In this document: positions 1 through 60,552 of the stretch, piece by piece
How positions within the stretch are numbered: position 1 is the stretch's first letter
Layout of the letters: every line of letters begins with the position of its first letter
DNA from: a virus
Length of the DNA: 60,552 nucleotides
IMG/VR virus record: IMGVR_UViG_3300029267_000655
Location: 1-60,552 of that record
Strand: one strand, 5' to 3'
Translations under genes and position numbers: made by a program
The notes under the pieces: generated by a model
What the model saw: only the letters and a program-made list of their open reading frames with translations
Databases searched by the model: none
Told to the model about the DNA's origin: nothing

Positions 1-92
1 ACGGATAACAAGGCGTTGCACGGGAGCCGCCGGCAACGCGGGTTTTGAAATCAATGTCGTTCACGGTGCCGCCGTGAACTTGGCCGTTATGC
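1..92. repeat. attC-like structured repeat, copy A (left window end)
   Basis: This copy of a roughly 92-94 bp structured repeat is also present at 60409-60500 because the window ends overlap, and a diverged second copy lies at 60054-60147. It starts with ACGGATAAC and ends with GTTATGC. Inside are two hairpins: GCGTTGC pairing with GCAACGC, and GTTCACGG pairing with CCGTGAAC. Outer AAC/GTT ends around internal hairpins resemble integron attC recombination sites. The outer arms here are imperfect. The identification as attC is an inference. Confidence 0.55.
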
Positions 93-337
93 CTCAAACT
101 TGGGCAGGCGGTCCCCCACTCAACACCCGGTTTAAGTCTGACCCAAGTTCTTCCTTCATCAGTTTGAACGTCGATGAACATAACGAAACTGACCACACCT
201 AGCTCGCATCCAAGTAGTCCGCTATGTAAGACCAACTCTCCTTCTTTCAATAGTTGTTCAGTACAAGCTCTCTCCTCTGGTGTCCTGAAGGGAAAAGAGT
301 CGTCTAGTTCAACGTCTACCAGCATCCGTACTTTCAT
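1..337 (-). CDS. Hypothetical phage protein, 5' part; continues across the circular joint
   Basis: The ATG at 337-335 is preceded by AAGGAG, so the start is well supported. The first 80 residues (MKVRMLVDVELDD...) use codons like the rest of the phage. The frame then runs without a stop through the attC-like repeat and leaves the left window edge. Because 1-144 equals 60409-60552, it continues at 60408 and ends at 60140, giving a predicted 201-residue protein. The first part is acidic and has no recognised domain. It is the first gene after a leftward promoter-like TATAAT at 389-394. The C-terminal part appears to be supplied by a cassette, so the native 3' end was probably replaced. Confidence 0.6.
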   Translation of the reverse strand, partial: MKVRMLVDVELDDSFPFRTPEERACTEQLLKEGELVLHSGLLGCELGVVSFVMFIDVQTDEGRTWVRLKPGVEWGTACPSLRHNGQVHGGTVNDIDFKTRVAGGSRATPCYP

Positions 338-388
338 CTGTGTTTGCTCCTTTGCTGTCGGTTAGGGGTTTGTCTACTCGGTACACCT

Positions 389-419
389 ATTATAGACCGA
401 CCGACAAGCTACAGTCGAA
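389..419 (-). promoter_or_regulatory. Leftward promoter-like site
   Basis: Read on the minus strand there is a perfect TATAAT (394-389) with TTCGAC 19 bases upstream as a poor -35. TATAAT is followed by AGGT, a combination also found at about 57431 on the same strand. It sits about 50 bases upstream of the ATG at 337 and could start the long leftward transcription unit. Confidence 0.4.
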
Positions 420-487
420 AACCCTATCGCATATAGAAGAGGTGCAGTGACGTACCCGACACCCCGCTACCCGAAAATTGCGAGCAC

Positions 488-515
488 TTGCGTAGACCGA
501 ATTTTCGATTATAAT
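488..515 (+). promoter_or_regulatory. Early promoter P0
   Basis: TTGCGT (488-493), a 16-base spacer, then TATAAT (510-515), followed at once by TGTGTCGGGG. The TGTCGGG motif just downstream of the -10 recurs at P2 and P3, which supports a real shared promoter class. The transcript would run only to the strong terminator at 621-659. Confidence 0.7.
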
Positions 516-534
516 TGTGTCGGGGTAGTCCGTT

Positions 535-554
535 TACGTAAGTACGTAAGTACT
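535..554. repeat. Tandem TACGTAAG repeats, possible operator
   Basis: Two perfect copies of TACGTAAG (535-542 and 543-550) are followed by a partial third copy (TACT). They lie about 20 bases after the P0 -10, within the initially transcribed region. TACGTA-centred sequences also occur near 764 and at 3246-3255, in the other early control regions. A role as a regulator binding site is inference. Confidence 0.4.
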
Positions 555-620
555 GTAGTAAAGGAGATGGCAGAACTACCAATGTCCCTGTGACTGCTCT
601 CCTACCCCTACCCGACGATT

Positions 621-659
621 GACCCCGCAGAGTTGTTGGTCCTCTCTGCGGGGTCTTTT
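621..659 (+). terminator. Intrinsic terminator T1
   Basis: GACCCCGCAGAG (621-632) pairs perfectly with CTCTGCGGGGTC (644-655) across an 11-base loop, followed by TTTT. It ends the P0 transcript and insulates P1. Confidence 0.9.
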
Positions 660-712
660 CGTTTCTACGGTCTGCTGCCGAAACCCCTACAAAACCCGAA
701 CGAAAATCGGGA

Positions 713-744
713 TTGCGTTATTCGGGCCGAGAAGCTATTATACT
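713..744 (+). promoter_or_regulatory. Early promoter P1
   Basis: TTGCGT (713-718), then 17 bases, then TATTAT (736-741), overlapping TATACT (739-744). The following ATACTCTCTT block is shared with P2 and P3. A GTACGTAC palindrome lies at about 760-768, in the expected 5' untranslated region. It drives the small gene at 808 and the DenV fusion. Confidence 0.75.
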
Positions 745-807
745 CTCTTGCGTCTACCGGTACGTACGGTAGGGCAGACACACCAAACAGGATGAGAGGA
801 CAAGCAA

Positions 808-951
808 ATGGTTCGTCGAGTACGTGTGCCGCAAGCACTGAAGATGATTGCTCAACAAGACGATTGGGCAGAGTTTCTTCGCTCACCTATGCCTGTCGCA
901 CCGAAGAAGAACAACAAGAAGAAGCAGAAGAACAAAGCGAAGAACCGATGA
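808..951 (+). CDS. Small basic protein, 47 aa
   Basis: ATG at 808 with GAGGA a few bases upstream. The product begins MVRRVRVPQAL and ends in a Lys/Asn-rich tail (PKKNNKKKQKNKAKNR), suggesting nucleic-acid binding. Its TGA overlaps the ATG of the next gene (ATGA at 948-951), so the two are translationally coupled. A longer frame starting at 633 crosses this gene in another frame and would run through terminator T1. I judge the 808 ORF to be the real one. Function unknown. Confidence 0.65.
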   Translation: MVRRVRVPQALKMIAQQDDWAEFLRSPMPVAPKKNNKKKQKNKAKNR

Positions 952-2861
952 CTAGAATAAACGTAGGTATCGACCCACGGGAGTTACCCGACAAGCTGTT
1001 GTTAGCAGAGCATCGAGAGATAACCCGAATCCCAAACGCAGTCTATGAAGGAACAGCAGACCTTACCCAACCTATACCCGAACGGTTCAAGTTGGGTGTA
1101 GGTCACGTTAGGTTTTTCTACGACAAGCTTCTGTATCTGAACCGTCGCTACGCTGCCCTTTACTTCGAGTGCGTCAGACGTGGATTTGATGTAGCTAACA
1201 AGTTGTCGGCATTCAACCGACTAGACCCAAGTCACTTACAAGACGAGAACGATTACACACCAACGCAGAGAGATAGAGACCTTATCATCAACCGTATTGA
1301 GTCCAAGGGCTTCTCTCTACTACCTCCTTCTCAGGAACCTAAGACCATGGCTAAGAAAGTTGCAACCAAGTCGTCTACTACCCGTACCGCTACCAAGAAG
1401 AAAGTCGTCAAGAAGAAAGCAGCAACCAAACGAGCAACTACACCCAAGAAGAAAACTACACGAAAGAAGACCGCTAAGCAGCAGACTCCTACCGTCAGTG
1501 TTGAATCTAAGTTGTTTGCAGGAGACAACCCGCTTACAGCAGATATAGCCAAGGAGCTACTCGGTTGGACGGTAGTAGACAAGAAGGCAACCGACTACCT
1601 AATCAAAGATGAGTATGGAGACAAGATCGTCTGTAGCAAGAACGAATCCAACCGACCTTTAGACGCAGGTAACCTAGCCTGTCTGAAACAGGAGATTCTA
1701 AGACGCAAGTGGAAGTTGAACGGAGTCAACAGGATCATCGGTGCCGAAGGTCAGGTACTCAACGGTCAGCACACGTTGATTGCTGTAGTGCTAGCTGCTC
1801 AAGCCTACGCTATTGCTCCAGACGACTATGAGTTCTGGGACTGCGAACCCTACATCGAGACATTCGTTGCCTATGGTATTGCAGAGGACGACGATACCGT
1901 CAACACACTAGATACTGGCAAGAGTCGTAGTCTTGCTGACGTTATCTACCGCTCTCCGTACTTCAAGGACTTCGCACCGAAGGACCGTAAGAAAGTGGCT
2001 AGGGTTGCGGACTATGCTGTCCGTACTGTGTGGCAACGTACCGGAGCAGCTAATGCGTTCGCACCCCGTAGGACTCATAGCGAGTCTCTAGAGTTTATTG
2101 ATACTCACCCAGAACTATTGCGAGCTATCAAACACGTCTCCGAAGAACTCGTTGACAATATGGTAGCTCCAGTATTACCACCAGGGTACTCTGCCGGTTT
2201 GTGTTACCTGATGGGCTGTTGTACGTCGGACCTAGAGACCTACAAAGATACTCCTAGCGATTCGTCGCTCTCTTTCAATGAGCAAGACAAGGCAGAGGAC
2301 TTTTGGAATCTACTTATCAATGGGGATAAGAAGCTCAGTGCTGTACGTCATCTGTTAGGTAAGTACAGCGAAGAAACCGGTGCCACTCTTTCTGAGAGAA
2401 TGGGCGTAGTAATCAAGGCTTGGGACTTATTCCGTAGGGGTGAGAAAGTTACAGAAGACCTTATTAGCCTTGAGTACACGACCGACGAAGACGGAGACAA
2501 AGTGCTAGCTGAGTTTCCGACGTTGGGTGGCATCGACGTAGGCAAAGAGGATGTTGAAAAGCCTTCAGCAAAAGAGAGGAAGGAGCAACAAGAGAGAGCG
2601 AAGGCGGAGCGTCGGAAGAAGGCAGCAGCAGAACGCAAAGCCAAAGGAACCCACGTCAACGATCCTGACCCCGAAAACGAAGGCGAACCGGTTACCGTAG
2701 GCGAAGGCGATACTGCTTGGGCGGGTCATCTTGTTGACTCGTACACAACGAAGGACGGCAGTAAGGTGGCCAAAGTCCGGGTGGACAACGGGTACGCAGG
2801 GGCAGGAAAGGTCCACGAAGTACCGATGGACACGGTGAAAACCCGAAAAGAGACCGACTGA
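948..2861 (+). CDS. denV: DenV-like pyrimidine-dimer glycosylase fused to a Lys-rich linker and ParB-like domain
   Basis: Residues 1-133 match T4 endonuclease V (DenV), the DNA glycosylase/AP lyase that removes UV pyrimidine dimers: MTRIN start with the catalytic Thr2, the AEHRE segment with the catalytic Glu (Glu24 here), and GVGHVRFFYDKL. Without a stop the frame passes into a histone-like tail (about 134-182, repeated KKK/AAT/TKR). It then enters a domain of about 300 residues with LNGQHTLIAVV and NTLDTGKSRSLADV, typical of ParB/Srx-like phage proteins. The end is a charged coil and an acidic tail. An internal ATG at 1347 with AGGA upstream could make the second half alone (505 aa). The start at 948 is fixed by homology and the ATGA overlap. 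Confidence 0.85.
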   Translation: MTRINVGIDPRELPDKLLLAEHREITRIPNAVYEGTADLTQPIPERFKLGVGHVRFFYDKLLYLNRRYAALYFECVRRGFDVANKLSAFNRLDPSHLQDENDYTPTQRDRDLIINRIESKGFSLLPPSQEPKTMAKKVATKSSTTRTATKKKVVKKKAATKRATTPKKKTTRKKTAKQQTPTVSVESKLFAGDNPLTADIAKELLGWTVVDKKATDYLIKDEYGDKIVCSKNESNRPLDAGNLACLKQEILRRKWKLNGVNRIIGAEGQVLNGQHTLIAVVLAAQAYAIAPDDYEFWDCEPYIETFVAYGIAEDDDTVNTLDTGKSRSLADVIYRSPYFKDFAPKDRKKVARVADYAVRTVWQRTGAANAFAPRRTHSESLEFIDTHPELLRAIKHVSEELVDNMVAPVLPPGYSAGLCYLMGCCTSDLETYKDTPSDSSLSFNEQDKAEDFWNLLINGDKKLSAVRHLLGKYSEETGATLSERMGVVIKAWDLFRRGEKVTEDLISLEYTTDEDGDKVLAEFPTLGGIDVGKEDVEKPSAKERKEQQERAKAERRKKAAAERKAKGTHVNDPDPENEGEPVTVGEGDTAWAGHLVDSYTTKDGSKVAKVRVDNGYAGAGKVHEVPMDTVKTRKETD

Positions 2862-2887
2862 AAACCCCTGTAATTTCAGCGGAAAAC

Positions 2888-2935
2888 CCCAAATCCCAAA
2901 GAACTTTGAAGAATCTTTGGGATTTGGGTTCTCTG
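2888..2935 (+). terminator. Intrinsic terminator T2
   Basis: A 15-bp perfect stem (2888-2902 with 2914-2928, CCCAAATCCCAAAGA type) is followed by TTCTCT. It lies 27 bases after the DenV fusion stop. The U-tract is weak but the stem is long. Confidence 0.75.
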
Positions 2936-2938
2936 AGA

Positions 2939-2967
2939 TTGCGTAATAGCCGATCTAACATCATACT
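2939..2967 (+). promoter_or_regulatory. Early promoter P2
   Basis: TTGCGT (2939-2944), 17 bases, CATACT (2962-2967), then CTCTTCTGTCGGG. This is the same layout as P3 and close to P0 and P1. It precedes the 65-aa gene at 3016 and probably the helicase. Confidence 0.75.
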
Positions 2968-3015
2968 CTCTTCTGTCGGGTTGAACGAGTAACCTAACGA
3001 AACAGGAGCGACACG

Positions 3016-3213
3016 ATGATCCGAACAACAAAGCCTGTCACCGACATCCTGACAGCATCTCTGCCGGTACCTGTTGTGGACAAGTTCGGTTGTACCCTGC
3101 ACGTCACCGCTGTGAAGTTCATCGGCAGTACGTGCTACGCCGTAACCGATGAATTGAGTCATCCGATCAAAGCCGCACATATCAGGTACATAATGCGTCC
3201 TGATTCGGCTTGA
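3016..3213 (+). CDS. Hypothetical protein, 65 aa
   Basis: ATG at 3016 with AGGAG eight bases upstream, directly behind P2. The product has mixed beta-type composition (VVDKFGCTLHVTAVKF, GSTCYAVTDEL) with no membrane segment and no family I recognise. Its position suggests an early host-interaction or regulatory peptide, which is inference only. Confidence 0.65.
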   Translation: MIRTTKPVTDILTASLPVPVVDKFGCTLHVTAVKFIGSTCYAVTDELSHPIKAAHIRYIMRPDSA

Positions 3214-3223
3214 ATAAGTCGAA

Positions 3224-3241
3224 ACACTCCTTTGGGAGTGT
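3224..3241 (+). terminator. Hairpin between the 65-aa gene and the helicase
   Basis: ACACTCC and GGAGTGT form a short hairpin with a 4-base loop (TTTG), or a TTT loop with a mismatched end. There is no U-tract, so termination would be partial at best. A perfect palindrome CCTACGTAGG follows at 3246-3255 and may be an operator. Confidence 0.35.
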
Positions 3242-3298
3242 CTGTCCTACGTAGGTACTAGGGCACTGATGAGACAACCTAATTGTGGAGAAGTTACG

Positions 3299-4909
3299 AT
3301 GGCTAAGACTACCGCTAAGATGACTCGCAAGACCACCCGTAAGTCTGCTGACGCTAAGGCAGTCAAGACACCGAAAGTCGCAGACGCTCTGAAGAAAAGT
3401 CGAGCGAAGAAGACCGCTCCCCACATCATCGTCGGAGCACTTGCGGGTACTGGCAAGACCACTACCGCTATCGGTGGTCTCAACTGGTTGCGGGGTATCC
3501 AACCCGAGTACACACCGAGTCCTCAGCAACAGGCTGTGTGGGATGCTCTCGCAGCAGAGCAGTACAAGGCTGTCTGTTGCGTAGCGTTCAACAAGAGCAT
3601 CGCAACGGAGCTTCAGTCGAGAGTACCCGAAGGTGTTGATGCTATGACGATGCACAGTATGGGTATGAAGGCTGTGCGTGAGCAGTTCGGTCGGATTCAA
3701 GTCTCGTCATGGCGAGTCACGGACATCATCAGCGAGATTACCGAAACCGACGTTCGAGAGCTTCGCAAGTTCAATAACGACATGCTCAAAGGCACTGAGA
3801 GGCTTGTCGGTCTGTGCAAGCTCTCGCTCATCGACGAAACCGACACAGACTTAGAGAACATCCTAGACGGTCTGTGTTCTCACTACGATGTAGAACTCAA
3901 TGGCAGCAGAGATGAAGTCTACGAACTCGTTCCAAAGGTTCTTGCTCGCTGCAAGGAAGTTGACAAGGACAAGCGAATTGACTTCAACGATATGATCTGG
4001 TTGCCGGTAGTCTTGAGCCTTCCGGTGAAACGCTATGACTTGCTGATCGTTGACGAAGCTCAAGACCTTAACAAGTGTCAGCAGGCTTTGGCTTACAAAG
4101 CGGGTAGTCGTCTGATGTTTGTCGGAGACGTTAACCAAGCCATCTACGGGTTTGCAGGGGCAGACGCAGAGAGCATGAACCGTCTTGAGGCTGAGTTAGG
4201 TGCGACTGATCGTGGTGTTACGGTACTCCCTCTTACCGTTACCCGTAGGTGTAGCAAGGCAGTAGTAGCCGATGCTCAAGCCTACGTACCGACGTTTGAA
4301 GCCCACGAGTCAAATCTCACCGGGTCTGTCTCGGAAGTCAGCGAAGACCGATACGTAGACCTAGTTCAAGACGGTGACATGATCGTCTGCCGTGTGAATG
4401 CTCCTCTCGTATCGCAGTGCTTCCGGTTCATCGCAGATGGTCGTAAGGCTAATATCCAGGGCAGAGACATCGGTCAAGGTCTCGTCCGGTTGATCAAGAA
4501 GCAGAAGTGTGCTGACGACGATATGGGCGGCTTGATGGATAAGCTGTCTACTTGGTACTTTCAGGAGTGCCTCAAGGAAGCAGCGAAGAAGAACCCTAGT
4601 GATGCTCGCCTGATCGCTCTCGAAGACCGCTACAAGTGCCTTACGGTCTTCTGCGATAACGCTACTACGGTTAGTGGAGTCATCACTAAAATCGAGGACG
4701 TATTCAGCGACGATAAGGGCGAAGGTATCCGGCTCAGCTCTATCCACAAAGCCAAAGGGCTTGAGTCTGATCGGGTCTTCTTCTTCCGTACCAAAGACGC
4801 TCCTTGTCCTCACCCGATGGCTAAGCAGGCTTGGGCAAAGGAACAGGAACGTAACTTGTGTTACGTAGCCATCACACGAGCCATCGAGTCACTGTACTAC
4901 GTCAAGTAG
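3299..4909 (+). CDS. UvrD/Rep-like superfamily 1 DNA helicase
   Basis: 537 residues from the ATG at 3299, which has GGAGAAG at good spacing; the in-frame upstream start at 3269 has weaker support. The sequence holds the SF1A motifs in order: Walker A GTGKTT, motif Ia with AFNKSIA, the TMHSMG segment, Walker B VDEAQDLN, motif III GDVNQAIYGFAGAD, motif IV near the TVTRRC Arg, motif V SSIHKAKGLE and motif VI YVAITRAIESLYYV. It is therefore an ATP-driven 3'-5' translocase/helicase likely used in recombination or replication restart. The first 30 residues are a Lys/Thr/Ala-rich tail (MAKTTAKMTRKTTRK) like those on other DNA-handling proteins of this phage. Confidence 0.93.
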   Translation: MAKTTAKMTRKTTRKSADAKAVKTPKVADALKKSRAKKTAPHIIVGALAGTGKTTTAIGGLNWLRGIQPEYTPSPQQQAVWDALAAEQYKAVCCVAFNKSIATELQSRVPEGVDAMTMHSMGMKAVREQFGRIQVSSWRVTDIISEITETDVRELRKFNNDMLKGTERLVGLCKLSLIDETDTDLENILDGLCSHYDVELNGSRDEVYELVPKVLARCKEVDKDKRIDFNDMIWLPVVLSLPVKRYDLLIVDEAQDLNKCQQALAYKAGSRLMFVGDVNQAIYGFAGADAESMNRLEAELGATDRGVTVLPLTVTRRCSKAVVADAQAYVPTFEAHESNLTGSVSEVSEDRYVDLVQDGDMIVCRVNAPLVSQCFRFIADGRKANIQGRDIGQGLVRLIKKQKCADDDMGGLMDKLSTWYFQECLKEAAKKNPSDARLIALEDRYKCLTVFCDNATTVSGVITKIEDVFSDDKGEGIRLSSIHKAKGLESDRVFFFRTKDAPCPHPMAKQAWAKEQERNLCYVAITRAIESLYYVK

Positions 4910-4920
4910 TCGAATCAAAC

Positions 4921-4960
4921 GAGAGCCAGCAGGGTTAGACGCTCTGTTGGCTCTCTTCTC
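4921..4960 (+). terminator. Intrinsic terminator T4
   Basis: GAGAGCCAGCAG (4921-4932) pairs with CTGTTGGCTCTC (4944-4955) with one G-T pair, followed by TTCTCTCT. It lies immediately after the helicase stop. No separate promoter was seen between it and the next gene at 4992, so read-through may supply the following genes. Confidence 0.7.
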
Positions 4961-4991
4961 TCTATCGAATCACTTAGTAAGGACAAACACA

Positions 4992-5210
4992 ATGGACGAA
5001 CAAAGAAGAAAGCAGCAGATATTCACCGTCATAGAAGTAGCTAAGATTCTCAAAGTTGCTCCTAGGACTGTATATAAGTGGTTTGATACAGGACGACTGT
5101 CAGGTTATAGGGTTCCAAGTACCCAGAACCACTGTGTACACAGAGACAGTCTTATTAAGTTCATGAAGGAGCATGGATTCCCTCTAACTGATGTTGGAGA
5201 AGAAGAATGA
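4992..5210 (+). CDS. Excisionase/MerR-type helix-turn-helix protein
   Basis: 72 residues from the ATG at 4992, preceded by AAGGA. The core FTVIEVAKILKVAPRTVYKW is the classic excisionase-family winged HTH: helix, turn, recognition helix with RTVYKW, then a wing ending in RVPSTQNHCVHRDSLIKFM. It is probably a DNA-binding regulator of the early region. No integrase was found, so a role in excision is unlikely. It overlaps the next gene by four bases (ATGA). Confidence 0.8.
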   Translation: MDEQRRKQQIFTVIEVAKILKVAPRTVYKWFDTGRLSGYRVPSTQNHCVHRDSLIKFMKEHGFPLTDVGEEE

Positions 5211-5623
5211 AGACCTACATGACCCGTCTTGACTCTCTTCCTCCAGGAAGTCTATTCGAGACAATGAGCGGGAAGAGACTCAAGAAGATTCGAGTCACTG
5301 CTAGCGGAACGATACTGGTTGAGAACGAAGACGGTGAAAAGGATACGATGGTGCCTAGGGCATTGGTTGAACCCGTAACCAAGTTAAGTCTTCCTCAACG
5401 TAACCTAGTCCGGCAGCTACTAGCTAATGTTGAGGGAGAGTACGAAACCGGAGAGCACTACGTTTACGTTGACAACTTGTCGATGGCTTCTAAGTCTCTA
5501 CGCAAGTTCCGGTCTGTAGTGCAATCTCTAATTGAACTCGGTTTGTGTTACTACGACAAAGCAGAGGGTGACGAAGACGTGTGGCTCGTCATCCGTAAAC
5601 AATCTCTCAGTCAATACGTTTAA
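5207..5623 (+). CDS. Hypothetical protein, 138 aa
   Basis: Coupled by ATGA to the HTH gene. The first 60 residues look like a small beta barrel (GSLFETMSGKRLKKIRVTASGTILVENEDGEKDTMV split by turns). The second half is alpha-helical with a winged-helix flavour (LPQRNLVRQLLANV, LIELGLCYYDK). No family recognised. Co-transcription with the HTH protein suggests early regulation. Confidence 0.7.
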   Translation: MKTYMTRLDSLPPGSLFETMSGKRLKKIRVTASGTILVENEDGEKDTMVPRALVEPVTKLSLPQRNLVRQLLANVEGEYETGEHYVYVDNLSMASKSLRKFRSVVQSLIELGLCYYDKAEGDEDVWLVIRKQSLSQYV

Positions 5624-5634
5624 GGACCAACACA

Positions 5635-6096
5635 ATGAGTAGTCTTACCGACAAACAACGTAGGATGATTGCAATACTCGCAGAAGTAGCCACAAGCTAT
5701 ACGAGTAATATCAGGTCGATTGATAGGCTCGATAAATGTCTCTATGAAAATAAGAACGGCATTTGTTGTGCTTTCGGTCGGTTCGTCTTACCTAATAGGC
5801 GAGACGGTGCGAACGTTGTTCTTGGTGCGTCTGTTGTCAACAGGAGATATGCTAATCTACTTACTATGTTTAGTGAACACCCCGATAAGGTTGACAACAT
5901 CCTAGTAGGTAGAGCTAAAGGTTTGGGTGTTGAGTTCTGGATAGACGTACAACGACTGCACGATAGAGAGAACAACTGGAATGAATACGGTTTGTCTGAC
6001 GTAGGGAAGCAAGAGGTAAAACTTATCAACAGAAAGATAAGAGAAGGGTCTTACGATGAAACCCAAGTTAGTTCACCTAGCGTTAGTAACAGCTAA
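5635..6096 (+). CDS. Hypothetical protein, 153 aa
   Basis: ATG at 5635 after AAGGACCAACACA, the same leader style as the genes at 4992 and 6680. The product starts MSSLTDKQRRMIAILAEV and contains NGICCAFGRFVLPNRR and a helical C-terminus. No known domain was recognised. The last 41 bases overlap the next gene in another frame. Confidence 0.7.
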   Translation: MSSLTDKQRRMIAILAEVATSYTSNIRSIDRLDKCLYENKNGICCAFGRFVLPNRRDGANVVLGASVVNRRYANLLTMFSEHPDKVDNILVGRAKGLGVEFWIDVQRLHDRENNWNEYGLSDVGKQEVKLINRKIREGSYDETQVSSPSVSNS

Positions 6097-6259
6097 CGAA
6101 GTCACAGGCTCAGTAGTTAGAGACACTATGTGTGGGGTTGTCTCTAATAGCTCAACCGTCAACGAGTCGTCTGTAACCTGCAAGAAGTGTTTGAAACTTC
6201 TCGGTAAGAAAAGAGACCAACTGAAAAGAGCTACTAACTATGAACCCGACCGAACCTAA
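6056..6259 (+). CDS. Small putative zinc-binding protein, 67 aa
   Basis: Starts within the previous gene. The pattern His-7, Cys-26, then VTCKKC (Cys-42 and Cys-45) is a layout common in tiny phage proteins thought to bind one zinc ion (H..., C, then TCxxC). The basic C-terminus (KKRDQLKRA) fits nucleic-acid binding. The role is unknown, and the overlap with both neighbours implies tight coupling. Confidence 0.6.
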   Translation: MKPKLVHLALVTANEVTGSVVRDTMCGVVSNSSTVNESSVTCKKCLKLLGKKRDQLKRATNYEPDRT

Positions 6260-6335
6260 CTTGCTACACGTTGCCATCAGTCTTGTTGTTACTGTTGGCT
6301 TTGTCTTTGTGCTACTAGTAGGAGACGAGACATGA
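6240..6335 (+). CDS. Tiny single-span membrane peptide, 31 aa
   Basis: ATG at 6240 inside the end of the previous gene. The product is MNPTEPNLLHV followed by a hydrophobic stretch of about 20 residues and a short acidic end (GDET). It has one predicted transmembrane helix. The TGA overlaps the next ATG (6332-6335). Such peptides may act as membrane-targeting early proteins. The small size and overlap make it a modest call. Confidence 0.5.
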   Translation: MNPTEPNLLHVAISLVVTVGFVFVLLVGDET

Positions 6336-6478
6336 GATGTTCTACCTGCGGTTACCAAGTTCGGGGTAAGAACCACAACGAAGGTTCCCACCACCAGAGC
6401 GGTAACAACCGACTCAAGAAGAAGGCAGTGGCTCAGGCAGCTAAGTTGACTCGTCAGAGTAAGCCAGAGAAGGCATAG
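6332..6478 (+). CDS. Small CxxC, Lys-rich protein, 48 aa
   Basis: ATG at 6332 with AGGAG nine bases upstream and an ATGA overlap with the membrane peptide. It begins MRCSTCGYQV (one CxxC) and continues with a His-rich piece (HNEGSHHQSG) and a basic tail (RLKKKAVAQAAKLTRQ). It is probably a half zinc knuckle plus a nucleic-acid-binding tail. Function unknown. Confidence 0.6.
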   Translation: MRCSTCGYQVRGKNHNEGSHHQSGNNRLKKKAVAQAAKLTRQSKPEKA

Positions 6479-6503
6479 TCGACCTTCTGAGTAGGCGAGA
6501 GAC

Positions 6504-6545
6504 AGAACCCCAAGACGGTTTTTCGGACTGTTTTGGGGTTCTTTT
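6504..6545 (+). terminator. Intrinsic terminator T5
   Basis: AGAACCCCAA (6504-6513) pairs with TTGGGGTTCT (6533-6542), with further imperfect pairing inside, then TTTCG. It ends the 4992-6478 unit. Confidence 0.85.
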
Positions 6546-6607
6546 CGTTGGTTTTCAGACTGTTTTGGAGAATTCTTGAGAATCTTTGAAAAGTTCATAG
6601 CCTGAGC

Positions 6608-6636
6608 TTGCCGATACTCAACTCAAACACCATACT
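6608..6636 (+). promoter_or_regulatory. Early promoter P3
   Basis: TTGCCG (6608-6613), 17 bases, CATACT (6631-6636), followed by CTCTTGTGTCGGG, nearly the same as P2. It drives the gene at 6680. Confidence 0.75.
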
Positions 6637-6679
6637 CTCTTGTGTCGGGCAAACAACTCAAACCAAAAGGACCAAAACA

Positions 6680-7072
6680 ATGACCAACCGCGAGAACACA
6701 CAACGAGCCATCGACAGCGCAATGACCGCAGCAGAGTTGATTGAGGAGCTGAAGAACTTGGATCCAAACACACGGGTCTTCTTCACGTGCGACTACGGTG
6801 ATTACTGCCACACAAAGCAAGCTCTTCCCATTCGCTCTCTTGAGGAAGCAACGACCAAGCAGCTCAGCGACACCGGATACTCACAGAGCCGCACTGCATA
6901 CAATCCTTTCGACGAAGAGGACCTCGAAGTGTACTGCGAGCAATGTGACGAGATGTGGGGTGGCTTGGTAAAATGCCCTGTGTGCGGCAGCACGTGTGTC
7001 CGAGAGGACGGAACGCCTACTGACGAAGATAGCGACGACGAGACTGAGGACATCGTGGTACTCAGCATGTAA
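6680..7072 (+). CDS. Acidic zinc-ribbon protein, 130 aa
   Basis: The ATG at 6680 has AAAGGA upstream; an earlier in-frame ATG at 6608 lies within the promoter and is rejected. The N-terminal half has TAAELIEELKNLDPNTRVFF, a fold seen in small phage proteins that regulate through a DxR turn. The C-terminal half has two CxxC pairs (YCEQC, KCPVCGSTC), a rubredoxin-like zinc ribbon, then a very acidic tail (TDEDSDDETED). Function unknown. It is a single-gene unit between P3 and terminator T6, implying strong expression. Confidence 0.8.
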   Translation: MTNRENTQRAIDSAMTAAELIEELKNLDPNTRVFFTCDYGDYCHTKQALPIRSLEEATTKQLSDTGYSQSRTAYNPFDEEDLEVYCEQCDEMWGGLVKCPVCGSTCVREDGTPTDEDSDDETEDIVVLSM

Positions 7073-7088
7073 TGTGTGTAACAGTACA

Positions 7089-7130
7089 AGAACCCCGCAG
7101 ACGGCACTAAGCTATCTGCGGGGTTCTTTT
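7089..7130 (+). terminator. Intrinsic terminator T6
   Basis: AGAACCCCGCAGA (7089-7101) and TCTGCGGGGTTCT (7115-7127) form a 13-bp perfect stem followed by TTT. It ends rightward early transcription where the leftward late operon arrives. Confidence 0.9.
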
Positions 7131-7317
7131 CGTTTACAGACGTTCGAGAAGCCCCTAAATTCGCTCTCTACGGGCTTCTGACGTAAAATCCGACCGAAAC
7201 CCCGTATTTTCTGCTAGCGGACGTTCTAGGGGCATATACGGACGCCTGAGAGGGTCTGTAGCCGATCTGAGGGGTAGGGAGCGAAGATACTACCAGTACA
7301 GACCGACTACAGACCGC
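7131..7317. other. Convergent intergenic region
   Basis: No gene on either strand. AGAAGCCC and GGGCTTCT form an 8-bp inverted repeat near 7148-7178 with a 15-base loop but no U-tract, so it may act as a weak end point for the leftward operon. Direct TACAGAC repeats lie at about 7297-7313. Confidence 0.35.
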
Positions 7318-8217
7318 TCAGGCACACCCCACGTCACTCAACAGCCTCTCGCAACGTCTACGGTACGTGTACCGCTCTGAGACAAGACCGAAGCCCCTAG
7401 ACGCTATTCTGAGCCTCTCGTGATCGTCGCCTATGTAGGTGTCGATGGCGGATCGTAGGTCAGAGTATCGAGCACTAGACGAGACCGGTTTGTACGAGAC
7501 GTAGTGATCGCAGTCGGTAAACTCCTCTCCAAGTCCTGTTGTTTCGGGGTGAAGGAAGAATCCACCCCTTCCCAACACTTCATATATTCGGTTTGACCAG
7601 TAGTTAGGACTAGGGTAGCTATCGCCTACAACTACCTTCACTCGACTGACAGCTAGGTTTAGGTCTGTTCCTCTCGTGCGAGTATGGTGAATGAATCTAG
7701 GACCATAAGTATCTTTCAACCACTGTACTAGATTCTCTCTCTGCGGTGTGTAGAGACTACCGATGAACGCTACATCATGTTGGTAGTCTCGTTGCGGTAG
7801 TTGATAGCTGAGAGCTTCAGGGATTCCTTGTCGTAGGATTCGGTGGTTTATCTTTCGTTTCTCGAACTCCTGTTGATGACCGCCGTCAGTACTAAATAGG
7901 TAGTCCACTTCTGTAGCTTGAGGTGGTAACCTACGACCGAACCCCAAAAACAAATCCCACAACCAGCAAACCGTCTTAATGTCTTTGCTTCTGAGCCACC
8001 TAACGTAGCCTTTGATATTCATGAAATGAGATTTGGAGAACAACACGAGGTCCGGTTGAGTCTGTTCTGTTACTTGTCTAGCTCTGCTGCCTAGCACTAC
8101 GTTGTTACTGAGTATAGGGAACTTGATAACTTGGTGACCTAGACTCACTAGAGAATAAGCTACGTAGTTCTCCGTTCTGTAGTGTCGCTCGAACTTACCT
8201 AGGTACAGAATACGCAT
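7318..8217 (-). CDS. CgeB-like glycosyltransferase (GT family 1/4 type)
   Basis: 299 residues beginning MRILYLGKFERHYRTE. The layout resembles CgeB/spore-coat type GT-B glycosyltransferases: an N-terminal Rossmann-like half with DLVLFSK and WLWDLF, and a C-terminal half with YPSPNYWSNRIYEVLGRGG and FFLHPETTGLGEEF, the usual donor-sugar-binding region. It would transfer a sugar from a nucleotide sugar. It is the last gene of the late operon behind a sulfotransferase and two other glycosyltransferase-like genes, so decoration of virion proteins or host surface polymer is likely. The exact substrate cannot be read from sequence. Confidence 0.75.
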   Translation of the reverse strand: MRILYLGKFERHYRTENYVAYSLVSLGHQVIKFPILSNNVVLGSRARQVTEQTQPDLVLFSKSHFMNIKGYVRWLRSKDIKTVCWLWDLFLGFGRRLPPQATEVDYLFSTDGGHQQEFEKRKINHRILRQGIPEALSYQLPQRDYQHDVAFIGSLYTPQRENLVQWLKDTYGPRFIHHTRTRGTDLNLAVSRVKVVVGDSYPSPNYWSNRIYEVLGRGGFFLHPETTGLGEEFTDCDHYVSYKPVSSSARYSDLRSAIDTYIGDDHERLRIASRGFGLVSERYTYRRRCERLLSDVGCA

Positions 8218-8232
8218 AGCGGTTACCTCTCG

Positions 8233-8883
8233 TTAGAACTCGTAGCCGAATGTTGAAATAGTAGGTTCTTCTGCTTCGGCTACGAGCCTGACAGTCTCTG
8301 GGTCGTAGTAGTCTCTATAGCCTTTATGTTGCTCCTGTAGAGACCTAGACCCGTTCAACCACTTGAGGTGTAATTTCAAGTAGAGTAGATCAGCTAACCT
8401 ACGTACCTCACTCTCTAAGTCTTCAAACCTAAACACTAAATCAGAATGTAACCAGTAGGCTTCCTGGGTACTGGGATTCCTTTCTCTGTTAGAATTCCTC
8501 TTGCCTTCTGGTTCCGGTTCTAGACCTAACTTGACTCGAACGAACCTATCAAAAGTTAGTTCTGAGTTTGAATATCTATACCAGCTTACAAACCTATCCC
8601 AAGGGTTACGTACAAACGAGATTGAATAAACATTCTCCAACAGCTCTAGCGAGACACTACGGTAGTCTAGGTGCGGATTAAACTTGTTGTCTCTATGGTC
8701 TAAGTCCTCTTGGGGGTTGTAGGCTTTGGCTACGTAGAGCATAGAGTTGTAATGACCGCAGGAGATTAGAGCTTGTCTTACACTCGTTCCACCCGTCCTA
8801 GGTGTATGAACGAAAAGCAGCGTAGTAGTACCTCCAGGTAGCGGGTTGTCAGCTAATTGGGAACGGAAGTCAAATAAGATCAC
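8233..8883 (-). CDS. Sulfotransferase family protein
   Basis: 216 residues. The N-terminal LLFVHTPRTGGTSVRQAL (about 22-39) is the 5'-phosphosulfate loop, and ISFVRNPWDRFVSWYRY (about 90-106) is the 3'-phosphate-binding segment of carbohydrate sulfotransferases (Sulfotransfer_2 type). The length is near the family minimum. It should use PAPS to sulfate a hydroxyl or amine. Its position between two glycosyltransferases points to a sulfated glycan, perhaps on tail fibres or a host surface polysaccharide. Confidence 0.82.
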   Translation of the reverse strand: MILFDFRSQLADNPLPGGTTTLLFVHTPRTGGTSVRQALISCGHYNSMLYVAKAYNPQEDLDHRDNKFNPHLDYRSVSLELLENVYSISFVRNPWDRFVSWYRYSNSELTFDRFVRVKLGLEPEPEGKRNSNRERNPSTQEAYWLHSDLVFRFEDLESEVRRLADLLYLKLHLKWLNGSRSLQEQHKGYRDYYDPETVRLVAEAEEPTISTFGYEF

Positions 8884-8885
8884 GA

Positions 8886-9935
8886 CTAGGTTCCTGTACC
8901 TACGAGAACTGGAAGAGGTTGATCGCCGGTGACTAGGTTACAGAACTGAGACTGAATAAGTTCCGAAGACCAAGACATAGAGCTAGCCCAATTCAAAGCT
9001 TCATTCCTAGCTTGTTGTATGTCTTCCCCTAATAGGTCTAAGCAAGTATCAACCAAGTCGATAGGCGATACATTAACCCAATCCATAGTCCTCTTGATCT
9101 TGATAGAGTTCTTCGACGAGACAGGTAGCCTACGGATAGCGGGTAACTCATCCCAAGGCGAAGAATCAGGAGTGATCACCGGGATTCCGCAACACATAGC
9201 TTCAATCTGTTGTAGACCTAGACCGTCTACGTGATGCGGAGCTATTAGAACTTCGCTACGTCCTAGCGGGTGTCGGTATATCGAAGTAGACACGACATGA
9301 GAGCTGTCTACTTTGACTAGCGATTTGAGAGGGTTGTTAGGAGTCTGCGAAACAACTCTCAAAGGTAAGTCAGGCTCTATCTCTAGAGCTTTCATAACGA
9401 TGCTCAAACCCTTTCTGTCGTTCCACCCACCAGTACCATGAACGTACAGAAACGAGTTAACTACATCGGTTTGAAACTCTATAGGACTGAACTTAATAGT
9501 GTCCGTAGGCCAACCGAAGTAGACGCAGGGTAACCCTTCTTCACTGAGTCTTTCATAGCAGACACGAGTAGGACAGATAAACAAGTCGACGTAAGGAGTA
9601 AATCCCTGACCAGCATTAGGAGTCCACTCTAGCATAGGAACACAGACTACTCGTTTGCCTGCTACCTTAGCTCTCTGAGACAGACCCGGTACGTAATCGG
9701 TTTCACAAAACAGTAGGGTGTCTACTTCGTTTATGATCCTGTTGGCTGTTGCTACTCTGTTCCTAGGCACTACGAATGACTTACTGGCTAGGCTTAGATT
9801 CTCTCTTACCACTCCGTGCCTACCGTGTTCAATAACTGCCCAACTGTCGATAGGTATGTATGTCGCTATCTGTCGGTTGAGTTCTCCTAACCCAGTCGGA
9901 CTCGAATAGCCTACTAAGCCTATTCTGTTTCCCAT
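8886..9935 (-). CDS. GT4-like glycosyltransferase
   Basis: 349 residues with a GT-B layout. It starts IGLVGYSSPTGLGELNRQIA (a GLG acceptor loop), has FLYVHGTGGWNDRKGLSIVMKA (the usual K-G-L donor-site region) and EVLIAPHHVDGLGLQQIEAMCCGIPVI, the E-x7-E type motif of GT4 enzymes. The tail ends in a GTGT repeat like several virion proteins here. It overlaps the upstream gene by 16 bases. Substrate unknown; presumably virion or surface glycosylation. Confidence 0.82.
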   Translation of the reverse strand: MGNRIGLVGYSSPTGLGELNRQIATYIPIDSWAVIEHGRHGVVRENLSLASKSFVVPRNRVATANRIINEVDTLLFCETDYVPGLSQRAKVAGKRVVCVPMLEWTPNAGQGFTPYVDLFICPTRVCYERLSEEGLPCVYFGWPTDTIKFSPIEFQTDVVNSFLYVHGTGGWNDRKGLSIVMKALEIEPDLPLRVVSQTPNNPLKSLVKVDSSHVVSTSIYRHPLGRSEVLIAPHHVDGLGLQQIEAMCCGIPVITPDSSPWDELPAIRRLPVSSKNSIKIKRTMDWVNVSPIDLVDTCLDLLGEDIQQARNEALNWASSMSWSSELIQSQFCNLVTGDQPLPVLVGTGT

Positions 9936-11134
9936 TGTTTTCGCTCCTTGATAAGTTTCCTAGCGTCAAACGATTCCCCACGGAACGAAGGTGCCTGCTC
10001 GTGAGGACGGTTCTTCATGCTACTTACCCTACCGGTGTGTTGTACTAGAGAGGGTAAGTGGGCGTACTCCTTTAGTCCTGCTTTGTTAGCTGCTGTGACA
10101 ATACCGCCGTCTACACTCTTATGACCTTTATGTAAGTCTTGAGGACGGTTAATCATGTGAGGTTGGCTAAGTATCTTACATAGAACCTCTCTATTGAATA
10201 CCAACGCTACCGCACCTAGACCCCATTGAGGAGTCTTGAACCACCCCACGTAGTTACTCGTCGGAGCTGACTGTTGATATTCAGGAAACGTGTAGAGATT
10301 AAGGTAGCCGTCTTTTGGGTAGGGGAACGACTCTAAGTAGTGTTTAAGGAAAGGGTACGTAACGAAGTCATCTTGAAAGACTGCGTAGTAATGAGCTGTT
10401 GGACACCTAACGTATAACTCCCAAGCACTAGCAAACCACTTACCGAAAGTTCTTAGAGGTGGGTTGTGGTTAGTGTACTCCAGACCTAGCTTATCGTACG
10501 GTCTCAAGTCTTTAGCACCGTCTATGAATAACCTAGGTTGATCAAACCCGGCAGCAGCTAGGCTAGCTAGTGTCCTGGGAAGAAGGTCGTTGAGTCTGCT
10601 AGGGACCGTTGTAACCCCGTATGACCAGACTTTCTTATACTTGTTGGGCTTAGGATGTCCGGGTTTAGGCTTCTTGCTAGGCGGGTCTGATGCCCTCTCT
10701 TCAGGAGACGGTATGTAAGTTGGTTGACGGTCTTTACAGGTTAAACAGTCAGGATAGCCTTTGGTCTTATCGTAGGTAGAAGCTATCACGCACTCACCAT
10801 GTAGCTCACAAGAGTATGTTGGCTCTATGACGAAGTGATTTGGACAGCTCTTACAACGTACTGTACCTGTTGGTTCCTTAGACCTATGAACGCAAGGTAG
10901 TTTCTCTGCTCGTTGGCTAGTCCTGATTGCCTGAGTCTTAGTATTGGTTCTAGTTCTAGGTGTGAGTCGCATTAAGTCGGGGTCTGCCGTTACAGTCGCT
11001 CCGGCTTCTCCCATATCCCACGACTCGAATTGCCTAACGCTAGTCTGACACAACTTGACTTGAGCTGAGTTCTTCTGCATACCGTGACGCTCACAGTAGC
11101 CAGCCAACACGCATTCACACTGAGTCTTAGCCAC
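9920..11134 (-). CDS. Glycosyltransferase-like protein with Cys-rich N-terminal modules
   Basis: 404 residues. The first 145 hold several Cys/His clusters (CECVLAGYCERHG, CVHRSKE, CKSCPNHF, CELHGEC, CLTCKD), likely zinc or disulfide modules. After a Pro/Lys linker comes a GT-A-like domain: WSYGVTTVPSRLNDLLPRTL, then HYYAVFQDDF with the acidic metal-binding motif. SVDGGIVTAANKAGL and SLVQHTGRVSS follow. I remember this architecture as common in planctomycete genomes, which is one reason for the host inference. It lies directly after the Cys-rich tail protein gene. Confidence 0.7.
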   Translation of the reverse strand: MAKTQCECVLAGYCERHGMQKNSAQVKLCQTSVRQFESWDMGEAGATVTADPDLMRLTPRTRTNTKTQAIRTSQRAEKLPCVHRSKEPTGTVRCKSCPNHFVIEPTYSCELHGECVIASTYDKTKGYPDCLTCKDRQPTYIPSPEERASDPPSKKPKPGHPKPNKYKKVWSYGVTTVPSRLNDLLPRTLASLAAAGFDQPRLFIDGAKDLRPYDKLGLEYTNHNPPLRTFGKWFASAWELYVRCPTAHYYAVFQDDFVTYPFLKHYLESFPYPKDGYLNLYTFPEYQQSAPTSNYVGWFKTPQWGLGAVALVFNREVLCKILSQPHMINRPQDLHKGHKSVDGGIVTAANKAGLKEYAHLPSLVQHTGRVSSMKNRPHEQAPSFRGESFDARKLIKERKQWETE

Positions 11135-11144
11135 GGGCCTACTC

Positions 11145-12563
11145 CTAGGCTGCGAGTTCGTTAACTACTATTCCGTATTGACCAACTGCCCCATCACAGC
11201 AGATTAGCTGAGTGACACTAGCGTAGGCATAAACAGGTTCGCAGGTCCACGTAAGGTTCGTACCTTGTCTACCGGCTTCTACCCAACCCGAATCACCGCT
11301 AGCACAGACTTCCCGAACCTCTAAGACCATCTCATAAGAAGCTTTACCTACATACTCACAATACAGTCTTAGACTGATCGTAACGTCTTCATCAGTACCC
11401 GGACCACACCCACTAGACGATACGCTACCTTCCCAACGGTTAGTACTAGAGTTGAAGCTAATCGTACTTGTCAAACCGTCGAAGCAGCTACAGTCGGACT
11501 CGTCGCTAAGAGTAAATTCTAACTCGGACGGCAACGGATCAGGACAACAAGAGATAGACGCAGAGAAACTACACTCACCACAACCAGCACAACCAGCAGT
11601 GATAGTGATTATGTCTCCACCGTCTTCTATGACTACGGTGATTCCTGAGTCGTTCGTTAGTCCTCTAACAGAACAGACACCGCCTTCTACTGTTTCTGAA
11701 AGAGGGCCGGTTGAGCCTGTGCCCGTAACCTCTATATCAAAGTCGGTAACACAGTCTCCGGCTGATCCTGTACCCGTACCTGTAGCGGGCCTAAGAGTGA
11801 CCGTAACGGTGATACTACGTCTGCTATCGACGTTGAATAGGTCGATGTCTACCGGCCCCCACACTACAGCACTATCGCCACAGCTAGTGATATCGACGTT
11901 TACCTGACCATCGTAGGTACTAGCTGTAGGCGGGTCTTCGAGCGAGACACTTATACATAACTTCTCGCACACACAGGAACAGTTACCACAGAAGTAGCTA
12001 CATCCGTTATCTCTGTAAGGCAACGTCCTGTAGAGTTGAGGACTTATACTAACGTCGGCTATGTCGCAGCTAGCGTTAGGCTGGCAGCTACTCTCTAGAC
12101 TTACGTCGGTCCAAGTGTAGTAAGGGTACTTACAGCCTACTCCGTTTGGGTCTGCTGGATCACTTTCAGGAGCGTACATCAAGACGCTAAGAGTGTTACC
12201 TGAGTTGAAGCAAGGACACCGTAGGTAAAACCTACATAGTCCGCCAGTACCTTCAGCAATGATCCAAGCATCAACAGCCTGATTAGCAAACGAACCTTCC
12301 CACTTACCGTTATTACAGTTGAAGGTTAGTGAGACGTTTGCTGTAGCTGTTGTGCAAGTTGTTCCTGTCCCTACTGCCGATGTCTTATAGTCAACAGCTA
12401 CACAAAGGACTCTAGGAACACACTTACAACAATCATGACAGCCTACGGTTAAGTGATTACACTTATCACAACAACAGGGGTTCTTAGGATTACTTACCAC
12501 ACCTACGTTCCTGTCCCAATAGTACAATCGTTCTTCAAGCAACAGATTTGATCGACTACCCAC
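11145..12563 (-). CDS. Very Cys-rich tail or receptor-binding protein
   Basis: Up to 472 residues, with more than 40 Cys in clusters such as NPCCCDKC, CHDCCKC, CGNCSCVCEKLC and CAGCGEC. Ser/Thr/Gly-rich beta segments and GTGTG repeats lie between them. This suggests disulfide-stabilised repeated beta domains exposed outside the virion. The start is uncertain: it overlaps the upstream gene by 61 bases, and an internal GTG at about 12507 may be the true start. By position (distal tail operon, before glycosyltransferases) it is probably a tail fibre or adhesin. Confidence 0.65.
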   Translation of the reverse strand: MGSRSNLLLEERLYYWDRNVGVVSNPKNPCCCDKCNHLTVGCHDCCKCVPRVLCVAVDYKTSAVGTGTTCTTATANVSLTFNCNNGKWEGSFANQAVDAWIIAEGTGGLCRFYLRCPCFNSGNTLSVLMYAPESDPADPNGVGCKYPYYTWTDVSLESSCQPNASCDIADVSISPQLYRTLPYRDNGCSYFCGNCSCVCEKLCISVSLEDPPTASTYDGQVNVDITSCGDSAVVWGPVDIDLFNVDSRRSITVTVTLRPATGTGTGSAGDCVTDFDIEVTGTGSTGPLSETVEGGVCSVRGLTNDSGITVVIEDGGDIITITAGCAGCGECSFSASISCCPDPLPSELEFTLSDESDCSCFDGLTSTISFNSSTNRWEGSVSSSGCGPGTDEDVTISLRLYCEYVGKASYEMVLEVREVCASGDSGWVEAGRQGTNLTWTCEPVYAYASVTQLICCDGAVGQYGIVVNELAA

Positions 12564-13222
12564 TCACAGTCACAGTCTGTTCCTGTTCCTACACACTTGT
12601 TGTCTCCTGTTCCCGTAGTTGGGTCAACCGGAGCCATATAGCTAGCCCAACCTTTACGCCCTAACAAGTCAGGATCAGGTTCGTTAAAGAAACAACCGTC
12701 TCTATCATAGATGGTAATCAGACCGTTGACTTCTCCTGGTACTGTAGTTACTCCGCAAGGTCTTTGAGTAACAGCACCAACAGCCCTTAATAGACTGCAA
12801 GTAGAGCTGACGATTGTGAACCTAACCCGATAGAACTGACTACCACCTACCAAAGCCAACCAAGTACCGAACTTGTCCCGTTGAACGGTTATGTATTGTT
12901 GACTGATGTCGGCTGTACTGGTGTTGTAGACGAGTCTAGAAAGTCCCGGCAGCTTGTTGAGTACCTTAACTCCGTTGCTCTCTATTACTCTATAAATGTC
13001 GCAGAGAGCTGAACCCGGAGTAGTACCGGACATAGCAGGAATACCGTCTGCTGTCTGAGGGTATGCTATGTAGGTTTCGGGAGATTGGTGGTCTTCGTTG
13101 ATACCTAGTGGGTCGATGCCGGTTCTGTTAGCTGGATTCTTATTGGAGTTGGTTAGAGTCTGAATCAGTCCTCTTAACAACTCAACTTCAGAATCGGTAA
13201 ACGTCCTAAGAGAGCCAGTCAT
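12503..13222 (-). CDS. Tail structural protein with TGTG linkers, 239 aa
   Basis: Contains SPETYIAYPQTADGIPAM and SGTTPGSALCDIYRV, a beta-rich domain, then TTGTGDNKC and GTGTDCDCEW. It ends in a Cys pair and a GTGT tail. The style matches its downstream Cys-rich neighbour, so the two probably form part of one distal tail structure. No named family recognised. Confidence 0.6.
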   Translation of the reverse strand: MTGSLRTFTDSEVELLRGLIQTLTNSNKNPANRTGIDPLGINEDHQSPETYIAYPQTADGIPAMSGTTPGSALCDIYRVIESNGVKVLNKLPGLSRLVYNTSTADISQQYITVQRDKFGTWLALVGGSQFYRVRFTIVSSTCSLLRAVGAVTQRPCGVTTVPGEVNGLITIYDRDGCFFNEPDPDLLGRKGWASYMAPVDPTTGTGDNKCVGTGTDCDCEWVVDQICCLKNDCTIGTGT

Positions 13223-13231
13223 TGTCTTAAC

Positions 13232-13696
13232 CTAGTTGGGTATGGCGTAGAATTCAGCTCGACTGTTAGACGAAGACTTGACTATCAAGTGTTGGACGAT
13301 CACGGGACTAGGGCAGGTTAGAACAAAGAACTCGCCTGGAGCTATATCGTCTGAGATTTGTGTGGGTGTTTTGAGGTTAGTACCTAGCTGAATCGAATCT
13401 TTACCTGTATTGACTAACACTATAGCACTTAATCCTAGACCGTGTAGCCAAGAAGTACTAATCGAAGTCCAACCGCTATCTACTCTGAGTGACCTATAGT
13501 AAGTCTGCTCGTCGTGTTCTAGTTCCCTGCTGAAGTGCTCTCTGAGAGAAGTGGGTCTAGCTGATGGAGTGACGTGATAGAGCTGAAGTAGAACTGAAAG
13601 ACGTTTAGTGTTGGGTATGTCTTGCTGTGCCTGAAGTTTGAGATCAATTAATTTAGGATCAGTTTCTGGTACCGGTGTAGGTTGGTTGCTAGGCAT
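13232..13696 (-). CDS. Hypothetical tail protein, 154 aa
   Basis: ATG at 13696 with GGAGCGACC just upstream. The product is Pro-rich at the N-terminus, helical in the middle (RLSVLLQLYHVTP) and beta-rich at the end (SAIVLVNTGKDSIQLG, FFVLTCPSPVIVQHL). Its position between baseplate-type genes implies a virion component. Family unknown. Confidence 0.6.
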   Translation of the reverse strand: MPSNQPTPVPETDPKLIDLKLQAQQDIPNTKRLSVLLQLYHVTPSARPTSLREHFSRELEHDEQTYYRSLRVDSGWTSISTSWLHGLGLSAIVLVNTGKDSIQLGTNLKTPTQISDDIAPGEFFVLTCPSPVIVQHLIVKSSSNSRAEFYAIPN

Positions 13697-13727
13697 GGTC
13701 GCTCCTCCATTTGCTAGCTAGTAACGG

Positions 13728-14108
13728 TTAAGCCTCAAAACAACTGACCACAACCTTAACCGCTGCGGTGTTTGCTTTGAGTCTTAGTGATGTTGACGTG
13801 AAGTTCCTACTCAGTCTGATTGTGTAGTCTTCTCCTGCCTGAATCTCTCCTAACTCGTGAAACGTAGCTCCATCCCAGATTCCGTACTCAACGTAGTTAG
13901 TTGAGTCTAGATTTTTGATGTTACATAGACCCGGTGTAGTCAGTTCTGATAGGTCTACGTCGGTTCCTGCCGTAGCTACTGCGATTGCTCCCGGTGTAGG
14001 TCCGTTAGTTCCGCTAACGTCTGCCTGAAAGCTACCGGGTCTTGAGGCAAAGTCTATGTTGCCCTTCTTAATTGTGAGAGAGCTTCTGATAGTTGCTTCA
14101 TTAGCCAC
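13728..14108 (-). CDS. Small structural protein, 126 aa
   Basis: Beta-rich product (TIRSSLTIKKGNIDF, GEIQAGEDYTIRLSRN, AAVKVVVSCFEA), with Ala/Thr/Gly content usual for a tail or baseplate protein. It resembles small phage proteins that bind at fibre attachment points, but no family can be named. Confidence 0.6.
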   Translation of the reverse strand: MANEATIRSSLTIKKGNIDFASRPGSFQADVSGTNGPTPGAIAVATAGTDVDLSELTTPGLCNIKNLDSTNYVEYGIWDGATFHELGEIQAGEDYTIRLSRNFTSTSLRLKANTAAVKVVVSCFEA

Positions 14109-14112
14109 AGTA

Positions 14113-15126
14113 TTAAGCCTCCAAGTCTGTAGGGATACCTAGTTGAGTTAGGTCAGCTTCTATGTACTTCTTAACTCTAATCGTAGCTACGTTGCCTGTT
14201 GTAAGTGCTCCACTACCCGTACCCGTACCCGTACCCGGTAGAGTACCATCTATAGGTTGACCAAACCCGTCTAGTAGACACCTAGCATTCTCACCGTTGC
14301 GGTCTTTGTAACGTGAGAAGTGGGATGGGTTGTTGTAGTCTGGAGTTGCACCGTCGATGTCTATTAAGACCCAGTGATTGATACCTCTAGCTATCTCTTC
14401 GTCAGTCGGCCAACGTCCATGTAGTGCTTTTGTTCCTTCGTCAACTATGTCTCTGTCAAACGTAGCATAGTTGATGTCAAAGTCGAAGACACGGGTGTAA
14501 TACGTGTAACAAGTTCCATAGTAGTGCTTAGCCCAACTGATGTTACTTAGCTTAACTCGTCTAGGTCCGAGACCCCATAGCGTAGAGTCATTGACATTAT
14601 TGTAGAGTTGAGACAGAAGACTGAGCTGTAAACTAGCTACGTTCTGCTCTATGTGTACCGTAGGTCTACCTGCATCGAACTCTACTTGTGGTCCCCTAAT
14701 AATCTCGTGCGATGATGTCTTAATTGGGTTGCCGTCTTTGTCCTCTACAGCTTCCTCTGAGAACTTGACAAACGTACCACTAACCGATTGAGGCTTGAGT
14801 AGTGGGTCGTCTATCTCGTCGTCTTGACATAGAGACTGAGGATTAGTACTGAAGTACCTATCAACGTACCAAGCTGTGGTTGGCTCGTCTTTAGAGATGA
14901 TAGGACGTACTGAAGCTCTACGGGTACAGAAAGCCCAAATATCTAAATCGTTACCGAAGTTCCAAACATCACCCGGAACAGGTAGACCGTTAGTATTTAC
15001 AACAGTGTTTGGACCGTCAGTGTATAACGAACTTACTTTGAAGGTGACTCTATAAACTCTTTGTCCTTCGTCATCCTGCTCTAGCGACCAGTGGTTAGGA
15101 CCGTTGCCGATTATTGCCGTAGCCAT
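14113..15126 (-). CDS. Putative distal tail/baseplate protein, 337 aa
   Basis: The gene directly downstream of the tape measure usually encodes the distal tail protein. This product has WSLEQDDEGQRVYRVTFKV, many aromatic beta strands (TCYTYYTRVFDFDIN) and a GTGTGTGSG linker near the C-terminus. These fit a tail-tip component. No catalytic motif was seen. Confidence 0.6.
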   Translation of the reverse strand: MATAIIGNGPNHWSLEQDDEGQRVYRVTFKVSSLYTDGPNTVVNTNGLPVPGDVWNFGNDLDIWAFCTRRASVRPIISKDEPTTAWYVDRYFSTNPQSLCQDDEIDDPLLKPQSVSGTFVKFSEEAVEDKDGNPIKTSSHEIIRGPQVEFDAGRPTVHIEQNVASLQLSLLSQLYNNVNDSTLWGLGPRRVKLSNISWAKHYYGTCYTYYTRVFDFDINYATFDRDIVDEGTKALHGRWPTDEEIARGINHWVLIDIDGATPDYNNPSHFSRYKDRNGENARCLLDGFGQPIDGTLPGTGTGTGSGALTTGNVATIRVKKYIEADLTQLGIPTDLEA

Positions 15127-15129
15127 CTA

Positions 15130-17571
15130 TCAAAGTCCTGCTGGTTTTATGTCTAGTTTGAAGTTCTCTAGCTGCTCCTGACCAATCTCTACTAGCAGTT
15201 GAATACCGCTAGAGATTTCACGCCAAAGCTTCTCACCTTGTTCTTGTTTAGACGGTTGTTGTGTTTGTCTGGGATTAAGTTCAGGAATGCCTGACTGGTA
15301 GGCTTGTATCCGACTAAGAGACTCAGCACTACCGGCAGCAACACCTTGAATAACTTCTGGTGTAGCTCTGCCGACTTCTTGCGTAGCCTTATTAACTCCT
15401 TCATCTATACCCATACCAGCAGCTTGACCAGCCATCTGACCTATAGCGTTCAACTCTTCGGGTAGTTGTTCCTCAAGCTTAACTCCGTTCACCTTTAGAT
15501 TGAATTCAGGGAGTTTCTCAGTCTGTGCTACAAATCCCTGAAGAGGGGACTTTAGCTTGCCTGCGTCTCTCTTCAGTATGTTGCCGACTCTCTCTAGGAA
15601 ACCTTCGCCTAGGTCTTCTGCCGGTTTCTCCTCTGCTTTCTGTTTCGCTACCTCTTGCTCAAAGACCTTGACTGAATTCTTAATCGTATCAACACCGATA
15701 GCCTGTCCGGTCAGTCCTTTCTTTAGTAGGTCGGCAGCTTTACCCGCAAACTCTCCAACAAGTTCTAAAGCTCTCTTTAGACCTTCACCAGTCCACTTTA
15801 AGAACTCAACACTGAACACCCACTTAACAGCAGACCCAACAGCCTTAGCCCACTCCCACCACACTTCTAGCATTGTACCTAGGATGACTCCTAGGTTGTG
15901 GTTCATGTTGTTGTGGAATGTTATGAACGCATTGACTATATCTTTGAGGACGTTTAGCCAGTTATTCTTCATCCACTCCGTAAGCATACCCATGTTCTCT
16001 CTAAAGTTCATAACGAACCCTAGGGCACGAGTAGCGAACTCCTTGACTGCCTGAAGTGCTCTATCCCAGCCTACTGTCATATCAACTAGGACGTAGACTA
16101 GGCCAGCTACAGCCGCAGTAATTAGACCAATAGGACTTAGAAGAGCCGATAACAGACCTAGGACGGTACCTAACGCACTGGCAAGAGTACCTAGGACAAC
16201 TAGCAAAGGACCGATACCGGCGACTACAGCAGCTACCAGTAGGATCGTACGTTGAAGCTCAGGGCTTAGTTGTCTCCAGTACTTAATACCCTGAGACAGA
16301 TATGAAGACAGCTTGCCGATCATAGGAGCTAGAGTCTCACCGATCTCTATAGCTGCTACGTTGATTTGGTTCTTTAAAATCCCCATCTGATTGCTGAAAG
16401 ACTTCATCTGCTTGTCGGCAACTTCTTCTGTGATGCCCTTAGCGTTTCTTAGCTCTGTCTCGTATCTGCGGATTGCATCTGAAGTACCTAGCAGGGGTAA
16501 AATGGCTGCCTGAACTTCTGCTGTGAAACCTAGTTGGGTTAGAGTAACTGATTTGAGTTCGTCACTCATCCCGTTAGTTACTTGCTCTATGTTGGCGATT
16601 ATGTCCGCCATGTTTCTCATCTTCCCTGTGCTATCAAATACAGAGAATCCGAGTTCTTTATGTGCCTTAGCGTTGTCGCTAGCTGCCTTACTGAGAAGAA
16701 GCATAACGCGCGCTAGGTTAGAACCTGCTACGTTACCCTTGATACCTTGATCAGCGTAAGCAGCTAAGACGGCAACACCTTCTTCAACCGTCTTATTGTA
16801 AGACTTTAGAGCAGCACCGCCACGATTCGTTATTGCTTCAGAGAACTGTTGTACTGATGCATTAGCTAGAGTATTGGCTTTGACTAGTACATCACCGACT
16901 CTAGCTAGATTCTCTGTGTCTTGAGTCAAGTCTTTGCTAGTCATACCTAACGCAGACTGAGCGTCGGTAAGTAAGTCTGTAGCTAGTGCCATATCAAACG
17001 CACCGGCAGTAGCAAACTTACTGACCTTAGGCAACAGAGCCATAGACTGTTCTGCGTCTTTACCCGCACTAGCTAGGAAGAAGTATGACTCAGCTAGGTC
17101 TGTTGGTCCTTGTTGTAGTTCTCCTCCAGCCGAAAGGTTAAGAGCAGCTTTCCTCATTCTATCGGTCTGCTCAGCAGTCACAGCCATGATAGACGTGGAC
17201 TCAGTCATCGCCTGATCAAAGCTAGCGAATGACTTAACAGCTACCCCACCGGCAGCTATAGCAGGCAGAGTTAGAGCGACAGATAGACTCTTACCCGCTG
17301 TTCTAGCTGCCGTACCAGCTCCTCGTAGACTCGTAGCTAATGAACCGACTAAGACCTTAGACTTAGCCAAGACTCCATTAGCCATAGACAACTCAGCTCT
17401 CAGCTTCTTAGACCCAGACAAGAATCTACCTTGAGAGTCTCGAAGCTTACCGTCTACGTCTCTAGCGAATCGTTGAGTAGCTTTCGATGACTCATCAAGA
17501 GTCTTCTTGTAGCCTGAGTTCTCTCCGGTCAGTCTTACGACTAGATTCTCAACTTCGTGTTCACTAGCCAT
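15130..17571 (-). CDS. Tail tape measure protein
   Basis: 813 residues, the longest protein of the tail operon and placed right after the frameshifted chaperone genes. The N-terminal half has the TP901-type core (SFASFDQAMTESTSIMAV, QGIKGNVAGSNLARVMLLLS, LGFTAEVQAAILPLLG). A hydrophobic region at about 425-480 (TILLVAAVVAGIGPLLVV) may insert in the host membrane on DNA ejection. Length and position predict a long flexible tail. It overlaps the T-like frame by eight bases. Confidence 0.92.
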   Translation of the reverse strand: MASEHEVENLVVRLTGENSGYKKTLDESSKATQRFARDVDGKLRDSQGRFLSGSKKLRAELSMANGVLAKSKVLVGSLATSLRGAGTAARTAGKSLSVALTLPAIAAGGVAVKSFASFDQAMTESTSIMAVTAEQTDRMRKAALNLSAGGELQQGPTDLAESYFFLASAGKDAEQSMALLPKVSKFATAGAFDMALATDLLTDAQSALGMTSKDLTQDTENLARVGDVLVKANTLANASVQQFSEAITNRGGAALKSYNKTVEEGVAVLAAYADQGIKGNVAGSNLARVMLLLSKAASDNAKAHKELGFSVFDSTGKMRNMADIIANIEQVTNGMSDELKSVTLTQLGFTAEVQAAILPLLGTSDAIRRYETELRNAKGITEEVADKQMKSFSNQMGILKNQINVAAIEIGETLAPMIGKLSSYLSQGIKYWRQLSPELQRTILLVAAVVAGIGPLLVVLGTLASALGTVLGLLSALLSPIGLITAAVAGLVYVLVDMTVGWDRALQAVKEFATRALGFVMNFRENMGMLTEWMKNNWLNVLKDIVNAFITFHNNMNHNLGVILGTMLEVWWEWAKAVGSAVKWVFSVEFLKWTGEGLKRALELVGEFAGKAADLLKKGLTGQAIGVDTIKNSVKVFEQEVAKQKAEEKPAEDLGEGFLERVGNILKRDAGKLKSPLQGFVAQTEKLPEFNLKVNGVKLEEQLPEELNAIGQMAGQAAGMGIDEGVNKATQEVGRATPEVIQGVAAGSAESLSRIQAYQSGIPELNPRQTQQPSKQEQGEKLWREISSGIQLLVEIGQEQLENFKLDIKPAGL

Positions 17572-17913
17572 AGTCTTTACTGCCTTTCATACCTAAGAAA
17601 GAAAACCACCTAGCCCTACTGAGCTTAGTGGCTTCGTCTTTGTCTCGTTGAGTCTTAGGTTTGGTCTTCTTCCTAGTGAACCTTATTCGGAAGTCTCGAA
17701 GCTTAATTGACTTCTTGTTTCTAGATAGGACTCGTCGGACTTCTTGAGCTATCTGCATCAGGTAATACTGGTCAGGAGTTGTCCGGTCTTGGTCTTGTTC
17801 TAACCACACCATCCATAGTCGGTATTCTCTATGAGTTACTTCCTTGAGAACTCTAGCTAGAGGCATTCTGAGATGGGTGGCTAGAACAAACCAACCGTCT
17901 AACTCCTTTACTC
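17564..17913 (-). CDS. Tail assembly chaperone T-like extension, read by -1 frameshift
   Basis: This frame is open from 17913 to 17564 and includes an ATG at 17866 (MPLARVLKEV). The core EYRLWMVWLEQDQDRTTPDQYYLMQIAQ resembles lambda gpT, which is only made fused to gpG. In the upstream gene the heptamer GGGAAAC (17914-17920 on the minus strand) is positioned as G-GGA-AAC, five bases before its stop, and a -1 slip enters exactly this frame. The expected product is a G-T fusion of about 243 residues that bridges tape measure and tube protein. Independent initiation at 17866 is less likely but possible. Confidence 0.85.
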
Positions 17914-18291
17914 GTTTCCCCTGTCTTCCTCTGCTTGGTCTTTCTTGTCTTCGCTCTCGTCTAGGTCTGAAATCTCTTTGACCTTCTCATAGAGAGTCTT
18001 AACGATCTTGTTCTTCCAAGAGAGGATGACTTGTTTAGGTACGTTCTGACCCTTCTTAGGGCCGTCAGCGTAGTAGAGACAGTAAGAGACTAGAAGAGGC
18101 TCAACGCTAGCTAGATTGCGGATAGATTGCGGCTTACCGCTCTCTCCTAATTGAGTGCAAGCTAGCATAGCGTTCCGGTAGTTAACCGCTGCCTCTCCTG
18201 TAGCCTCACGTAAGATGTATTGATCACCTCCAATCTTAACTGGAATCTCGATCAGTGTTACATCTTCAAAGTTCAGTTCTTCAACTCCCAT
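17908..18291 (-). CDS. Tail assembly chaperone G-like protein
   Basis: 127 residues with the composition and position of gpG-like chaperones, between the major tail protein and the tape measure. The core includes YILREATGEAAVNYRNAML and VEPLLVSYCLYY, and the end is acidic (DLDESEDKKDQAEEDRGNE). Near the stop is the slippery GGGAAAC that produces the longer G-T form. G coats the tape measure during tail assembly and is absent from mature virions in the lambda model. Confidence 0.85.
   Translation of the reverse strand: MGVEELNFEDVTLIEIPVKIGGDQYILREATGEAAVNYRNAMLACTQLGESGKPQSIRNLASVEPLLVSYCLYYADGPKKGQNVPKQVILSWKNKIVKTLYEKVKEISDLDESEDKKDQAEEDRGNE
17914..17920 (-). promoter_or_regulatory. Programmed -1 ribosomal frameshift site GGGAAAC
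   Basis: The zero-frame codons are AGG GGA AAC GAG TAA, so the X-XXY-YYZ heptamer is intact and in the right frame. The new frame reads RVKELDGWFV and continues to 17564. Lambda uses GGGAAAG at the same place between G and T. Confidence 0.85.
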
Positions 18292-18323
18292 AGTTCTTCG
18301 CTCCTGAGTTAAGTGGTTAGGGG

Positions 18324-18800
18324 TTAGTCAGTACCAACCGAAGTCTTGTAGTTAGGTGCCGTTTCAGCTCCGGTGGACGAGTCAACATTGGTAGCAACAA
18401 TGACGATGTCGGCTAGGGGTTCTTCTCCTTCTTGGTTCTCTTGAGGAGTAAACGACCGAAGATAACCGAAGAAGTCTAGAGTGTCTCCGTTAGGGAAGTG
18501 AACCGTGATAGAACCGTTAACATTGACTAGAGCTAGGATCTGATCAATGACAACAGGATCATAGGCTACCGTGGCACTAGCGTCGGTTACTTCGTAGAGA
18601 CTTCTAGCTGCCTTGGTTCGGGTAGCACTATTGAACATGTTGGTAATGTCAATAGGATCACCACCGTCGATACCAGGCGGAGTTACAGTCTTCTCCCAGA
18701 AAGATACGTCGGCATCAGCAGCGAACGCAATTTTTGTACTAAATCCATCGTCTAGTCTTGAACCAACAGGAGTTGATCGTGAGGTTGTGCTTAGTGTCAT
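18324..18800 (-). CDS. Major tail tube protein
   Basis: 158 residues, Thr/Ser/Asp-rich and beta-rich, with VAYDPVVIDQILALVN and GSITVHFPNGDTLDFFGYLRS followed by EGEEPLADIVIVATN, the usual major tail protein pattern (phosphatase-like last strand). It lies just before the G-like chaperone and after the tail terminator, the standard order for siphoviruses. Confidence 0.85.
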   Translation of the reverse strand: MTLSTTSRSTPVGSRLDDGFSTKIAFAADADVSFWEKTVTPPGIDGGDPIDITNMFNSATRTKAARSLYEVTDASATVAYDPVVIDQILALVNVNGSITVHFPNGDTLDFFGYLRSFTPQENQEGEEPLADIVIVATNVDSSTGAETAPNYKTSVGTD

Positions 18801-18812
18801 TTCTGACTTCCT

Positions 18813-19259
18813 TTAAGTCTTGGTTATTGACGCGACAGCATTCACTACAAATACTGTTCTCTTGCTAGTTGGAGAGTCCTTACCTATGAACAAAGGTGGA
18901 CCGGTTCTTGTTATTGCTTGAATCAGATAGGTTGAGCTGTCTATGGTTACCGACTCTCTATAGATAGTTGAGTCTAGAACCTCTGCTATATCTCTTGCCC
19001 TACCGAAGCAGTCTGTATACTTAGCTGATCTAACTCTTATTTGGATTCCGTACTTTTCTGTTCTAGACGAAGCGACCATATCACGTCCTTGGTCGATTCC
19101 TTCTGTACCGTAGACAGTTATGCAAGAGTCTGGATTCTCAGATTCCACAGCAACACCTATAGGCCAACTACCGCTAGCACTAGGTAACGTACCTAGAGCA
19201 TTGTTTATTAGGGAGCGTCTTACAATGTCTTCTGGACTATGGTCTAGCTGTCCTGTCAT
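18813..19259 (-). CDS. Tail terminator/minor tail completion protein
   Basis: 148 residues. PEDIVRRSLINNAL, SCITVYGTEGIDQGR and YGIQIRVRSAKYTDCFGRA are typical of siphovirus tail terminators: an N-terminal helix, then a strand with IQIRVR, then a long helix. It sits between the gp10-like gene and the major tail protein gene. The ATG overlaps the previous stop. Confidence 0.75.
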   Translation of the reverse strand: MTGQLDHSPEDIVRRSLINNALGTLPSASGSWPIGVAVESENPDSCITVYGTEGIDQGRDMVASSRTEKYGIQIRVRSAKYTDCFGRARDIAEVLDSTIYRESVTIDSSTYLIQAITRTGPPLFIGKDSPTSKRTVFVVNAVASITKT

Positions 19260-19624
19260 TGCTTCTCTATCCTGACTTCGTGACTACCCTTTAGGTTGCC
19301 CGTATCAACAGGGGTATTCTTCATGGAGTCTCTTTGGATTAAGAGTGCTCCCACAGCTAGCGACTGAACTATAGACAAACCTGATTTGAACCCTCTTAGA
19401 ACCGTCTTGATAACTTGCTTGCGGTTTCTTCGGTAGGCATTCTCTAAGAACTTAGCTTCACCTACGTGATGATATGCCGCTAGGTTCTCGTGTACGTAAA
19501 CAGCGTACTTAACACCGAACGAGCCTACTATAACTGACCCTTCCTGTGTCTTAGAAGACCTTTTCCTAGCCTTGAGCTTACCTACCAGTCTGTCTACGCC
19601 TTTGACGTTATTAGACCTAGCCAT
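19256..19624 (-). CDS. HK97 gp10-like neck/tail completion protein
   Basis: 122 residues with VIVGSFGVKYAVYVHENLAAYHHVGEAKFLENA and the C-terminal LLIQRDSMKNTPVDTGNLKGSHEV, the signature of HK97-gp10 family proteins that join tail to head. It is separated from the other neck genes (26310-27108) by a 6.5-kb accessory block, which is unusual. Confidence 0.85.
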   Translation of the reverse strand: MARSNNVKGVDRLVGKLKARKRSSKTQEGSVIVGSFGVKYAVYVHENLAAYHHVGEAKFLENAYRRNRKQVIKTVLRGFKSGLSIVQSLAVGALLIQRDSMKNTPVDTGNLKGSHEVRIEKQ

Positions 19625-19841
19625 TACTTCTACCCAATAGTCTTTGAGCTGTCTCTGTTCCCGCCTCTCCTCCTGAGAAGAAGAGTAGTGTCAGAATCTC
19701 AGTCTCGTCGAAGTCGTTTGCTGTTAGATAGAGTATGACAGCTAGGATAGCTAGACGAAGAAGACCCCACATAGGGTGATGGTGATTGTTAGTTAATTGA
19801 CTCACCCTATGCTCCTTAGTGTTTTGGTCTTGCTGGGTCAC
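19617..19841 (-). CDS. Small membrane protein, 74 aa
   Basis: One hydrophobic helix (LLRLAILAVILYLTA, about 27-42) after a His-rich polar N-terminus (NNHHHP), then a short second hydrophobic patch (ILTLLFFSGG). It could be a holin-like protein or a partner of the upstream membrane PAS protein, whose gene it overlaps by 26 bases. The function is not provable from sequence. Confidence 0.6.
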   Translation of the reverse strand: MTQQDQNTKEHRVSQLTNNHHHPMWGLLRLAILAVILYLTANDFDETEILTLLFFSGGEAGTETAQRLLGRSNG

Positions 19842-20436
19842 TATCGAACTTCACTGTTTTTGGTCTAACTGATCCGACATATAGAATTGGTTTACCGTCT
19901 TTAACCAACTCACTTGCTCTAGCTACTGCTTCCCATTCTTTTCCGGTTGCTATGTTCTGTACCCTGTAAGACTCTGAGTAAGGTCTAGACTGGGTAACCT
20001 TTGTTCTCCAACTTTCGTACACTCTGTCTTGATCATCTTTATGGATAGCCCGAAGCCATCCGTTTCCAAGCATCTTCTCTCTAGGTAGACCGAATGACCT
20101 ACATAGCCAACCGTTAGCATGAATACAGTTGCCATCTAGATCACAATAGAAGATTCCAATTTGGAGTGCGTCACATAGTATCTCGTCTACTATGTCTAAC
20201 TCTGCTTTGGTCTCTCTTGTAAGCTCTGCTGCGGTCTCTGCAATCTCCAAACGTGTGATGATTTCTTTCGCAGCTTCGGAACCGAATTCATCCCGAAGAT
20301 CAGAAGCAAATTGAACACTACGAATGATAGAAATAACGTGCTTCCGCCAAAGAAGAGCGACACCACCAGCAGCAACACCCCAGCTAAGAAGTCTTTCTCC
20401 AACATCAAACCATTCACCTATGCTAGAAATATCCAC
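19816..20436 (-). CDS. Membrane-anchored PAS domain protein
   Basis: 206 residues from a GTG start with AAGG upstream. A hydrophobic stretch lies at about 15-35 (LLSWGVAAGGVALLWRK), then a coiled helix (FASDLRDEF... AELTRETKAELD), then a PAS/PAC fold. The PAS part includes ALQIGIFYCDLDGNCIHAN, REKMLGNGWLRAIHKDD and the C-terminal KPILYVGSVR. There is no kinase or cyclase domain. PAS domains sense small ligands, redox state or partners, so this may sense host state at the inner membrane or tune lysis timing with the small membrane protein next door. Confidence 0.75.
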   Translation of the reverse strand: MDISSIGEWFDVGERLLSWGVAAGGVALLWRKHVISIIRSVQFASDLRDEFGSEAAKEIITRLEIAETAAELTRETKAELDIVDEILCDALQIGIFYCDLDGNCIHANGWLCRSFGLPREKMLGNGWLRAIHKDDQDRVYESWRTKVTQSRPYSESYRVQNIATGKEWEAVARASELVKDGKPILYVGSVRPKTVKFDSDPARPKH

Positions 20437-20463
20437 ATTGAAGAACCTTACTACTAGCCTTCT

Positions 20464-20640
20464 TTAATCAGCGTGAATAACTATTTTCAGGTCTCTTCTC
20501 TTAACCGGAAAAGTATCAGACTCACTACCTGTGTAGACTACGAAGTAACCGTAGTACTCTCCAGCTACGTCTACGTCTGCTGATTGGAAGTCATAGGTAA
20601 CCTTACCGTTACTGACGTCAGTTACTCTGAGTTGTATTAA
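20464..20640 (-). pseudogene. 3' remnant of a BppU-like Ig-fold tail protein gene
   Basis: Read on the minus strand, 58 codons encode LRVTDVSNGKVTYDFQ, ADVDVAGEYYGYFVVYTG and RRDLKIVIHAD, then a stop. This is the second half of the Ig-like N-terminal domain common in phage BppU-type proteins. No usable start codon exists in frame, and a stop codon and several further stops lie directly upstream. It abuts the GC-rich module and is probably what remains after that module replaced the 5' part. Confidence 0.6.
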
Positions 20641-21002
20641 CTACCCAGAAGATTAGGTCTACTAATACCTAGACTCTTAAACACATCACCTGCGACGTAG
20701 TCGCCAACCGTCACGTTCCCAAGCCCGGCGAATGCCGACTCGGCATCCTCTGTTGGTTCACCGGACACCCACATCGTGCAGTCCGAGTTGCTGCCAGCGA
20801 GCTGCGCCAACACTGCAAACGACTGCTGCCTCGCGGACGACTCGCACGCATAATGCGTCGCGACTCCCGACGACAGCAACGGAACGGTAAACGTGAACTG
20901 ACCACCCAACGGGTCGAAGTACGCCGCTGCCGCTGCGTTCATCGCCGCGAGTTTTGCCGCAGGAATAATGATCAGCACTCTGTATGTGTAGTCGCTGCTC
21001 AT
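20637..21002 (-). CDS. Hypothetical protein in GC-rich module, 121 aa
   Basis: MSSDYTYRVLIIIPAAKLAAMNAAAAAYFDP is followed by a domain with FTFTVPLLSSGVATHYACESSA and a C-terminal helix. Almost all of it is GC-rich and lacks CTAG, unlike neighbouring genes. The last 12 codons return to phage-like codon use, so the 3' junction falls inside the gene at about 20690. It probably accompanies the LamG protein as a chaperone or structural partner. No family recognised. Confidence 0.6.
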   Translation of the reverse strand: MSSDYTYRVLIIIPAAKLAAMNAAAAAYFDPLGGQFTFTVPLLSSGVATHYACESSARQQSFAVLAQLAGSNSDCTMWVSGEPTEDAESAFAGLGNVTVGDYVAGDVFKSLGISRPNLLGS

Positions 21003-21795
21003 GGCTACACCGCGATGCCGTAGATGTCAGACAGGTACGACTCGACCAATGCAATATGGTCGCCGCTTAACGCCGAGTCGTAGACAAGACACTGAAACAG
21101 GTGCCCCGACAGATTAGCCGCTCCCGATGGATTCGCTCCAAAACGCCAAGCGGTCTGGTTGTATCGCCTTGCCCCGTCGGACGAATCCAGCGTGCCATCT
21201 GCCCCGATAGTAGACAGCGGCAGGGCTGACCCGTTGTGGCGGATTGTCTCTGACGTCCCGTTGAGTTGAGACGTGATGATGTACGCACCCGCTGTCATTG
21301 TTGACGTGCAACCCCTGCCGTATGATTTATTGTCGACCGCACCCGTGTAGGCTAATTGCGTACACACCTCAGACGATGGCAGCCCCGTGTCGCCCAGAAT
21401 CAGACCGCACGCAGCATCCCCTGCTGAGCCACCAGCCTGAGTGTAGAGAGTGGCTTGCGCTGCCGTCGCTGATGTAATGTCGGACGGAATCTTCAACACA
21501 TAGAATATCGTGCAATCGGTCAACGACCACGATGTTGCAATGTCGAAAAAATCATCAGTCCCGTCGAACAGAATGCCCGGCTGGCCATTGAGAACGCCCG
21601 TTTTGTACGTACCGCGTTTGGCGAGCGTAGCCTGCGACCACGTGCGGTTGTTCCCACTGCGGTCGTTAATCTGCTGCACAGGGTCATTGTTAACCGCTGG
21701 TGTCGATCCTGCGTCGGAATACACCTGGTATCTCGCATCAGCCCACAGTTGCAGACCGCTGATGTCGGTCGGTGCCCACGCGTCCGTGATTGCGC
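20690..21795. other. GC-rich mosaic module
   Basis: This 1.1-kb block is visibly richer in GC and in CG dinucleotides than its surroundings and contains no CTAG, although CTAG occurs about once per 80 bases in a native stretch I counted. The borders fall inside two coding regions rather than between genes. That points to replacement of a protein module by recombination from a genome of different composition. Confidence 0.7.
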
Positions 21796-21865
21796 CTCCT
21801 ACTGTGCTTATCCTTCTTCTAACAGGTAGGGATACTATCCTTTGTGTACTTAACCTAGTACTCAT
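21005..21865 (-). CDS. LamG/concanavalin A-like lectin domain protein
   Basis: 286 residues. After about 25 residues with native codon use comes ISGLQLWADARYQVYSD, then INDRSGNNRTWSQATLAKRG, VLNGQPGILFDGTDDFFDI and FIYVLKIPSD-type strands. AWRFGANPSGAANLSGHLFQCLVYDSALS and a final helix complete the typical LamG jelly-roll used for carbohydrate binding. The module is compositionally foreign. It likely contributes to receptor binding or virion decoration and may have been swapped to change host range. Confidence 0.8.
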   Translation of the reverse strand: MSTRLSTQRIVSLPVRRRISTVGGAITDAWAPTDISGLQLWADARYQVYSDAGSTPAVNNDPVQQINDRSGNNRTWSQATLAKRGTYKTGVLNGQPGILFDGTDDFFDIATSWSLTDCTIFYVLKIPSDITSATAAQATLYTQAGGSAGDAACGLILGDTGLPSSEVCTQLAYTGAVDNKSYGRGCTSTMTAGAYIITSQLNGTSETIRHNGSALPLSTIGADGTLDSSDGARRYNQTAWRFGANPSGAANLSGHLFQCLVYDSALSGDHIALVESYLSDIYGIAV

Positions 21866-22362
21866 CAGTTCAGAACCTTAACTAATGCGTTGGCACCCGC
21901 AGCACTGTCTAAATCAAACAGGAATTCAATTAGGGTAAATCCTTTGATGTCTACGTGGATATGAGCTGGAATGTCTCCTGTAGGACTAACAACTTCAACA
22001 GATGTATTAGTGTTGACCCAACTAGCAGCAGCAATCGTATCAGCTAGGAATCGGCTACCCGTATAACCCACAATGTTGCCTAGCGTAACAGTACCTTGAA
22101 ATAGAGGCACAGGAATCCAGACAGGAGTTGCTTGATTGTCCTTAGACCAACCAATAATCCTCATATCGAATGCTTCATTAGCAGCATCAGTACCGCACGG
22201 TAGAACTAAGATAGTATTAGGTACGGGACCGAACGCTGAAGGGTCATACACTCCGTTACCGCTAGGCTCATTGGTTGTGGGTAATTTAGAGGCGAACTCT
22301 GTATCAGCAGAGTTGGTAGCTAGAGCTAGCTCAAACGGATTGTCGCCAGTTAGATTAGTCAT
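21865..22362 (-). CDS. Structural protein of unknown type, 165 aa
   Basis: Beta-rich Ala/Thr/Asn-rich product (NTILVLPCGTDAANEAFDMRIIGW, FQGTVTLGNIVGYTG split by turns) ending FTLIEFLFDLDSAAGANALVKVLN. It looks like a phage decoration or adaptor protein. It lies next to the LamG gene and overlaps it by one base, so the two may form a complex. Confidence 0.6.
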   Translation of the reverse strand: MTNLTGDNPFELALATNSADTEFASKLPTTNEPSGNGVYDPSAFGPVPNTILVLPCGTDAANEAFDMRIIGWSKDNQATPVWIPVPLFQGTVTLGNIVGYTGSRFLADTIAAASWVNTNTSVEVVSPTGDIPAHIHVDIKGFTLIEFLFDLDSAAGANALVKVLN

Positions 22363-22365
22363 ATA

Positions 22366-22800
22366 TCAATTCTCCTTAGTCTTAGTCGCGTATCCGTTAG
22401 CTACCATAGTCTCACTCACGTCTTCGTCATCTAGATATAACTTACCTAGGACTCTATTGAGGGTGAGAATATCCTTTATGTCTTCAGACCCGTTGGTAGG
22501 TATGTGTAACACTACTTGCTTGTTTTGAATTAACTCTTTGAGGAACTTCTTAGCAGCTAGTCCTCTTACTTTCTCTTCCTGATCTGTAGTCCTGCTCTCC
22601 GGTGCCCAGCAATCTAACAGCCTTATTCTCAGTCTTCTTCGTATCTCTACGTCTACCGTATCGCCATCAACTACATAGACGACTCTAGCAGTAGTGGTCC
22701 AACCTAGGTCCGGTGCTTCAGCTATTGATACGGGAGCAACCAAACCCAACATAACGAACACACACAGACCTAGGCTAAGCCACTTCATACCAAACCTCAT
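22366..22800 (-). CDS. Secreted thermonuclease-like (TNase/SNase) protein
   Basis: 144 residues. Residues 1-28 are a signal peptide (Met-Arg-Phe-Gly-Met-Lys, hydrophobic core LGLCVFVMLGLV, likely cut after SIA). Then VVYVVDGDTVDVEIRR and RIRLLDCWAPES form the SNase core with its Asp, Arg and Glu positions. ILTLNRVLGKLYL carries the second Arg. It is near-minimal for the family and probably degrades nucleic acid outside the cytoplasm. It sits in the accessory block between neck genes and is coupled to the upstream gene by overlap. Confidence 0.85.
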   Translation of the reverse strand: MRFGMKWLSLGLCVFVMLGLVAPVSIAEAPDLGWTTTARVVYVVDGDTVDVEIRRRLRIRLLDCWAPESRTTDQEEKVRGLAAKKFLKELIQNKQVVLHIPTNGSEDIKDILTLNRVLGKLYLDDEDVSETMVANGYATKTKEN

Positions 22801-23711
22801 CTAGAGCCAGGAGTCTTAACTATTCCACCGCCACCACCCGGAAACGCTGACTCATGAGCTCCACCGTCTCCATCAAATCCAGGAGCATCAGGCCATCGTC
22901 TCTTCCAGATGTTAGCGACGTTAGCTGGGATACCCTTAATCGGGGTTAGATCGTTCGTAGAAGGAATCCATAGCGTAGGTCTCCTCTCCTCGATCATCTC
23001 GCTAGTGGTGAATAGGTTCTCAGGATTATAGACACCCTTATCAAAAGCATTAGGAGCTATCTCAAACGTCGGTGCCTCAACTTGCTCCCTAGACATACCT
23101 AGATACTTCATAGCCATGTCTTGCTTAATACGGAGCAAACCTTTCTGCACTACGCTAGTTAGGAAGTCAGTAATGTCGTCAGAGTACTCGTTGTCAGAGT
23201 GCTGCATAATCTCACCCAATAGGATAAGAATCTGACCGCACCACTTACGAGCATCAGACTGCCTAACTCTGTCTCCGAAGTATGGAACAGGGAAGTAGAG
23301 AAACGCACCAGGAGTATTGACAGCGTGGATAGCATCACCTTTACGGTCGTCTGTCCAACCTACTGTCATATCGCTCAATCTCTTAATACCAAGAGTGAGC
23401 ATCTTGTTTAGATCAAACAACCACTCAGCATTAAACGGTCTACTGAATAGAACGTCTGGACGGTGCATCAAGTTGAATAGTTCAAGACCGATAAACCGAT
23501 GGATTCCTCTAACAGTCTCGTTACCAGTAACAGGCTTTCCACCGTCATTAGGAATAGCGTAACCGGCCTGACCCCACTGTCCGTTATCCCACCACCAGAT
23601 TTCACTAGAACCGAACTTGTTAGTAGACGGGTCATAGCTCTCTGGCTGAAACCTAGGTGTCTTGTCGTTAGCGTCTAGAATTGCTTTGCTCTCTGGTGTT
23701 TCATTAGGCAT
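22797..23711 (-). CDS. Hypothetical protein, 304 aa
   Basis: The ATG at 23711 has AGGAGAGGG upstream and overlaps the stop of the protease-thioredoxin gene. An earlier in-frame start at 23756 lacks such a site. The product has a Trp-rich N-terminus (SSEIWWWDNGQWGQAGY), a helical middle and a Gly-rich C-terminal tail (FPGGGGGIVKTPG). No family recognised. Its location suggests a virion or surface component. Confidence 0.65.
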   Translation of the reverse strand: MPNETPESKAILDANDKTPRFQPESYDPSTNKFGSSEIWWWDNGQWGQAGYAIPNDGGKPVTGNETVRGIHRFIGLELFNLMHRPDVLFSRPFNAEWLFDLNKMLTLGIKRLSDMTVGWTDDRKGDAIHAVNTPGAFLYFPVPYFGDRVRQSDARKWCGQILILLGEIMQHSDNEYSDDITDFLTSVVQKGLLRIKQDMAMKYLGMSREQVEAPTFEIAPNAFDKGVYNPENLFTTSEMIEERRPTLWIPSTNDLTPIKGIPANVANIWKRRWPDAPGFDGDGGAHESAFPGGGGGIVKTPGSR

Positions 23712-25500
23712 TGACTTTACCCTCTCCTGATAAGAGTAGTTGGTAGGCTTGTTCAATCATGCGGATCGTTGAAGCCTTATTAGGATACTGTTGGGATACG
23801 AGTCTCTGAGCTTCTCGCATTCTTGCTAAACCATCGTCAGCCTGAACCTCTTGATAGGTTACTACCTGCTCACGGTTTCTTAGACTGTTGACCTGTGTTT
23901 GTAAGCCTTCGATCTTGCTCACAAGTCCTAGTCTCTCTGTGTGCCAGCTTGCTCTCTCTTTGTCTAGCAGACTACGGAACGGGTTATCTGTCGTAGGTGT
24001 CGAACTACCGGACACTCTAGGAGAGCCGCGAGAATCGGCTGTAAAGCTCTCTGCTGCATTAGATGGGTATTCGGGCGGGTTAGACGTTCGAGACGCTCTA
24101 GAGCCGAAAATACGCCTTCCTACACGCATCCCTAGGGGTACGTACCACGGCAAACCGCCTGTAAGTGCTCCTAGTCCTACGAGTAGAGCGGTTTTCCCTA
24201 CCCCACCGGTGATTCCTGAGAAGAAGCCTTCCGACTCAGACCCATCCTTCTGTTTGTTATCGGGCACCGCTGAACCCGTAGAAGGATGCTCAGGAGCAGT
24301 CTGAGCCGGAAGGGTTGTAGTAGTCTTCTCTTCCTGATCTTCTTCGGGTTTGGTGTATTCGTTAGTGCTAGTCTCTCGCTTCTCAATAGTCTGCCAACGG
24401 CTAGGTTCGTTCTTCTCTTCAATAGGTAGAGGAGCGTCTAGACTATTGTCGTCAGGCTTAATCTCTACCGGTAAGTCTTTAGGTGGGGGTGGAGCTGTAC
24501 GGTACTTTAGAAGTTCTTCGCAGTCTCTCTTGAACTTACTGTCACTAGAGTAGCCAGCAAAGAAGTTACCCGGTTCAAGTACAGCAAACGGAATCGAGGT
24601 CACTTTGTACTTAGCTCGAAGACCGTAGACTGCTGGGTCTGGTTCGGGGTAGTTAGTCGCGGGGTTGATCCTCTCCGTATTAACCCACTTCACAATGAAC
24701 CGGTCTTTCAACCACTGTCTAAACTCACGGTCTGTATTCCACTCGTGAACTAATCTCTTACAAGGCAGACACGTATATGAGTGGAAGATAGTCAACACAG
24801 GCTTGGACGTGGTGTTACTAGCTACATACTCAAAGGTCTCTGTGTCTGCTGCTATGTGAAGGTACTGAGTATGAAAGAATACTGATTGCCAATCTTCGTT
24901 ACTACCTTCAGCTTGGTGAATTGAAACTCTACTGTCACTACTTAGTCCTGGTGTTCCTTCGGGTAAGTTTGAAGCAAAGCAGATTCCTAAGACGTTGTAC
25001 TTCTCATCAAACAAAGGTCCACCGCTATAACCCGGTTTGGCTACGTCTCTGACTCCTATACACCAATACTCTGAACCCTTAGGACCGTAAGCCAATCGGC
25101 TAGTCTCTGCTGTAGCTGATACATAGGTGACTTTTGAGTTGAATTTGTTACTAGGGTATCCCGCAAACCAAACCTTAGAACCAATCTTAGGTGACTCGCT
25201 AGCGATACCCATGTAGTCATCAAACTTACCGTCTAACTGTAGAGAGACTACCGAAGGTTTGTTGCCGTAAGGTTTGTTCTTGATCCTGGCTTGGTACTTC
25301 TTACCTTTGACTGTAACGGTGATTGGTTCACTAGGTACTACGTGGAATGCAGTTAAGACTACACCGTCTGGAGTAACGATAACCCCTGAGCCTTGAGAGC
25401 TAGGACTATCAATCTTGACTACCGCATCAATCTTCCGACCTAAAGCTGTTGAGCATAGAGACAGGATAATAATAAGAGTTGTGATTGACTTCGTAACCAC
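23704..25500 (-). CDS. Secreted trypsin-like protease fused to a thioredoxin-like domain
   Basis: 598 residues. A signal peptide (about 1-21, TTLIIILSLCSTALG) is followed by an S1-type protease fold with VVLTAFHVV (His53) and KPGYSGGPLF (Ser159). At the usual Asp position (DLALL in relatives) this protein reads SVVSLQL, so the triad may be incomplete. Residues about 232-325 form a thioredoxin-like domain with SYTCLPCKRL (Cys244 and Cys247) and a cis-Pro region SIPFAV. Then come a Pro/Glu/Lys linker, a Gly-rich hydrophobic segment (about 425-455) and a C-terminal coiled coil. It should act outside the cytoplasm, perhaps on surface proteins. Confidence 0.85.
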   Translation of the reverse strand: MVTKSITTLIIILSLCSTALGRKIDAVVKIDSPSSQGSGVIVTPDGVVLTAFHVVPSEPITVTVKGKKYQARIKNKPYGNKPSVVSLQLDGKFDDYMGIASESPKIGSKVWFAGYPSNKFNSKVTYVSATAETSRLAYGPKGSEYWCIGVRDVAKPGYSGGPLFDEKYNVLGICFASNLPEGTPGLSSDSRVSIHQAEGSNEDWQSVFFHTQYLHIAADTETFEYVASNTTSKPVLTIFHSYTCLPCKRLVHEWNTDREFRQWLKDRFIVKWVNTERINPATNYPEPDPAVYGLRAKYKVTSIPFAVLEPGNFFAGYSSDSKFKRDCEELLKYRTAPPPPKDLPVEIKPDDNSLDAPLPIEEKNEPSRWQTIEKRETSTNEYTKPEEDQEEKTTTTLPAQTAPEHPSTGSAVPDNKQKDGSESEGFFSGITGGVGKTALLVGLGALTGGLPWYVPLGMRVGRRIFGSRASRTSNPPEYPSNAAESFTADSRGSPRVSGSSTPTTDNPFRSLLDKERASWHTERLGLVSKIEGLQTQVNSLRNREQVVTYQEVQADDGLARMREAQRLVSQQYPNKASTIRMIEQAYQLLLSGEGKVNA

Positions 25501-25501
25501 A

Positions 25502-26299
25502 CTACCAACCTCCAGACACCATTGACCGGTATAGACTCATCACATAGCTGTCTATGTTGTGGTCCCTAGTGCCATCGGTTAAACCGTGTTTGCTGAATCT
25601 ACCTAACAACCTATCCCAACCTAAGAACAATGGACTAGGAGCAGGATTAACTAAGCTCCCATGTCGGTTGATGTAGGCTAGTTGTCCAACGTGTCTGTAG
25701 TTCCAATACCTAGGCGGTAGCCTACAGACTGTGTCGTTGTTGTTTACAAACCTATGGGTCTTGTTACCTAGGATGTAGTTGTAAGTGATAGACCCAGCTA
25801 TATTGAAGACTCTAGACGGTGCGTAGGCATAAACAGCTAGGACAGGTAAAGCTCTGTAGGTTCTCTCAACAGCTTCTACGAGAGCTTGACAAGCTCCTTT
25901 ACTGTGTCCAGTTATGAATAATGGTTTGGACTTATCTATGTGTCCTGCTAGTATGTCAGTAGCCAGACCCTTCTCTCTCATGAACCCGGCATGAACCTTA
26001 GCCGAATCACCTAACCCTTTAATGGGTACTTTGGTGTAGTCAAAATTCGCTAACCAATCGGCTAGATTATTGCTTCCCCTATAGACTAAGACTTGGAACG
26101 TATCAGTCGAGCAAAGGTAGTACTCTGTATCAACGTAGTCGTCGAACTCGTTATACCCAACAACAGAGTCAAACCCTATGTCTTGGAACCTCTCGCTAGC
26201 TTCCTGAGGAGAAGAGTACGCAATCTTGCTACAGAGAGCCAACCAGTATGCGTTACGTACGTTGAACGTAGAAACTAGGTGAAGGTTTACTGTAGCCAT
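25502..26299 (-). CDS. Class 3 lipase-like alpha/beta hydrolase
   Basis: 265 residues from the ATG at 26299, with GGAC upstream; an earlier in-frame start at 26356 overlaps the neck gene and is less likely. FITGHSKGACQAL is the GxSxG nucleophile elbow, VNNNDTVCRLPPRY carries the acid, and GTRDHNIDSYV the His, the usual triad of class 3 lipases. No clear signal peptide. A lipase or esterase in a phage structural region may act on host envelope lipids on entry or exit. Confidence 0.82.
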   Translation of the reverse strand: MATVNLHLVSTFNVRNAYWLALCSKIAYSSPQEASERFQDIGFDSVVGYNEFDDYVDTEYYLCSTDTFQVLVYRGSNNLADWLANFDYTKVPIKGLGDSAKVHAGFMREKGLATDILAGHIDKSKPLFITGHSKGACQALVEAVERTYRALPVLAVYAYAPSRVFNIAGSITYNYILGNKTHRFVNNNDTVCRLPPRYWNYRHVGQLAYINRHGSLVNPAPSPLFLGWDRLLGRFSKHGLTDGTRDHNIDSYVMSLYRSMVSGGW

Positions 26300-26309
26300 C
26301 GGTCTAGTC

Positions 26310-26681
26310 CTAAGAGATTGTTGGTAGGGTGTCGTTGAATCTCTTGAGGTAAGCAACCTTAGACGCTACTCGATTCTTCACGTCCGGTATCTCTTCGTAG
26401 GCAACCACTTGATAAAGGTTAGTCGTAGTTGTTACGTCGTCGGGTAAGTCTTCTTCAATTCCGTACCAAACTAGCGAACCAACTACTAACTCTTGGTCTA
26501 CGGTTAGAGTGATGTCAGTGTTGATAGTTTCGCCCGTAGGTGAGAGGACTTCGTTAGTCTCTCGTTCCCACCTAACACTTAACTCAACACCGCTAGAGAT
26601 AGTTGGTTCACCGTAGTCATCAACCGAACTCTTCTCCCAGTAGACTACAGTCTGGAATCTATCTGTTAGTTCTGGGTACAC
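26310..26681 (-). CDS. Head closure/neck protein
   Basis: 123 residues with RFQTVVYWEKSSVDDYGEPTI and LYQVVAYEEIPDVKNRVAS, the pattern of head-tail connector proteins such as SPP1 gp16 or HK97-type stoppers. It is adjacent to the Ad1-like adaptor gene. The next neck gene (gp10-like) is 6.5 kb away behind the accessory block. Confidence 0.75.
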   Translation of the reverse strand: MYPELTDRFQTVVYWEKSSVDDYGEPTISSGVELSVRWERETNEVLSPTGETINTDITLTVDQELVVGSLVWYGIEEDLPDDVTTTTNLYQVVAYEEIPDVKNRVASKVAYLKRFNDTLPTIS

Positions 26682-26685
26682 TAGG

Positions 26686-27108
26686 TTAGTCCCTATCTTC
26701 GTAGTCGTCTTGCGTGCTAGGTGGTTTACCTAACCAAGTGACAGAAAGCTTCCGTTTCCCGCCTTCCTTGTTCTCTTTGTTACGTTTAGCAAGCCAACCC
26801 GTAGTATCTAGCATCATTGCAGTCTGTCCCCACAAAGAAGACTCTAGATACATATCAGTCTTACCTTGAAACGTGGCATTAGCCTTTCCTGTAGACTTGG
26901 ATTGGTATTGCTGATCCCTATGACTAGCGAAGTGGGCAGCTAGGTAAGCTTCGATCATCCTGAGTTCTGTAGTCGATAGCTCACCGTCACTGTCTGCCGA
27001 CGCTAGTTGAGACGTTAGACCGTTCGCTGCGGTAATGAATGCCGTCAGATTAAGGTCTGAAGAGACTTCAATCAGCTCTCTAACTTCGGTCTCATTCGTT
27101 CTAGCCAT
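26686..27108 (-). CDS. Head-tail adaptor (Ad1-like)
   Basis: 140 residues, mainly helical: ETEVRELIEVSSDLNLTAFI, then LRMIEAYLAAHFASHRD and SSLWGQTAMMLDTTG. This is the helical bundle layout of phage connector adaptors, and it lies directly after capsid-associated genes. Confidence rests on layout and position. Confidence 0.75.
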   Translation of the reverse strand: MARTNETEVRELIEVSSDLNLTAFITAANGLTSQLASADSDGELSTTELRMIEAYLAAHFASHRDQQYQSKSTGKANATFQGKTDMYLESSLWGQTAMMLDTTGWLAKRNKENKEGGKRKLSVTWLGKPPSTQDDYEDRD

Positions 27109-27137
27109 AGCAATACCAATCCAAGTACCTACAAAGA

Positions 27138-27500
27138 TTATGACAGAGCTTCAGACAATAGATTAACTAGCTCTGCTTTGGTAACCGAAGATTTGAAGTC
27201 TAGTTCGTAGTCGTATGCCATTTGCTTCAACTCAGCAACAGACATAGACTCTAGTTCTTCGGTGTCTGGTGTAACTACGTTCGTTGAAGCTTGGACGCTA
27301 GGTTGTTCGTTAGCTGTATTGAAACTACCTACAGGCTCACCGCCTTTGAGTGGAGTACCTTCGGGCATCTTCTGGAACTTAATTGCTCCGGGTGAATTCA
27401 TTCTTTCAAGGTTCGAGAGACTATTCAGAATGTCTCCTTGCTTGAACTTCTTGCCTTGTTCGTAGTGACTACCTCTGAGGACTCTGTAAATGTTTGACAC
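27138..27500 (-). CDS. Small protein with C-terminal SAP/HeH-type helix-extended-helix motif
   Basis: 120 residues. An N-terminal strand-rich part (YRVLRGSHYEQGKKFKQGD) is followed by a disordered linker. The end, SMSVAELKQMAYDYELDF and KAELVNLLSEAL, fits a SAP or Rho-N-like helix-extended-helix used to bind nucleic acid. It is the first gene after the capsid terminator and is probably virion-associated. Confidence 0.65.
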   Translation of the reverse strand: MSNIYRVLRGSHYEQGKKFKQGDILNSLSNLERMNSPGAIKFQKMPEGTPLKGGEPVGSFNTANEQPSVQASTNVVTPDTEELESMSVAELKQMAYDYELDFKSSVTKAELVNLLSEALS

Positions 27501-27531
27501 GGTTTAGCTCCTGTTCCTACTCGGTACTAAG

Positions 27532-27573
27532 AAAATCCCTCACCCCTGCTAGTAGGTATCACAGGGGTGAGGG
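27532..27573 (-). terminator. Intrinsic terminator after the capsid gene
   Basis: CCCTCACCCCTG (27537-27548) and CAGGGGTGAGGG (27562-27573) form a 12-bp perfect stem. On the minus strand it is followed by ATTTTC. Partial termination here would keep capsid expression above that of the downstream neck and tail genes. Confidence 0.85.
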
Positions 27574-27618
27574 TTGCGAAGGTACGACGTTGGAAGTTAA
27601 GGAGTGTGTGGAGACTCC

Positions 27619-28785
27619 TTAGGCAGTCGTACCATGACCGATACCGCAGTTTCCGCTATAGTCGCTGCGGAGCTGAGGCACATAGATAGCCATCACCTTA
27701 AAGTTGATTCTCATTCCGCCTTGAGACTCCCATTGAACGGTAGTAAGGTCCATACCATTAACCGCTCTAGCCACGTCGGAAGTCATCTGAACGAGAATCA
27801 CCGTAAAGGTGTTGGTCAAGTAGTCAAGACGTTTAATGTCTTGGATACCGTCAATCTGAAGCAGTCTCTGACGAAGAGAGCCAGCAGACGGTTCGCTAGT
27901 AGAGAACAGGTTGTCAAGGTACTGCTCGTAGTCCGTAGAGACGTAAGCCATGAACGGACCATAGAAGTTCTGGTTATACATGCTGTCTCGCAGAGCAAGC
28001 CAGCTAGTCAGAACAGCAGAACCATTAGACCCCGTAGGAGCAGTCATATCAGTCTTGGTAACACGGTCTGGGTAGTTCGTGTAGCCGTAGACGGTCGGAT
28101 TGTTACCGTAGTCACTAGCGTTACCGTAGGTGATACCCGTAACAGTACCGATAGTAGTCTGCTCAACTTTCTCTGCGACTCTACGGGCAGCAGCTTCAGC
28201 CGACGTAGTATCTAGAGGAGTACCCGTATTCCGGCTGACAGCCAAACGTCGTCGGCTATACCAGAAGTTGGCGTGAGTGATCGGCAGGGGCAAACCTTCG
28301 AGTTGGAATCTAGGTTCGTCAGTCCGACCTTCAGCCAGACCGTCCATATCAACGAGAGCTTCACCTGGATCACTCATCTTCTCGTGTTCAAGGACCATCT
28401 TGCTCATACCGTTAAAACCACCAAAGGTATTAGCGGCAGCAAGATCGCTCCAGGCACGTAGTCTCTGACGAGCAGCACGAACAACAACCCTATCCAACTG
28501 CAACCACTCATCCTTACGGAGAGAAGTAGCATTGAAGACAGGTAGATTGATGTCGTTGGCAACTAGGTCTTTGACCAAGACTTTCTTGTAAACTGGAACG
28601 TCTTTCTTCAAGTCCTTATCGTACTTGAATTCGCCAGTATTGATCGTAACGCACTTGCGTCCGCTGCGATCAATGAACGGTCTAAGCATACCCGTATCGA
28701 ATCGAGCTTGCGTTAGAACGTCACCAGCAGACGTAGGACCGAAGTCCTCAGCACCCATGTTACCGACAGGAATATCAACAAACAT
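27619..28785 (-). CDS. Major capsid protein (HK97 fold)
   Basis: 388 residues. The sequence has the usual order for HK97-fold capsids: an N-terminal arm, a long helical spine with EWLQLDRVVVRAARQRLRAW, then HANFWYSRRRLAVSR, ALRDSMYNQNFYGPFMAYV and a C-terminal beta domain (VILVQMTSDVARAVNGMDLT). It is placed between the decoration-like gene and a strong terminator. No separate cleavage arm is evident. Confidence 0.9.
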   Translation of the reverse strand: MFVDIPVGNMGAEDFGPTSAGDVLTQARFDTGMLRPFIDRSGRKCVTINTGEFKYDKDLKKDVPVYKKVLVKDLVANDINLPVFNATSLRKDEWLQLDRVVVRAARQRLRAWSDLAAANTFGGFNGMSKMVLEHEKMSDPGEALVDMDGLAEGRTDEPRFQLEGLPLPITHANFWYSRRRLAVSRNTGTPLDTTSAEAAARRVAEKVEQTTIGTVTGITYGNASDYGNNPTVYGYTNYPDRVTKTDMTAPTGSNGSAVLTSWLALRDSMYNQNFYGPFMAYVSTDYEQYLDNLFSTSEPSAGSLRQRLLQIDGIQDIKRLDYLTNTFTVILVQMTSDVARAVNGMDLTTVQWESQGGMRINFKVMAIYVPQLRSDYSGNCGIGHGTTA

Positions 28786-28832
28786 CTATAGTTTCCTTTG
28801 TGTTTGGATCGTTGGTTGTAGTTAAGAGGGTA

Positions 28833-29318
28833 TCAATACCCGCTGTAGATAACGTGGGCCAAAGTATCTGCCGTAGGATCGGTGATAGCTTCGAGCAACA
28901 TAAACGGTTCACACTCAGGCGTACCCGTAGTCGTAATCAGCTCACCAGTACCATCGTCAACGATTAGAACTTCACCGAACGTATGATCGTCACCGGTACC
29001 AGCCACATCACCGATGATGCAGTTAAACTCTTCACCAGCGACAGGTACATAAAGGAATCCATGATCACCGCTAGCATAGGCAGTAGTGCTCAGGTTCCCC
29101 CTAAGGTTGTCGTGAAGAAGAATCAGAAACGGTCCAATAGGACGAACACCATCAGCACTTGAGTTGAAAGGTTCGTACGTAAAGTTGCCGTTACTGTCTA
29201 GACCTTCGCTGATATCGACCTGACAGATAATTCCAGGCTTCAGTGCTCCGGTGAGAGTACCTTCCTTGAAGACACCCCTAGGTTCACTAGAGACAATGAT
29301 CCCATTTCCTCTCGCCAT
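28833..29318 (-). CDS. Putative capsid decoration protein, 161 aa
   Basis: Beta-rich product with GALKPGIICQVDISEGLDS and GPFLILLHDNLRGN, resembling small capsid-stabilising proteins often encoded between protease and capsid genes. The position supports this. No family can be named with certainty. Confidence 0.7.
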   Translation of the reverse strand: MARGNGIIVSSEPRGVFKEGTLTGALKPGIICQVDISEGLDSNGNFTYEPFNSSADGVRPIGPFLILLHDNLRGNLSTTAYASGDHGFLYVPVAGEEFNCIIGDVAGTGDDHTFGEVLIVDDGTGELITTTGTPECEPFMLLEAITDPTADTLAHVIYSGY

Positions 29319-29369
29319 GTCTTATGTCCTTTGATCTTGTGTTTGTGTTTGTATAGACCCTAACCAACT

Positions 29370-31196
29370 TCAGGCAGACTCTGCGAAGTTGATAGTAGGA
29401 GGAATCAGCAAGTCGTCTTCATCAAGTTCTTGCTTGGAGTTATTGGTTTGAACAGCAGGAACAGAACCGAACCAGCTAGCCTTACGGTTAGGTTCCTGAG
29501 AAGAAGGAGCAGCCGGAATAAGAGACGCCATCAGTTCCAAGTCTTCTAGAGACTTAGTATTGAGCGTAGCTACTAGAGCTTCCTTCTTGTCGTCTTCTGA
29601 GTTAGCGGTGAGCTTAGAGATAAGGGTTTCCCGTTCTCTCTTCTCGATCTTAGCTGCATTCGTAACGGCAGCACGAACACCAGCAGGAGCACTAGCGAAC
29701 CACTCTTCGTCGGTCATCTGCTTCTTAACAGGTTCTTCAGTAGGCTTAGAATTCGCAGTAGGTTGAGTAGGTGTCTCACTGGGTTTACGGACCTTCTTAG
29801 AGTGCTCTGATAGCTTGCTCAACTTCTCGTCGCTAAAGCTATTCAGAACCTCTCTGTCATCATCGCTCCAGCACGAGCAGTTAGCGACTAGGTCATCAAT
29901 CAAAGTCTTCTTCTGGTCTTCGTTCACTTCTGGCTCCTTATTATTGCCAGTAGGGATTCGCTCCTGGTCTTCGCTCCCTACTTCGGGAGCCACGTCACTA
30001 GCTACGTTGCTAGCGTTGTTCACTTTGACATAGTTGGTTTTCCTAATAACCTCAACCGGAGAGTCATCAGACAGAGTTACTACGTCATTTGTACCAACTG
30101 TAAAGTTCTGTTGATACAACTTACCGTCTCGATGGTAGACCACCGATGTCTTATAAACATCTTCAACCCAAAACTCTGAATCACTAGCAATGTTGAGTTG
30201 CTTCATCAGTTGGGTTTGGATGTCACTGTAACTCAGTTTGTTTTGTGTCGGACTAAGTACAGAACCTACAGCATCCATGATTCTATTGAGTAGTCCTGGT
30301 TTGGTGTCTTTGTTTAAGGTCGATTCTTCGTTCATTCTTTTCACTATGTTTTCTGCCCAGGTCTTACCTGCATCACCACCCCAAAGTGACCAAGCAATAC
30401 GACCAGCACTAGGGTATCCAGAACCGCTGGGGCTAAAGTCGTCTGATTTCTTGTCTACTTCGTGTCTGTCAAAGTAGGCTTTCATTCTCTTAACTGTTTG
30501 AGCACTTAGACTACGCCCATTCTTTATGTCTCTTGCCCGAGCTACACCTACCTCAGTTCCGCCTCTGTTGTATTCCTTTCTCCACTCTAGTCCTCTCTCT
30601 GCCTCTTCCATCATAGCCTTAGTGGGCTTGTACCCTTCTTGATTGACTAGTACCCCGCAACCATCATTAAGAGAGCAAGCCCCAACTTCATCGGGTAAGA
30701 CTGCTAGGTGATCTGGTCGGTAGTTACGAGCCACGAAGGAATACTCTTTACCGTTGAACACAGCACCGTCTTCGGCTGGCTCATTAGTAGTGAAGAGACC
30801 GGTACTCAACTCAATAGGGGTACCAGACTCTAGAGCGTTCAATACTCGATCATCGACCTTACGGGTCTTCTCGATATTGAACCAACCTTCGGCAACCAGC
30901 TTACCCTTAACGGTGGCGTTGAATACATAGCCGATACCGAAGGTCTCAAGTATGTCAGGAGAACGGGCGGAAACCGGAATACCATTGACTGTCGGATGAG
31001 TAACAACAATCGGCATTCCATTCCATGCGTCTACGTTCTTAGTGATCTCATCTGCTGGGTAGAGTAGCGGACCTTGGCTTCCGTTAAGAACTCCCTCAAC
31101 GAGCATAGAGAGAGGAGCCACTAGGTAGTCCTCTCCATTAAGTCGTCCTCTACGGGTCTTACCCGCAAGATTAGCGGTAAGGTTGCTGAGTTCCAC
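29370..31196 (-). CDS. Prohead protease (DUF2213-like) fused to scaffold-type region
   Basis: 608 residues from a GTG start with AAGGAG upstream. Residues about 1-185 carry the DUF2213 pattern: AWNGMPIVVTHP, GKLVAEGWFNIEKTR, SGTPIELSTGLF and YRPDHLAVLPDEVGACS with the His and Ser expected for catalysis. Residues about 195-285 hold a second domain (LSAQTVKRMKAYFDRHE, IAWSLWGGDAGKTWAENI) also seen in other phage head proteins. The long acidic coiled C-terminal half is likely the scaffold that the protease removes. The RBS lies in a 12-bp inverted repeat. Confidence 0.85.
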   Translation of the reverse strand: MELSNLTANLAGKTRRGRLNGEDYLVAPLSMLVEGVLNGSQGPLLYPADEITKNVDAWNGMPIVVTHPTVNGIPVSARSPDILETFGIGYVFNATVKGKLVAEGWFNIEKTRKVDDRVLNALESGTPIELSTGLFTTNEPAEDGAVFNGKEYSFVARNYRPDHLAVLPDEVGACSLNDGCGVLVNQEGYKPTKAMMEEAERGLEWRKEYNRGGTEVGVARARDIKNGRSLSAQTVKRMKAYFDRHEVDKKSDDFSPSGSGYPSAGRIAWSLWGGDAGKTWAENIVKRMNEESTLNKDTKPGLLNRIMDAVGSVLSPTQNKLSYSDIQTQLMKQLNIASDSEFWVEDVYKTSVVYHRDGKLYQQNFTVGTNDVVTLSDDSPVEVIRKTNYVKVNNASNVASDVAPEVGSEDQERIPTGNNKEPEVNEDQKKTLIDDLVANCSCWSDDDREVLNSFSDEKLSKLSEHSKKVRKPSETPTQPTANSKPTEEPVKKQMTDEEWFASAPAGVRAAVTNAAKIEKRERETLISKLTANSEDDKKEALVATLNTKSLEDLELMASLIPAAPSSQEPNRKASWFGSVPAVQTNNSKQELDEDDLLIPPTINFAESA

Positions 31197-31199
31197 AGC

Positions 31200-31245
31200 C
31201 TTACTCCTTAGTCATATGACAAACGTCAGCTAGCTAAGGAGTAAG
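31200..31245. promoter_or_regulatory. Inverted repeat covering the protease/scaffold ribosome binding site
   Basis: CTTACTCCTTAG (31200-31211) and CTAAGGAGTAAG (31234-31245) are a 12-bp perfect inverted repeat with a 22-base loop. In the minus-strand mRNA the second arm contains the AAGGAG that serves the GTG at 31196. Folding would therefore hide the ribosome binding site. There is no U-tract, so it is not a standard terminator. Confidence 0.6.
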
Positions 31246-31305
31246 TCTGTAGTAGTTTACCTCTTGTTCGCTACCCTAGTTGGTCTTGTTTTAGCCCTAC
31301 CTGTT

Positions 31306-31563
31306 TTAACTCCTACCGTCGCAGGCACTAGGTAGGAGTCTTACCCACTGATATGCAATCGACCTAACCCTACCCCTAGAGAGACAGACGATAGTTTCAC
31401 CCCTAGGCTCAAGTCTCTTTCTTATGTGACAGATATGGACTGCTAAGTTCTTTCTAGTCGTGAATCCATCACCGTAACTGTCCATGATCTCTTCGGGTAT
31501 GTGAGGTTTGCCGTCTAGTAGGACGTTGAGAATCTTACTTTCAGTAACAGAGAATCCATCCAC
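31306..31563 (-). CDS. Small winged-helix DNA-binding protein (OmpR C-terminal type)
   Basis: 85 residues. FSVTESKILNVLLDGKPH, NLAVHICHIRKRLEPRG and ETIVCLSRGRVRSIAYQWV match the winged helix of OmpR/PhoB regulators, with the recognition helix at IRKRL and the wing hairpin at the end. There is no receiver domain. A stand-alone wHTH between head genes may regulate late transcription or be co-packaged. It is translated 110 bases upstream of the protease gene. Confidence 0.75.
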   Translation of the reverse strand: MDGFSVTESKILNVLLDGKPHIPEEIMDSYGDGFTTRKNLAVHICHIRKRLEPRGETIVCLSRGRVRSIAYQWVRLLPSACDGRS

Positions 31564-31574
31564 ACCTAGCTCTC

Positions 31575-31823
31575 CTAGTAGTTCACAGGTATGTCACCAC
31601 CTACACGGTTTGGCTTGTAAGTGTCTTTGTAGCTGTCCGGTTTAACCGACTCAACCACTTGATAGAACAACCAAGATATTCTGTCTCCGTAAGCGGGTGA
31701 GTACTTAGTTTTGGCGTACTCAGTTAGAGAGTTCAACACGAGTTCTAGAGTCTCGTTAGACGAAGTCCATACACCTAACCTAGAGAACTCGCAGACAACT
31801 CCTTCTATTGTCATGGTAAGCAT
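31575..31823 (-). CDS. Hypothetical protein, 82 aa
   Basis: Starts on the stop codon of the MuF gene (one-base overlap) and begins MLTMTIEGVVCEFSRLGV. It has a helical middle (TLELVLNSLTEYAKTKY). No motif or membrane segment. Its position among head genes suggests a small head-assembly factor. Confidence 0.6.
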   Translation of the reverse strand: MLTMTIEGVVCEFSRLGVWTSSNETLELVLNSLTEYAKTKYSPAYGDRISWLFYQVVESVKPDSYKDTYKPNRVGGDIPVNY

Positions 31824-34009
31824 CAGAGAGTTCTCCTAAGGATACCGATCATGAAGTCAAAGTATTCTGGATCTAGCTTTGCGAATGTTAGTGGGTCTTC
31901 GTAGAGCTTCTGCAAACCCATACTCACTATCTCTGTTGTCTTGTTGTTGTATATCTTTCCTATGTACCAGGCATAATGTTCACTGAACGCCTTATCGAAT
32001 TCATCCTTGATACCGTACTCATGGTCTTCGTAGTTACTGTTTGGGAATAGTTTCTTTAACTGAACCTTAGGTTGTCCTGCTGTTCTGTACTCAAGAAACT
32101 CTTGTGCTAGTTCTTGAACCTCTGGCATCTTGTATTCTATGTGATGGCCTATCTCGTGAATGAACACCGCTAATTTATCGTCATCTACACAGTAGATACC
32201 GTCAAAGTCCATATTGTAGACAACTCTACCGTCTATCGCGTGTGCTCTGTAATCTGCTCTCAGTTGGAAGCTCTTAACGTTGATTGATGCTACTTCGTCA
32301 TCTGCTGCGGTAACAGCACTAACAAAGTCAGCAGCTTGTTCAGTAGACTCTGCGTGTTGGGGTGTTAGTCTTACTCGGACTTCTGGCTTTATAGTCTTGA
32401 CTATCGAGCTAGGTTTAGATGGGTTAGCAACTACTGATAGGCTCTGTACATCACTATCAACCCTAAGAAGCTCTCTTACTGCGTTTAGTCTCTGTGACTG
32501 GACTTCTCTGAGTTGAATATATAACTTATTGTTGGCTTCGGCTATCTTGTTTGAGCTTTTGTCCAGGTCTTCTATCTCCTTGATAACTTCAGGAAACTTC
32601 TTCTCGTACTCTGTAATGCTCAAACCCAACTTATCAGCTTCTTTTACGACCTTGTTGTTGAGATGTATCTGCCGTCTAACCATAGAGGAGAATTGGTCGC
32701 CATTCTCTTCTAACTGCTTTTCTAGTTGTTTGACTTGTTTGTCTAGGTCTTCCCCTAGCTTGATGACGTTACTACGGACTTTCTGAGCGTCCGTATTTGC
32801 CGCTATACGGTCCTTTACAGGCTTCCCCCGGTTATCGGGTCTAGTTACCGGTTTAGGTCCGCTAGAGACGGTTTTAGGGGTCTTCTCGCGTGTCTCCGTA
32901 GGTGTAGGCTTAGGGGTTCTCTTCTTCGTATCGGTAGCTGGTCCCTGTAGCTTAGGCTCAGGTCGATTCTCCTTCGGTTTAACGTCTGCCCCTAGCCACC
33001 GGGTTCTCTCTTTCTGCTCTTCTAGAGTGCGGTCTTTATCACCCTTAGGAATCTCTCTGCGGATACTCTCGTCTAGAGCGTCTTGAATCTCTGCCTTAGA
33101 TTCCTTGACGTTGGGGTCTTTGGTTTCCCCTACGTTAGCTGGAATGAATGCACACCGACAGTTAGGGTGTCTAGGTAGTATGCCCCTAGCTTCTTTGGTA
33201 GTGATTACTACGCCTTCTAACGGTTGGCAGAGAGGACAGACTAGATCATCCCCCGTAGTAGACCACTCGACTTGTACCCCAACTTCGGTTACTCCAAGCC
33301 TCTCTATCGAGTCTAGCTGTCCTTCTGCGTGTGCTCTGATGACTTCGGTACGTGCTATAGCTCTAGCCCGCTTCTTCTCTAGGTTGTCCACAGTCTTGTT
33401 CAAGTCTCTAGCTATCTCTCGCGGTCCTTTACCTTGGGTGAACCCGTCAGCTAGTCCTCTCGTTAGTTGTTGAGACATAGCGTCAGAGAAGCCTTTAAGG
33501 TCATTGAAGACTCTAGACGCTATGAGCTTCGTTCTTTCTACAGACTGCGGACCAAACGATTGACGTAGGAACTCCTGTCTAGAACCTTGAAAGAACTCAG
33601 GAGAAGGAGCTAGCACACCAGCCTTATTGATGTCATCGAAAGACCTAGCCCAACCCTTCTGATATCCTTCTTGAATGTATTGGTACCAGTAGGCTTGCTC
33701 TATCTCTTCCTGTGTAGCTCCTGCGAATATCTCTAACTCAATCTCCTGCTCTAACCACTTCTGGAACTCCTGTACTTTCTCTTGATCAGTATTAAACCTC
33801 CACCGCTGGTTTTCAACTAGTGTGTTACCTAGGACTTCTTTTCGTACCTTGTCAGGCACTAACCCTAGTGCGTCTTCTTCTACGATAAGCTTTCTGATCT
33901 TACCCTTCAGCTTACGTACTCTTTTGTAGAAGTCGGCTACAAACCGTCTACGGAGTAACGTGGTGCGTGTTGGGTCTCTGAGAAGAGGGTTAACCCGAGT
34001 CTTGGTCAT
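31823..34009 (-). CDS. MuF-type head morphogenesis protein with C-terminal zincin metallopeptidase domain
   Basis: 728 residues. The N-terminal 300 residues match SPP1 gp7/Mu F minor head proteins: QSFGPQSVERTKLIASRV, RAIARTEVIRAHAEGQ, then CPLCQPLEG and LPRHPNCRCAFIP. A Pro/Lys-rich linker and a coiled coil follow. The last 150 residues hold LAVFIHEIGHHIEY with the zincin HExxH (His618, Glu619, His622) and a downstream SEHYAWY as possible third ligand. MuF proteins often carry variable toxin or enzyme domains at this end that may enter the host with DNA. It overlaps its neighbours by one base each. Confidence 0.85.
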   Translation of the reverse strand: MTKTRVNPLLRDPTRTTLLRRRFVADFYKRVRKLKGKIRKLIVEEDALGLVPDKVRKEVLGNTLVENQRWRFNTDQEKVQEFQKWLEQEIELEIFAGATQEEIEQAYWYQYIQEGYQKGWARSFDDINKAGVLAPSPEFFQGSRQEFLRQSFGPQSVERTKLIASRVFNDLKGFSDAMSQQLTRGLADGFTQGKGPREIARDLNKTVDNLEKKRARAIARTEVIRAHAEGQLDSIERLGVTEVGVQVEWSTTGDDLVCPLCQPLEGVVITTKEARGILPRHPNCRCAFIPANVGETKDPNVKESKAEIQDALDESIRREIPKGDKDRTLEEQKERTRWLGADVKPKENRPEPKLQGPATDTKKRTPKPTPTETREKTPKTVSSGPKPVTRPDNRGKPVKDRIAANTDAQKVRSNVIKLGEDLDKQVKQLEKQLEENGDQFSSMVRRQIHLNNKVVKEADKLGLSITEYEKKFPEVIKEIEDLDKSSNKIAEANNKLYIQLREVQSQRLNAVRELLRVDSDVQSLSVVANPSKPSSIVKTIKPEVRVRLTPQHAESTEQAADFVSAVTAADDEVASINVKSFQLRADYRAHAIDGRVVYNMDFDGIYCVDDDKLAVFIHEIGHHIEYKMPEVQELAQEFLEYRTAGQPKVQLKKLFPNSNYEDHEYGIKDEFDKAFSEHYAWYIGKIYNNKTTEIVSMGLQKLYEDPLTFAKLDPEYFDFMIGILRRTL

Positions 34010-34224
34010 CAGTCGTTCCCTCTGTACTTGTAGACTCTGGGTTGTCTTCCACCTATTCTGACTGACATCTGATACTCGGTGTCATCCCTATCTTTCATCT
34101 CTTGTAGTCTCTCTTCTCGTATGATCTTCTTCATACGTTCTATCTCTTCGGGTGTTGGATCAGTAACAGGATCAAATTGAGATTTAGAGTTTGTAGTACG
34201 TCTAACCATTGTCATCTTCTCCAT
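34009..34224 (-). CDS. Hypothetical protein, 71 aa
   Basis: Charged, helical product (PTPEEIERMKKIIREERLQEM). It overlaps the portal gene by 23 bases and the MuF gene by one base. Between portal and MuF genes it is likely a small assembly factor. Family unknown. Confidence 0.6.
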   Translation of the reverse strand: MEKMTMVRRTTNSKSQFDPVTDPTPEEIERMKKIIREERLQEMKDRDDTEYQMSVRIGGRQPRVYKYRGND

Positions 34225-35674
34225 CCATGTCTAGTGAACCGTCTAGTCCTTCCCTGACTAGCATTTCAGCCTCTTCCATACCTAGTCCCACAATGTTCGT
34301 CAGGAACGGGATAGGGTCAATCAAGTTAGCTACGTTACCGGCAACGTACTTAGTCAGTGCATCAGTTCTCTTGACTGCAATAGTTGCTTGCTCGTCTTCC
34401 GTAAGGCTGTTCAAGTCAGGCCACTTAATTCTGTACCCGTTGTTAGGTTCGGGCAGCACACCCAACATGATCAGTCTATCAATAAACGGAGCCACTACCC
34501 TAGGTGTAAGGTAGTAGCGTTGGCGGAAGGCTAGTCTATCGTTCCAAGTCTTATCGTCCTGACCGCTGGCTAGTTCTCCTCTCTCAGAACCACAGAAGAT
34601 ACGTTTGGGAATCCCTAGTCTAATACAGATAGATTCAATCTGAGTGTCAATCTGCGGTGTAGGGTCTACAACTTGGGGAGCTAGACTCTTAGCTGATAGC
34701 CCGATGTTGAGGAGATACCGTTGAAGACCGTTATGGTAGTTCTCCATCGTATCTCGAATAGCGTCCTTCTCCGTTGTAGATAGTTCTAGGTCTGCTCCTA
34801 GTTGAGGATGAGATTCTAGGCTGATGCCAGGAAACGCTCCCCTCCAGTACATCTCAGCACTACCAGCGTATAGCTTCCGTAGGTCGTACAGCCGGTTGTA
34901 GACCTGCATCATCCTAGGTCTACCGAAGATTTCACTTGAACCTAGGTTGTCGGCTATGTGAACTACTCTAGTCCAGTGAACTTTATTAGTGCTGATATCT
35001 AAGCCAACACCCCCTTGATCGGTTAGCTCTGGATCATGAAACTGTACGTTGTAAAACGTAGGATGTCCGAACCTAGGACTTGTCTTGTCTGTTTCATAAG
35101 AGGCTATGTCCACTAGGCTCTCATCTACAGCTCTCACGAAGATCACGTTGAGGTTGCTGTTAGGTTCTACTGGTTCAGACAAGTCCTTACCATCGTCTAA
35201 GCCTAGGAGTAAGATACCGAACGAACCAATACCACTCAGCATATCGACTCTAGCTAAGTACTCCCAAACTACTCCGCCTTCCTCTTGTTGTAGCCAAGTG
35301 TTCGGGTTGAGAATCATGTTAAGCTCTCTCCACGCTCCTTCAAACTGAGTTTCTACTGTCGGGTCTTCGTCCTCGAATACAGCAGGATTCAACATCCAAC
35401 TCTCTTGCGGCAGTACTTCAACCACCCTAGCTGCTACTGCCTCACGGTCGTAGAGCTGTCTGTAGAGATTGACGCTAAGAGACTCTGGATAGCCTACTTC
35501 GTCGTCAATGTCTCTACGTGGATCAAGAATCTTACGGAGTATATCGTCTCTCATACTCCTAGCGTTAGTTAACAGGTAGGATAGTTCCCTATTGAATGTC
35601 AGAGCATCAAACCCGCTACCATTGCTACTCGACTTGTTAGACACAAATCTACCTTTGGCATCCCTCTTAACCAT
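34202..35674 (-). CDS. Portal protein (DUF1073-like)
   Basis: 490 residues. It has YDREAVAARVVEVLPQESWMLNP, then GIGSFGILLLGLDDGKDL, VHWTRVVHIADNLGSSE and FGRPRMMQVYNRLYDLRKL. The crown region contains LGIPKRIFCGSERGELASGQDDK. These are standard for DUF1073-type portals that form the dodecameric DNA entry pore. It follows the large terminase gene, as is usual. Confidence 0.88.
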   Translation of the reverse strand: MVKRDAKGRFVSNKSSSNGSGFDALTFNRELSYLLTNARSMRDDILRKILDPRRDIDDEVGYPESLSVNLYRQLYDREAVAARVVEVLPQESWMLNPAVFEDEDPTVETQFEGAWRELNMILNPNTWLQQEEGGVVWEYLARVDMLSGIGSFGILLLGLDDGKDLSEPVEPNSNLNVIFVRAVDESLVDIASYETDKTSPRFGHPTFYNVQFHDPELTDQGGVGLDISTNKVHWTRVVHIADNLGSSEIFGRPRMMQVYNRLYDLRKLYAGSAEMYWRGAFPGISLESHPQLGADLELSTTEKDAIRDTMENYHNGLQRYLLNIGLSAKSLAPQVVDPTPQIDTQIESICIRLGIPKRIFCGSERGELASGQDDKTWNDRLAFRQRYYLTPRVVAPFIDRLIMLGVLPEPNNGYRIKWPDLNSLTEDEQATIAVKRTDALTKYVAGNVANLIDPIPFLTNIVGLGMEEAEMLVREGLDGSLDMDGEDDNG

Positions 35675-35686
35675 CTCGTCAATCCT

Positions 35687-37240
35687 TTATGAAACACTGA
35701 TTCCAGAACCTTTTGACTTCCTAGCTAATCCATAGACAGCTAGTACTAGACTATCTGCTTCGTCAGGCGAACACCCTAACATATCTTTCAACGTCTCTTC
35801 GTTTGAGTTCTTAGTTCTCCTGTCCTTAGGCGGTAAGTACAGTCTACCCTCTCCATCGAACAGTAATGGTAACGGAGCTAGCTGTCGCCTGAGTTCGGTT
35901 AGCTTGTCCGGTATAGCAAATCCTGTTTCGTATGCGTCTGGATCTAGGTACTCGTAGCGTAGGATACCGTACATCTCAGCTCTACGATTCTTATACGTGT
36001 ACTTGTCTTCATACTCCTTCTTCCGACTCTCCTTTGACCGCATACCGCTACGGAACTTGTTAGGACTATCAGCAGCTTCACCAAATCCAACGGTCCTAAC
36101 CGGAAACCCTTTAGACTTCATTAGGTCAGCGTGTTGCTTACCTCCACCCCCTCTGTCGAACACGATTTGGTTAGGACTCAGAGAGTAGAGTTGAGCTAGT
36201 GCTAGAGTTCGGTTTGGTATGACTGCGGTATTAGGCGTCTTCTCTGAGTACTGTTCAATGATGCCTAGTTCATCTATCACTGTCCATACCGTAGAGTCAC
36301 CGCCTTCAGCTACGTCTACTCCCATGCTCTTAGCTTTACGGTCCCTTCCTTTCAGAGACCTAGCTAGCTCCTCAGCTCTGTTTAACCAGTCAGGCGGATA
36401 CAGTAGCGTCTCAGCTCCCATATAGAACTCAGCATCTAGACCGATGCTCTGCCTAATCGAGTCCCAAACCTCTCTACGTTTCTTATACGTATAGTAGTCG
36501 ATAACACCGGGTACCAAGATAGTGTTATCAGGAGTCTTACCCGCCTTCTCTTGAGCTAGACCTAGTTTGACGTTTGGACTATCGCTAGCTTTGATCTTGA
36601 TGACGTTCCTAAATAGAGTCCCTTTGTGAGTTGGGTGTTCTAAGTTACCGGCAGTGACTCCTGAGAAGAAGAAGTTGGAGCAAGGGTAGCAGTTGCCGAT
36701 TACTAGCTTACGGTGTGCCCAAGTATCACTAGACTCGTAAGCCTGAGAGTCAATACCACTAGCTTCATCGAACACCGCCATCGTCTTAGGTAGTCCACCC
36801 GGTCCTCTAGCTAAGTGCCTACCTAACAAAGACTCTCCCTGTCTCGTTACCTGTCCAATCAACGAAGCCATAGGTTCTAGGCTACCGTCTCTTCGTACTT
36901 GCCTCATGAACAAGTGGTTGTATTGAACCGGTAGCGGTACTCTAGACGTATCAAGAAACCTACGTATCTCAGCCCATAGTACGTCATTCAACTGATCTGC
37001 TTTAACCGACGTAGTGACTACCCTAGCCGGTCTTCGAGAACAGAAGAACCAAAGACAGATGAAAGCAGTGATGAAGTCTTTACCTAGTTGGTTGCCAGCA
37101 GGGACGAACGTCTCTTCGTTGTCTCTCACGCTGTAAACTATCTTCTTTTGCTCTCTATAGAACGTAACATCAGGCCAACAGAGTTCTTTGAACTTCATTG
37201 GGTCTATCACGTCTACTCTGTCTTTGGTCTTCGTAGCCAC
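35687..37240 (-). CDS. terL: Large terminase subunit
   Basis: 517 residues from a GTG that overlaps the previous stop. The ATPase half has FVPAGNQLGKDFITAF as a Walker A variant and AVFDEASGID as Walker B region. The nuclease half begins AKSMGVDVAEGGDSTVWTVID (first metal-binding Asp), followed by IVFDRGGGGKQHADLM and GCSPDEADSLVLAV. The protein packages DNA into proheads and cuts it. The variant Walker A is common among TerL proteins. Confidence 0.92.
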   Translation of the reverse strand: MATKTKDRVDVIDPMKFKELCWPDVTFYREQKKIVYSVRDNEETFVPAGNQLGKDFITAFICLWFFCSRRPARVVTTSVKADQLNDVLWAEIRRFLDTSRVPLPVQYNHLFMRQVRRDGSLEPMASLIGQVTRQGESLLGRHLARGPGGLPKTMAVFDEASGIDSQAYESSDTWAHRKLVIGNCYPCSNFFFSGVTAGNLEHPTHKGTLFRNVIKIKASDSPNVKLGLAQEKAGKTPDNTILVPGVIDYYTYKKRREVWDSIRQSIGLDAEFYMGAETLLYPPDWLNRAEELARSLKGRDRKAKSMGVDVAEGGDSTVWTVIDELGIIEQYSEKTPNTAVIPNRTLALAQLYSLSPNQIVFDRGGGGKQHADLMKSKGFPVRTVGFGEAADSPNKFRSGMRSKESRKKEYEDKYTYKNRRAEMYGILRYEYLDPDAYETGFAIPDKLTELRRQLAPLPLLFDGEGRLYLPPKDRRTKNSNEETLKDMLGCSPDEADSLVLAVYGLARKSKGSGISVS

Positions 37241-37641
37241 TATCTCAACTCCATACCGATAGCAGGCAAGTACGGTTCAGGCTTATCGCCTAGTCGGAAA
37301 CTGAACGAACGAAGAATCTTCTGCCCTACGTCTTCCTCTTCAGTGATCGGGTTGATGAACACAGTACCTAGGATTCGCCTACGTAGGTTCTGCGGTAGCT
37401 TCTCTCTGTTCGTGTAGATGTTTACTTCGTCACCACCTACGGTAAGTACCGTAACAGCCCTAAATCGTCCTCTAGCGTCCTTTCCTGCCCTGATAGGTAC
37501 TTTACCGCCTTCGGGACCGATAGAGCGTCCTACAGCCCTTCTCTGCCCTCTACGAAGCTTCGGTAGGGGTTTCGGTTGTCCTTCTGTGTCGTCGAACTCC
37601 TTATCAGCGTCTACTTCGTTTGTTGTTCTTTCGTCTGTCAT
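37240..37641 (-). CDS. Hypothetical protein between terminase genes, 133 aa
   Basis: Highly charged N-terminus (NEVDADKEFDDTEGQPKPL, then LRRGQRRAVGR) and a compact C-terminal part with FRAVTVLTVGGDEVNIYTN. It overlaps terL by one base. It may be a packaging or DNA-binding accessory factor. No family recognised. Confidence 0.65.
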   Translation of the reverse strand: MTDERTTNEVDADKEFDDTEGQPKPLPKLRRGQRRAVGRSIGPEGGKVPIRAGKDARGRFRAVTVLTVGGDEVNIYTNREKLPQNLRRRILGTVFINPITEEEDVGQKILRSFSFRLGDKPEPYLPAIGMELR

Positions 37642-37646
37642 AGTGC

Positions 37647-38267
37647 CTACTCCTTCACCTTAGCTTGGACTTCGATCAGACGTTCTAGGCTGTCTGGTTC
37701 GTCTAGGTTCTCAGGCTCACCGTATAGAGAGTCCCAATCGAATGGTTGACTTTTACCTGTGCCCTCACCTTTAGAGTCGAGCATCCCTAGGTGTTTCATT
37801 ATCAGTTCAAGTGCTCCTAGCTTACCAACTAGCTTCAACTTGAACTGTTGGGTCTTCTCTCCGGTTATAGGGTTCTCCCTCTCTACCACTTCAAGACCGT
37901 CTATACATCGTCTCATCCTTTCTGGAATGTCCTTTAGGTTATTGATGATGATGTAACCATCTTCGTCACATAGGTCGATAGGATCACGCATTGCTATGTA
38001 AGCCAACTCACGCAATACGTCGTCCTGTTGAATCTGTAGCCTACGCTGTCGGTCTCCAAGTACCTTACCTAGATAGGCTTGGATCTTCCGTTGTTTGAGG
38101 AGCTTACCGGCAGTACTAGATGGATTCTTATAACCAACTCTCCTAGCCGCTTCAGTAGCGTTGAAGTTGGTATCAGCAGCTAGCTCCTCACAAAACATCC
38201 TTTGTTGGTCAGTCAATTTAGATGGATCAACACCACGTTGTCTTGATTTTACCAGCTGAGTTCCCAT
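37647..38267 (-). CDS. terS: Small terminase subunit
   Basis: 206 residues of the Terminase_2 type: LTDQQRMFCEELAADTNFNA, then TEAARRVGYKNPSSTAGKLL (HTH for DNA recognition), LRELAYIAMRDPIDL and QFKLKLVGKLGALELIMKHLGM. It recognises the packaging site and regulates TerL. Confidence 0.9.
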   Translation of the reverse strand: MGTQLVKSRQRGVDPSKLTDQQRMFCEELAADTNFNATEAARRVGYKNPSSTAGKLLKQRKIQAYLGKVLGDRQRRLQIQQDDVLRELAYIAMRDPIDLCDEDGYIIINNLKDIPERMRRCIDGLEVVERENPITGEKTQQFKLKLVGKLGALELIMKHLGMLDSKGEGTGKSQPFDWDSLYGEPENLDEPDSLERLIEVQAKVKE

Positions 38268-38285
38268 CTTTTCTTACCCTACTCC

Positions 38286-38645
38286 CTACCTCTTATATAC
38301 ACAGCAGATTTTATCTCCGGTCTTCCTGCACACCACTTTGACACACGCCAAAATTAATTCTCGATGATCAACCATATCCCATGCACCGCAACCCATCCCA
38401 ATTTCGTTTTCAACCGCTGCGATGTCGTCCTCGGTAATCTCACCCACCCTGTCTAAGCTCAATCCCAAACCATACTCTACTTTCTCTTTCACTTCTAGGA
38501 CCGGGTGGTCTACTGTGTACGGTCCTCCTTCTGGTGTAGTCACCACCACTATTGCCTTGGCAGAGTCTTCATGTGGTTCAATAGAGACTACTTGGAAAGG
38601 GTTAAGAAACACAGAGGAACCACTACAAGTCAGTTCAACAAACAT
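38286..38645 (-). CDS. Hypothetical protein, 119 aa
   Basis: Mixed alpha/beta product (FLNPFQVVSIEPHEDSAKAI, then VKEKVEYGLGLSL). The C-terminus has three Cys (ACVKVVCRKTGDKICC). No membrane segment and no recognised family. It lies 19 bases upstream of terS. Confidence 0.6.
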   Translation of the reverse strand: MFVELTCSGSSVFLNPFQVVSIEPHEDSAKAIVVVTTPEGGPYTVDHPVLEVKEKVEYGLGLSLDRVGEITEDDIAAVENEIGMGCGAWDMVDHRELILACVKVVCRKTGDKICCVYKR

Positions 38646-38712
38646 AGTACCTACACTCCTTAGAAAAGCCTAGAACGTTATCGCCTACACAAGCTAGTTA
38701 AGCAAGCTCAGT

Positions 38713-38985
38713 CTACTTACGTTCCCTCAGTTCAGTCTCTACCCAAGCTCTAGCCTTATCCGAGTCTAGGTAGTACATAGGAAACGCACCACTAGTGTTT
38801 TCCGGGTCTAACCATTTGTCTTCGCAAGACACACATAGCTCTTGAATTCTCTTCAACACTAACTTGTCTACATCTTCTAGTGTTACTTCTCGGTAAAGAA
38901 CAACCGGGTCTCCTCTCTGTGTAGTGAGGAAAAGTACACAGATAGCAGCGAACACCATAATCATAAACAACCCAAAGTCAGTCAT
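38713..38985 (-). CDS. Small membrane-anchored protein, 90 aa
   Basis: The N-terminal helix FGLFMIMVFAAICVLFLTT (about 4-22) is a clear membrane anchor, followed by a soluble helical domain with two Cys (ELCVSCEDKW). It could be a spanin-like or envelope-associated lysis factor, or a membrane anchor for replication. Lysis genes are otherwise not recognised in this genome. Confidence 0.6.
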   Translation of the reverse strand: MTDFGLFMIMVFAAICVLFLTTQRGDPVVLYREVTLEDVDKLVLKRIQELCVSCEDKWLDPENTSGAFPMYYLDSDKARAWVETELRERK

Positions 38986-39009
38986 GACTACATCTCTTTC
39001 TTTTAGGTC

Positions 39010-39291
39010 TCAAAGGTCGATACCCTTATTCACTTCGCTGCTCATCATCCTATCTAGTTCTAGCCTAGCGTTGTGGACGATGGTAGCTAAGTGGAAGTCT
39101 AGAGGACTCGTACTAGCTCTTAACTTACTCAACTCAGCAGTGAACCTAACTTGTCCGGGTTTGTCTCTAATCACTCCACTACCTAGTGTTCTCTCCCGTT
39201 GGTATTTAACGTGAATGAAGTTTCCTTCTCTCTCGATCACGATTCTTTCATTAGGCTTCAGAGCTTCTAGTTGGGGTAGTAGTTGACTCAT
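39010..39291 (-). CDS. Hypothetical protein, 93 aa
   Basis: NERIVIEREGNFIHVKYQRER forms a beta hairpin region followed by a helical end (LDFHLATIVHNARLELDRMM). No recognised motif. Co-transcribed with two small membrane protein genes. Confidence 0.6.
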   Translation of the reverse strand: MSQLLPQLEALKPNERIVIEREGNFIHVKYQRERTLGSGVIRDKPGQVRFTAELSKLRASTSPLDFHLATIVHNARLELDRMMSSEVNKGIDL

Positions 39292-39292
39292 C

Positions 39293-39487
39293 TTAATTGT
39301 TCTCCCACATACTTGATCGTCTAGGTTTACCCTTGATTTCGTTCAACTCCTTAACTAACTCACACACTGTACGCTCTAGGTCTTCAGTCTTATTTACCTC
39401 CTTAGTAAAAGACCAACTCAACACCCAGCTATGGATACACAGTAGACACAAAATACCGAAGCTAATCATATTCAGGTAGTTCTGCAT
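39293..39487 (-). CDS. Small membrane protein with coiled coil, 64 aa
   Basis: MISFGILCLLCIHSWVLSWS (about 7-26) is a membrane helix. It is followed by a charged heptad-rich segment (EVNKTEDLERTVCELVKELNE). An N-terminal anchor plus periplasmic coil resembles i-spanins (Rz-like), but could fit other roles. It overlaps the helicase gene end. Confidence 0.55.
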   Translation of the reverse strand: MQNYLNMISFGILCLLCIHSWVLSWSFTKEVNKTEDLERTVCELVKELNEIKGKPRRSSMWENN

Positions 39488-40808
39488 GATGTACCACTCG
39501 CTCCCAGAGAGTATTGATCTTGTTTGTAAGCTTCCACCGCTGCTTACCCGTTACTCCGTTCTTCTTCCTCTTGAACGTAGAGACTACTCCTAGCTGTCGT
39601 AAGAACTGAAGTAGTTCTGTAGCCTTCGCTGTCGTCACATTAGACATCAACGCTAGCGACTGCTTCTCTAACCCTTCGTCTCCTCTCTCGTGTAGTATCG
39701 AACACATATTCAACACCACACCCCTAGCAGTATCCAAAGCAACTTTCTCAACTCTTCTCATCACTTCCAAGTCGATAGTCCTACGGTTCATCACGTAAGC
39801 CAAACACTTAGCAAGACGCATTAGCTGAATAGTAAGTCTAGAACCAAACTCACGTTCAGCCGATTCCGATTGCATCTTAGACGGTCTAGCTCTCATATAT
39901 GCAACGAACTTACCAAGACTCATAATGTCCCGAAGAGTCTTCTCATCAACTTCGATGGTTGACATGCCCTTAGTAGCATTCTCTTTGAGCCAAGTAACGT
40001 AGCCTCCAGTCATCAACATAGCTTGACGCATTGCTGGATCGTGTTGACCGTCTTTAGACGCAGTAGCTTCTAAAGCCATGTTGTTATTAGCTCTGTTGAC
40101 TACCCGCCATAGAATCTCATCCTCTAGGTCATCGTCAATACCGTCCATGATAACGCAATCTAGGAACCTCTCACCTAGCTCACTACTATCAATAGACCGC
40201 AACGAACTTGTACCACAGAGAATGAAGGTCATACGAATGCCTTCATAACTCTTGCTAGCCTTGTTCCGGTAAGACGTTCTAGAGTTCGTATCATAGACGT
40301 CTCTAGCTTCGGAAAGTATCTGTCCCAGATTAGGACTCTGAAGAAGAGTGTCCCCGTCCTTGATGACTAGCGTCTTACCGTTGACTTGGGAGATTAGGCT
40401 GTGGTCTTCTTCTCCGTCTCCGTAACCGCTATGGAATCCTCGGATAGTAGACTTAGCCAGTACGTGTGTAGAGTTGACACTAACAGCTTCACATAGAGTA
40501 CTCTTGCCACAGCTAGCAGGACCGATGATCTTTACCCACAGTTGATCGCCTAGCACGTTGGTACTACTGATGCTCGCTAGCATTACCGACAAAGCACAAT
40601 CCAGACCGTCAGTCCACTTCAGTGCTTTACGCCAACTCTTGATCACTTCCCGATACTTGTCTGTGATAATCAAGTCAGACGAGTTAGCCGAATCTTTAGT
40701 ACTAGCCTTGTGAGTACCCTTAGCCCAAGAATCAGGAACCCTCTCTAGCTTCTGTAAGAGTCTGTTGAGCCTACGTAGTCTTATCTTTCTAGGTGATGCC
40801 TTTACCAC
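39462..40808 (-). CDS. AAA+ (MCM/SF3-like) replicative helicase
   Basis: 448 residues from a GTG after AAGGACAGGAC. It has LWVKIIGPASCGKSTLCEAV (Walker A), KTLVIKDGDTLL as Walker B region, and MTFILCGTSSLRSIDSSELG as sensor 1. The C-terminal 70 residues look like a winged helix (ATELLQFLRQLGVVSTFKRK, KQRWKLTNKI). Next to a CHC2/Toprim primase, it is most likely the replicative helicase. The exact AAA+ clade needs structure comparison. Confidence 0.8.
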   Translation of the reverse strand: MVKASPRKIRLRRLNRLLQKLERVPDSWAKGTHKASTKDSANSSDLIITDKYREVIKSWRKALKWTDGLDCALSVMLASISSTNVLGDQLWVKIIGPASCGKSTLCEAVSVNSTHVLAKSTIRGFHSGYGDGEEDHSLISQVNGKTLVIKDGDTLLQSPNLGQILSEARDVYDTNSRTSYRNKASKSYEGIRMTFILCGTSSLRSIDSSELGERFLDCVIMDGIDDDLEDEILWRVVNRANNNMALEATASKDGQHDPAMRQAMLMTGGYVTWLKENATKGMSTIEVDEKTLRDIMSLGKFVAYMRARPSKMQSESAEREFGSRLTIQLMRLAKCLAYVMNRRTIDLEVMRRVEKVALDTARGVVLNMCSILHERGDEGLEKQSLALMSNVTTAKATELLQFLRQLGVVSTFKRKKNGVTGKQRWKLTNKINTLWERVVHHAELPEYD

Positions 40809-40817
40809 GTCCTGTCC

Positions 40818-41771
40818 TTACAGTTTCTTTGTCAAGAAGTCTCGAATGTCCGTGCCTTCCGGTAGATTAGGATCAAACCCACCGTCACCCCAATTGATGT
40901 AGTTGACTTCTGTCGGGGGTTCCTTAGCTGTTAGCAGTATGTCCGCTACTCTCTGCATCCCTAGATAACCCGCAGGCTCCATAGTCTTACCGTTGATCTC
41001 CTTAGGTCGGTCACTGTCAAATAAGATGTTGACCGTCCTACCGCTAAAGAGTTTCAACCATCTAGAGTAGAATACATTCGCACCGGGGGTAGCTAATACA
41101 CAGGCACTACTAAACCTATCGCTACCATCAAACCCCATACACTCATGTAGAGCTATACCGTCCCACGGTCCTTCAGTGATGTAGATGTCTTGGTACTCTT
41201 CGGAGAAGTTACAGACACCGAACAAGTTATGATCAAGACCGGGACAGCAGAGTAACTTGTTCTTGTACTGTCCTTGCTTGTCTTTGATCCGAGTGTACTT
41301 GTATAGGACTGTGATAGCTCCTTCGGCATTGTACGCAGGAACTAACCAACTCCCGTTAAGAGTCCCTAGACAAACTCCCCAGTCTCTTAGACCGTCTTCC
41401 GTTAGTAGTCCTTTCTCCTTTCTCAACTCTGTGTAGTTTTCGGTGTTGTCATAACAGTCTTTCCAATAGTCCCGAATAAACTGATAGACGTTACCACCGC
41501 CCTTCTCTCCACCGGCATCACATACAACACACCTCCAAAACCCCGTATCTATCTTGACTGCGAACTTTCCTTCACGACTACAGAACGGGCAGTCAGCAGT
41601 AGCGTTCTTGTCGCCTTCACTCCACTGTAGATCAACACCATAAAACAAATACGGTCTAAGGTGTTCGGGGTTCTCTTTGAGGACTTTACTTCTCACGTAG
41701 TCTACTCCTACACAAGACGTAGACGGCAGGAACCCGTTAAGACTCCTGCCGTCTACTAACACATCAACCAA
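40818..41771 (-). CDS. DNA primase (CHC2 zinc finger plus Toprim)
   Basis: 317 residues from a TTG start. Residues about 60-90 are a zinc ribbon (CPFCSREGKFAVKI, WRCVVCDAGG). The Toprim core has DIYITEGPWDGIALHE and NILFDSDRPKE with the catalytic Glu and Asp pair. It lacks a long C-terminal helicase domain, which is encoded by the next gene. Together they form the primosome. Confidence 0.88.
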   Translation of the reverse strand: MVDVLVDGRSLNGFLPSTSCVGVDYVRSKVLKENPEHLRPYLFYGVDLQWSEGDKNATADCPFCSREGKFAVKIDTGFWRCVVCDAGGEKGGGNVYQFIRDYWKDCYDNTENYTELRKEKGLLTEDGLRDWGVCLGTLNGSWLVPAYNAEGAITVLYKYTRIKDKQGQYKNKLLCCPGLDHNLFGVCNFSEEYQDIYITEGPWDGIALHECMGFDGSDRFSSACVLATPGANVFYSRWLKLFSGRTVNILFDSDRPKEINGKTMEPAGYLGMQRVADILLTAKEPPTEVNYINWGDGGFDPNLPEGTDIRDFLTKKL

Positions 41772-41774
41772 TAC

Positions 41775-42416
41775 CTATTGTAACCGACGTAGCAACTCTG
41801 CTTGAGCTTCGTCTATTCTCTGTAGTGCTCTAGGTTGATCCTGACCCATAGCAAAGCACTTAACCATCTCACGAGCCAAGTTAAAACCGATTCCTACAAT
41901 ACCTACCAAATCAACATTATCAGGTTGGTTCTCTTGGTCTTCCGGTGGCTCAGCAAAACCCGACAAGTTGACGCTATAGCTCGAAGGAGCGGGAATACAA
42001 CTGTCAACAACTCTAGCTTCTTCTTGTCGGTTTCGGTTCTCCTCTCTAGCAGACTCTTCACAGAACTTGTCTGGGTATCTAGTTCTAAGCTTTTCGATGT
42101 TAGCTGCCATAACGAAACCGAAGTCAAGTTGTATAGCATTACAGATAAGAGCTAGATACCAGCAACAGTCTCCTACCTCTTCTTTGATGTTTGTTTCGTC
42201 TAATCCTTGACCGTAGTACAACCACTTCTCTAGTTCAGAAGCTAGCTCTCCCACCTCACCAGTCAAACCTAACACACCGTGAATAAGTCTAATAGACGCT
42301 AACTCAGGCCAACCTGTAGTAAGCTCATTAGAGCAATCAATCAACCTATTTAGTGATCGTCTTTGGTCGCATTCTGTCCTAGACGCTGACACTTGGTACT
42401 TGCTCGGATTGATCAT
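41775..42416 (-). CDS. MazG-like nucleotide pyrophosphohydrolase with C-terminal extension
   Basis: 213 residues. VLGLTGEVGELASELEKW and EEVGDCCWYLALICNAIQ are the EExxE and ExxD metal-binding helices of MazG/all-alpha NTP pyrophosphatases. Residues after about 125 are a Pro/Glu-rich extension with a final helical hairpin. It may remove unwanted dNTPs or alarmones. In a phage with modified thymidine it could help clear dTTP or dUTP. Confidence 0.82.
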   Translation of the reverse strand: MINPSKYQVSASRTECDQRRSLNRLIDCSNELTTGWPELASIRLIHGVLGLTGEVGELASELEKWLYYGQGLDETNIKEEVGDCCWYLALICNAIQLDFGFVMAANIEKLRTRYPDKFCEESAREENRNRQEEARVVDSCIPAPSSYSVNLSGFAEPPEDQENQPDNVDLVGIVGIGFNLAREMVKCFAMGQDQPRALQRIDEAQAELLRRLQ

Positions 42417-42419
42417 TGT

Positions 42420-42977
42420 TCAATAGTTCCTTACTTCCCAAAACACGGTATTGAATCCGGGTAGCGTTCCCCACTTAATGCTAAACGTAGAGAACTCCAC
42501 AACATGACCAGGATATTTACTCAATAACTCTTGTAGCCAGTCGTAAGACTTAGGGCACAGACTTCGACGTAACAGCATTACAGCTTCAATCCCGTAGACT
42601 TGCCTACCATCTAGAGCTAGTGCGTCTCTCATAGGTAAACCGACTGCACTAGAGTAGAACAAACCTAAGCCTACAGGAGTCTGCTGAACTTCTCCTTGCA
42701 GCAAGTTACGTTCATGAGGAGCCATAGCACTGATGTAGAACTCATCGAGTCTACCCGCTCTCCTCAGTCTGTTGGCTACTCCTACTGATTCTAGTCTTCC
42801 GATGTTGTAGTATGTATCTCCTCCTCTTTTCCGGTTTCTAAAGTGAACCTTACCAAAGTACTTAGCTGACTTATACTCTTCGTAGTTATCCCAAGTCAGG
42901 CTAGCGTTACCAAACAACCCTTGTTTGTAGTACTTAACGAACTGAGCTTTGTTGTTGATAGGTCCGTTAGGTAACAC
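42420..42977 (-). CDS. Hypothetical protein in nucleotide metabolism cluster, 185 aa
   Basis: GTG start overlapping the thymidylate synthase gene by 11 bases. The product contains NKAQFVKYYKQGLFGNASL, HFRNRKRGGDTYYNIGRLE and VEFSTFSIKWGTLPGFNTVFW. I do not recognise the family. Coupling to the synthase and MazG genes suggests a role in nucleotide or base-modification chemistry. Confidence 0.6.
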   Translation of the reverse strand: MLPNGPINNKAQFVKYYKQGLFGNASLTWDNYEEYKSAKYFGKVHFRNRKRGGDTYYNIGRLESVGVANRLRRAGRLDEFYISAMAPHERNLLQGEVQQTPVGLGLFYSSAVGLPMRDALALDGRQVYGIEAVMLLRRSLCPKSYDWLQELLSKYPGHVVEFSTFSIKWGTLPGFNTVFWEVRNY

Positions 42978-44073
42978 GGGTAGCTTCCCGTCTTAGAATC
43001 CACTCGCTAGCAGCCATCTTCCAAAACGAGTCTTCAATATCGTTAGTAGCATCAATAGCTTTGATAGTGTCTCTTTCTTTGTAGTAGTAGTGGGCACGCA
43101 TCATAGGAGAAGCCACTTTACTAATGAACTCACTTTGACCTTCCCATCTACTAGTATCTCCTCTGTATTGAGGAGCGATAGTAGTGAAATCCGTGCAGAT
43201 CGGTCTATGTACGTCGAAAGGTACTCTAGCTCCATTCTCTGTTAGACTCTTGTTGATACTGATGTAGTTATCAGCGTGTCTAATGTATCCTTCGGGGTTC
43301 CATCTACTAGTGTAGACGTGAAGGTTATTGGTGAATTGATTGTATCTACCGATAGGAACATTCACCATCCTAGCTACGTATTCCTGAAGGAAAGAGAAGT
43401 GAACGACGTTCGCACCTAACATTCCCCAGATTAGATCATTGCTGCGGTTGCAGACAGTCATGTCCAGCTTACCGTCGTTGATTAGAAAGTAAGCATGAGT
43501 GTTACAGGGTACGTCTTTACCACCGTTCATAGCGTTGTGAAGGTCTCTCTTACCTACAGGACCTTCAGGGGTAATCCAGTTCGTAGAGTCCCACATCTGT
43601 AGAACACACCTACGACTATCCGGGTTGTCTTTCAATTCTTCACTAATAGCGAGAATCTGATCAAACCCAAACTGATTCCTCCACCTCTTACCGTAAGCAC
43701 CGTGTAGAGTCTTACCGTCATCGGAGTATCTACCGAAGTCCTTGATGTAATAAAGCAGAGGCTCTAAGTCGTCGCTACCGGACAACATCCAAAGAGTCTC
43801 GAACACATGGAAGAACGGGTTGCAGTCTCTAATAGGATTCAACAGGACTCTATTGGTAGGGTCTGTGAATGTGATATTGACTGGTACCAAGAGTTGGATA
43901 ACGTCTCCATCCCTACTATTACGTCTAGTCATCAACCTGTCTTCGTACGAGTATTCTTCAGTTCGAGTCTCGTACCTGTAAAAACCTAAGACTAAATCTT
44001 TGAATGCACTCTCCACACTAGAGTGCTCGAATCCAAAGCCTTCATTCATCCTACTCAGTCTTTCGTTAACCAC
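42967..44073 (-). CDS. Thymidylate synthase family enzyme (ThyA or dUMP hydroxymethylase)
   Basis: About 368 residues. Preferred start is the GTG at 44073, with GGAG seven bases upstream; a GTG at 44088 is also in frame. VPCNTHAYFLINDGKLDMTV carries the catalytic Cys. VCNRSNDLIWGMLGANVVHFSFL matches the dUMP-binding region with the Asn kept at the position that separates dUMP from dCMP enzymes. YNQFTNNLHVY is the C-terminal binding segment. It uses methylene-tetrahydrofolate to make either dTMP or 5-hydroxymethyl-dUMP. The nearby hypermodification cluster makes the hydroxymethylase role attractive, but sequence alone does not decide. Confidence 0.85.
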   Translation of the reverse strand: MVNERLSRMNEGFGFEHSSVESAFKDLVLGFYRYETRTEEYSYEDRLMTRRNSRDGDVIQLLVPVNITFTDPTNRVLLNPIRDCNPFFHVFETLWMLSGSDDLEPLLYYIKDFGRYSDDGKTLHGAYGKRWRNQFGFDQILAISEELKDNPDSRRCVLQMWDSTNWITPEGPVGKRDLHNAMNGGKDVPCNTHAYFLINDGKLDMTVCNRSNDLIWGMLGANVVHFSFLQEYVARMVNVPIGRYNQFTNNLHVYTSRWNPEGYIRHADNYISINKSLTENGARVPFDVHRPICTDFTTIAPQYRGDTSRWEGQSEFISKVASPMMRAHYYYKERDTIKAIDATNDIEDSFWKMAASEWILRREATRVT

Positions 44074-44087
44074 AGTACGTCTCCACA

Positions 44088-44633
44088 CTAGAAAGGAAGA
44101 TGACTTAGAGGGTAGTTGCTGTAGCGATACATAGAGTTCCCAACCGTAGGAAACACGTAAGACCTACCACCACACAACTCGAACTTGTCGCAGTTAGTAT
44201 CGCTATCGTCTATTAGTATTGTAGTAGGTTTAGCAAGTAGCTCCTTATGAGGTGTTAGCATGAACCGATCAAATTTTTTACCGAACATAGACTTGATCCA
44301 TCGAACCTTACCTGAGTGACTTGTGTGGCATCGACTAGGTGAAGATACGATGTACCACCTATTGCCTACGAACGACTCTACCCGCTCAATCAGTTCCTCG
44401 AAGTAGTTAGTCGGCAGTAACTCGAACCAGAAACTCTCTCCGGCTTCGTGTATCGGTTTCCAAAACTCGTCTAGAGAGCAACCCAACACGTCTGGTAGAT
44501 GCCAGTTCCCAGGATGATCCCGTAACCACACCTCGTCTAGCATCTCTCTGTCTATGTCTATCAGCTTGCAGTACCCTCCAACGAAGTCGGCCAGAACCCC
44601 ATCAAGGTCCAGAAACACGGTGAAATCAGTCAA
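44088..44633 (-). CDS. HAD-family 5'(3')-deoxyribonucleotidase
   Basis: 181 residues from a TTG start with GGAGGA upstream. VFLDLDGVLADF is HAD motif I with the two Asp typical of cytosolic deoxyribonucleotidases (NT5C type). WYIVSSPSRC is motif II, and TTILIDDSDTNCDKF holds the motif III/IV acid pair. It probably dephosphorylates a deoxynucleoside monophosphate, perhaps dTMP or dUMP, to shape the pool for modified bases. It overlaps the synthase region. Confidence 0.82.
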   Translation of the reverse strand: MTDFTVFLDLDGVLADFVGGYCKLIDIDREMLDEVWLRDHPGNWHLPDVLGCSLDEFWKPIHEAGESFWFELLPTNYFEELIERVESFVGNRWYIVSSPSRCHTSHSGKVRWIKSMFGKKFDRFMLTPHKELLAKPTTILIDDSDTNCDKFELCGGRSYVFPTVGNSMYRYSNYPLSHLPF

Positions 44634-44697
44634 TTCTTGAGTCCTCCAAAGAATTTTCAGAAAAGTTGATGGTTTGGAGTTGTCTTCTACCGATAGC

Positions 44698-44725
44698 TAG
44701 ATAAGAATCTTCGGTGTTGAGTCAA
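44698..44725 (-). promoter_or_regulatory. Putative leftward promoter upstream of the nucleotidase gene
   Basis: On the minus strand TTGACT (44725-44720), 16 bases, then TATCTA (44703-44698). The -35 lies in a small inverted repeat TGAGTC...GACTCA (44718-44736), which could be an operator shared with the divergent histone-like gene. Confidence 0.4.
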
Positions 44726-44775
44726 TTGGCGACTCACGCAAAAACAAACTCAGGTCAATCGAAAGGACCGCCAAG

Positions 44776-45177
44776 ATGCCTACCGCAACCCCGAAGAAGA
44801 AGACCGTCAAGAAGTCCTCTGCTAGCAAGACGGCTACCCCGAAGAAGAAGGCAGCAGCAAAGAAGACGACTACGAAGAAGAAGGCAGCAGCAAAGAAGGT
44901 AGCTACAAACAGTAGCGGAAGTAAGTTGGGTAAGCCTTTGATGGCTATTCTCGAAGTACTCAAAAAGGGTAAGTCACTTACCCGCTCTGAAATCTCTGCG
45001 GCTACAGGTATCAAGTCGGGTTTCACCTCATACCTAGGCCAAACAGACCCGGAGAAACGGGAAGAGGGAAGCCTCCTGGCACGTAAGCTTATCAAGATCG
45101 AGAAACACGATAGGGATGGTAAAGACGTGTTGGTTTACTCTATCACAGCTACAGGTAAGAAAGCAATATCAAGCTGA
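44776..45177 (+). CDS. Histone H1-like Lys/Ala-rich protein with C-terminal winged-helix-like domain
   Basis: 133 residues, ATG at 44776 after GAAAGGACC. The first 48 residues are KKK/AAAKK/TTK repeats (MPTATPKKKTVKKSS...) typical of bacterial histone-H1-like DNA-compacting proteins. The rest (LMAILEVLKKGKSLTRSEI, AATGIKSGFTSYLG, then DVLVYSITATGKKAISS) resembles a small winged helix. It is the only plus-strand gene in the leftward half and has its own terminator. It may compact DNA or regulate transcription. Confidence 0.82.
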   Translation: MPTATPKKKTVKKSSASKTATPKKKAAAKKTTTKKKAAAKKVATNSSGSKLGKPLMAILEVLKKGKSLTRSEISAATGIKSGFTSYLGQTDPEKREEGSLLARKLIKIEKHDRDGKDVLVYSITATGKKAISS

Positions 45178-45196
45178 TTAAACCCGACCGGACATA

Positions 45197-45235
45197 AACC
45201 CCACTAGAGCTACTTTGTTCTAGTGGGGTTTTTTC
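45197..45235 (+). terminator. Intrinsic terminator after the histone-like gene
   Basis: AACCCCACTAGA (45197-45208) pairs perfectly with TCTAGTGGGGTT (45219-45230), followed by TTTT. The left end of the aldo/keto reductase gene on the other strand overlaps this hairpin. Confidence 0.9.
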
Positions 45236-46071
45236 GTCAATTCTGCTATGTGGTCTGGATTGTTAGTACCTACGAGTGGTATATCTACCCACCTAGAAGC
45301 TTCCGTAAACGCCTCTGATGCCGTTTTGCGTAGCCTCCCCTGGTCTAGTGTGCTATGCCCTAGTGTCAGCATTCCTACTGATTTGCAGTATGGCAATATA
45401 GACTCACAAGCTCCCAGGTCATTCGAGTTTAACCGGACTTGTACCGACGACAGGTCATAGCCGAGAGACATCAGGCACCGTCTAACCGCTGTTATCTGAC
45501 CTAGAGAGTGGTTGGATACTCCTACGTGAAGAACCGTTCCGTTGTCTAACAGTTCTGCCAGTCCTTCGCAAGTTTGCTCCACCGAAGGTCCGCCTTCGTA
45601 GTTGGGCCAATGTATCTGGTACAAGAAGATAGAAGACACTTTCAGTCTATCTCTAGACCGTAGACCAGCATTGATTACAGCAGACTTGGACATATGGTTT
45701 CTTGCCACCTTTGTAGCAATCTTTGCTTTACATCCGGTTCTGCTGTAGATTTTACCTAGCTCTGTCTCTACTTTTCCATACCCATAACTTTCTGCGGTAT
45801 CAATCAAAACTAGACCTGATTCAGTTACTTGATTGATTACGTCTTCATTGTATTTCCACTTATAAGAACCCCAACCCAGTCTATGTTTTGCTCCACCTAT
45901 TACTTCGTCTCTTATGCGGTGGTTTTTACTGACTTTCTTGTCTACAGTTAGTATAGTCCCTCTATCTTGATTACTAAGTTGCTGATTCCAATTGTCATAG
46001 TCTTCAAGTCTTCCTCTACACTTGTTAGACCACATCAGTCCTCTAAGTCGGTCTCTAGCTATACTGTTCAT
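45220..46071 (-). CDS. Aldo/keto reductase in the hypermodification cluster
   Basis: 283 residues. The complete catalytic tetrad is visible: Asp91 and Tyr96 in LIDTAESYGYGK, Lys121 in IATKV, His154 in YQIHWPN. GVSNHSLGQITAVRRCL and the C-terminal LVGTNNPDHIAEL fit NADPH binding. An N-terminal extension of about 60 residues precedes the barrel. It overlaps the FAD gene by ATGA and is the last gene of the coupled set. It probably reduces an aldehyde or imine intermediate of base modification. I do not recall such a member in described thymidine hypermodification pathways. Confidence 0.85.
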   Translation of the reverse strand: MNSIARDRLRGLMWSNKCRGRLEDYDNWNQQLSNQDRGTILTVDKKVSKNHRIRDEVIGGAKHRLGWGSYKWKYNEDVINQVTESGLVLIDTAESYGYGKVETELGKIYSRTGCKAKIATKVARNHMSKSAVINAGLRSRDRLKVSSIFLYQIHWPNYEGGPSVEQTCEGLAELLDNGTVLHVGVSNHSLGQITAVRRCLMSLGYDLSSVQVRLNSNDLGACESILPYCKSVGMLTLGHSTLDQGRLRKTASEAFTEASRWVDIPLVGTNNPDHIAELTKKPH

Positions 46072-46994
46072 AGAATGATCTCCAACACCTTGTCTGCAAC
46101 AAGCTTAGATAGACCTAGACCTAATCTATGTCCACCGGTGGCAACTACGATTCTGGAACTTACTTTATCGACCAAGAACCTATCTAGGACTGGTCTATAG
46201 CCTGTCTGTATCTTAACTGATTTGGGACTAGCTACTACAGTGTCCATAACCGTTCTTAGGTTTTTCAGTTTGTTGGGGCTTTCGACTTTCTCTGCTGTAT
46301 CTCCTACTTTGAGTCTTCCTTTTGTCCAAACCCTAACCGTGTGTTTTACATAGGGTTTTATCATTACTGATACTGGAAGTTCGGTAGTTGGCTTACCTTT
46401 ACAAGTTATACCTCTACCCAACAACTTACCAACACCTATCGGACTCATTCTACATACTTCGGTAAGTACAGAATCGGTTCTATACCCCGTCGCTAGTAAT
46501 ACAGACTTTGACTTAACAACAAACTCCTCTCCATTATCTATATTAGTGTAGAAAGTCTCTACGTAGTTCTGATGTTCTTCTATGTTCGACACTCTTCCTA
46601 CCCGCCTGATGTCGTTTACTTGGTCGGTAAGTGTCTCTGGTTCCGGTAAGTAGATTACTTTGCTTCTAGGTCTTATAGGTCTGTCTTGGTACATATTCCA
46701 AAAGTACTCAAGAACTTCATAGCCACCCACCGTCTTTAGCCAATCTATTGATTCACCTAACTTACTTCTGTCTAGGTTTTGAGGCCAGTACTTCGAGAAA
46801 ATGTCAGAAGAGTAAGCTCCAGGATCGCAAACAGCCGAAGCATTTCTACTTCCTGATTGTTTGTCTCCATCATCTATTATACAGCAGCTAATTCCTTTAG
46901 ACCTAGCTACATTAGCAGTAGCACTTCCCCAATAACCCGATCCCACTATCGTTAGGTCTATTGTCTTGTTTCCTACGGATTTTCTCGTCACCAT
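46068..46994 (-). CDS. FAD-dependent oxidoreductase (DAO/glycine oxidase-like)
   Basis: 308 residues. DLTIVGSGYWGSATANVA is the dinucleotide-binding GxGxxG at residues 18-23. SKSVLLATGYRTDSV is the second FAD segment, and VVATGGHRLGLGLS the C-terminal FAD motif. The size is short for ThiO-like enzymes but complete at both ends. In phage thymidine-modification pathways described by the Weigele group, FAD enzymes act on glycyl-thymidine. This one is placed to do similar chemistry on DNA. It overlaps neighbours on both sides. Confidence 0.82.
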   Translation of the reverse strand: MVTRKSVGNKTIDLTIVGSGYWGSATANVARSKGISCCIIDDGDKQSGSRNASAVCDPGAYSSDIFSKYWPQNLDRSKLGESIDWLKTVGGYEVLEYFWNMYQDRPIRPRSKVIYLPEPETLTDQVNDIRRVGRVSNIEEHQNYVETFYTNIDNGEEFVVKSKSVLLATGYRTDSVLTEVCRMSPIGVGKLLGRGITCKGKPTTELPVSVMIKPYVKHTVRVWTKGRLKVGDTAEKVESPNKLKNLRTVMDTVVASPKSVKIQTGYRPVLDRFLVDKVSSRIVVATGGHRLGLGLSKLVADKVLEIIL

Positions 46995-47779
46995 AGCTTT
47001 CCTCTCTTTCCTGCTCTGTATAGTTGTTGAGCTAGCCTAACACGACCGAATCTAGCAAGACTCTTTCTCAAAGCTTCTACGTCTTCTCCTACTTCGTAGT
47101 GACCGTTGAGATGACTCTTCCACTTACATAGAATCGTCTCAGCCTCTTGCGGTCCTAACGGTCTATCGAACGTAGGTGGAGCTAGGTAGCCGTCTAAACT
47201 CTCTAGAATATGCTCCGTAGCCCATCTATTTCGCTCTCTAACGTCCTCTGTTGCTTCGGATGGGTTTCGATACCTATCCTGAGCTAGAGACGCTCCTACC
47301 TTCGGAGAATCGAATAGGAACACGTCTTCTACCGGAAAGACTACCGGAACACCTAGAACTCTCTCTAGCATGTCGGCTACCTTGAATGAGATCCAAGGTC
47401 CGAACCCTACCCAACGCTGAACGTGTAGCATCACCTCAGTAGATTGAATAGGTTTCTTAACGTCTATCGGTTTGAATAAACCGTCTAAACCTACATCACT
47501 CAGGTAGTTAACAGACTTGGTAGCGTTATCTCCCCTGAAGTGTCTACGCTCAGGACACCTAGGGTACTTCTTAGACTTAGCCGCAGTCATCATAGCGTTC
47601 CAGTAGTCTTTCTTATACGTTATCCAACTGGCAGTACCGCTATGATAAAAACACCAGTAAGCTAGTAACCACTTCCGTAGTTGTACCTTACTCATGTTTG
47701 AGTTAATCAACACCGTATAGACTGGGTCTAAGTCTTCGTTGTCTAGGAGAGACTTACCAAACTCAATCAGTTCTAGCAT
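46988..47779 (-). CDS. Alpha-glutamyl/putrescinyl thymine pyrophosphorylase clade 2-like protein
   Basis: 263 residues. LRKWLLAYWCFYHSGTASWI, the ERRHFRGDNATKSVNYL segment and WVGFGPWISFKVADMLERVL match my memory of the aGPT-PPlase clade 2 family. That helical fold was predicted by Iyer and colleagues to replace the (pyro)phosphate on 5-hydroxymethyl-uracil in DNA with an amine or amino acid. The first genes of such pathways (kinase, second transferase-like protein) are immediately upstream, which strongly supports the call. Confidence 0.78.
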   Translation of the reverse strand: MLELIEFGKSLLDNEDLDPVYTVLINSNMSKVQLRKWLLAYWCFYHSGTASWITYKKDYWNAMMTAAKSKKYPRCPERRHFRGDNATKSVNYLSDVGLDGLFKPIDVKKPIQSTEVMLHVQRWVGFGPWISFKVADMLERVLGVPVVFPVEDVFLFDSPKVGASLAQDRYRNPSEATEDVRERNRWATEHILESLDGYLAPPTFDRPLGPQEAETILCKWKSHLNGHYEVGEDVEALRKSLARFGRVRLAQQLYRAGKRGKLW

Positions 47780-49163
47780 CTTGGACAGGCACCTTTAACT
47801 CGACAAGACGTAATGCTCGACCTTCACCAGCAATAACGTCACCACACCTAGGTTGTCCTGGGTCATCTTCGTTTTCGCTTGCACAATACAAACAACCCGA
47901 AGGTGGGCATTCGTCTACTTCTCGGAATAGTTCATCTGGATTGTCCCTAGTAAATACCGGAACACGCTGCCCGTGGCACTGGTCTGCCGTAGTGTATTCC
48001 CTACCGATACTGACTCCTGTCTTGCTAGTTATGTTTCCTTGTTCGTCTCTTTCGTAACGATACTCGTAGCAAGTGGCGTAGGTTAGTCCGTACCGTTTGG
48101 CGTATTTACTATACATCTCATGGGCTTTTAGTCTGTACTCTTCTTCTACACACCTTTGTCCGCCCATGTTGTCGGTAAACAACTCCTTAAACTTCTCTCC
48201 TCTTTCTCCAAACCTCTTAACCATCCTCTCTTCCATACTGTTAGCCCAAGAGTAACCCGCTTCGACAAACTTAACGATGACGTGGTCTGCTCCTGCCTCA
48301 GCTAGCCTCTTGAATAGCTTAATGATGTCAGCATGAGAGGTTACACCCGGAATAATTGGATTGACTTGAATAGAGACATACACACCTTTGTTCTTGATCC
48401 TTGTGATGTCTTTTAGATGTCCTTTCAAGCTAAGTGCTCCGGGGGAAAGCCTACGAAAGTCCTCTGGAACTGATGTGTTGATAGACTTCTGAGCGTAGCT
48501 ATAGGGATTCTGGGTCATAAGGTCGATAGCCCATTTAGGGTATCTCAACCGACTAAGAAAGAAGATAGGCAAACCAACCTTCACAAACTCTTCAGCAGCG
48601 TATTGGGTGTTATGATAGATACTCTCCAAAGGTAGAAACGGATCAGTAAATGATGAGAAGTAACCCGCTGCTCCACGTCTGACTTTACGTAGCTGTTTCC
48701 TGATCTGTTCTCCGTAGTCCATAGGGACAGTGATAAGTCCGGTGCCACGATAGCCTCTGAACCCGGAGTTAACGTAACAGAAAGCACAACCAACAACACA
48801 CCAACCACCGTAAGGTTCAGTTAGTATAGCTTCAGTGAAACACGGTCTAGGTCTAACATTGTCTGGTTCGTGTAGACCTTTGTACCAACCTTGTAGCTGC
48901 TTTGCTTTATCTATCCGAGTATGTGGGTATGGTTCTAAATAGGCTCTGACTTCCTTCTTGTCTTCGTCTTTAGCGTTTCTGACCATACCCACCCGAACGT
49001 CTCTGACCTTAACTTTACGTCCGAAAACTTCATCATAGACTGTTTTGATTTCAGAAAGATTCTCCCTAGGTTCTGGACGCATGAAATAGTTGTAGACGGT
49101 ATTGGCTGTGTGTTCGTCTTCACCTACAGATTGAGTTGTGATCCAGCTTTGTTCTTGGTCCAT
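47763..49163 (-). CDS. Radical SAM enzyme, probable modified-thymidine remodelling
   Basis: 466 residues. WCVVGCAFCYVNSG holds the CX3CX2C cluster (Cys122, Cys126, Cys129) for the 4Fe-4S/SAM centre, as in spore photoproduct lyase-type enzymes that act on thymine. The barrel continues with GAAGYFSSFTDPFLPLE and VSIQVNPIIPGVTSHADI. A C-terminal Cys cluster (CPPSGCLYCAS, then RCGD) may bind zinc or a second cluster. It starts on the stop of the kinase gene (TAATG). Radical SAM enzymes in related phage clusters isomerise or rearrange amino-acid adducts of thymidine. Confidence 0.85.
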   Translation of the reverse strand: MDQEQSWITTQSVGEDEHTANTVYNYFMRPEPRENLSEIKTVYDEVFGRKVKVRDVRVGMVRNAKDEDKKEVRAYLEPYPHTRIDKAKQLQGWYKGLHEPDNVRPRPCFTEAILTEPYGGWCVVGCAFCYVNSGFRGYRGTGLITVPMDYGEQIRKQLRKVRRGAAGYFSSFTDPFLPLESIYHNTQYAAEEFVKVGLPIFFLSRLRYPKWAIDLMTQNPYSYAQKSINTSVPEDFRRLSPGALSLKGHLKDITRIKNKGVYVSIQVNPIIPGVTSHADIIKLFKRLAEAGADHVIVKFVEAGYSWANSMEERMVKRFGERGEKFKELFTDNMGGQRCVEEEYRLKAHEMYSKYAKRYGLTYATCYEYRYERDEQGNITSKTGVSIGREYTTADQCHGQRVPVFTRDNPDELFREVDECPPSGCLYCASENEDDPGQPRCGDVIAGEGRALRLVELKVPVQDARTD

Positions 49164-49720
49164 TAGGTAACCTCACTCAGAATAGAACTAGAAATTTTAA
49201 CAACCTGCTTGAAACTTAAAACCCGACAATAGACACCATTCTGTCTTAATCGGGTTCTGGCTCGTTCTATAAGCTTGACCCTTTTTATTGTGTTGTGTGT
49301 ATTTAGGGGTTTGTCGTTACCTGCGTCTAGTCTTCTTTGTTTTACCTGTTCAATACATTTATCTGTATCGGTATTAAGAAATAGAACCCTAACATCGTGA
49401 CCTATCTCTTTTAGTTCTGTGGTCCACTTGACGTCTTGACTAAGAAGTAAACCCTCACACAATACCAGGTCTACATTGTTGGGGCTTAGTGACTGAACCC
49501 TCTGTATAAGGTCAAACACTGATCTAGCTGAACCTACATTGTCACATCCTCCGCAAGTTGACTCATAGTGACCTAAAATACAGACGGACCCACTATAGTA
49601 TCCAATCGGTTTTCTACGTCCTTCTTCAATTATAGGTACTAAGTCTAGACCCCCTATTATCTCTCTCATAGCTGTAGTCTTTCCACTACCGCTAGTTCCT
49701 CTTATCTGAAGTATCAACAA
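49163..49720 (-). CDS. 5-hydroxymethyl-dU DNA kinase-like P-loop protein
   Basis: 185 residues from a TTG start with AAGGAG upstream. LQIRGTSGSGKTTAM (P-loop, residues 8-16), then VCILGHYESTCGGCDNVGSA and VDLVLCEGLLLS are the marks of the phage 5-hmdU DNA kinase family, which phosphorylates the hydroxymethyl group on polymerised DNA. In many phages this domain is fused to the helical HMUDK domain. Here the two are separate adjacent genes with a seven-base overlap. Confidence 0.85.
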   Translation of the reverse strand: MLILQIRGTSGSGKTTAMREIIGGLDLVPIIEEGRRKPIGYYSGSVCILGHYESTCGGCDNVGSARSVFDLIQRVQSLSPNNVDLVLCEGLLLSQDVKWTTELKEIGHDVRVLFLNTDTDKCIEQVKQRRLDAGNDKPLNTHNTIKRVKLIERARTRLRQNGVYCRVLSFKQVVKISSSILSEVT

Positions 49721-50577
49721 CCTACAAACTCCTTGTACTTAGACTTCGGTCTTCTACCATCAAAGAGTGTCCTTTCATACTTATCGAACTCACACAAACA
49801 GTTCTGGTAGTCTATTGCTTCGAGTCGTTTTGAAATACTTCTAGGTATTAGAGACTTGGTGTATTCTAGTACGTCGGTACCAAACCAATGATTAAACTCT
49901 GTTTGGCTCATAGGTGATTTTATGTCTCTACCTAACAACCTATTCATTCCTCTTCGACTACCCGGACCAATAGCAGCCCACCTCAACCTATCCTTAAACA
50001 CCACCGAAGTGGCCCACCTAAGATCAGCAGCTACTTGACCCGACATAAAAGAACCCATATTCCAATAATTCGATAGCGACTCAACCAATCTCTCTAATCT
50101 GTTATGAATCACTAATGGGTTATCTACAAACTGCTGGCAGTTTACTTTGATTACCATTTCAGACTTATCTGGCCAACCTTTAGATGCTCTTATAATATAG
50201 GCTCCGTTGAACACCGGAGCACTACTTTGTTCGGTTTTGTACTTCTCGATTCTAGCTAGGATTCTTTTAGGCTCCCACCGTGTAGGGAACCCGATAGCAT
50301 CTAGAGTAGATGGTTGATTAAAGTGACGAGCCAATACACAAGCCAACACTATGTTCTTGTGATCTTTGTAGGGTTCATACCAATTCTTGAGAAGCCACTG
50401 ACTAACTCTATCGTCCATCCTACGGACATTACAGAATCGGTACGTATTAAGAATCTCGTCATCGGTCCAAGGTCTAGGCTCACCGGCTTCCTTCTTCAGT
50501 CGGATACTCTCCCTCTCAGTGATCCAATAGACTAACCTCTCAAACGGGTCTAGCTTCTTAACGTCTTCTATGTTCAT
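49714..50577 (-). CDS. HMUDK helical/aGPT-PPlase clade 1-like protein
   Basis: 287 residues. FERLVYWITERESIRLKKEA, EILNTYRFCNVRRMDDRVSQ, then GSFMSGQVAADLRWA, IGPGSRRGMNRLLG and NCLCEFDKYERTLF match the helical domain found beside or fused to 5-hmdU DNA kinases. The RFCNVRR and GPGSRRG stretches are its most conserved parts. It probably acts directly on kinase product or positions DNA. ATG overlaps the polymerase stop (ATGA), so polymerase and modification genes are translated together. Confidence 0.83.
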   Translation of the reverse strand: MNIEDVKKLDPFERLVYWITERESIRLKKEAGEPRPWTDDEILNTYRFCNVRRMDDRVSQWLLKNWYEPYKDHKNIVLACVLARHFNQPSTLDAIGFPTRWEPKRILARIEKYKTEQSSAPVFNGAYIIRASKGWPDKSEMVIKVNCQQFVDNPLVIHNRLERLVESLSNYWNMGSFMSGQVAADLRWATSVVFKDRLRWAAIGPGSRRGMNRLLGRDIKSPMSQTEFNHWFGTDVLEYTKSLIPRSISKRLEAIDYQNCLCEFDKYERTLFDGRRPKSKYKEFVGC

Positions 50578-52616
50578 AGACCTAATCCTTCTGCCCAGTT
50601 GTGTTCGTGGTACTCACAGCTTACCGGAGTAGGAATACCGAAGTCATCTCCACCTAGTTCCATGATCTTCATCACTTCTTTCATGATCGGTAGATTAGTC
50701 TTCCAAGGTTCAGTACCGCTACCCTTAGGAAAGTCAAACACAAGCTCATCGTGAACCTGCATCACCATATAGTAGCCTCTTGATCCTTTCTTACGGTTAA
50801 GGTCGTCTAACATCTCTTGAACTCTAACCATAGCCTTACACATCCACCACATAGCCGAACCTTGAACGTGGTAGTTAAGAGGAATCGTAGGCTTAACTCC
50901 ACCCCACCTAGTACGAGTACAGTAAAGAGGGTAGCCACGTTCTGGGTCTACTGTGCGGTCTGGAATCGTCTCTACGTAACCGTACCGATTGGCGAAGTCT
51001 ACCCACTTCTGATTTAGCTTAGCTTTCTCTGTAAGACGATCAGCGATGATCTTCTGTGCTCCGGGTACATGGTAGGCTCTATCTGCTGTCCCTGTACCGT
51101 CTTCTTTAGCTACTGCCCCGTATTGGTCAGCAAAGTTACCATTCTTAGTCCACTGGTACCAAGTGCTAGCATACTCCTTCTTACAGTCTGCTCCGTGCTT
51201 CTTAAACTTGTCGGGGTGAAGAATAGAGAAGATCAGAATGTGGTAACTGCCGTAATAGGGTGGTTCGTCCGGCTTCTCGAATATCTCAATCATCGCAGGT
51301 TCACCGCTCTCGTAGGCAGGTAACCTAAGCTCTATGTTCTTGGCATCACAACTCCACCACTCTCTACCTAGTGCTGGACCGAAGCCTTGACGTAAGTTGA
51401 AACCCTCCTTCTTGCTGATGTTCTGTTCGTTAGGGTTGCTGCTAGACCAACGAGTAGTGGCTGTACCGGTAGGGTTAAGACTAGGGTGAAGAACTACCCA
51501 AGGTCCGTTAGGTCTTCTGAGAGGAAGCCAGAACCGCTCATAACTCTCCATGTAGCTAAGTGCTGTGTCTCGCTTGCGTTTGTTTCCTAGAGCACGAACA
51601 AAGTCTAGCTGTGGACTAGGATCATCCAACGTAAACTCGTAGACGCTCAACACGTCTTTGTTGAGTAGGGGTAACCCGGTCTTAGGAGACTTAGCAACTA
51701 CCGGAAGACCTATGTGCTCGAAGCAAGCTGACTGAAGTGACTTGTTACTACCGCTCTTAGGCATAGAGAGTTCAGCACCATACATGCCCGCGATAGTGCA
51801 GCAGATGCGTTCAGCTTCTTCGCTCTGATCTCTATACTCATTAGTGAGTGCTCTAAACCTACTACGGTTAGCTGTGATACCTTTAGACTCCATACCGTAG
51901 ACGACTCTAGGAATCTTACACCTCTCTTCGTAGATGTGGTCTAATCCCTTCTCCTTAATCAACTCCATGTGCCGTTCATATATCTTGACCGTACACTGGC
52001 TGTCCATATTAGCGTAGTCACTAAGAACATCCCACCAAGGATGATCACTAGGGTAGTCCTCTTTTTGAGCGACAAGCCTAGGAAGCCAAGTGTCGTTTTT
52101 CCATACTTTGTCCTTAGCACTAGGTAATTGAGGAAGACCTTTCTTGGCTATTAACCAATCAGGTCTGTTGTGCTTAGCCCAATCCCTAGCCTGCTTACAT
52201 GCTGTCTCTAAGTCGTTGTCATACGGTTTGACATTAACACCTAGATAGACTAGAGCCAGTGTTGTAAGGTCTTTGGGTTGGTTAGACGCAAGCAAGTGAG
52301 CCGATATAAGAGTGTCCCTAACCCTAGACCAATCAAGGTTCGGTACAAAGTCCCCATCAAACAAGTAGTCTAGAGCAGCTATATCAAACTTAGCATTCTG
52401 AAACACTAACAGTTCAGCAGACTCTAACTTGTCCCAAACGTCTTCTAAGTCTGACTCAGCTACTTCAGGCTTACGAGTGTAGGGGTCTACGTACCACTCC
52501 CAGTAGTCTTGAGACTTATCTATCACACTTGTGCTAGTCGTTACTGCGAATGCCCTACAACCATGCTTTAAGTCGATTCCTGTCGTCTCTGTATCTACTG
52601 CAAGAATGCTAGTCAT
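50574..52616 (-). CDS. Family A DNA polymerase with 3'-5' exonuclease
   Basis: About 680 residues. The ATG at 52616 has GGAGGAAGG upstream, and the protein begins MTSILAVDTETTG, the Exo I motif; an in-frame start ten codons earlier is less likely. Exo II lies in LVFQNAKFDIAALDYL and Exo III in SDYANMDSQCTV. Motif A is WSCDAKNIELRLPAY (Ala-Lys instead of the common Tyr-Ser), motif B region is TKNGNFADQYGA, and motif C is MVMQVHDELVFDF. It is the replicative polymerase. Motif A and B variants may relate to use of modified dNTPs, which is speculation. Confidence 0.9.
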   Translation of the reverse strand: MTSILAVDTETTGIDLKHGCRAFAVTTSTSVIDKSQDYWEWYVDPYTRKPEVAESDLEDVWDKLESAELLVFQNAKFDIAALDYLFDGDFVPNLDWSRVRDTLISAHLLASNQPKDLTTLALVYLGVNVKPYDNDLETACKQARDWAKHNRPDWLIAKKGLPQLPSAKDKVWKNDTWLPRLVAQKEDYPSDHPWWDVLSDYANMDSQCTVKIYERHMELIKEKGLDHIYEERCKIPRVVYGMESKGITANRSRFRALTNEYRDQSEEAERICCTIAGMYGAELSMPKSGSNKSLQSACFEHIGLPVVAKSPKTGLPLLNKDVLSVYEFTLDDPSPQLDFVRALGNKRKRDTALSYMESYERFWLPLRRPNGPWVVLHPSLNPTGTATTRWSSSNPNEQNISKKEGFNLRQGFGPALGREWWSCDAKNIELRLPAYESGEPAMIEIFEKPDEPPYYGSYHILIFSILHPDKFKKHGADCKKEYASTWYQWTKNGNFADQYGAVAKEDGTGTADRAYHVPGAQKIIADRLTEKAKLNQKWVDFANRYGYVETIPDRTVDPERGYPLYCTRTRWGGVKPTIPLNYHVQGSAMWWMCKAMVRVQEMLDDLNRKKGSRGYYMVMQVHDELVFDFPKGSGTEPWKTNLPIMKEVMKIMELGGDDFGIPTPVSCEYHEHNWAEGLGL

Positions 52617-53211
52617 AGCCTGTATGTGCCTTCCTCCACTCGTCAAACGAATTGTAGAGCGGTTTGTACTCTTTCATTGTACCGTCTACTTCAACTACTA
52701 ACCGCCAATCTCCCCATTCTGCTGTCGGTCCTTCGTAGGGTTGTTTGGCTCTTAGTCCGGCTGTGTGTAGTACAGAGTCTCCGTGCTCTATCACTGCCCG
52801 ATACTTAGCGTGAGTGATCTTGCCTTCTTCTCTTAGTGCTTCGAGTCTACCGCTGTGAACGTAGTTATGACACAAGTGACAGAGCGGAACAGTCTCTACG
52901 TAGTAGTGTCTACCAAGCAGATAATCTGTCTCGTAGACTTCGTGTCCTTCTAGCCACTGTCTGTACCTAGCTTTGAGTTTATGCACACCGCAAGCTAGAC
53001 AGTGATAGTAGTTGGATTTGTAGGACTCTTTCCTAGTCTTATCCCACCAACTCTGTCCTAACACAACTCGTGGAGCTAGACCGTGCATAGGCTTCGGAAT
53101 GTTAGGACACAGAAGTAGCTCAGGCTTTCTCTTAACTAGCGTCTCTTTTCTTCGGCTACGTTTCTGTTCCTTAATCAACTTCCTTGTCACTGCACTCCGT
53201 TTCTTAGCCAT
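52609..53211 (-). CDS. HNH-type endonuclease-like protein
   Basis: About 200 residues; ATG at 53211 preferred over the TTG at 53214, with AAAGG upstream. A very basic N-terminus precedes LLCPNIP and YYHCLACGVHK. GHEVYETDYLLGR and VPLCHLCHNYVHSG then form the beta-beta-metal HNH core with surrounding Cys pairs for structural zinc. Its place just before the polymerase gene could mean a free-standing homing endonuclease or a replication nuclease. Confidence 0.75.
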   Translation of the reverse strand: MAKKRSAVTRKLIKEQKRSRRKETLVKRKPELLLCPNIPKPMHGLAPRVVLGQSWWDKTRKESYKSNYYHCLACGVHKLKARYRQWLEGHEVYETDYLLGRHYYVETVPLCHLCHNYVHSGRLEALREEGKITHAKYRAVIEHGDSVLHTAGLRAKQPYEGPTAEWGDWRLVVEVDGTMKEYKPLYNSFDEWRKAHTGYD

Positions 53212-53214
53212 CAA

Positions 53215-53343
53215 TCAACCTTTTATGTATCCAGTACCGTCACAAGGAAAACACTTTCCATTCTTACTAGACACACCAGAACCTTCACAAGCCTTACACC
53301 GTCTTTTGAGAGGCTTGAGCTTCTTCTTAGGTTTCTTCTTCAT
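53215..53343 (-). CDS. DnaJ-type zinc finger mini-protein, 42 aa
   Basis: ATG at 53343, stop at 53215. A basic lead (KKKPKKKLKPLKRR) is followed by CKACEGSG and CFPCDGTG, two CxxCxGxG repeats that together form one zinc site of the DnaJ central domain. There is no J domain. It is translated just ahead of the HNH gene, with four bases between its stop codon and the HNH start. It may be a nucleic-acid or protein-binding adaptor. Confidence 0.7.
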   Translation of the reverse strand: MKKKPKKKLKPLKRRCKACEGSGVSSKNGKCFPCDGTGYIKG

Positions 53344-53448
53344 CTACTCAATCCGTACAATTGGTCGAACCGGAGTACTCGTTCACCCGCCTCTTGTGTT
53401 CGTAAGTTGATCGTTCGCACCCGGTGAAGCCACCGACCATTCTCCGTA

Positions 53449-53688
53449 CTAAAGCATCTTCCACTTTTCACGAAACGTCTTCCAGGTGATTCGTCCTCGC
53501 CAAATACCAGGGTCAGACACCAAAATTCCCGCGTCATCAAAGCTCACGACATGGCACGTTCGGCCATGCGGTTTGCGGATAATACAGCTACCGGACTTCA
53601 TGCCCGACATTTCCGCAGCCCGAACTGGATTACAAACCTCGCACCCCTCAACTACCAAACGAGTCTGCATGTTACAACTACATCTGAC
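53449..53688 (-). CDS. Cys-rich hypothetical protein, about 80 aa
   Basis: Likely start MVRCSCNMQTRLVVEGCEVC; longer in-frame starts exist to 53709. Two Cys pairs lie at the N-terminus, followed by GSCIIRKPHGRTCHVVSFDD and a Trp-rich end (WRGRITWKTFREKWKML). The segment is somewhat richer in GC than its neighbours. A frame at 53340-53540 on the same strand overlaps it and is probably not used. Confidence 0.5.
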   Translation of the reverse strand, partial: VRCSCNMQTRLVVEGCEVCNPVRAAEMSGMKSGSCIIRKPHGRTCHVVSFDDAGILVSDPGIWRGRITWKTFREKWKML

Positions 53689-53734
53689 CATTGCTCTGAC
53701 CGCCATCACAACCTCTCTCAGCAGTAGTAGTAGT

Positions 53735-53806
53735 GCTCCGGGTAGGACTCGAACCTACAACCAAGACATTATGAGTATCCTGCTCTAACCTTTGAGCTAC
53801 CGGAGC
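53735..53806 (-). tRNA. tRNA with anticodon CAT (Met, or Ile2 if lysidine-modified)
   Basis: 72 bases. Acceptor GCTCCGG pairs with CCGGAGC, D stem GCTC/GAGC, anticodon loop CTCATAA, T arm GTAGG-TTCGAGT-CCTAC. The first base pair is G-C, so it is not an initiator. No CCA is encoded. Confidence 0.9.
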
Positions 53807-53813
53807 TAAGTAG

Positions 53814-53887
53814 TACTCCCATCAGGACTCGAACCTGAAACCTACGGTTTAGAAGACCGTTGCTCTATCCTATTGAGCTATGGGAGC
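53814..53887 (-). tRNA. tRNA-Arg, anticodon TCT
   Basis: 74 bases. Acceptor GCTCCCA pairs with TGGGAGT (one G-T pair), anticodon stem ACGGT/ACCGT with loop CTTCTAA, T arm CAGG-TTCGAGT-CCTG region intact. It would read AGA and AGG codons, which are frequent in this phage's coding strands. Confidence 0.9.
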
Positions 53888-53891
53888 CTAG

Positions 53892-53973
53892 TGGTCGTGG
53901 AGGGACTCGAACCCTCATGCCCGAAGGCACTAGAACCTAAATCTAGCGTGTCTGCCAATTTCACCACACGACC
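53892..53973 (-). tRNA. tRNA-Leu, anticodon TAG
   Basis: 82 bases with the long variable arm of class II tRNAs (TGCCTTCGGGCA hairpin). Acceptor GGTCGTG pairs with CACGACC; anticodon stem CTAGA/TCTAG with loop TTTAGGT. It would read CTA and other CTN codons. CTA is very common in this phage (CTAG-rich sequence). Confidence 0.9.
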
Positions 53974-53982
53974 ATAAAGAGA

Positions 53983-54028
53983 GCAGGCAAGAAGCTAGGT
54001 GGAGGACAAAACCTAACAACTTGCCTGC
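53983..54028 (-). ncRNA. Stable hairpin between SSB-like gene and tRNAs
   Basis: GCAGGCAAG (53983-53991) pairs with CTTGCCTGC (54020-54028), with further AGGT/ACCT pairing inside. There is no U-tract. It could be a processing or stability element between the mRNA and the tRNA cluster. The 54029-54146 stretch holds no gene that I can see. Confidence 0.5.
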
Positions 54029-54146
54029 CCCGACCGAAAACAGTCCAGACCCTGCTTGAATCCTTAAGCAGCTTTCCCGTTGATCCTAAGAGTAGCCCAG
54101 ACCTAGACCGAACTGTCGACGTTAGCTAGTCCGATCTTCCTACGGT

Positions 54147-55238
54147 CTACTCTTCTGATAACTTATCCCAACCGACACTCTTATAGAGCTTGCCGTTATC
54201 TAGACTCTTGAGGTTAACCGTCTTCTTGGATTTGAAAACAGCAGTGACTTCGCATTCAACAGACTTGCGAGCTTTTGGAGGCTTGAAGAGATATACATCA
54301 CCTTTCTCCGGTTCAATCTCCTCTTCCTCTTCTTCTTCTTCTTCAGTCTCTTCTTCCTCTTCGTCTTCTTCTCCTAGTTCGTTATCAGGAGAGTCTAGAG
54401 CTTCCGCTACTGCTGCCCAAGTGTTGTACTCGTTAGGGTCAATACCCGCTTCTTCACACATAGCATTAAGAGTAGCCTCAGCTTCTTCGTCTCCTTCGTC
54501 TGCTAGCTCTGCCAACTCACTAGCAGACTGTTCTTCTTCTTCTTCTTCTTCCTCTTCATCTTCCTCTGGCTCGTCTTCTTCGCTCTCATCTTCCTCCTCT
54601 TCTGTTTCTTCTTCGTCTGTCTCTTCCTCTTCGTCTTCGTCTACTACTTCGTCATCTTCGGTTTCGTCTTCTACTTCGTCGTCCTCTTCTCCTTCTTCAA
54701 AGTCTTCAATAAACTTACCCCACTGCTCATTAACTCTTGGGTTGGGGTATTGTTTAGTAGCTTCACCCTTCCAAGTACGGAACGAAAAGTGAGGAGCAGA
54801 CTCCTTCAACTCTTCGCAGGCTTCTTCCAAGTCGTCTAGTTCAAGACCTTCGGTGTCTAGTCCTAGTTTGCGAAGAGTATTAAGCACCCAAGCCAAGTGA
54901 TCATCAAACGTAGCTCTCGAACGATTAGGAGTATCGTGAAGAGGTTCAATGATACTAGTTCTAAGACCTTGGACCGGAACCTTAGTACCGTCATCCATAG
55001 TTACTGTCTTAGGACTCACTACCGTACCGGCAGCGTAGAAGAACAGTTCACCTTTGTTGTCGCCTTTCTTGTATGTGTCGAACTTAACTTCAACCAACTG
55101 AGCTATACCGTGTTCAATACCCTCGGGCAGTGACCCACCACCGGGTAAGACCGTCTCATCTCCTTTGTGTGCATCAAATGCCTTACGTCCTTTACTACCC
55201 AACTTAGCTGCCAGCGATGTCTTAGCCTTCTTTACCAT
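54147..55238 (-). CDS. SSB-like protein with very long acidic region
   Basis: 363 residues. Residues about 45-110 (HGIAQLVEVKFDTYKKGDNK, FFYAAGTVVSPKTV, VQGLRTSIIEPLHDT) look like an OB-fold single-stranded DNA-binding domain as seen near recombination genes of other phages. Residues about 185-320 are dominated by Glu/Asp runs broken by a short helical repeat (SASELAELADEGDEEAEATL). The end is a small beta domain (GDVYLFKPPKARKSV, KTVNLKSLDNGKLY). The acidic region may recruit repair partners or mimic DNA. Confidence 0.75.
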   Translation of the reverse strand: MVKKAKTSLAAKLGSKGRKAFDAHKGDETVLPGGGSLPEGIEHGIAQLVEVKFDTYKKGDNKGELFFYAAGTVVSPKTVTMDDGTKVPVQGLRTSIIEPLHDTPNRSRATFDDHLAWVLNTLRKLGLDTEGLELDDLEEACEELKESAPHFSFRTWKGEATKQYPNPRVNEQWGKFIEDFEEGEEDDEVEDETEDDEVVDEDEEEETDEEETEEEEDESEEDEPEEDEEEEEEEEEQSASELAELADEGDEEAEATLNAMCEEAGIDPNEYNTWAAVAEALDSPDNELGEEDEEEEETEEEEEEEEEIEPEKGDVYLFKPPKARKSVECEVTAVFKSKKTVNLKSLDNGKLYKSVGWDKLSEE

Positions 55239-55428
55239 CTTCGGTTTTGTCCTTGTTGTGTCTGAAACAGATTTGAGCTTTAGGCGTTAGTACTTCAGTC
55301 CTGAATACCTTAATGTGGTCTGGAGCTACTACACCTAACTTGACATAAGACAGTCCAACGTGGAAGATTTTGATTCTTATGTCTTCAGTAATTACCAGCG
55401 TCTCATTCTTCTCTAGTTCTATTTCAAT
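55222..55428 (-). CDS. csrA: CsrA-like RNA-binding regulator, apparent ATT start
   Basis: 68 codons. IEIELEKNETLVITEDIRI, IFHVGLSYVKLGVVAPDHI and KVFRTEVLTPKAQ align end to end with CsrA, including the strand, GVxAP turn and VxRxEV end that bind GGA motifs in mRNA. No ATG, GTG or TTG exists in frame; the codon aligned to CsrA Met1 is ATT at 55428, seven bases after a strong GGAGG and directly after the stop of the upstream gene. Its stop lies within the SSB-like gene. It may control phage or host translation. Alternatives are a stop-codon bypass or a dead gene. Confidence 0.7.
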   Translation of the reverse strand: MEIELEKNETLVITEDIRIKIFHVGLSYVKLGVVAPDHIKVFRTEVLTPKAQICFRHNKDKTEDGKEG

Positions 55429-56289
55429 CTATTGTCCTCCTTTGATAAGTTTGTCGATATCCTCAAAAGTCGGGTCTACGATACAGTCTGGATACACTGT
55501 TCCCTTAGGTAACCGGAACTTTGTCGTATAGGTCGCATCAGGAGCAACCCGTAGGCAATACTCTATCTTACCTGTGTCTACAACCCGTTCCTTAACCTTA
55601 CCACCAATCTTACTCTTCTTAACCTCCATCTTGCTTCGTTTGAACGTCTGACAGATATAGTCACAAGCAGGATTCAACCAACCCACAACACTAGGAGTAA
55701 GAGCACTAGCAACGTAAGGAAGAATAACGTCACTATCATCCGAAGGTGTAAAGTCTCTTTCTTGAGCTACGATAACTATGTGCTGCTGAAGGTTGAGTAG
55801 CTGACGTAGACGCTCCTTCATTTGGACTGCTACTTGACCCCAGTCCTGTTGTTGAGCGATACCCCAACTAAGTTGAGCAGGAATCTCGTCTAGCTCTAGA
55901 ACTTCCTTCAGTACCAAGTCTTGAAGACCGCTAGCATGATCTAAAACAATAGTCTGAAACTTCGAGTCTTTAGCATACTCAACCAATTCGTTAAGCTCAC
56001 CAGAACTCTCTAGGTTTACAGATTCGATCTGCTTACGAGCATCCAACGGAACGCTACGAAGCTCACCGCTACCTACACCCCCACTACAGATGATCGTCAT
56101 GATAGGTTTAGGGAAGCTACTCCAAAACGTAGTCTTACCGCTACCACTCCTACCGTAGAGATTGATTTTATAGCCTACGTCTTCAACCGACATAGGTCCA
56201 AGTCTATCTAACACTCCTCCAGACTTCTTATTAGTCGTTGCTGTTGGTTTCTTCTTAGTCGGTCTCTTAACTCTCTTGACTGTAGGCAT
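55429..56289 (-). CDS. Sak4-like RecA-fold ATPase
   Basis: 286 residues. A Lys/Thr-rich tail (MPTVKRVKRPTKKKPTATT) precedes KINLYGRSGSGKTTFWSS (Walker A). FQTIVLDHASGLQDLVL is Walker B, and HIVIVAQERDFTPSDD and LPYVASALTPSVVGWLNPA belong to the core of phage AAA_24/Sak4 recombinases. It probably promotes single-strand annealing together with the neighbouring SSB-like protein and PD-(D/E)XK nuclease. Confidence 0.83.
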   Translation of the reverse strand: MPTVKRVKRPTKKKPTATTNKKSGGVLDRLGPMSVEDVGYKINLYGRSGSGKTTFWSSFPKPIMTIICSGGVGSGELRSVPLDARKQIESVNLESSGELNELVEYAKDSKFQTIVLDHASGLQDLVLKEVLELDEIPAQLSWGIAQQQDWGQVAVQMKERLRQLLNLQQHIVIVAQERDFTPSDDSDVILPYVASALTPSVVGWLNPACDYICQTFKRSKMEVKKSKIGGKVKERVVDTGKIEYCLRVAPDATYTTKFRLPKGTVYPDCIVDPTFEDIDKLIKGGQ

Positions 56290-57389
56290 CAGTCCTCCAA
56301 TTCAGGATAGAAGCTGTCGTTAAACTCAAGCTCTGTATTCGATCCTTCGTCTAGGTACGTATCGTAGTCCGTAGGTAGTCCAGCACTAATAGGATTGAAC
56401 ACCCCATAAGGTGTCCTGTAGTTGATTTCTGAAGAGAATGGTTCGGCTAGTCCTTCATCGCTAGACACAAAGTCCCACCACTTACAGAACTGTTCTAGTA
56501 CGTTTCTAAGAGTTTGTTTATAGAACCGTGTAACGTCCATCTCATCTAGTTGAACGTCAAACCTAGAGAAGAACTCTTCAGGCTGTTCTCTAATAACGCT
56601 ACCAAGTCTCTCGTAGAACTCCGGCAGGCTTTCTCCTTTCGGGTTAGTCTTAGTCGGCTTCTTCTGAACTATGCTGCCCTTACCGCCTGTTAGCGGTCTC
56701 TTCATTACGTTGTAGAAGATGTTTTTGACGGGTTTATATGGTAGACCGTATTGATAGACAGCAGCAGACTCTTCGAGCGTTAAGACGTAGAACATCGTCT
56801 GAAAGTCAAACGCTAGTTGAGACGCCTTCTTGTCTGGATTGTAATACATCCCTCCATGAGCTTTGTTTTCACATAGAGCTAGCGACTGGTTTTTACCGCT
56901 ACCGACTAAGTCAACACCGTCCCACTTACCCTTCAAATAGACGTTAGCAAGACGAGAGCCACCGACGTTAGGTATAGCGATTCCAATACAGAATACTTGT
57001 TCTCTAAGTAGTGGTTCAACTTTCTTGCGTGTTAGCTGCTTCTGTCCTTTCCAGTAGTCTAAGTAGACTTCGTATTGGACAAGACACACACTCATCCACT
57101 TAGCAATAGTCTCTTGTTGTAGCGGGTACTTCTTAGCGAGTTTGGTAGCATAGTTGGTTATAGCTTTCTTCCAGTCCTTGCCTTTACCGTGTGCTTCCTC
57201 TGCTTCATGAAACATATTACCATACTCAAGACCTTCTCTAAACGTCTCTGGTCCTTTCAATCCTTCAACAAGTCTAATCCTAGACCGCTCTCTACAGACT
57301 AGCCACTGTTGAAGCATGCTCTGAGTTATTCCCCCGTTCTCTTTATAGTACGGTCCTGCCCACACCGGTCTCTTCTTCGACTTAGACAT
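56289..57389 (-). CDS. PD-(D/E)XK nuclease (Cas4/RecB-like exonuclease)
   Basis: 366 residues. ITQSMLQQWLVCRERSRIRL is the N-terminal helix common to RecB-type nucleases. GNMFHEAEEAH provides the motif His and Glu, GKWDGVDLVG the metal-binding Asp, and LALCENKAHGG the ExK. QLAFDFQTMFYVLTL gives the Q-x-Y type motif. It likely resects DNA ends for the adjacent Sak4-like recombinase. Confidence 0.83.
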   Translation of the reverse strand: MSKSKKRPVWAGPYYKENGGITQSMLQQWLVCRERSRIRLVEGLKGPETFREGLEYGNMFHEAEEAHGKGKDWKKAITNYATKLAKKYPLQQETIAKWMSVCLVQYEVYLDYWKGQKQLTRKKVEPLLREQVFCIGIAIPNVGGSRLANVYLKGKWDGVDLVGSGKNQSLALCENKAHGGMYYNPDKKASQLAFDFQTMFYVLTLEESAAVYQYGLPYKPVKNIFYNVMKRPLTGGKGSIVQKKPTKTNPKGESLPEFYERLGSVIREQPEEFFSRFDVQLDEMDVTRFYKQTLRNVLEQFCKWWDFVSSDEGLAEPFSSEINYRTPYGVFNPISAGLPTDYDTYLDEGSNTELEFNDSFYPELED

Positions 57390-57430
57390 CCACCTACGTC
57401 CTCCGATAGAACCTACATCCCCTACAACCT

Positions 57431-57436
57431 ATTATA
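57431..57436 (-). promoter_or_regulatory. Possible leftward promoter upstream of the nuclease gene
   Basis: Minus-strand TATAAT followed by AGGTTGTA, similar to TATAATAGGTGTA at 389-394. No convincing -35 at 17 bases. It lies in the only sizeable gap (57390-57453) between the UDG gene and the nuclease. Confidence 0.35.
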
Positions 57437-57453
57437 AACCCTAAGGCAACCCC

Positions 57454-58020
57454 CTAGAAAGGGCAGCTAACCTCTTCAAATAAGTCCGAGAGCTGAACTA
57501 TCTGTTGCTGTATAGCTAGTCCTCTCTGACTGATGTCAGCTCTGAGAATAGCCGCAGGGTGTACAATCTCTACCGATGCTGTGTCCCTATACCACTCGTC
57601 GTCTTTGACAATCTTAGGCAACCACTTAGCAGCTAGCTTACCCACACAAACGAACGCACAAGGCTTAGCTACTCTAATGAACTCTAAGAGTCTTTCGGAG
57701 CAGGCTTGAATATGTTCCTTATGAGGTTCGTTGATCTTGTTACCGCCTAGCTCATCTTTAGGTATGCAACAGACCAAGTTAGTAAACGCTAGACGTACTT
57801 CACTCCCTCCAGCTTGTTCGATGGTAACGTCTAGTAACTTACCAGCAGGTCCAACAAATGGTTTACCTAGCACGTCTTCCGATTGACCCGGAGCTTCTCC
57901 GATAAACAACACGTCACAAGGTAGCTTACCTCTAGCTAGCACTGTCTTTCTTCGTACGTCACACAATTCACACTCAGTACAGTCTATCCACCGTTTCTTG
58001 AATGTAGTGTACTTTGACAT
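57454..58020 (-). CDS. Family 4 uracil-DNA glycosylase
   Basis: 188 residues. FIGEAPGQSEDVLGKPFVGPAGKLLD is split between the uracil-binding motifs (GEAPGQ and PFVGPAG), and VEIVHPAAILR carries motif 2 His. Four Cys (DCTECELCD, plus LVCC and QACSER region) fit the 4Fe-4S cluster of family 4. It removes uracil from DNA. A phage whose DNA may carry 5-hydroxymethyl-uracil intermediates must avoid self-damage or use it on dU-containing DNA. Confidence 0.87.
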   Translation of the reverse strand: MSKYTTFKKRWIDCTECELCDVRRKTVLARGKLPCDVLFIGEAPGQSEDVLGKPFVGPAGKLLDVTIEQAGGSEVRLAFTNLVCCIPKDELGGNKINEPHKEHIQACSERLLEFIRVAKPCAFVCVGKLAAKWLPKIVKDDEWYRDTASVEIVHPAAILRADISQRGLAIQQQIVQLSDLFEEVSCPF

Positions 58021-58322
58021 CAGTTACTGTCCTCCATGTATTGTACTGCTCTTTGTAAGTCTTCCTGAGTCTTTAACCCTCTCTCAAGTTCCTCCGCGGT
58101 GTAAGCAAACCCAGGGACTAAGCTATCTGTAGGTAAGTTGGTAGTGATATTATCTACGTCCATACCAAACACTTCAGACAACCTAAACGCTAGCTGACTT
58201 CTTTGCATCAGAACCAACCTACAGAACTCCTCCAACTCCTCTCTAGGTAAGTCTGCTACAAACTGTTTGACCCTAACGATTCTCCTGTTGGACGCTCTGA
58301 TAGCTTCTTCCCTAGGTAACAC
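58020..58322 (-). CDS. Hypothetical helical protein, 100 aa
   Basis: Helical, charged product (REEAIRASNRRIVRVKQFV, then ELEEFCRLVLMQRSQLAF) with no recognised family. It overlaps the UDG gene by one base and the resolvase by 11 bases, so it is probably part of the same repair unit. Confidence 0.65.
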   Translation of the reverse strand: MLPREEAIRASNRRIVRVKQFVADLPREELEEFCRLVLMQRSQLAFRLSEVFGMDVDNITTNLPTDSLVPGFAYTAEELERGLKTQEDLQRAVQYMEDSN

Positions 58323-58782
58323 TGTTCAATCTCCTTCCGTATTCAGCGATCAACAAAGCATCACAAGTGGATTTGGTTATCTTATCATAGGGAAACAACT
58401 GCTCTGCTTTGTTGAGTAATCGGGTCTTGAATTGTGTCTTGGTCTCGTTAGGTTTCCTAGCGACTACACCTAAACTCTTCTGCCAAGTCCTAGGTGTAAC
58501 GTATTCATAGGAGAATCTACTAGCGGTGAGAGCCATCTGTAGCATTCCGTAGTTCTCACCAAACGTGAACATAGACTTTACACCTTGACCCGGCATAGAG
58601 TGAACTTTCTCTATGTAGGCTCTAGTCCTATAACCGTGTTCCGTTGCAACCATATCTAACCACTCAAAGATTCCTTTGACGGTTTTAGGCATAGCTACAG
58701 CATCCCAAGACTGATCAGGATAGATAACTGCTAGTCCTCCGGTCTTACCTGGATCAATACCTATAAATGTGTCTTTGCTCAT
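58312..58782 (-). CDS. RuvC-like Holliday junction resolvase
   Basis: 156 residues from the ATG at 58782 (GGAGAG upstream, ATGA overlap). TFIGIDPGKTGGLAVI carries the first catalytic Asp, AYIEKVHSMPGQGVKSMF the Glu, and STCDALLIAEYGRR the C-terminal acid. This matches phage RuvC-type resolvases that cut branched DNA before packaging. Confidence 0.87.
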   Translation of the reverse strand: MSKDTFIGIDPGKTGGLAVIYPDQSWDAVAMPKTVKGIFEWLDMVATEHGYRTRAYIEKVHSMPGQGVKSMFTFGENYGMLQMALTASRFSYEYVTPRTWQKSLGVVARKPNETKTQFKTRLLNKAEQLFPYDKITKSTCDALLIAEYGRRLNSVT

Positions 58783-58982
58783 CGAACTCTCTCCATCTTT
58801 CCGAAGCAAGTTATGCTCACACTGTTTTCAACACAGCTTATGGTGACGTTGTATCTACCTGACTGAGCTTTGTTGCGGACCTGTTGCATCATGGATTTGA
58901 TAGTACAGTCGAAGTCTACTCCTTGAACCAGGTTGGTCGTCTTACCCTTCTTGAAGATACTTTTCCAGTTGTACTTACTCAT
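58779..58982 (-). CDS. Hypothetical protein, 67 aa
   Basis: Basic small protein (KYNWKSIFKKGKTTNLVQGV, ending ITCFGKMERVR), coupled at both ends to the HNH-like and RuvC-like genes by four-base overlaps. No recognised domain. Confidence 0.65.
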   Translation of the reverse strand: MSKYNWKSIFKKGKTTNLVQGVDFDCTIKSMMQQVRNKAQSGRYNVTISCVENSVSITCFGKMERVR

Positions 58983-59269
58983 CCTCTCCCTCTCTTCTTA
59001 ACCTTTGTCAACTTCATGTGTTCTGGGTTGATACAGTTAGGAGTACCGCAGATAGACTTAACTGACCTGTCTTTCATCAATCGTTTTTCTGAAGGAGAGG
59101 CTGTGAAGTGATAGAACATCAGTCGTCTGACCATGTACCTAGTACCGTCTATGATCATCGTAGCGTAGCCAGCAGCAGACGTAGTACCGAACCAACTCCA
59201 GCAACCTGTCAAACCGACCTTGTAGTTACCTTCAATACGTCTCTCTAGTGTCTCTTTGGTTACTTTCAA
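58979..59269 (-). CDS. HNH_3-type homing endonuclease-like protein
   Basis: About 96 residues from a TTG at 59269 with AGGAG eight bases upstream; the frame extends to 59323 without a better start. GCWSWFGTTSAAGYATM, YMVRRLMFYHFTASP and ICGTPNCINPEHMKL fit the HNH_3 fold common in phages. The His usual before the first Cys pair is replaced (VKSICG), so activity may be lost. It is the last gene before the GC-rich cassette island. Confidence 0.7.
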   Translation of the reverse strand: MKVTKETLERRIEGNYKVGLTGCWSWFGTTSAAGYATMIIDGTRYMVRRLMFYHFTASPSEKRLMKDRSVKSICGTPNCINPEHMKLTKVKKRGRG

Positions 59270-59388
59270 CTTACTACTCCTAACAAGAACAACAAACCGA
59301 CTACAGGTAATACAACCAACCAAGCGAACAGACCTAAGTAGACACCAATCAACATCAGGAAGTAGATAGTGTCACTCCTGTCGTCACG

Positions 59389-59790
59389 TCACACCCTCTC
59401 GCCCCGCAACATCGCCACGATATCCCGGCCAAGGCTCTGCCAGCACAAAATGCTAAGCGGCACGCGCTGAACCTCTACCAATAACACGCGGCCACTGTGC
59501 TCATGCGACGCCTCGATGAATTGCGTTTCCGGCTGCCACTCGAATCGCCAGCCCTCGCTGCGAGCGTGCTCGTAGCGGTTCGGTCGCCGATGCTCCCAGT
59601 GGTCGACTACGTCGTCAAACGTGATGTCGAAATCGCGCCCGTCATTGTGCTCGCCACGCGGATCGCACACCGTCAGCCTCCGCTGGTCAGTGACCACGCC
59701 CCGAACCAGCATGATCATGTCGTTGCCGATGTCGACCAAATCGTCCGGCTCATAACTAGCCGATGCTGCGGTCTCATTCTCGTTGCTCAT
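59389..59790 (-). CDS. Cassette ORF C, 133 aa
   Basis: ATG at 59790 with GAGGATGGT upstream. Acidic, Trp/Arg-containing protein (DLVDIGNDMIMLVRGVV, DHWEHRRPNRYEHARSEGW, VLLVEVQRVPLSILCW). No family recognised. It is GC-rich like environmental integron cassettes and unlike the phage genes to its left. Confidence 0.65.
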   Translation of the reverse strand: MSNENETAASASYEPDDLVDIGNDMIMLVRGVVTDQRRLTVCDPRGEHNDGRDFDITFDDVVDHWEHRRPNRYEHARSEGWRFEWQPETQFIEASHEHSGRVLLVEVQRVPLSILCWQSLGRDIVAMLRGERV

Positions 59791-59827
59791 ACCATCCTCG
59801 CTTTCTGTTCGCCGCTGATCGCTGACG

Positions 59828-60040
59828 TTATCCGCCAGCTTCTTGACGAAAGCGTTCCCATTGCGCCACCATAAAATCCGCCAGTTCGTTTCTCTCCTCA
59901 GCCGTCAACCGTCGAGGGTGAATCAATTCCGCGTCGTATCCTCCGTAGACCATTCCCCCAGCAATCCCGATAATCCCATGGTTTGCGTATTCGTCTCGCC
60001 CGGTCGTTTCAAACGTCACTGTGTCGCCGTTTATTTTCAT
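59828..60040 (-). CDS. Cassette ORF B, 70 aa
   Basis: ATG at 60040 (MKINGDTVTFETTGRDEY), short product with GIIGIAGGMVYGGYDAELIH and a helical end (LTAEERNELADFMVAQWERF). The TAA stop lies in GCGGATAAC, as for ORF A. It starts within 15 bases of the attC-like repeat, the usual compact layout of gene cassettes. Function unknown. Confidence 0.6.
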   Translation of the reverse strand: MKINGDTVTFETTGRDEYANHGIIGIAGGMVYGGYDAELIHPRRLTAEERNELADFMVAQWERFRQEAGG

Positions 60041-60053
60041 TTTGCACCAAAGA

Positions 60054-60147
60054 ACGGATAACAAGGCGTTGCACGGGAGCCGCCGGCAACGCGGGTTTTG
60101 AAATCAATGTCGTTCACGGCGGCCCCGTGAACTTGGCCGTTATCCGT
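60054..60147. repeat. attC-like structured repeat, copy B
   Basis: 94 bp between ORFs A and B. The outer ends ACGGATAAC and GTTATCCGT are a perfect 9-bp inverted repeat. Inside are GCGTTGC/GCAACGC and GTTCACGG/CCGTGAAC hairpins, together giving a three-way fold in single strands. Compared with copy A the loop of the second hairpin differs while the stem is kept. Single-strand folding with AAC/GTT ends is the hallmark of attC, but the core is not a textbook match. Confidence 0.6.
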
Positions 60148-60552
60148 CGCATTCTTTACAAATTGCATCCGTGCAACCATGTGATGCCTTTCGGTGTTCG
60201 CGGTTGAGCCTAGTTCTACATGCCGCCAACCTAACCAGAAGCTCCCTGCAAGCATCGGCAAGATCAATAACCGTCTGATGGCAGCTCTCTCCTGATTCAA
60301 CCCACTCTGGCGTAATGCGCCGCAACGCTTCGTGCACCTCACGATCCTGACCGTCGCAAAATACTGTCATCTCCACCCCGTCGCGTATCTCAACCCGAGT
60401 ACCAATTGACGGATAACAAGGCGTTGCACGGGAGCCGCCGGCAACGCGGGTTTTGAAATCAATGTCGTTCACGGTGCCGCCGTGAACTTGGCCGTTATGC
60501 CTCAAACTTGGGCAGGCGGTCCCCCACTCAACACCCGGTTTAAGTCTGACCC
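60140..60552 (-). CDS. Cassette ORF A, 3' part of the gene that crosses the joint
   Basis: In the circular molecule this frame is fused to the phage ORF starting at 337. Inside the window it reads through the repeat (NGQVHGGTVNDIDFKTRVAG) and continues IRDGVEMTVFCDGQDREVHE to a Cys-containing end (TDAICKECDG). Without the fusion, the cassette gene would start at a GTG or ATG near 60372-60390 and encode about 80 residues. The TAA stop is part of the GGATAAC of copy B. Function unknown. Confidence 0.55.
   Translation of the reverse strand, partial: VRLKPGVEWGTACPSLRHNGQVHGGTVNDIDFKTRVAGGSRATPCYPSIGTRVEIRDGVEMTVFCDGQDREVHEALRRITPEWVESGESCHQTVIDLADACRELLVRLAACRTRLNREHRKASHGCTDAICKECDG
60409..60552. 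repeat. 144-bp terminal direct repeat identical to 1-144
   Basis: The last 144 bases equal the first 144 bases exactly. This shows a circular or circularly permuted genome cut at an arbitrary point, or a short terminal redundancy. Because the ends fall inside a coding frame and a structured repeat rather than beside the terminase genes, an assembly overlap is more likely than a true phage terminus. Confidence 0.9.

Follow-up and report, generated by a model that had tools for sequence, protein, structure and literature searches.

An M6-type thymidine-hypermodification operon with a FAD enzyme and an aldo/keto reductase in place of the PLP enzyme

Described pathways and the present operon

The closest described systems build amino-acid adducts of thymidine. 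In the work of Lee et al. of 2018 and 2022, an amino acid is reportedly placed onto phosphorylated 5-hydroxymethyl-dU (5-hmdU), a radical SAM enzyme (rSAM) converts the N-linked glycine into a C-linked one, and a PLP enzyme decarboxylates the product; the assignments of glycine, isomerase and decarboxylase for phage M6 are said to come from Lee et al. in NAR in 2022. M6 is a Pseudomonas phage (Yuavirus) whose pathway to 5-(2-aminoethyl)-dU comprises gp51-gp55 and gp58, and the same gene set is given for M6-like phages in the SN1 announcement (PMC9476957). The operon described here lies in the IMG/VR virus record IMGVR_UViG_3300029267_000655, the whole of which (60,552 nucleotides) is called the window. 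Like M6, the window virus has HMUDK_hel (HEL), a kinase (KIN), rSAM, an amino acid:DNA transferase (ADDT) and a predicted dUMP hydroxymethylase, and the general scheme of the two pathways is alike, but where M6 has the PLP enzyme gp52 the window virus has a FAD enzyme together with an aldo/keto reductase (AKR). The two also differ in gene order and in that M6 has an HD protein where the window virus has an NT5C protein.

Pseudomonas phage PaMx11, with ADDT (gp46), an N-alpha-GlyT FAD lyase (NGTO, gp47) and an acetyltransferase (gp48), resembles the window virus in its ADDT, DAO-fold FAD enzyme, kinase, HEL and hydroxymethylase. Unlike the window virus, it has neither rSAM nor AKR, and its FAD enzyme is only about 20% identical to that of the window, belongs to another clade and differs in motif residues. 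Cassettes of the order Tet/JBP-ADDT-FAD-Ploopntkinase3 are found in Microbacterium phage Kozie and at two IMG/VR loci, L173 and L174. Their FAD enzymes are related to the window subtype, but 5-hmdU would be made there within DNA by the Tet/JBP oxygenase, and rSAM, AKR and the PLP enzyme are all absent. Two IMG/VR loci, L012 and L003, are syntenic with the window virus, having the order Pol-HEL-KIN-rSAM-ADDT and a block formed by a thymidylate-synthase (TS)-fold gene and a conserved unknown gene. In both, a PLP enzyme occupies the slot that holds FAD and AKR in the window, and L003 has in addition a GT-like protein and an amidoligase.

The core of the window operon is thus of a known kind, the M6-type (rSAM) thymidine-hypermodification operon. 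What is unusual is the presence of FAD and AKR instead of the PLP enzyme in such a system; neither this nor the M6-type nature of the operon was part of the original prediction made from the sequence. The final chemistry of the operon is probably new. A literature search, whose reach did not extend to Lee 2018 PNAS, Lee 2022 NAR and Iyer 2013, returned no mention of glycinylthymidine and, when directed at AKR with hypermodification, no AKR term.

Operon core and entry block

Six minus-strand ORFs at 45220-50577 follow directly on the gene of a family A DNA polymerase (50574-52646, minus strand; PF00476, E 3e-28), which heads the overlapping run. As the original prediction had described, the genes overlap end to start, by 1-17 nt: 4 nt for Pol/HEL, 7 for HEL/kinase, 1 for kinase/rSAM, 17 for rSAM/ADDT, 7 for ADDT/FAD and 4 for FAD/AKR. 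Between AKR and a convergent plus-strand gene (44776-45177) lies an intrinsic-terminator hairpin (45198-45229; -21.5 kcal/mol, z -6.2) with a perfect 10-bp stem and T-runs on either strand, the sole such hairpin in the window. Its position directly behind AKR indicates that AKR is the final gene of the operon.

All six identities proposed for these genes were borne out by profile comparison (PF18723 for HEL, phrog_9252 for rSAM, PF18724 for ADDT, PF01266 for FAD, PF00248 for AKR, and a profile-profile match for the kinase). HEL (49714-50577, 287 aa), an aGPT-PPlase1-type helical partner of 5-hmdU DNA kinase, matches PF18723 with an E value of 6e-48 and is 30.5% identical to M6 gp55, itself a PF18723 protein (8e-56). 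The P-loop 5-hmdU DNA kinase-like protein (49163-49720, 185 aa, Walker A GTSGSGKT) matches phrog_800 at 1e-16. Its identity would be doubtful by Pfam alone, where HMUDK_HMUD1 is matched at E 0.038 (M6 gp54 matches it at 8e-18), and was settled by hhalign against a profile of the M6, PaMx11, Sonora and RHph kinases (probability 99.9, E 3e-36). The rSAM enzyme (47763-49163, 466 aa; phrog_9252, 6e-191) is an ortholog of M6 gp53, with 57.5% identity over 98% of the length and up to 75% identity to IMG/VR relatives; its CX3CX2C motif at C122 is invariant. We infer that its substrate is an N-linked glycinyl adduct and its product a C-linked amino acid. ADDT (aGPT-PPlase2; 46988-47779, 263 aa; PF18724 8e-16, phrog_6364 6e-57) is 37% identical to M6 gp51 and 39% to the PaMx11 protein, and by homology would transfer an amino acid onto phosphorylated 5-hmdU. 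The prediction of a hypermodified thymidine in the virion DNA is likewise supported.

The pathway had been called complete with these six genes. The six-gene set stands, but completeness requires a further gene that had been left out, the predicted dUMP hydroxymethylase gene at 42967-44088. It belongs to an entry block that starts within about 1.1 kb beyond AKR and consists of four minus-strand genes, for an NT5C-type nucleotidase, the TS-fold protein, a conserved unknown protein and MazG. The TS-fold protein (PF00303, phrog_5131) has the same PCN and GAN motifs at its active site as M6 gp58, PaMx11 gp51 and L003, and has Asn at the uracil-recognition position, where the CMP enzyme MilA has Asp; it is therefore predicted to be an M6-gp58-like hydroxymethylase of dUMP, not dCMP, that would form 5-hmdUMP. 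The NT5C-type 5'-deoxynucleotidase (44088-44633; PF06941), possibly a dTMP phosphatase, is encoded next to TS in several relatives as well; at that place near TS, an HD-domain protein is encoded in M6 and PaMx11. On the other side of TS, the window lineage encodes a conserved 185-aa protein (42420-42977) that gave no match in Pfam, PHROG or NCBIfam and has homologues in L003 (43%), L012, L016, L092 and L105. The last gene encodes a MazG-type NTP pyrophosphohydrolase (41775-42416; PF03819, 1e-9) with a possible role in pool control.

The suggestion of a planctomycete host was not supported. Even with such a host, the proposed extension to a new host phylum would not be a clean novelty, because a contig binned into a MAG of the planctomycete Thermogutta has an ordinary M6-like rSAM+PLP cassette. 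This contig may be a binning error. The portal gene was matched neither in any of 294 genomes from the phylum of the Thermogutta MAG nor in any of 296 from a comparison phylum, and the terminase likewise had no match in three MAGs; neither gives a host signal either way.

FAD and AKR in the slot of the PLP enzyme

The last two genes of the operon encode a DAO-type FAD enzyme (46068-46994, minus strand, 308 aa; PF01266, 3e-12), the proposed oxidase of a C-linked amino acid, and AKR (45220-46071, minus strand, 283 aa; PF00248, 5e-28), the proposed carbonyl reductase acting after it. AKR scores 98.5 bits against the (beta/alpha)8 profile PF00248 (cut-off 24), and its tetrad D91, Y96, K121 and H154 is intact.

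To place this pair, we scanned for rSAM and ADDT with alignments, which recovered about 150 loci on roughly 107 distinct contigs. Alignment-based scans were needed, as single-sequence scans of viral contigs gave no match for FAD, and those for AKR picked up nothing but a distant member of the family on a 548-kb contig. Local profiles then sorted the loci into those with rSAM and PLP, those with FAD but no rSAM, and those with rSAM, FAD and AKR. The last combination occurs in exactly three records: the window, L071 (a 67-kb contig) and L040 (a 30-kb contig). Another 24 records have FAD with neither rSAM nor AKR, 45 have rSAM and PLP, 14 have rSAM alone (several of them truncated, and three with PALP, the PLP enzyme fold, elsewhere), and none has rSAM and FAD without AKR. 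Pfam searches of whole records agree with this sorting. AKR (PF00248) was found in 3/94 records, exactly those with rSAM and FAD, and in 0/24 FAD records without rSAM and 0/59 other rSAM records; DAO was found in 3/50 (49 of them rSAM-bearing), again only these three. Among FAD records, the association of AKR with rSAM has a Fisher p of 3e-4, which serves only as a guide because the records are related. The tetrad is invariant in the three AKRs, which also have in common a phage- or family-specific N-terminal extension; in 2000 shuffles, none matched the similarity of the extensions of L040 and the window or of L040 and L071 (0/2000 each), and the direct comparison of the window and L071 was not significant. 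A structure prediction of AKR from the three sequences was poor (pLDDT 65).

PALP was not found in the whole records of the window, L040 and L071, and was present in 43/45 other rSAM records. This observation bears on the possibility that the operon is a plain M6-type one, in which the PLP step is provided by a distant or host enzyme and FAD and AKR serve other metabolism. Some rSAM records, such as L025 and L027, do have no detectable PLP enzyme. However, the window record has a direct repeat of 144 bp at its ends and is thus probably complete, which gives weight to the absence of a gene from it, and the FAD and AKR genes overlap operon genes by 7 and 4 nt and lie ahead of the terminator. That the PLP enzyme was replaced at this slot three times independently also speaks against this explanation, which we regard as highly improbable.

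These replacements are seen when the rSAM tree (built with a fast method) is read together with gene order. The window rSAM stands beside that of the PLP-bearing L012 (support 97), L040 beside the PLP-bearing L112 (support 100), and L071 within the PLP-bearing L065, L074 and L076 (support 100). At the slot in question, the window reads rSAM-ADDT-FAD-AKR and L012 rSAM-ADDT-PLP; L040 reads ADDT-AKR-FAD-rSAM and L112 ADDT-PLP-rSAM; and L071 reads ADDT-AKR-FAD-rSAM-KIN-HEL-TS, compared with ADDT-PLP-rSAM-KIN-HEL-TS in L065 and L076. Because FAD and AKR hold the slot of the PLP enzyme at three places that lie apart in the rSAM tree and all have PLP-bearing neighbors, three independent swaps are indicated. 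The FAD enzymes are of two subtypes, so that the pair appears to have been assembled more than once, with AKR as the common member. The case comprises three loci (n = 3), all metagenomic, and since the L040 contig stops about 0.5 kb after rSAM, a PLP gene of L040 could lie beyond its end.

Proposed ending of the pathway

By homology, the dUMP hydroxymethylase would supply 5-hmdU for DNA, the kinase and HEL would phosphorylate it within DNA, ADDT would put an amino acid, most probably glycine, in the place of the phosphate to give N-alpha-glycinyl-dT, and rSAM would rearrange this into the C-linked alpha-amino acid C-alpha-glycinyl-dT. In the M6 branch, the PLP enzyme would decarboxylate the latter to 5-(2-aminoethyl)-dU. 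Because FAD and AKR repeatedly take the slot of the PLP enzyme, and only where rSAM is kept, they most likely act on the same substrate, the rSAM product. We infer that in the window virus the FAD enzyme would oxidatively deaminate C-alpha-glycinyl-dT, leaving a 2-keto acid on DNA for AKR to reduce to a stable 2-hydroxy acid, 5-(2-carboxy-2-hydroxyethyl)-dU (C12H16N2O8, [M+H]+ 317.098); with loss of CO2 as well, the base would be 5-(2-hydroxyethyl)-dU ([M+H]+ 273.108). A post-replicative operon with this alternative ending, in which FAD oxidation and then AKR reduction take over in the absence of the PLP enzyme, is on balance probable.

The type of linkage would explain the distribution of the pair. 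With a C-linked amino acid, oxidation by a DAO-family enzyme would give a keto acid whose carbonyl stays on the base, and AKR would turn it into an alcohol. With an N-linked adduct of the PaMx11 type, oxidation would free glyoxylate and leave an amine, so that no carbonyl would remain on DNA and AKR would not be needed; none was found in the corresponding records. The retention of rSAM in the three records and its absence from the 24 FAD records without AKR are what would be expected if a carbonyl remains on the base only when the adduct is C-C-bonded. The intact AKR tetrad, the common N-terminal extension and the presence of glycine, sarcosine and other amino acid oxidases among the DAO-fold relatives of the FAD model also favor oxidation followed by reduction.

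The structure of the FAD enzyme points in part to different chemistry. The best solved fold for its AF2 model (pLDDT 88), a DAO fold of about 285 aa as in the PaMx11-type lyase (NGTO), is PDB 8z79 (Z 29.5, rmsd 2.4 over 272 residues), which, like 8z2o, is PaMx11 gp47, solved as an 'N-alpha-GlyT FAD-dependent lyase' and hence from the N-linked branch. In the FAD tree, whose long branches make its depth uncertain, the L071 enzyme nests inside the lyase clade, and the window enzyme groups with L040 and Kozie (support 100/100) outside it; enzymes of the window subtype also occur without rSAM in the Tet/JBP cassettes of Kozie, L173 and L174. The fold match and the occurrence in Tet/JBP cassettes weaken the oxidation/reduction reading and, with the position of the L071 enzyme, make its main rival a lyase reaction as in PaMx11, which would yield 5-aminomethyl-dU and glyoxylate, either alongside the rSAM branch or in its stead, and leave AKR to handle a side product such as glyoxylate or a formyl base. 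Yet the 24 FAD records without rSAM have no AKR, indicating that a lyase needs none, and rSAM, which would be pointless with a lyase, is kept in all three records. The enzyme that FAD and AKR have thrice replaced is, moreover, one that acts downstream of rSAM. The window enzyme also has IKPYVK, GDTAE and GGHRLG in place of WAPYxQ, GDG(T/S) and GGAKNG, motifs that we defined from the alignment and that most lyase-type proteins carry. We therefore consider the lyase reaction unlikely. The FAD subtype was itself tried as a marker of the substrate and rejected, because the window subtype is also found without rSAM and L071 uses the other subtype.

The same distribution, tree and slot evidence would suit a pair that oxidizes and then reduces the C-alpha center through an imine, inverting or editing it, so that the final base would be C-alpha-GlyT or its stereoisomer; the missing decarboxylase would be accounted for as well. 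Imine reduction by AKRs is rare, however, and such inversion or editing is improbable.

Under the preferred oxidation/reduction reading, flavin oxidation and AKR reduction on DNA would be a third way to finish amino-acid thymidine adducts, leading to a hydroxy-acid or hydroxyethyl deoxyuridine and evolved at least three times by replacement of the PLP decarboxylase in the same slot, a broader proposal that we put forward as plausible but tentative. If it is true, the DNA would contain a base that we have not found described. It would end in oxygen instead of an amine and be anionic or neutral instead of cationic, with a predicted exact mass. The rSAM product would be a branch point at which one set of enzymes can take the place of another, and both members of the pair, the flavin oxidase and the aldo/keto reductase, would act on DNA, which would be useful for modified-DNA chemistry and for understanding the escape of phages from restriction.

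Genome ends and accessory genes

The window carries an exact direct terminal repeat of 144 bp (positions 1-144 and 60409-60552), which indicates that the record is probably a complete genome. Three consecutive tRNA genes, Met(CAT), Arg(TCT), and Leu(TAG), are located on the minus strand at 53733-53973. A fused trypsin-like peptidase and thioredoxin-like domain is encoded amid the structural genes (23704-25500, minus strand), and two glycosyltransferase-like genes lie close to the tail genes on the same strand (7318-8217 and 8886-9935), the products of which could decorate the virion or the DNA.

The 742-residue product of the plus-strand gene at 633-2861 contains a pyrimidine-dimer glycosylase domain (PF03013, 7e-11) and far exceeds this domain in length. 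A virus predicted to swap thymidine precursors for hmdU also encodes a uracil-DNA glycosylase superfamily protein (57454-58020, minus strand; PF03167, 3e-21), which may remove dU from the viral DNA.

Genes beside the modification operon

A convergent gene, the product of which resembles a winged helix at its C-terminus, is flanked by the modification operon on one side and by the block encoding the NT5C-type nucleotidase and the TS-fold protein on the other. It was identified in the window (44776-45177, plus strand) and on the minus strand of two relatives, L003 (12695-13099) and L005 (7233-7520), and in the window and L003 copies a Lys/Ala-rich, histone-H1-like tail precedes the C-terminus. 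These two relatives, which have the radical SAM and PLP enzymes, contain extra genes for an amidoligase (PF12224), a glycosyltransferase-like protein, or a glutathione-synthetase-type ATP-grasp protein (L003 10875-12643; L005 3632-5528 and 6271-7191), with additional decoration of the aminoethyl group as their probable function. Public names are misleading for two of the pathway enzymes: the radical SAM protein (M6 gp53, PHROG 9252) is called "DNA repair photolyase" and the 5-hmdU kinase (M6 gp54, PHROG 800) "terminase small subunit".

Possible alternative entries and endings, and cassette exchange

Tet/JBP-ADDT-FAD-kinase cassettes were found in L007 (1-3273), L173 (8287-11451), and L174 (7289-11714), where a DNA oxygenase, not a dUMP hydroxymethylase, would start thymidine hypermodification. 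Two contigs of jumbo-phage size, L025 (248 kb) and L027 (266 kb), carry a radical SAM gene and a weak ADDT match, with PALP, DAO, and AKR absent throughout both, and possibly represent a further alternative ending. In the relative L095, HEL, kinase, ADDT, and TS are present (6681-12767); no radical SAM, FAD, or PLP enzyme was detected, and their slots are occupied by a methyltransferase-like gene and unknown genes. L092, which is syntenic with the window virus, has the order HEL-KIN-FAD-ADDT (7692-13400), with an FAD enzyme occupying the position of the radical SAM enzyme. This arrangement represents an exchange of cassettes inside a single lineage.

Follow-up and report, generated by a model that had tools for sequence, protein, structure and literature searches.

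A predicted aldo/keto reductase step in the thymidine hypermodification pathway of a metagenomic virus

The pathways most closely related to the one considered here use an amino acid:DNA transferase (ADDT), which installs an amino acid on 5-hmdU. In Pseudomonas phage M6, a radical SAM enzyme reportedly isomerizes the N-linked glycine to the C-alpha-linked form and a PLP enzyme is said to remove CO2 to give 5-NedU, in work attributed to Lee et al. 2021. The DNA of M6 carries 5-(2-aminoethyl)deoxyuridine (PMC6449724). In phage PaMx11, the FAD enzyme gp47 (NGTO) is an N-alpha-GlyT lyase according to the titles of structures 8z79 and 8z2o. The roles proposed below for ADDT, radical SAM, PLP and NGTO-type proteins are, by analogy, those of the named families in M6 and PaMx11.

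The window, by which we mean the whole stretch of DNA analyzed, corresponds to one IMG/VR virus record, 60,552 bases long and of metagenomic origin. A run of modification genes on the minus strand starts with the 5-hmdU DNA kinase helical domain protein (HMUDK_hel; 49714..50577; PF18723, E 6e-48) and a P-loop kinase (49163..49720), presumed to be the catalytic part of the 5-hmdU DNA kinase from its position and family, which are as for M6 gp054 (its match to AAA_33 is weak). Next are a radical SAM enzyme of the M6 gp053 type, by family a glycine isomerase (47763..49163; phrog_9252, E 6e-191), the ADDT (46988..47779; PF18724, E 8e-16), an FAD enzyme of the DAO fold (46068..46994; PF01266 and a structure model; motif GGHRLG) and, last in the run, an aldo/keto reductase (AKR; 45220..46071). 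By ORF coordinates, all gene junctions from 50577 to 46068 overlap or abut, and a DNA polymerase-like ORF (50574-52646, minus strand) abuts the HMUDK_hel gene without a gap. The ADDT is 37-42% identical to proteins of M6, PaMx11 and a Rhizobium phage. The radical SAM protein has 59% identity to M6 gp053 with the CxxxCxxC motif intact (C122, C126 and C129), and it also matches phrog_13321 at 2e-17.

Two further minus-strand genes are separated from the AKR gene by one convergent plus-strand ORF: a 5'-deoxynucleotidase-like gene (NT5C; 44088..44633; PF06941, E 2e-6), the product of which probably removes a competing nucleotide, and beyond it a thymidylate-synthase-like (TS-like) gene for a presumed dUMP hydroxymethylase (42967..44088; PF00303, E 2e-19; phrog_5131). 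The proteins expected of an ADDT-type pathway occur together in the window, namely the 5-hmdU kinase pair, the ADDT and the TS-like protein (PF18723, PF18724 and PF00303), and the virus is predicted to modify thymines of its own DNA. As for features of the M6 (5-NedU) branch, the radical SAM enzyme is present and the gp052-family PLP enzyme is missing. The convergent ORF (44776-45177) encodes a Lys/Ala/Pro-rich, histone-H1-like N-terminus and an apparent winged-helix C-terminus, and has no Pfam match. Three tRNA genes (Met, Arg-TCT and Leu-TAG) lie upstream of the cluster at 53733-53973 on the minus strand.

The first-pass annotation had proposed an AKR gene at 45220-46071, an Asp-Tyr-Lys-His tetrad in its product and an ATGA overlap with the FAD gene, and the present analysis agrees on each point. 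The gene has an ATG start and encodes 283 residues that match PF00248 (Aldo_ket_red) with 98.5 bits (E 5e-28; cutoff 24). The predicted model is an (alpha/beta)8 barrel with eight strands and a mean pLDDT of 83; residues 1-32 are below 50, and the N-terminal module as a whole is a helical, low-confidence part of the model. Residues Asp91, Tyr96, Lys121 and His154 align with columns that are invariant in 75 of 75 cellular AKRs, a sample made up of the best matches of a motif-based scan and therefore not random. The start of the AKR gene (46071) and the stop of the FAD gene (46068) overlap within ATGA. In the fold comparison, which took in residues 51-283, the best match is 3n6q (Z 28.7, rmsd 1.9 over 226 residues), and many AKRs match at Z 25-29. 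Matches to NCBIfam all fall far below the cutoff; a methylglyoxal reductase is among the best of them.

AKR genes are also found in two other ADDT clusters (L041 and L072, described below), and several features set these three pathway AKRs apart from the 75 cellular ones. The nicotinamide-stacking Tyr, present in 75 of 75 cellular sequences, is His239 in all three; as read from the alignment, this is a substitution within the AKR family, with fold and tetrad kept. The segment from beta7 to beta8 has 26 residues in each of the three versus a cellular minimum of 41, the C-terminal tail 14-17 versus a minimum of 27, and 67-88 residues precede Gly68 versus a cellular median of 18. Arg124, Arg213 and the helical N-terminus are conserved in the three. 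In AKRs as a rule, the beta7-beta8 and C-terminal loops lie over the cofactor and give the substrate pocket its shape. Because these loops are deleted, the active site of the pathway AKRs should be open, and such a site would suit a base in DNA.

For a wider view of gene content, viral contigs were scanned with radical SAM, ADDT, AKR and FAD queries, and the loci were dereplicated to 107 ADDT groups. Radical SAM without FAD was found in 57 of the 107 and FAD without radical SAM in 38; both were present in three groups and neither in nine. By profile search, 48 groups have radical SAM with PLP, and nine have radical SAM alone, several of these on short contigs. Among the 38 with FAD and no radical SAM, 12 have an acetyltransferase and one has a PLP match; the only ADDT group with FAD, a PLP match and no radical SAM is L120, on the same contig as L308. 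The radical SAM and FAD genes are thus almost mutually exclusive (Fisher 7e-17), and AKR goes with the radical SAM plus FAD pair (Fisher 5e-6), both values being descriptive, as the ADDT groups are not phylogenetically independent. The three groups with the pair are the window, L041 (contig 3300022173_000099) and L072 (contig 3300046455_000317), and they are the only ones of the 107 with an AKR. No PLP homologue was found in the whole records of these three, and the same search finds PLP in the L010 record. Contigs may be fragments, and that of L041 ends shortly past the radical SAM gene. An earlier tally, based on single-sequence queries and covering 98 groups, agreed with this.

These counts bear on another reading of the AKR, in which the FAD enzyme would act as a plain lyase, freeing glyoxylate from N-alpha-GlyT, and the AKR would do no more than reduce this glyoxylate or another small aldehyde to spare the cell, away from DNA. 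AKRs do reduce small aldehydes, as the methylglyoxal reductase among the NCBIfam matches below cutoff recalls, and the FAD enzyme is closest in fold to the lyase NGTO. However, the 38 FAD clusters without radical SAM would free glyoxylate too and have no AKR, so the clean-up role is disfavored; it also leaves the conserved radical SAM and the loss of PLP unexplained. We consider it quite unlikely.

The gene order of relatives points to a dedicated step in DNA modification. The nearest relatives by radical SAM (L009, L010, L013, L014 and L016) have the order helical protein, kinase, radical SAM, ADDT, PLP, and in the window the FAD and AKR genes occupy the slot where these relatives carry the M6-type PLP gene. 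(In L016, an Amidoligase_2 protein is encoded after the PLP gene at 11669-12643, a possible further tailoring step.) In the radical SAM tree, AKR clusters occupy three distinct places, in every case next to PLP clusters: the window inside the PLP group around L010, L041 beside L110 and L072 beside L066. Well-supported branches force three changes, so that PLP would have given way to FAD plus AKR on about three occasions, unless the pair moved as one block. The AKRs of the three clusters form one clade, with support of 100/98 and 98/89 in two trees and with long branches.

The gene could instead have been picked up by chance from host metabolism, as a moron with no part in DNA modification. AKRs are common in bacteria (found in 13 of 14 control genomes), and phage AKRs occur in other contexts, such as the sugar-nucleotide cluster of L001; that sequence was set aside as evidence, as were those of L158 and L159, which group with cellular AKRs in the tree. 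Against chance acquisition, the same partners recur in three separate places, the viral AKR clade is apart from the sampled cellular AKRs, and the gene overlaps that of the FAD enzyme; we regard this origin as very improbable. The nearest relatives lack the AKR gene, yet its combination with radical SAM and FAD is found in two other clusters, so the gene is not the lone insertion that the first-pass annotation had named as the outcome contrary to its proposal. The AKR search of annotated phages gave only weak, partial matches, and from those databases by themselves the gene would have looked like an isolated one. Three clusters with radical SAM, FAD and AKR are few, though independently placed, and this number counts against the explanation developed below.

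The FAD enzyme was compared with NGTO in the same way. The top fold match of its model is 8z79, the PaMx11 protein (Z 29.5, rmsd 2.4 over 272 residues), followed by glycine oxidases. Its sequence has IKPYVKH and GGHRLG where the lyase-type alignment has WAPYKQ and GGAKNG. Sequence and model suggest a relative of the NGTO family, for which the motifs do not imply the lyase role. The FAD enzyme of L072 keeps the lyase-type Lys motif and might still cleave N-alpha-GlyT. In the FAD tree, the partners of the pathway AKRs fall into two clades, the window and L041 with Microbacterium phage Kozie and L072 with L093; because the AKRs form one clade and the FAD enzymes two, the AKR appears to follow the radical SAM plus FAD combination rather than one FAD gene.

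The idea that a GGHR-type FAD enzyme marks the AKR route was dropped, as this enzyme is also present in Kozie, L269 and L270, where neither AKR nor radical SAM was found. A single-sequence FAD search of viral contigs gave no match. The Kozie locus (L007:1-3273), at the genome end, has in a row a Tet/JBP-like oxygenase (weak match), ADDT, FAD enzyme and P-loop kinase3, a hypermodification set that may begin from thymine oxidation in DNA.

Taken together, the genes suggest the following route. The kinase pair would activate 5-hmdU in DNA, the ADDT would attach glycine through its nitrogen to give 5-N-alpha-GlyT, and the radical SAM isomerase would shift the link to C-alpha, giving 5-C-alpha-GlyT. 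If radical SAM supplies a C-alpha amino acid in a cluster with FAD, the FAD substrate would be a primary alpha-amino acid. Enzymes of the glycine oxidase fold convert such amino acids to the imino acid and then the keto acid, which an AKR can reduce. The FAD enzyme, replacing decarboxylation of the M6 PLP type, would convert the amino acid side chain by oxidative deamination into the alpha-keto acid 5-(2-carboxy-2-oxoethyl)-dU, and the AKR with NAD(P)H would reduce the ketone to the alpha-hydroxy acid 5-(2-carboxy-2-hydroxyethyl)-dU (nucleoside C12H16N2O8, 316.091 Da). Gene content and order, the swap and its recurrence, folds and motifs are observed here, whereas the substrate of the FAD enzyme and both substrate and product of the AKR are inferred from this gene logic.

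Two variants of the route lead to other products. The FAD product could lose CO2, spontaneously or through FAD-derived H2O2, to give 5-(2-oxoethyl)-dU, which the AKR would reduce to 5-(2-hydroxyethyl)-dU (272.101 Da). This follows the same gene logic, and AKRs prefer aldehydes, but no decarboxylase is present (PLP being absent) and a keto acid decarboxylated by H2O2 would end up as an acid rather than an aldehyde; the variant seems unlikely. Alternatively, the final base could keep its nitrogen, with the AKR reducing the imine through which FAD amine oxidation passes or otherwise yielding a reduced amine. Imine reduction was among the proposals of the first-pass annotation. It is decidedly improbable, since AKRs as a rule reduce carbonyls and reducing the imine back would cancel the FAD oxidation unless stereochemistry or linkage changed.

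The idea that the AKR is a dedicated step of thymidine hypermodification has strong support in the recurrence, the gene swap and the separate clade; for the substrate, an alpha-keto acid fits the gene logic better than the aldehyde or imine first suggested. We think it quite probable that the AKR is a dedicated step acting after radical SAM and FAD. The exact hydroxy-acid route, with its specific product, is put forward tentatively, at a little under an even chance, and the explanation as a whole, dedicated step plus hydroxy-acid route, is evenly balanced. Against it stand the small number of clusters, the lyase-type Lys motif of the L072 FAD enzyme, the GGHR-type FAD enzymes of loci with neither AKR nor radical SAM found, and the L248 and L251-type arrangements described below. 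Its product would be a base not described so far; because the swap to FAD plus AKR recurs independently, such a base would be made by the viruses of the window, L041 and L072. A literature search found no paper linking DNA hypermodification with aldo-keto reductases; the main pathway papers were beyond its reach and might mention one.

Viral relatives of the pathway AKRs extend beyond ADDT clusters. A DNA pattern for DTAxxYGYGxVE retrieved a second viral group, L240-L251, with the same N-terminal module (DxLxGSMWxxxxR), and the 12 viral AKRs in the tree form one clade (100/98) apart from the sampled cellular AKRs. In the loci whose gene maps were read, AKRs of the second group adjoin radical SAM-family genes (phrog_13321). 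The operon at L251:3450-7621, the same in L244, L241 and L245, encodes a radical SAM-family protein, a methyltransferase-like protein with no significant match, the AKR and a second radical SAM protein with no match in annotated phages. Because no FAD was found in these clusters of AKR and radical SAM, the AKR chemistry need not depend on FAD.

Another arrangement is seen at L248:213-6688 (IMGVR_UViG_3300037264_002341), with an NGTO-family FAD enzyme, AKR, radical SAM-family protein, M6-type PLP enzyme and second radical SAM protein in a row, the last carrying intein remnants; the row is possibly another type of hypermodification. On this 24.5-kb fragment no ADDT or TS was found, and the HMUDK search had no positive control, hence no absence is claimed for it. 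A rule that AKR never occurs with PLP was discarded, as it is true for ADDT clusters only and L248 breaks it outside them. The common partner of the viral AKR family is radical SAM, and within ADDT clusters radical SAM plus FAD.

The prediction thus adds one enzyme class and one more branch to thymidine hypermodification of the ADDT type. That this glycine-derived branch of radical SAM, FAD and AKR ends in an alpha-hydroxy-acid base, with an open-site viral AKR family acting on DNA bases, is a tentative proposal to which we give slightly less than even weight. If true, a carbonyl reductase joins the enzyme classes that tailor DNA bases, a specific undescribed thymidine with an acid and a hydroxyl in place of the amine is predicted, and phages exchange the last step of such pathways as one block. 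The hydroxy-acid base would also be expected to alter which restriction enzymes are blocked.

With the viral phrog_8735 group (L240-L251 and L248), the window AKR has the N-terminal module, clade and radical SAM-family neighbors in common; that group, unlike the window AKR, has normal loop lengths and Tyr at 239, with no ADDT found. Cellular AKRs (AKR11/AKR14/Kv-beta-like, e.g. 1pz1 and 3n6q) have the same barrel fold and catalytic tetrad, whereas the window AKR has lost the beta7-beta8 and C-terminal loops, has His in place of Tyr at 239 and carries a helical N-terminal module. In PaMx11 (L004), as in the window, the ADDT comes before an FAD enzyme with the same fold; PaMx11 differs in its acetyltransferase, its lack of radical SAM and AKR, and its FAD motif, GGAKNG versus GGHRLG. 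M6 (L002) shares with the window the TS-like protein, the kinase and helical protein, the ADDT and the 59% identical radical SAM enzyme; M6 lacks FAD and AKR and carries a PALP-fold PLP enzyme instead, whereas the window carries the FAD enzyme and the AKR and has no PLP enzyme.
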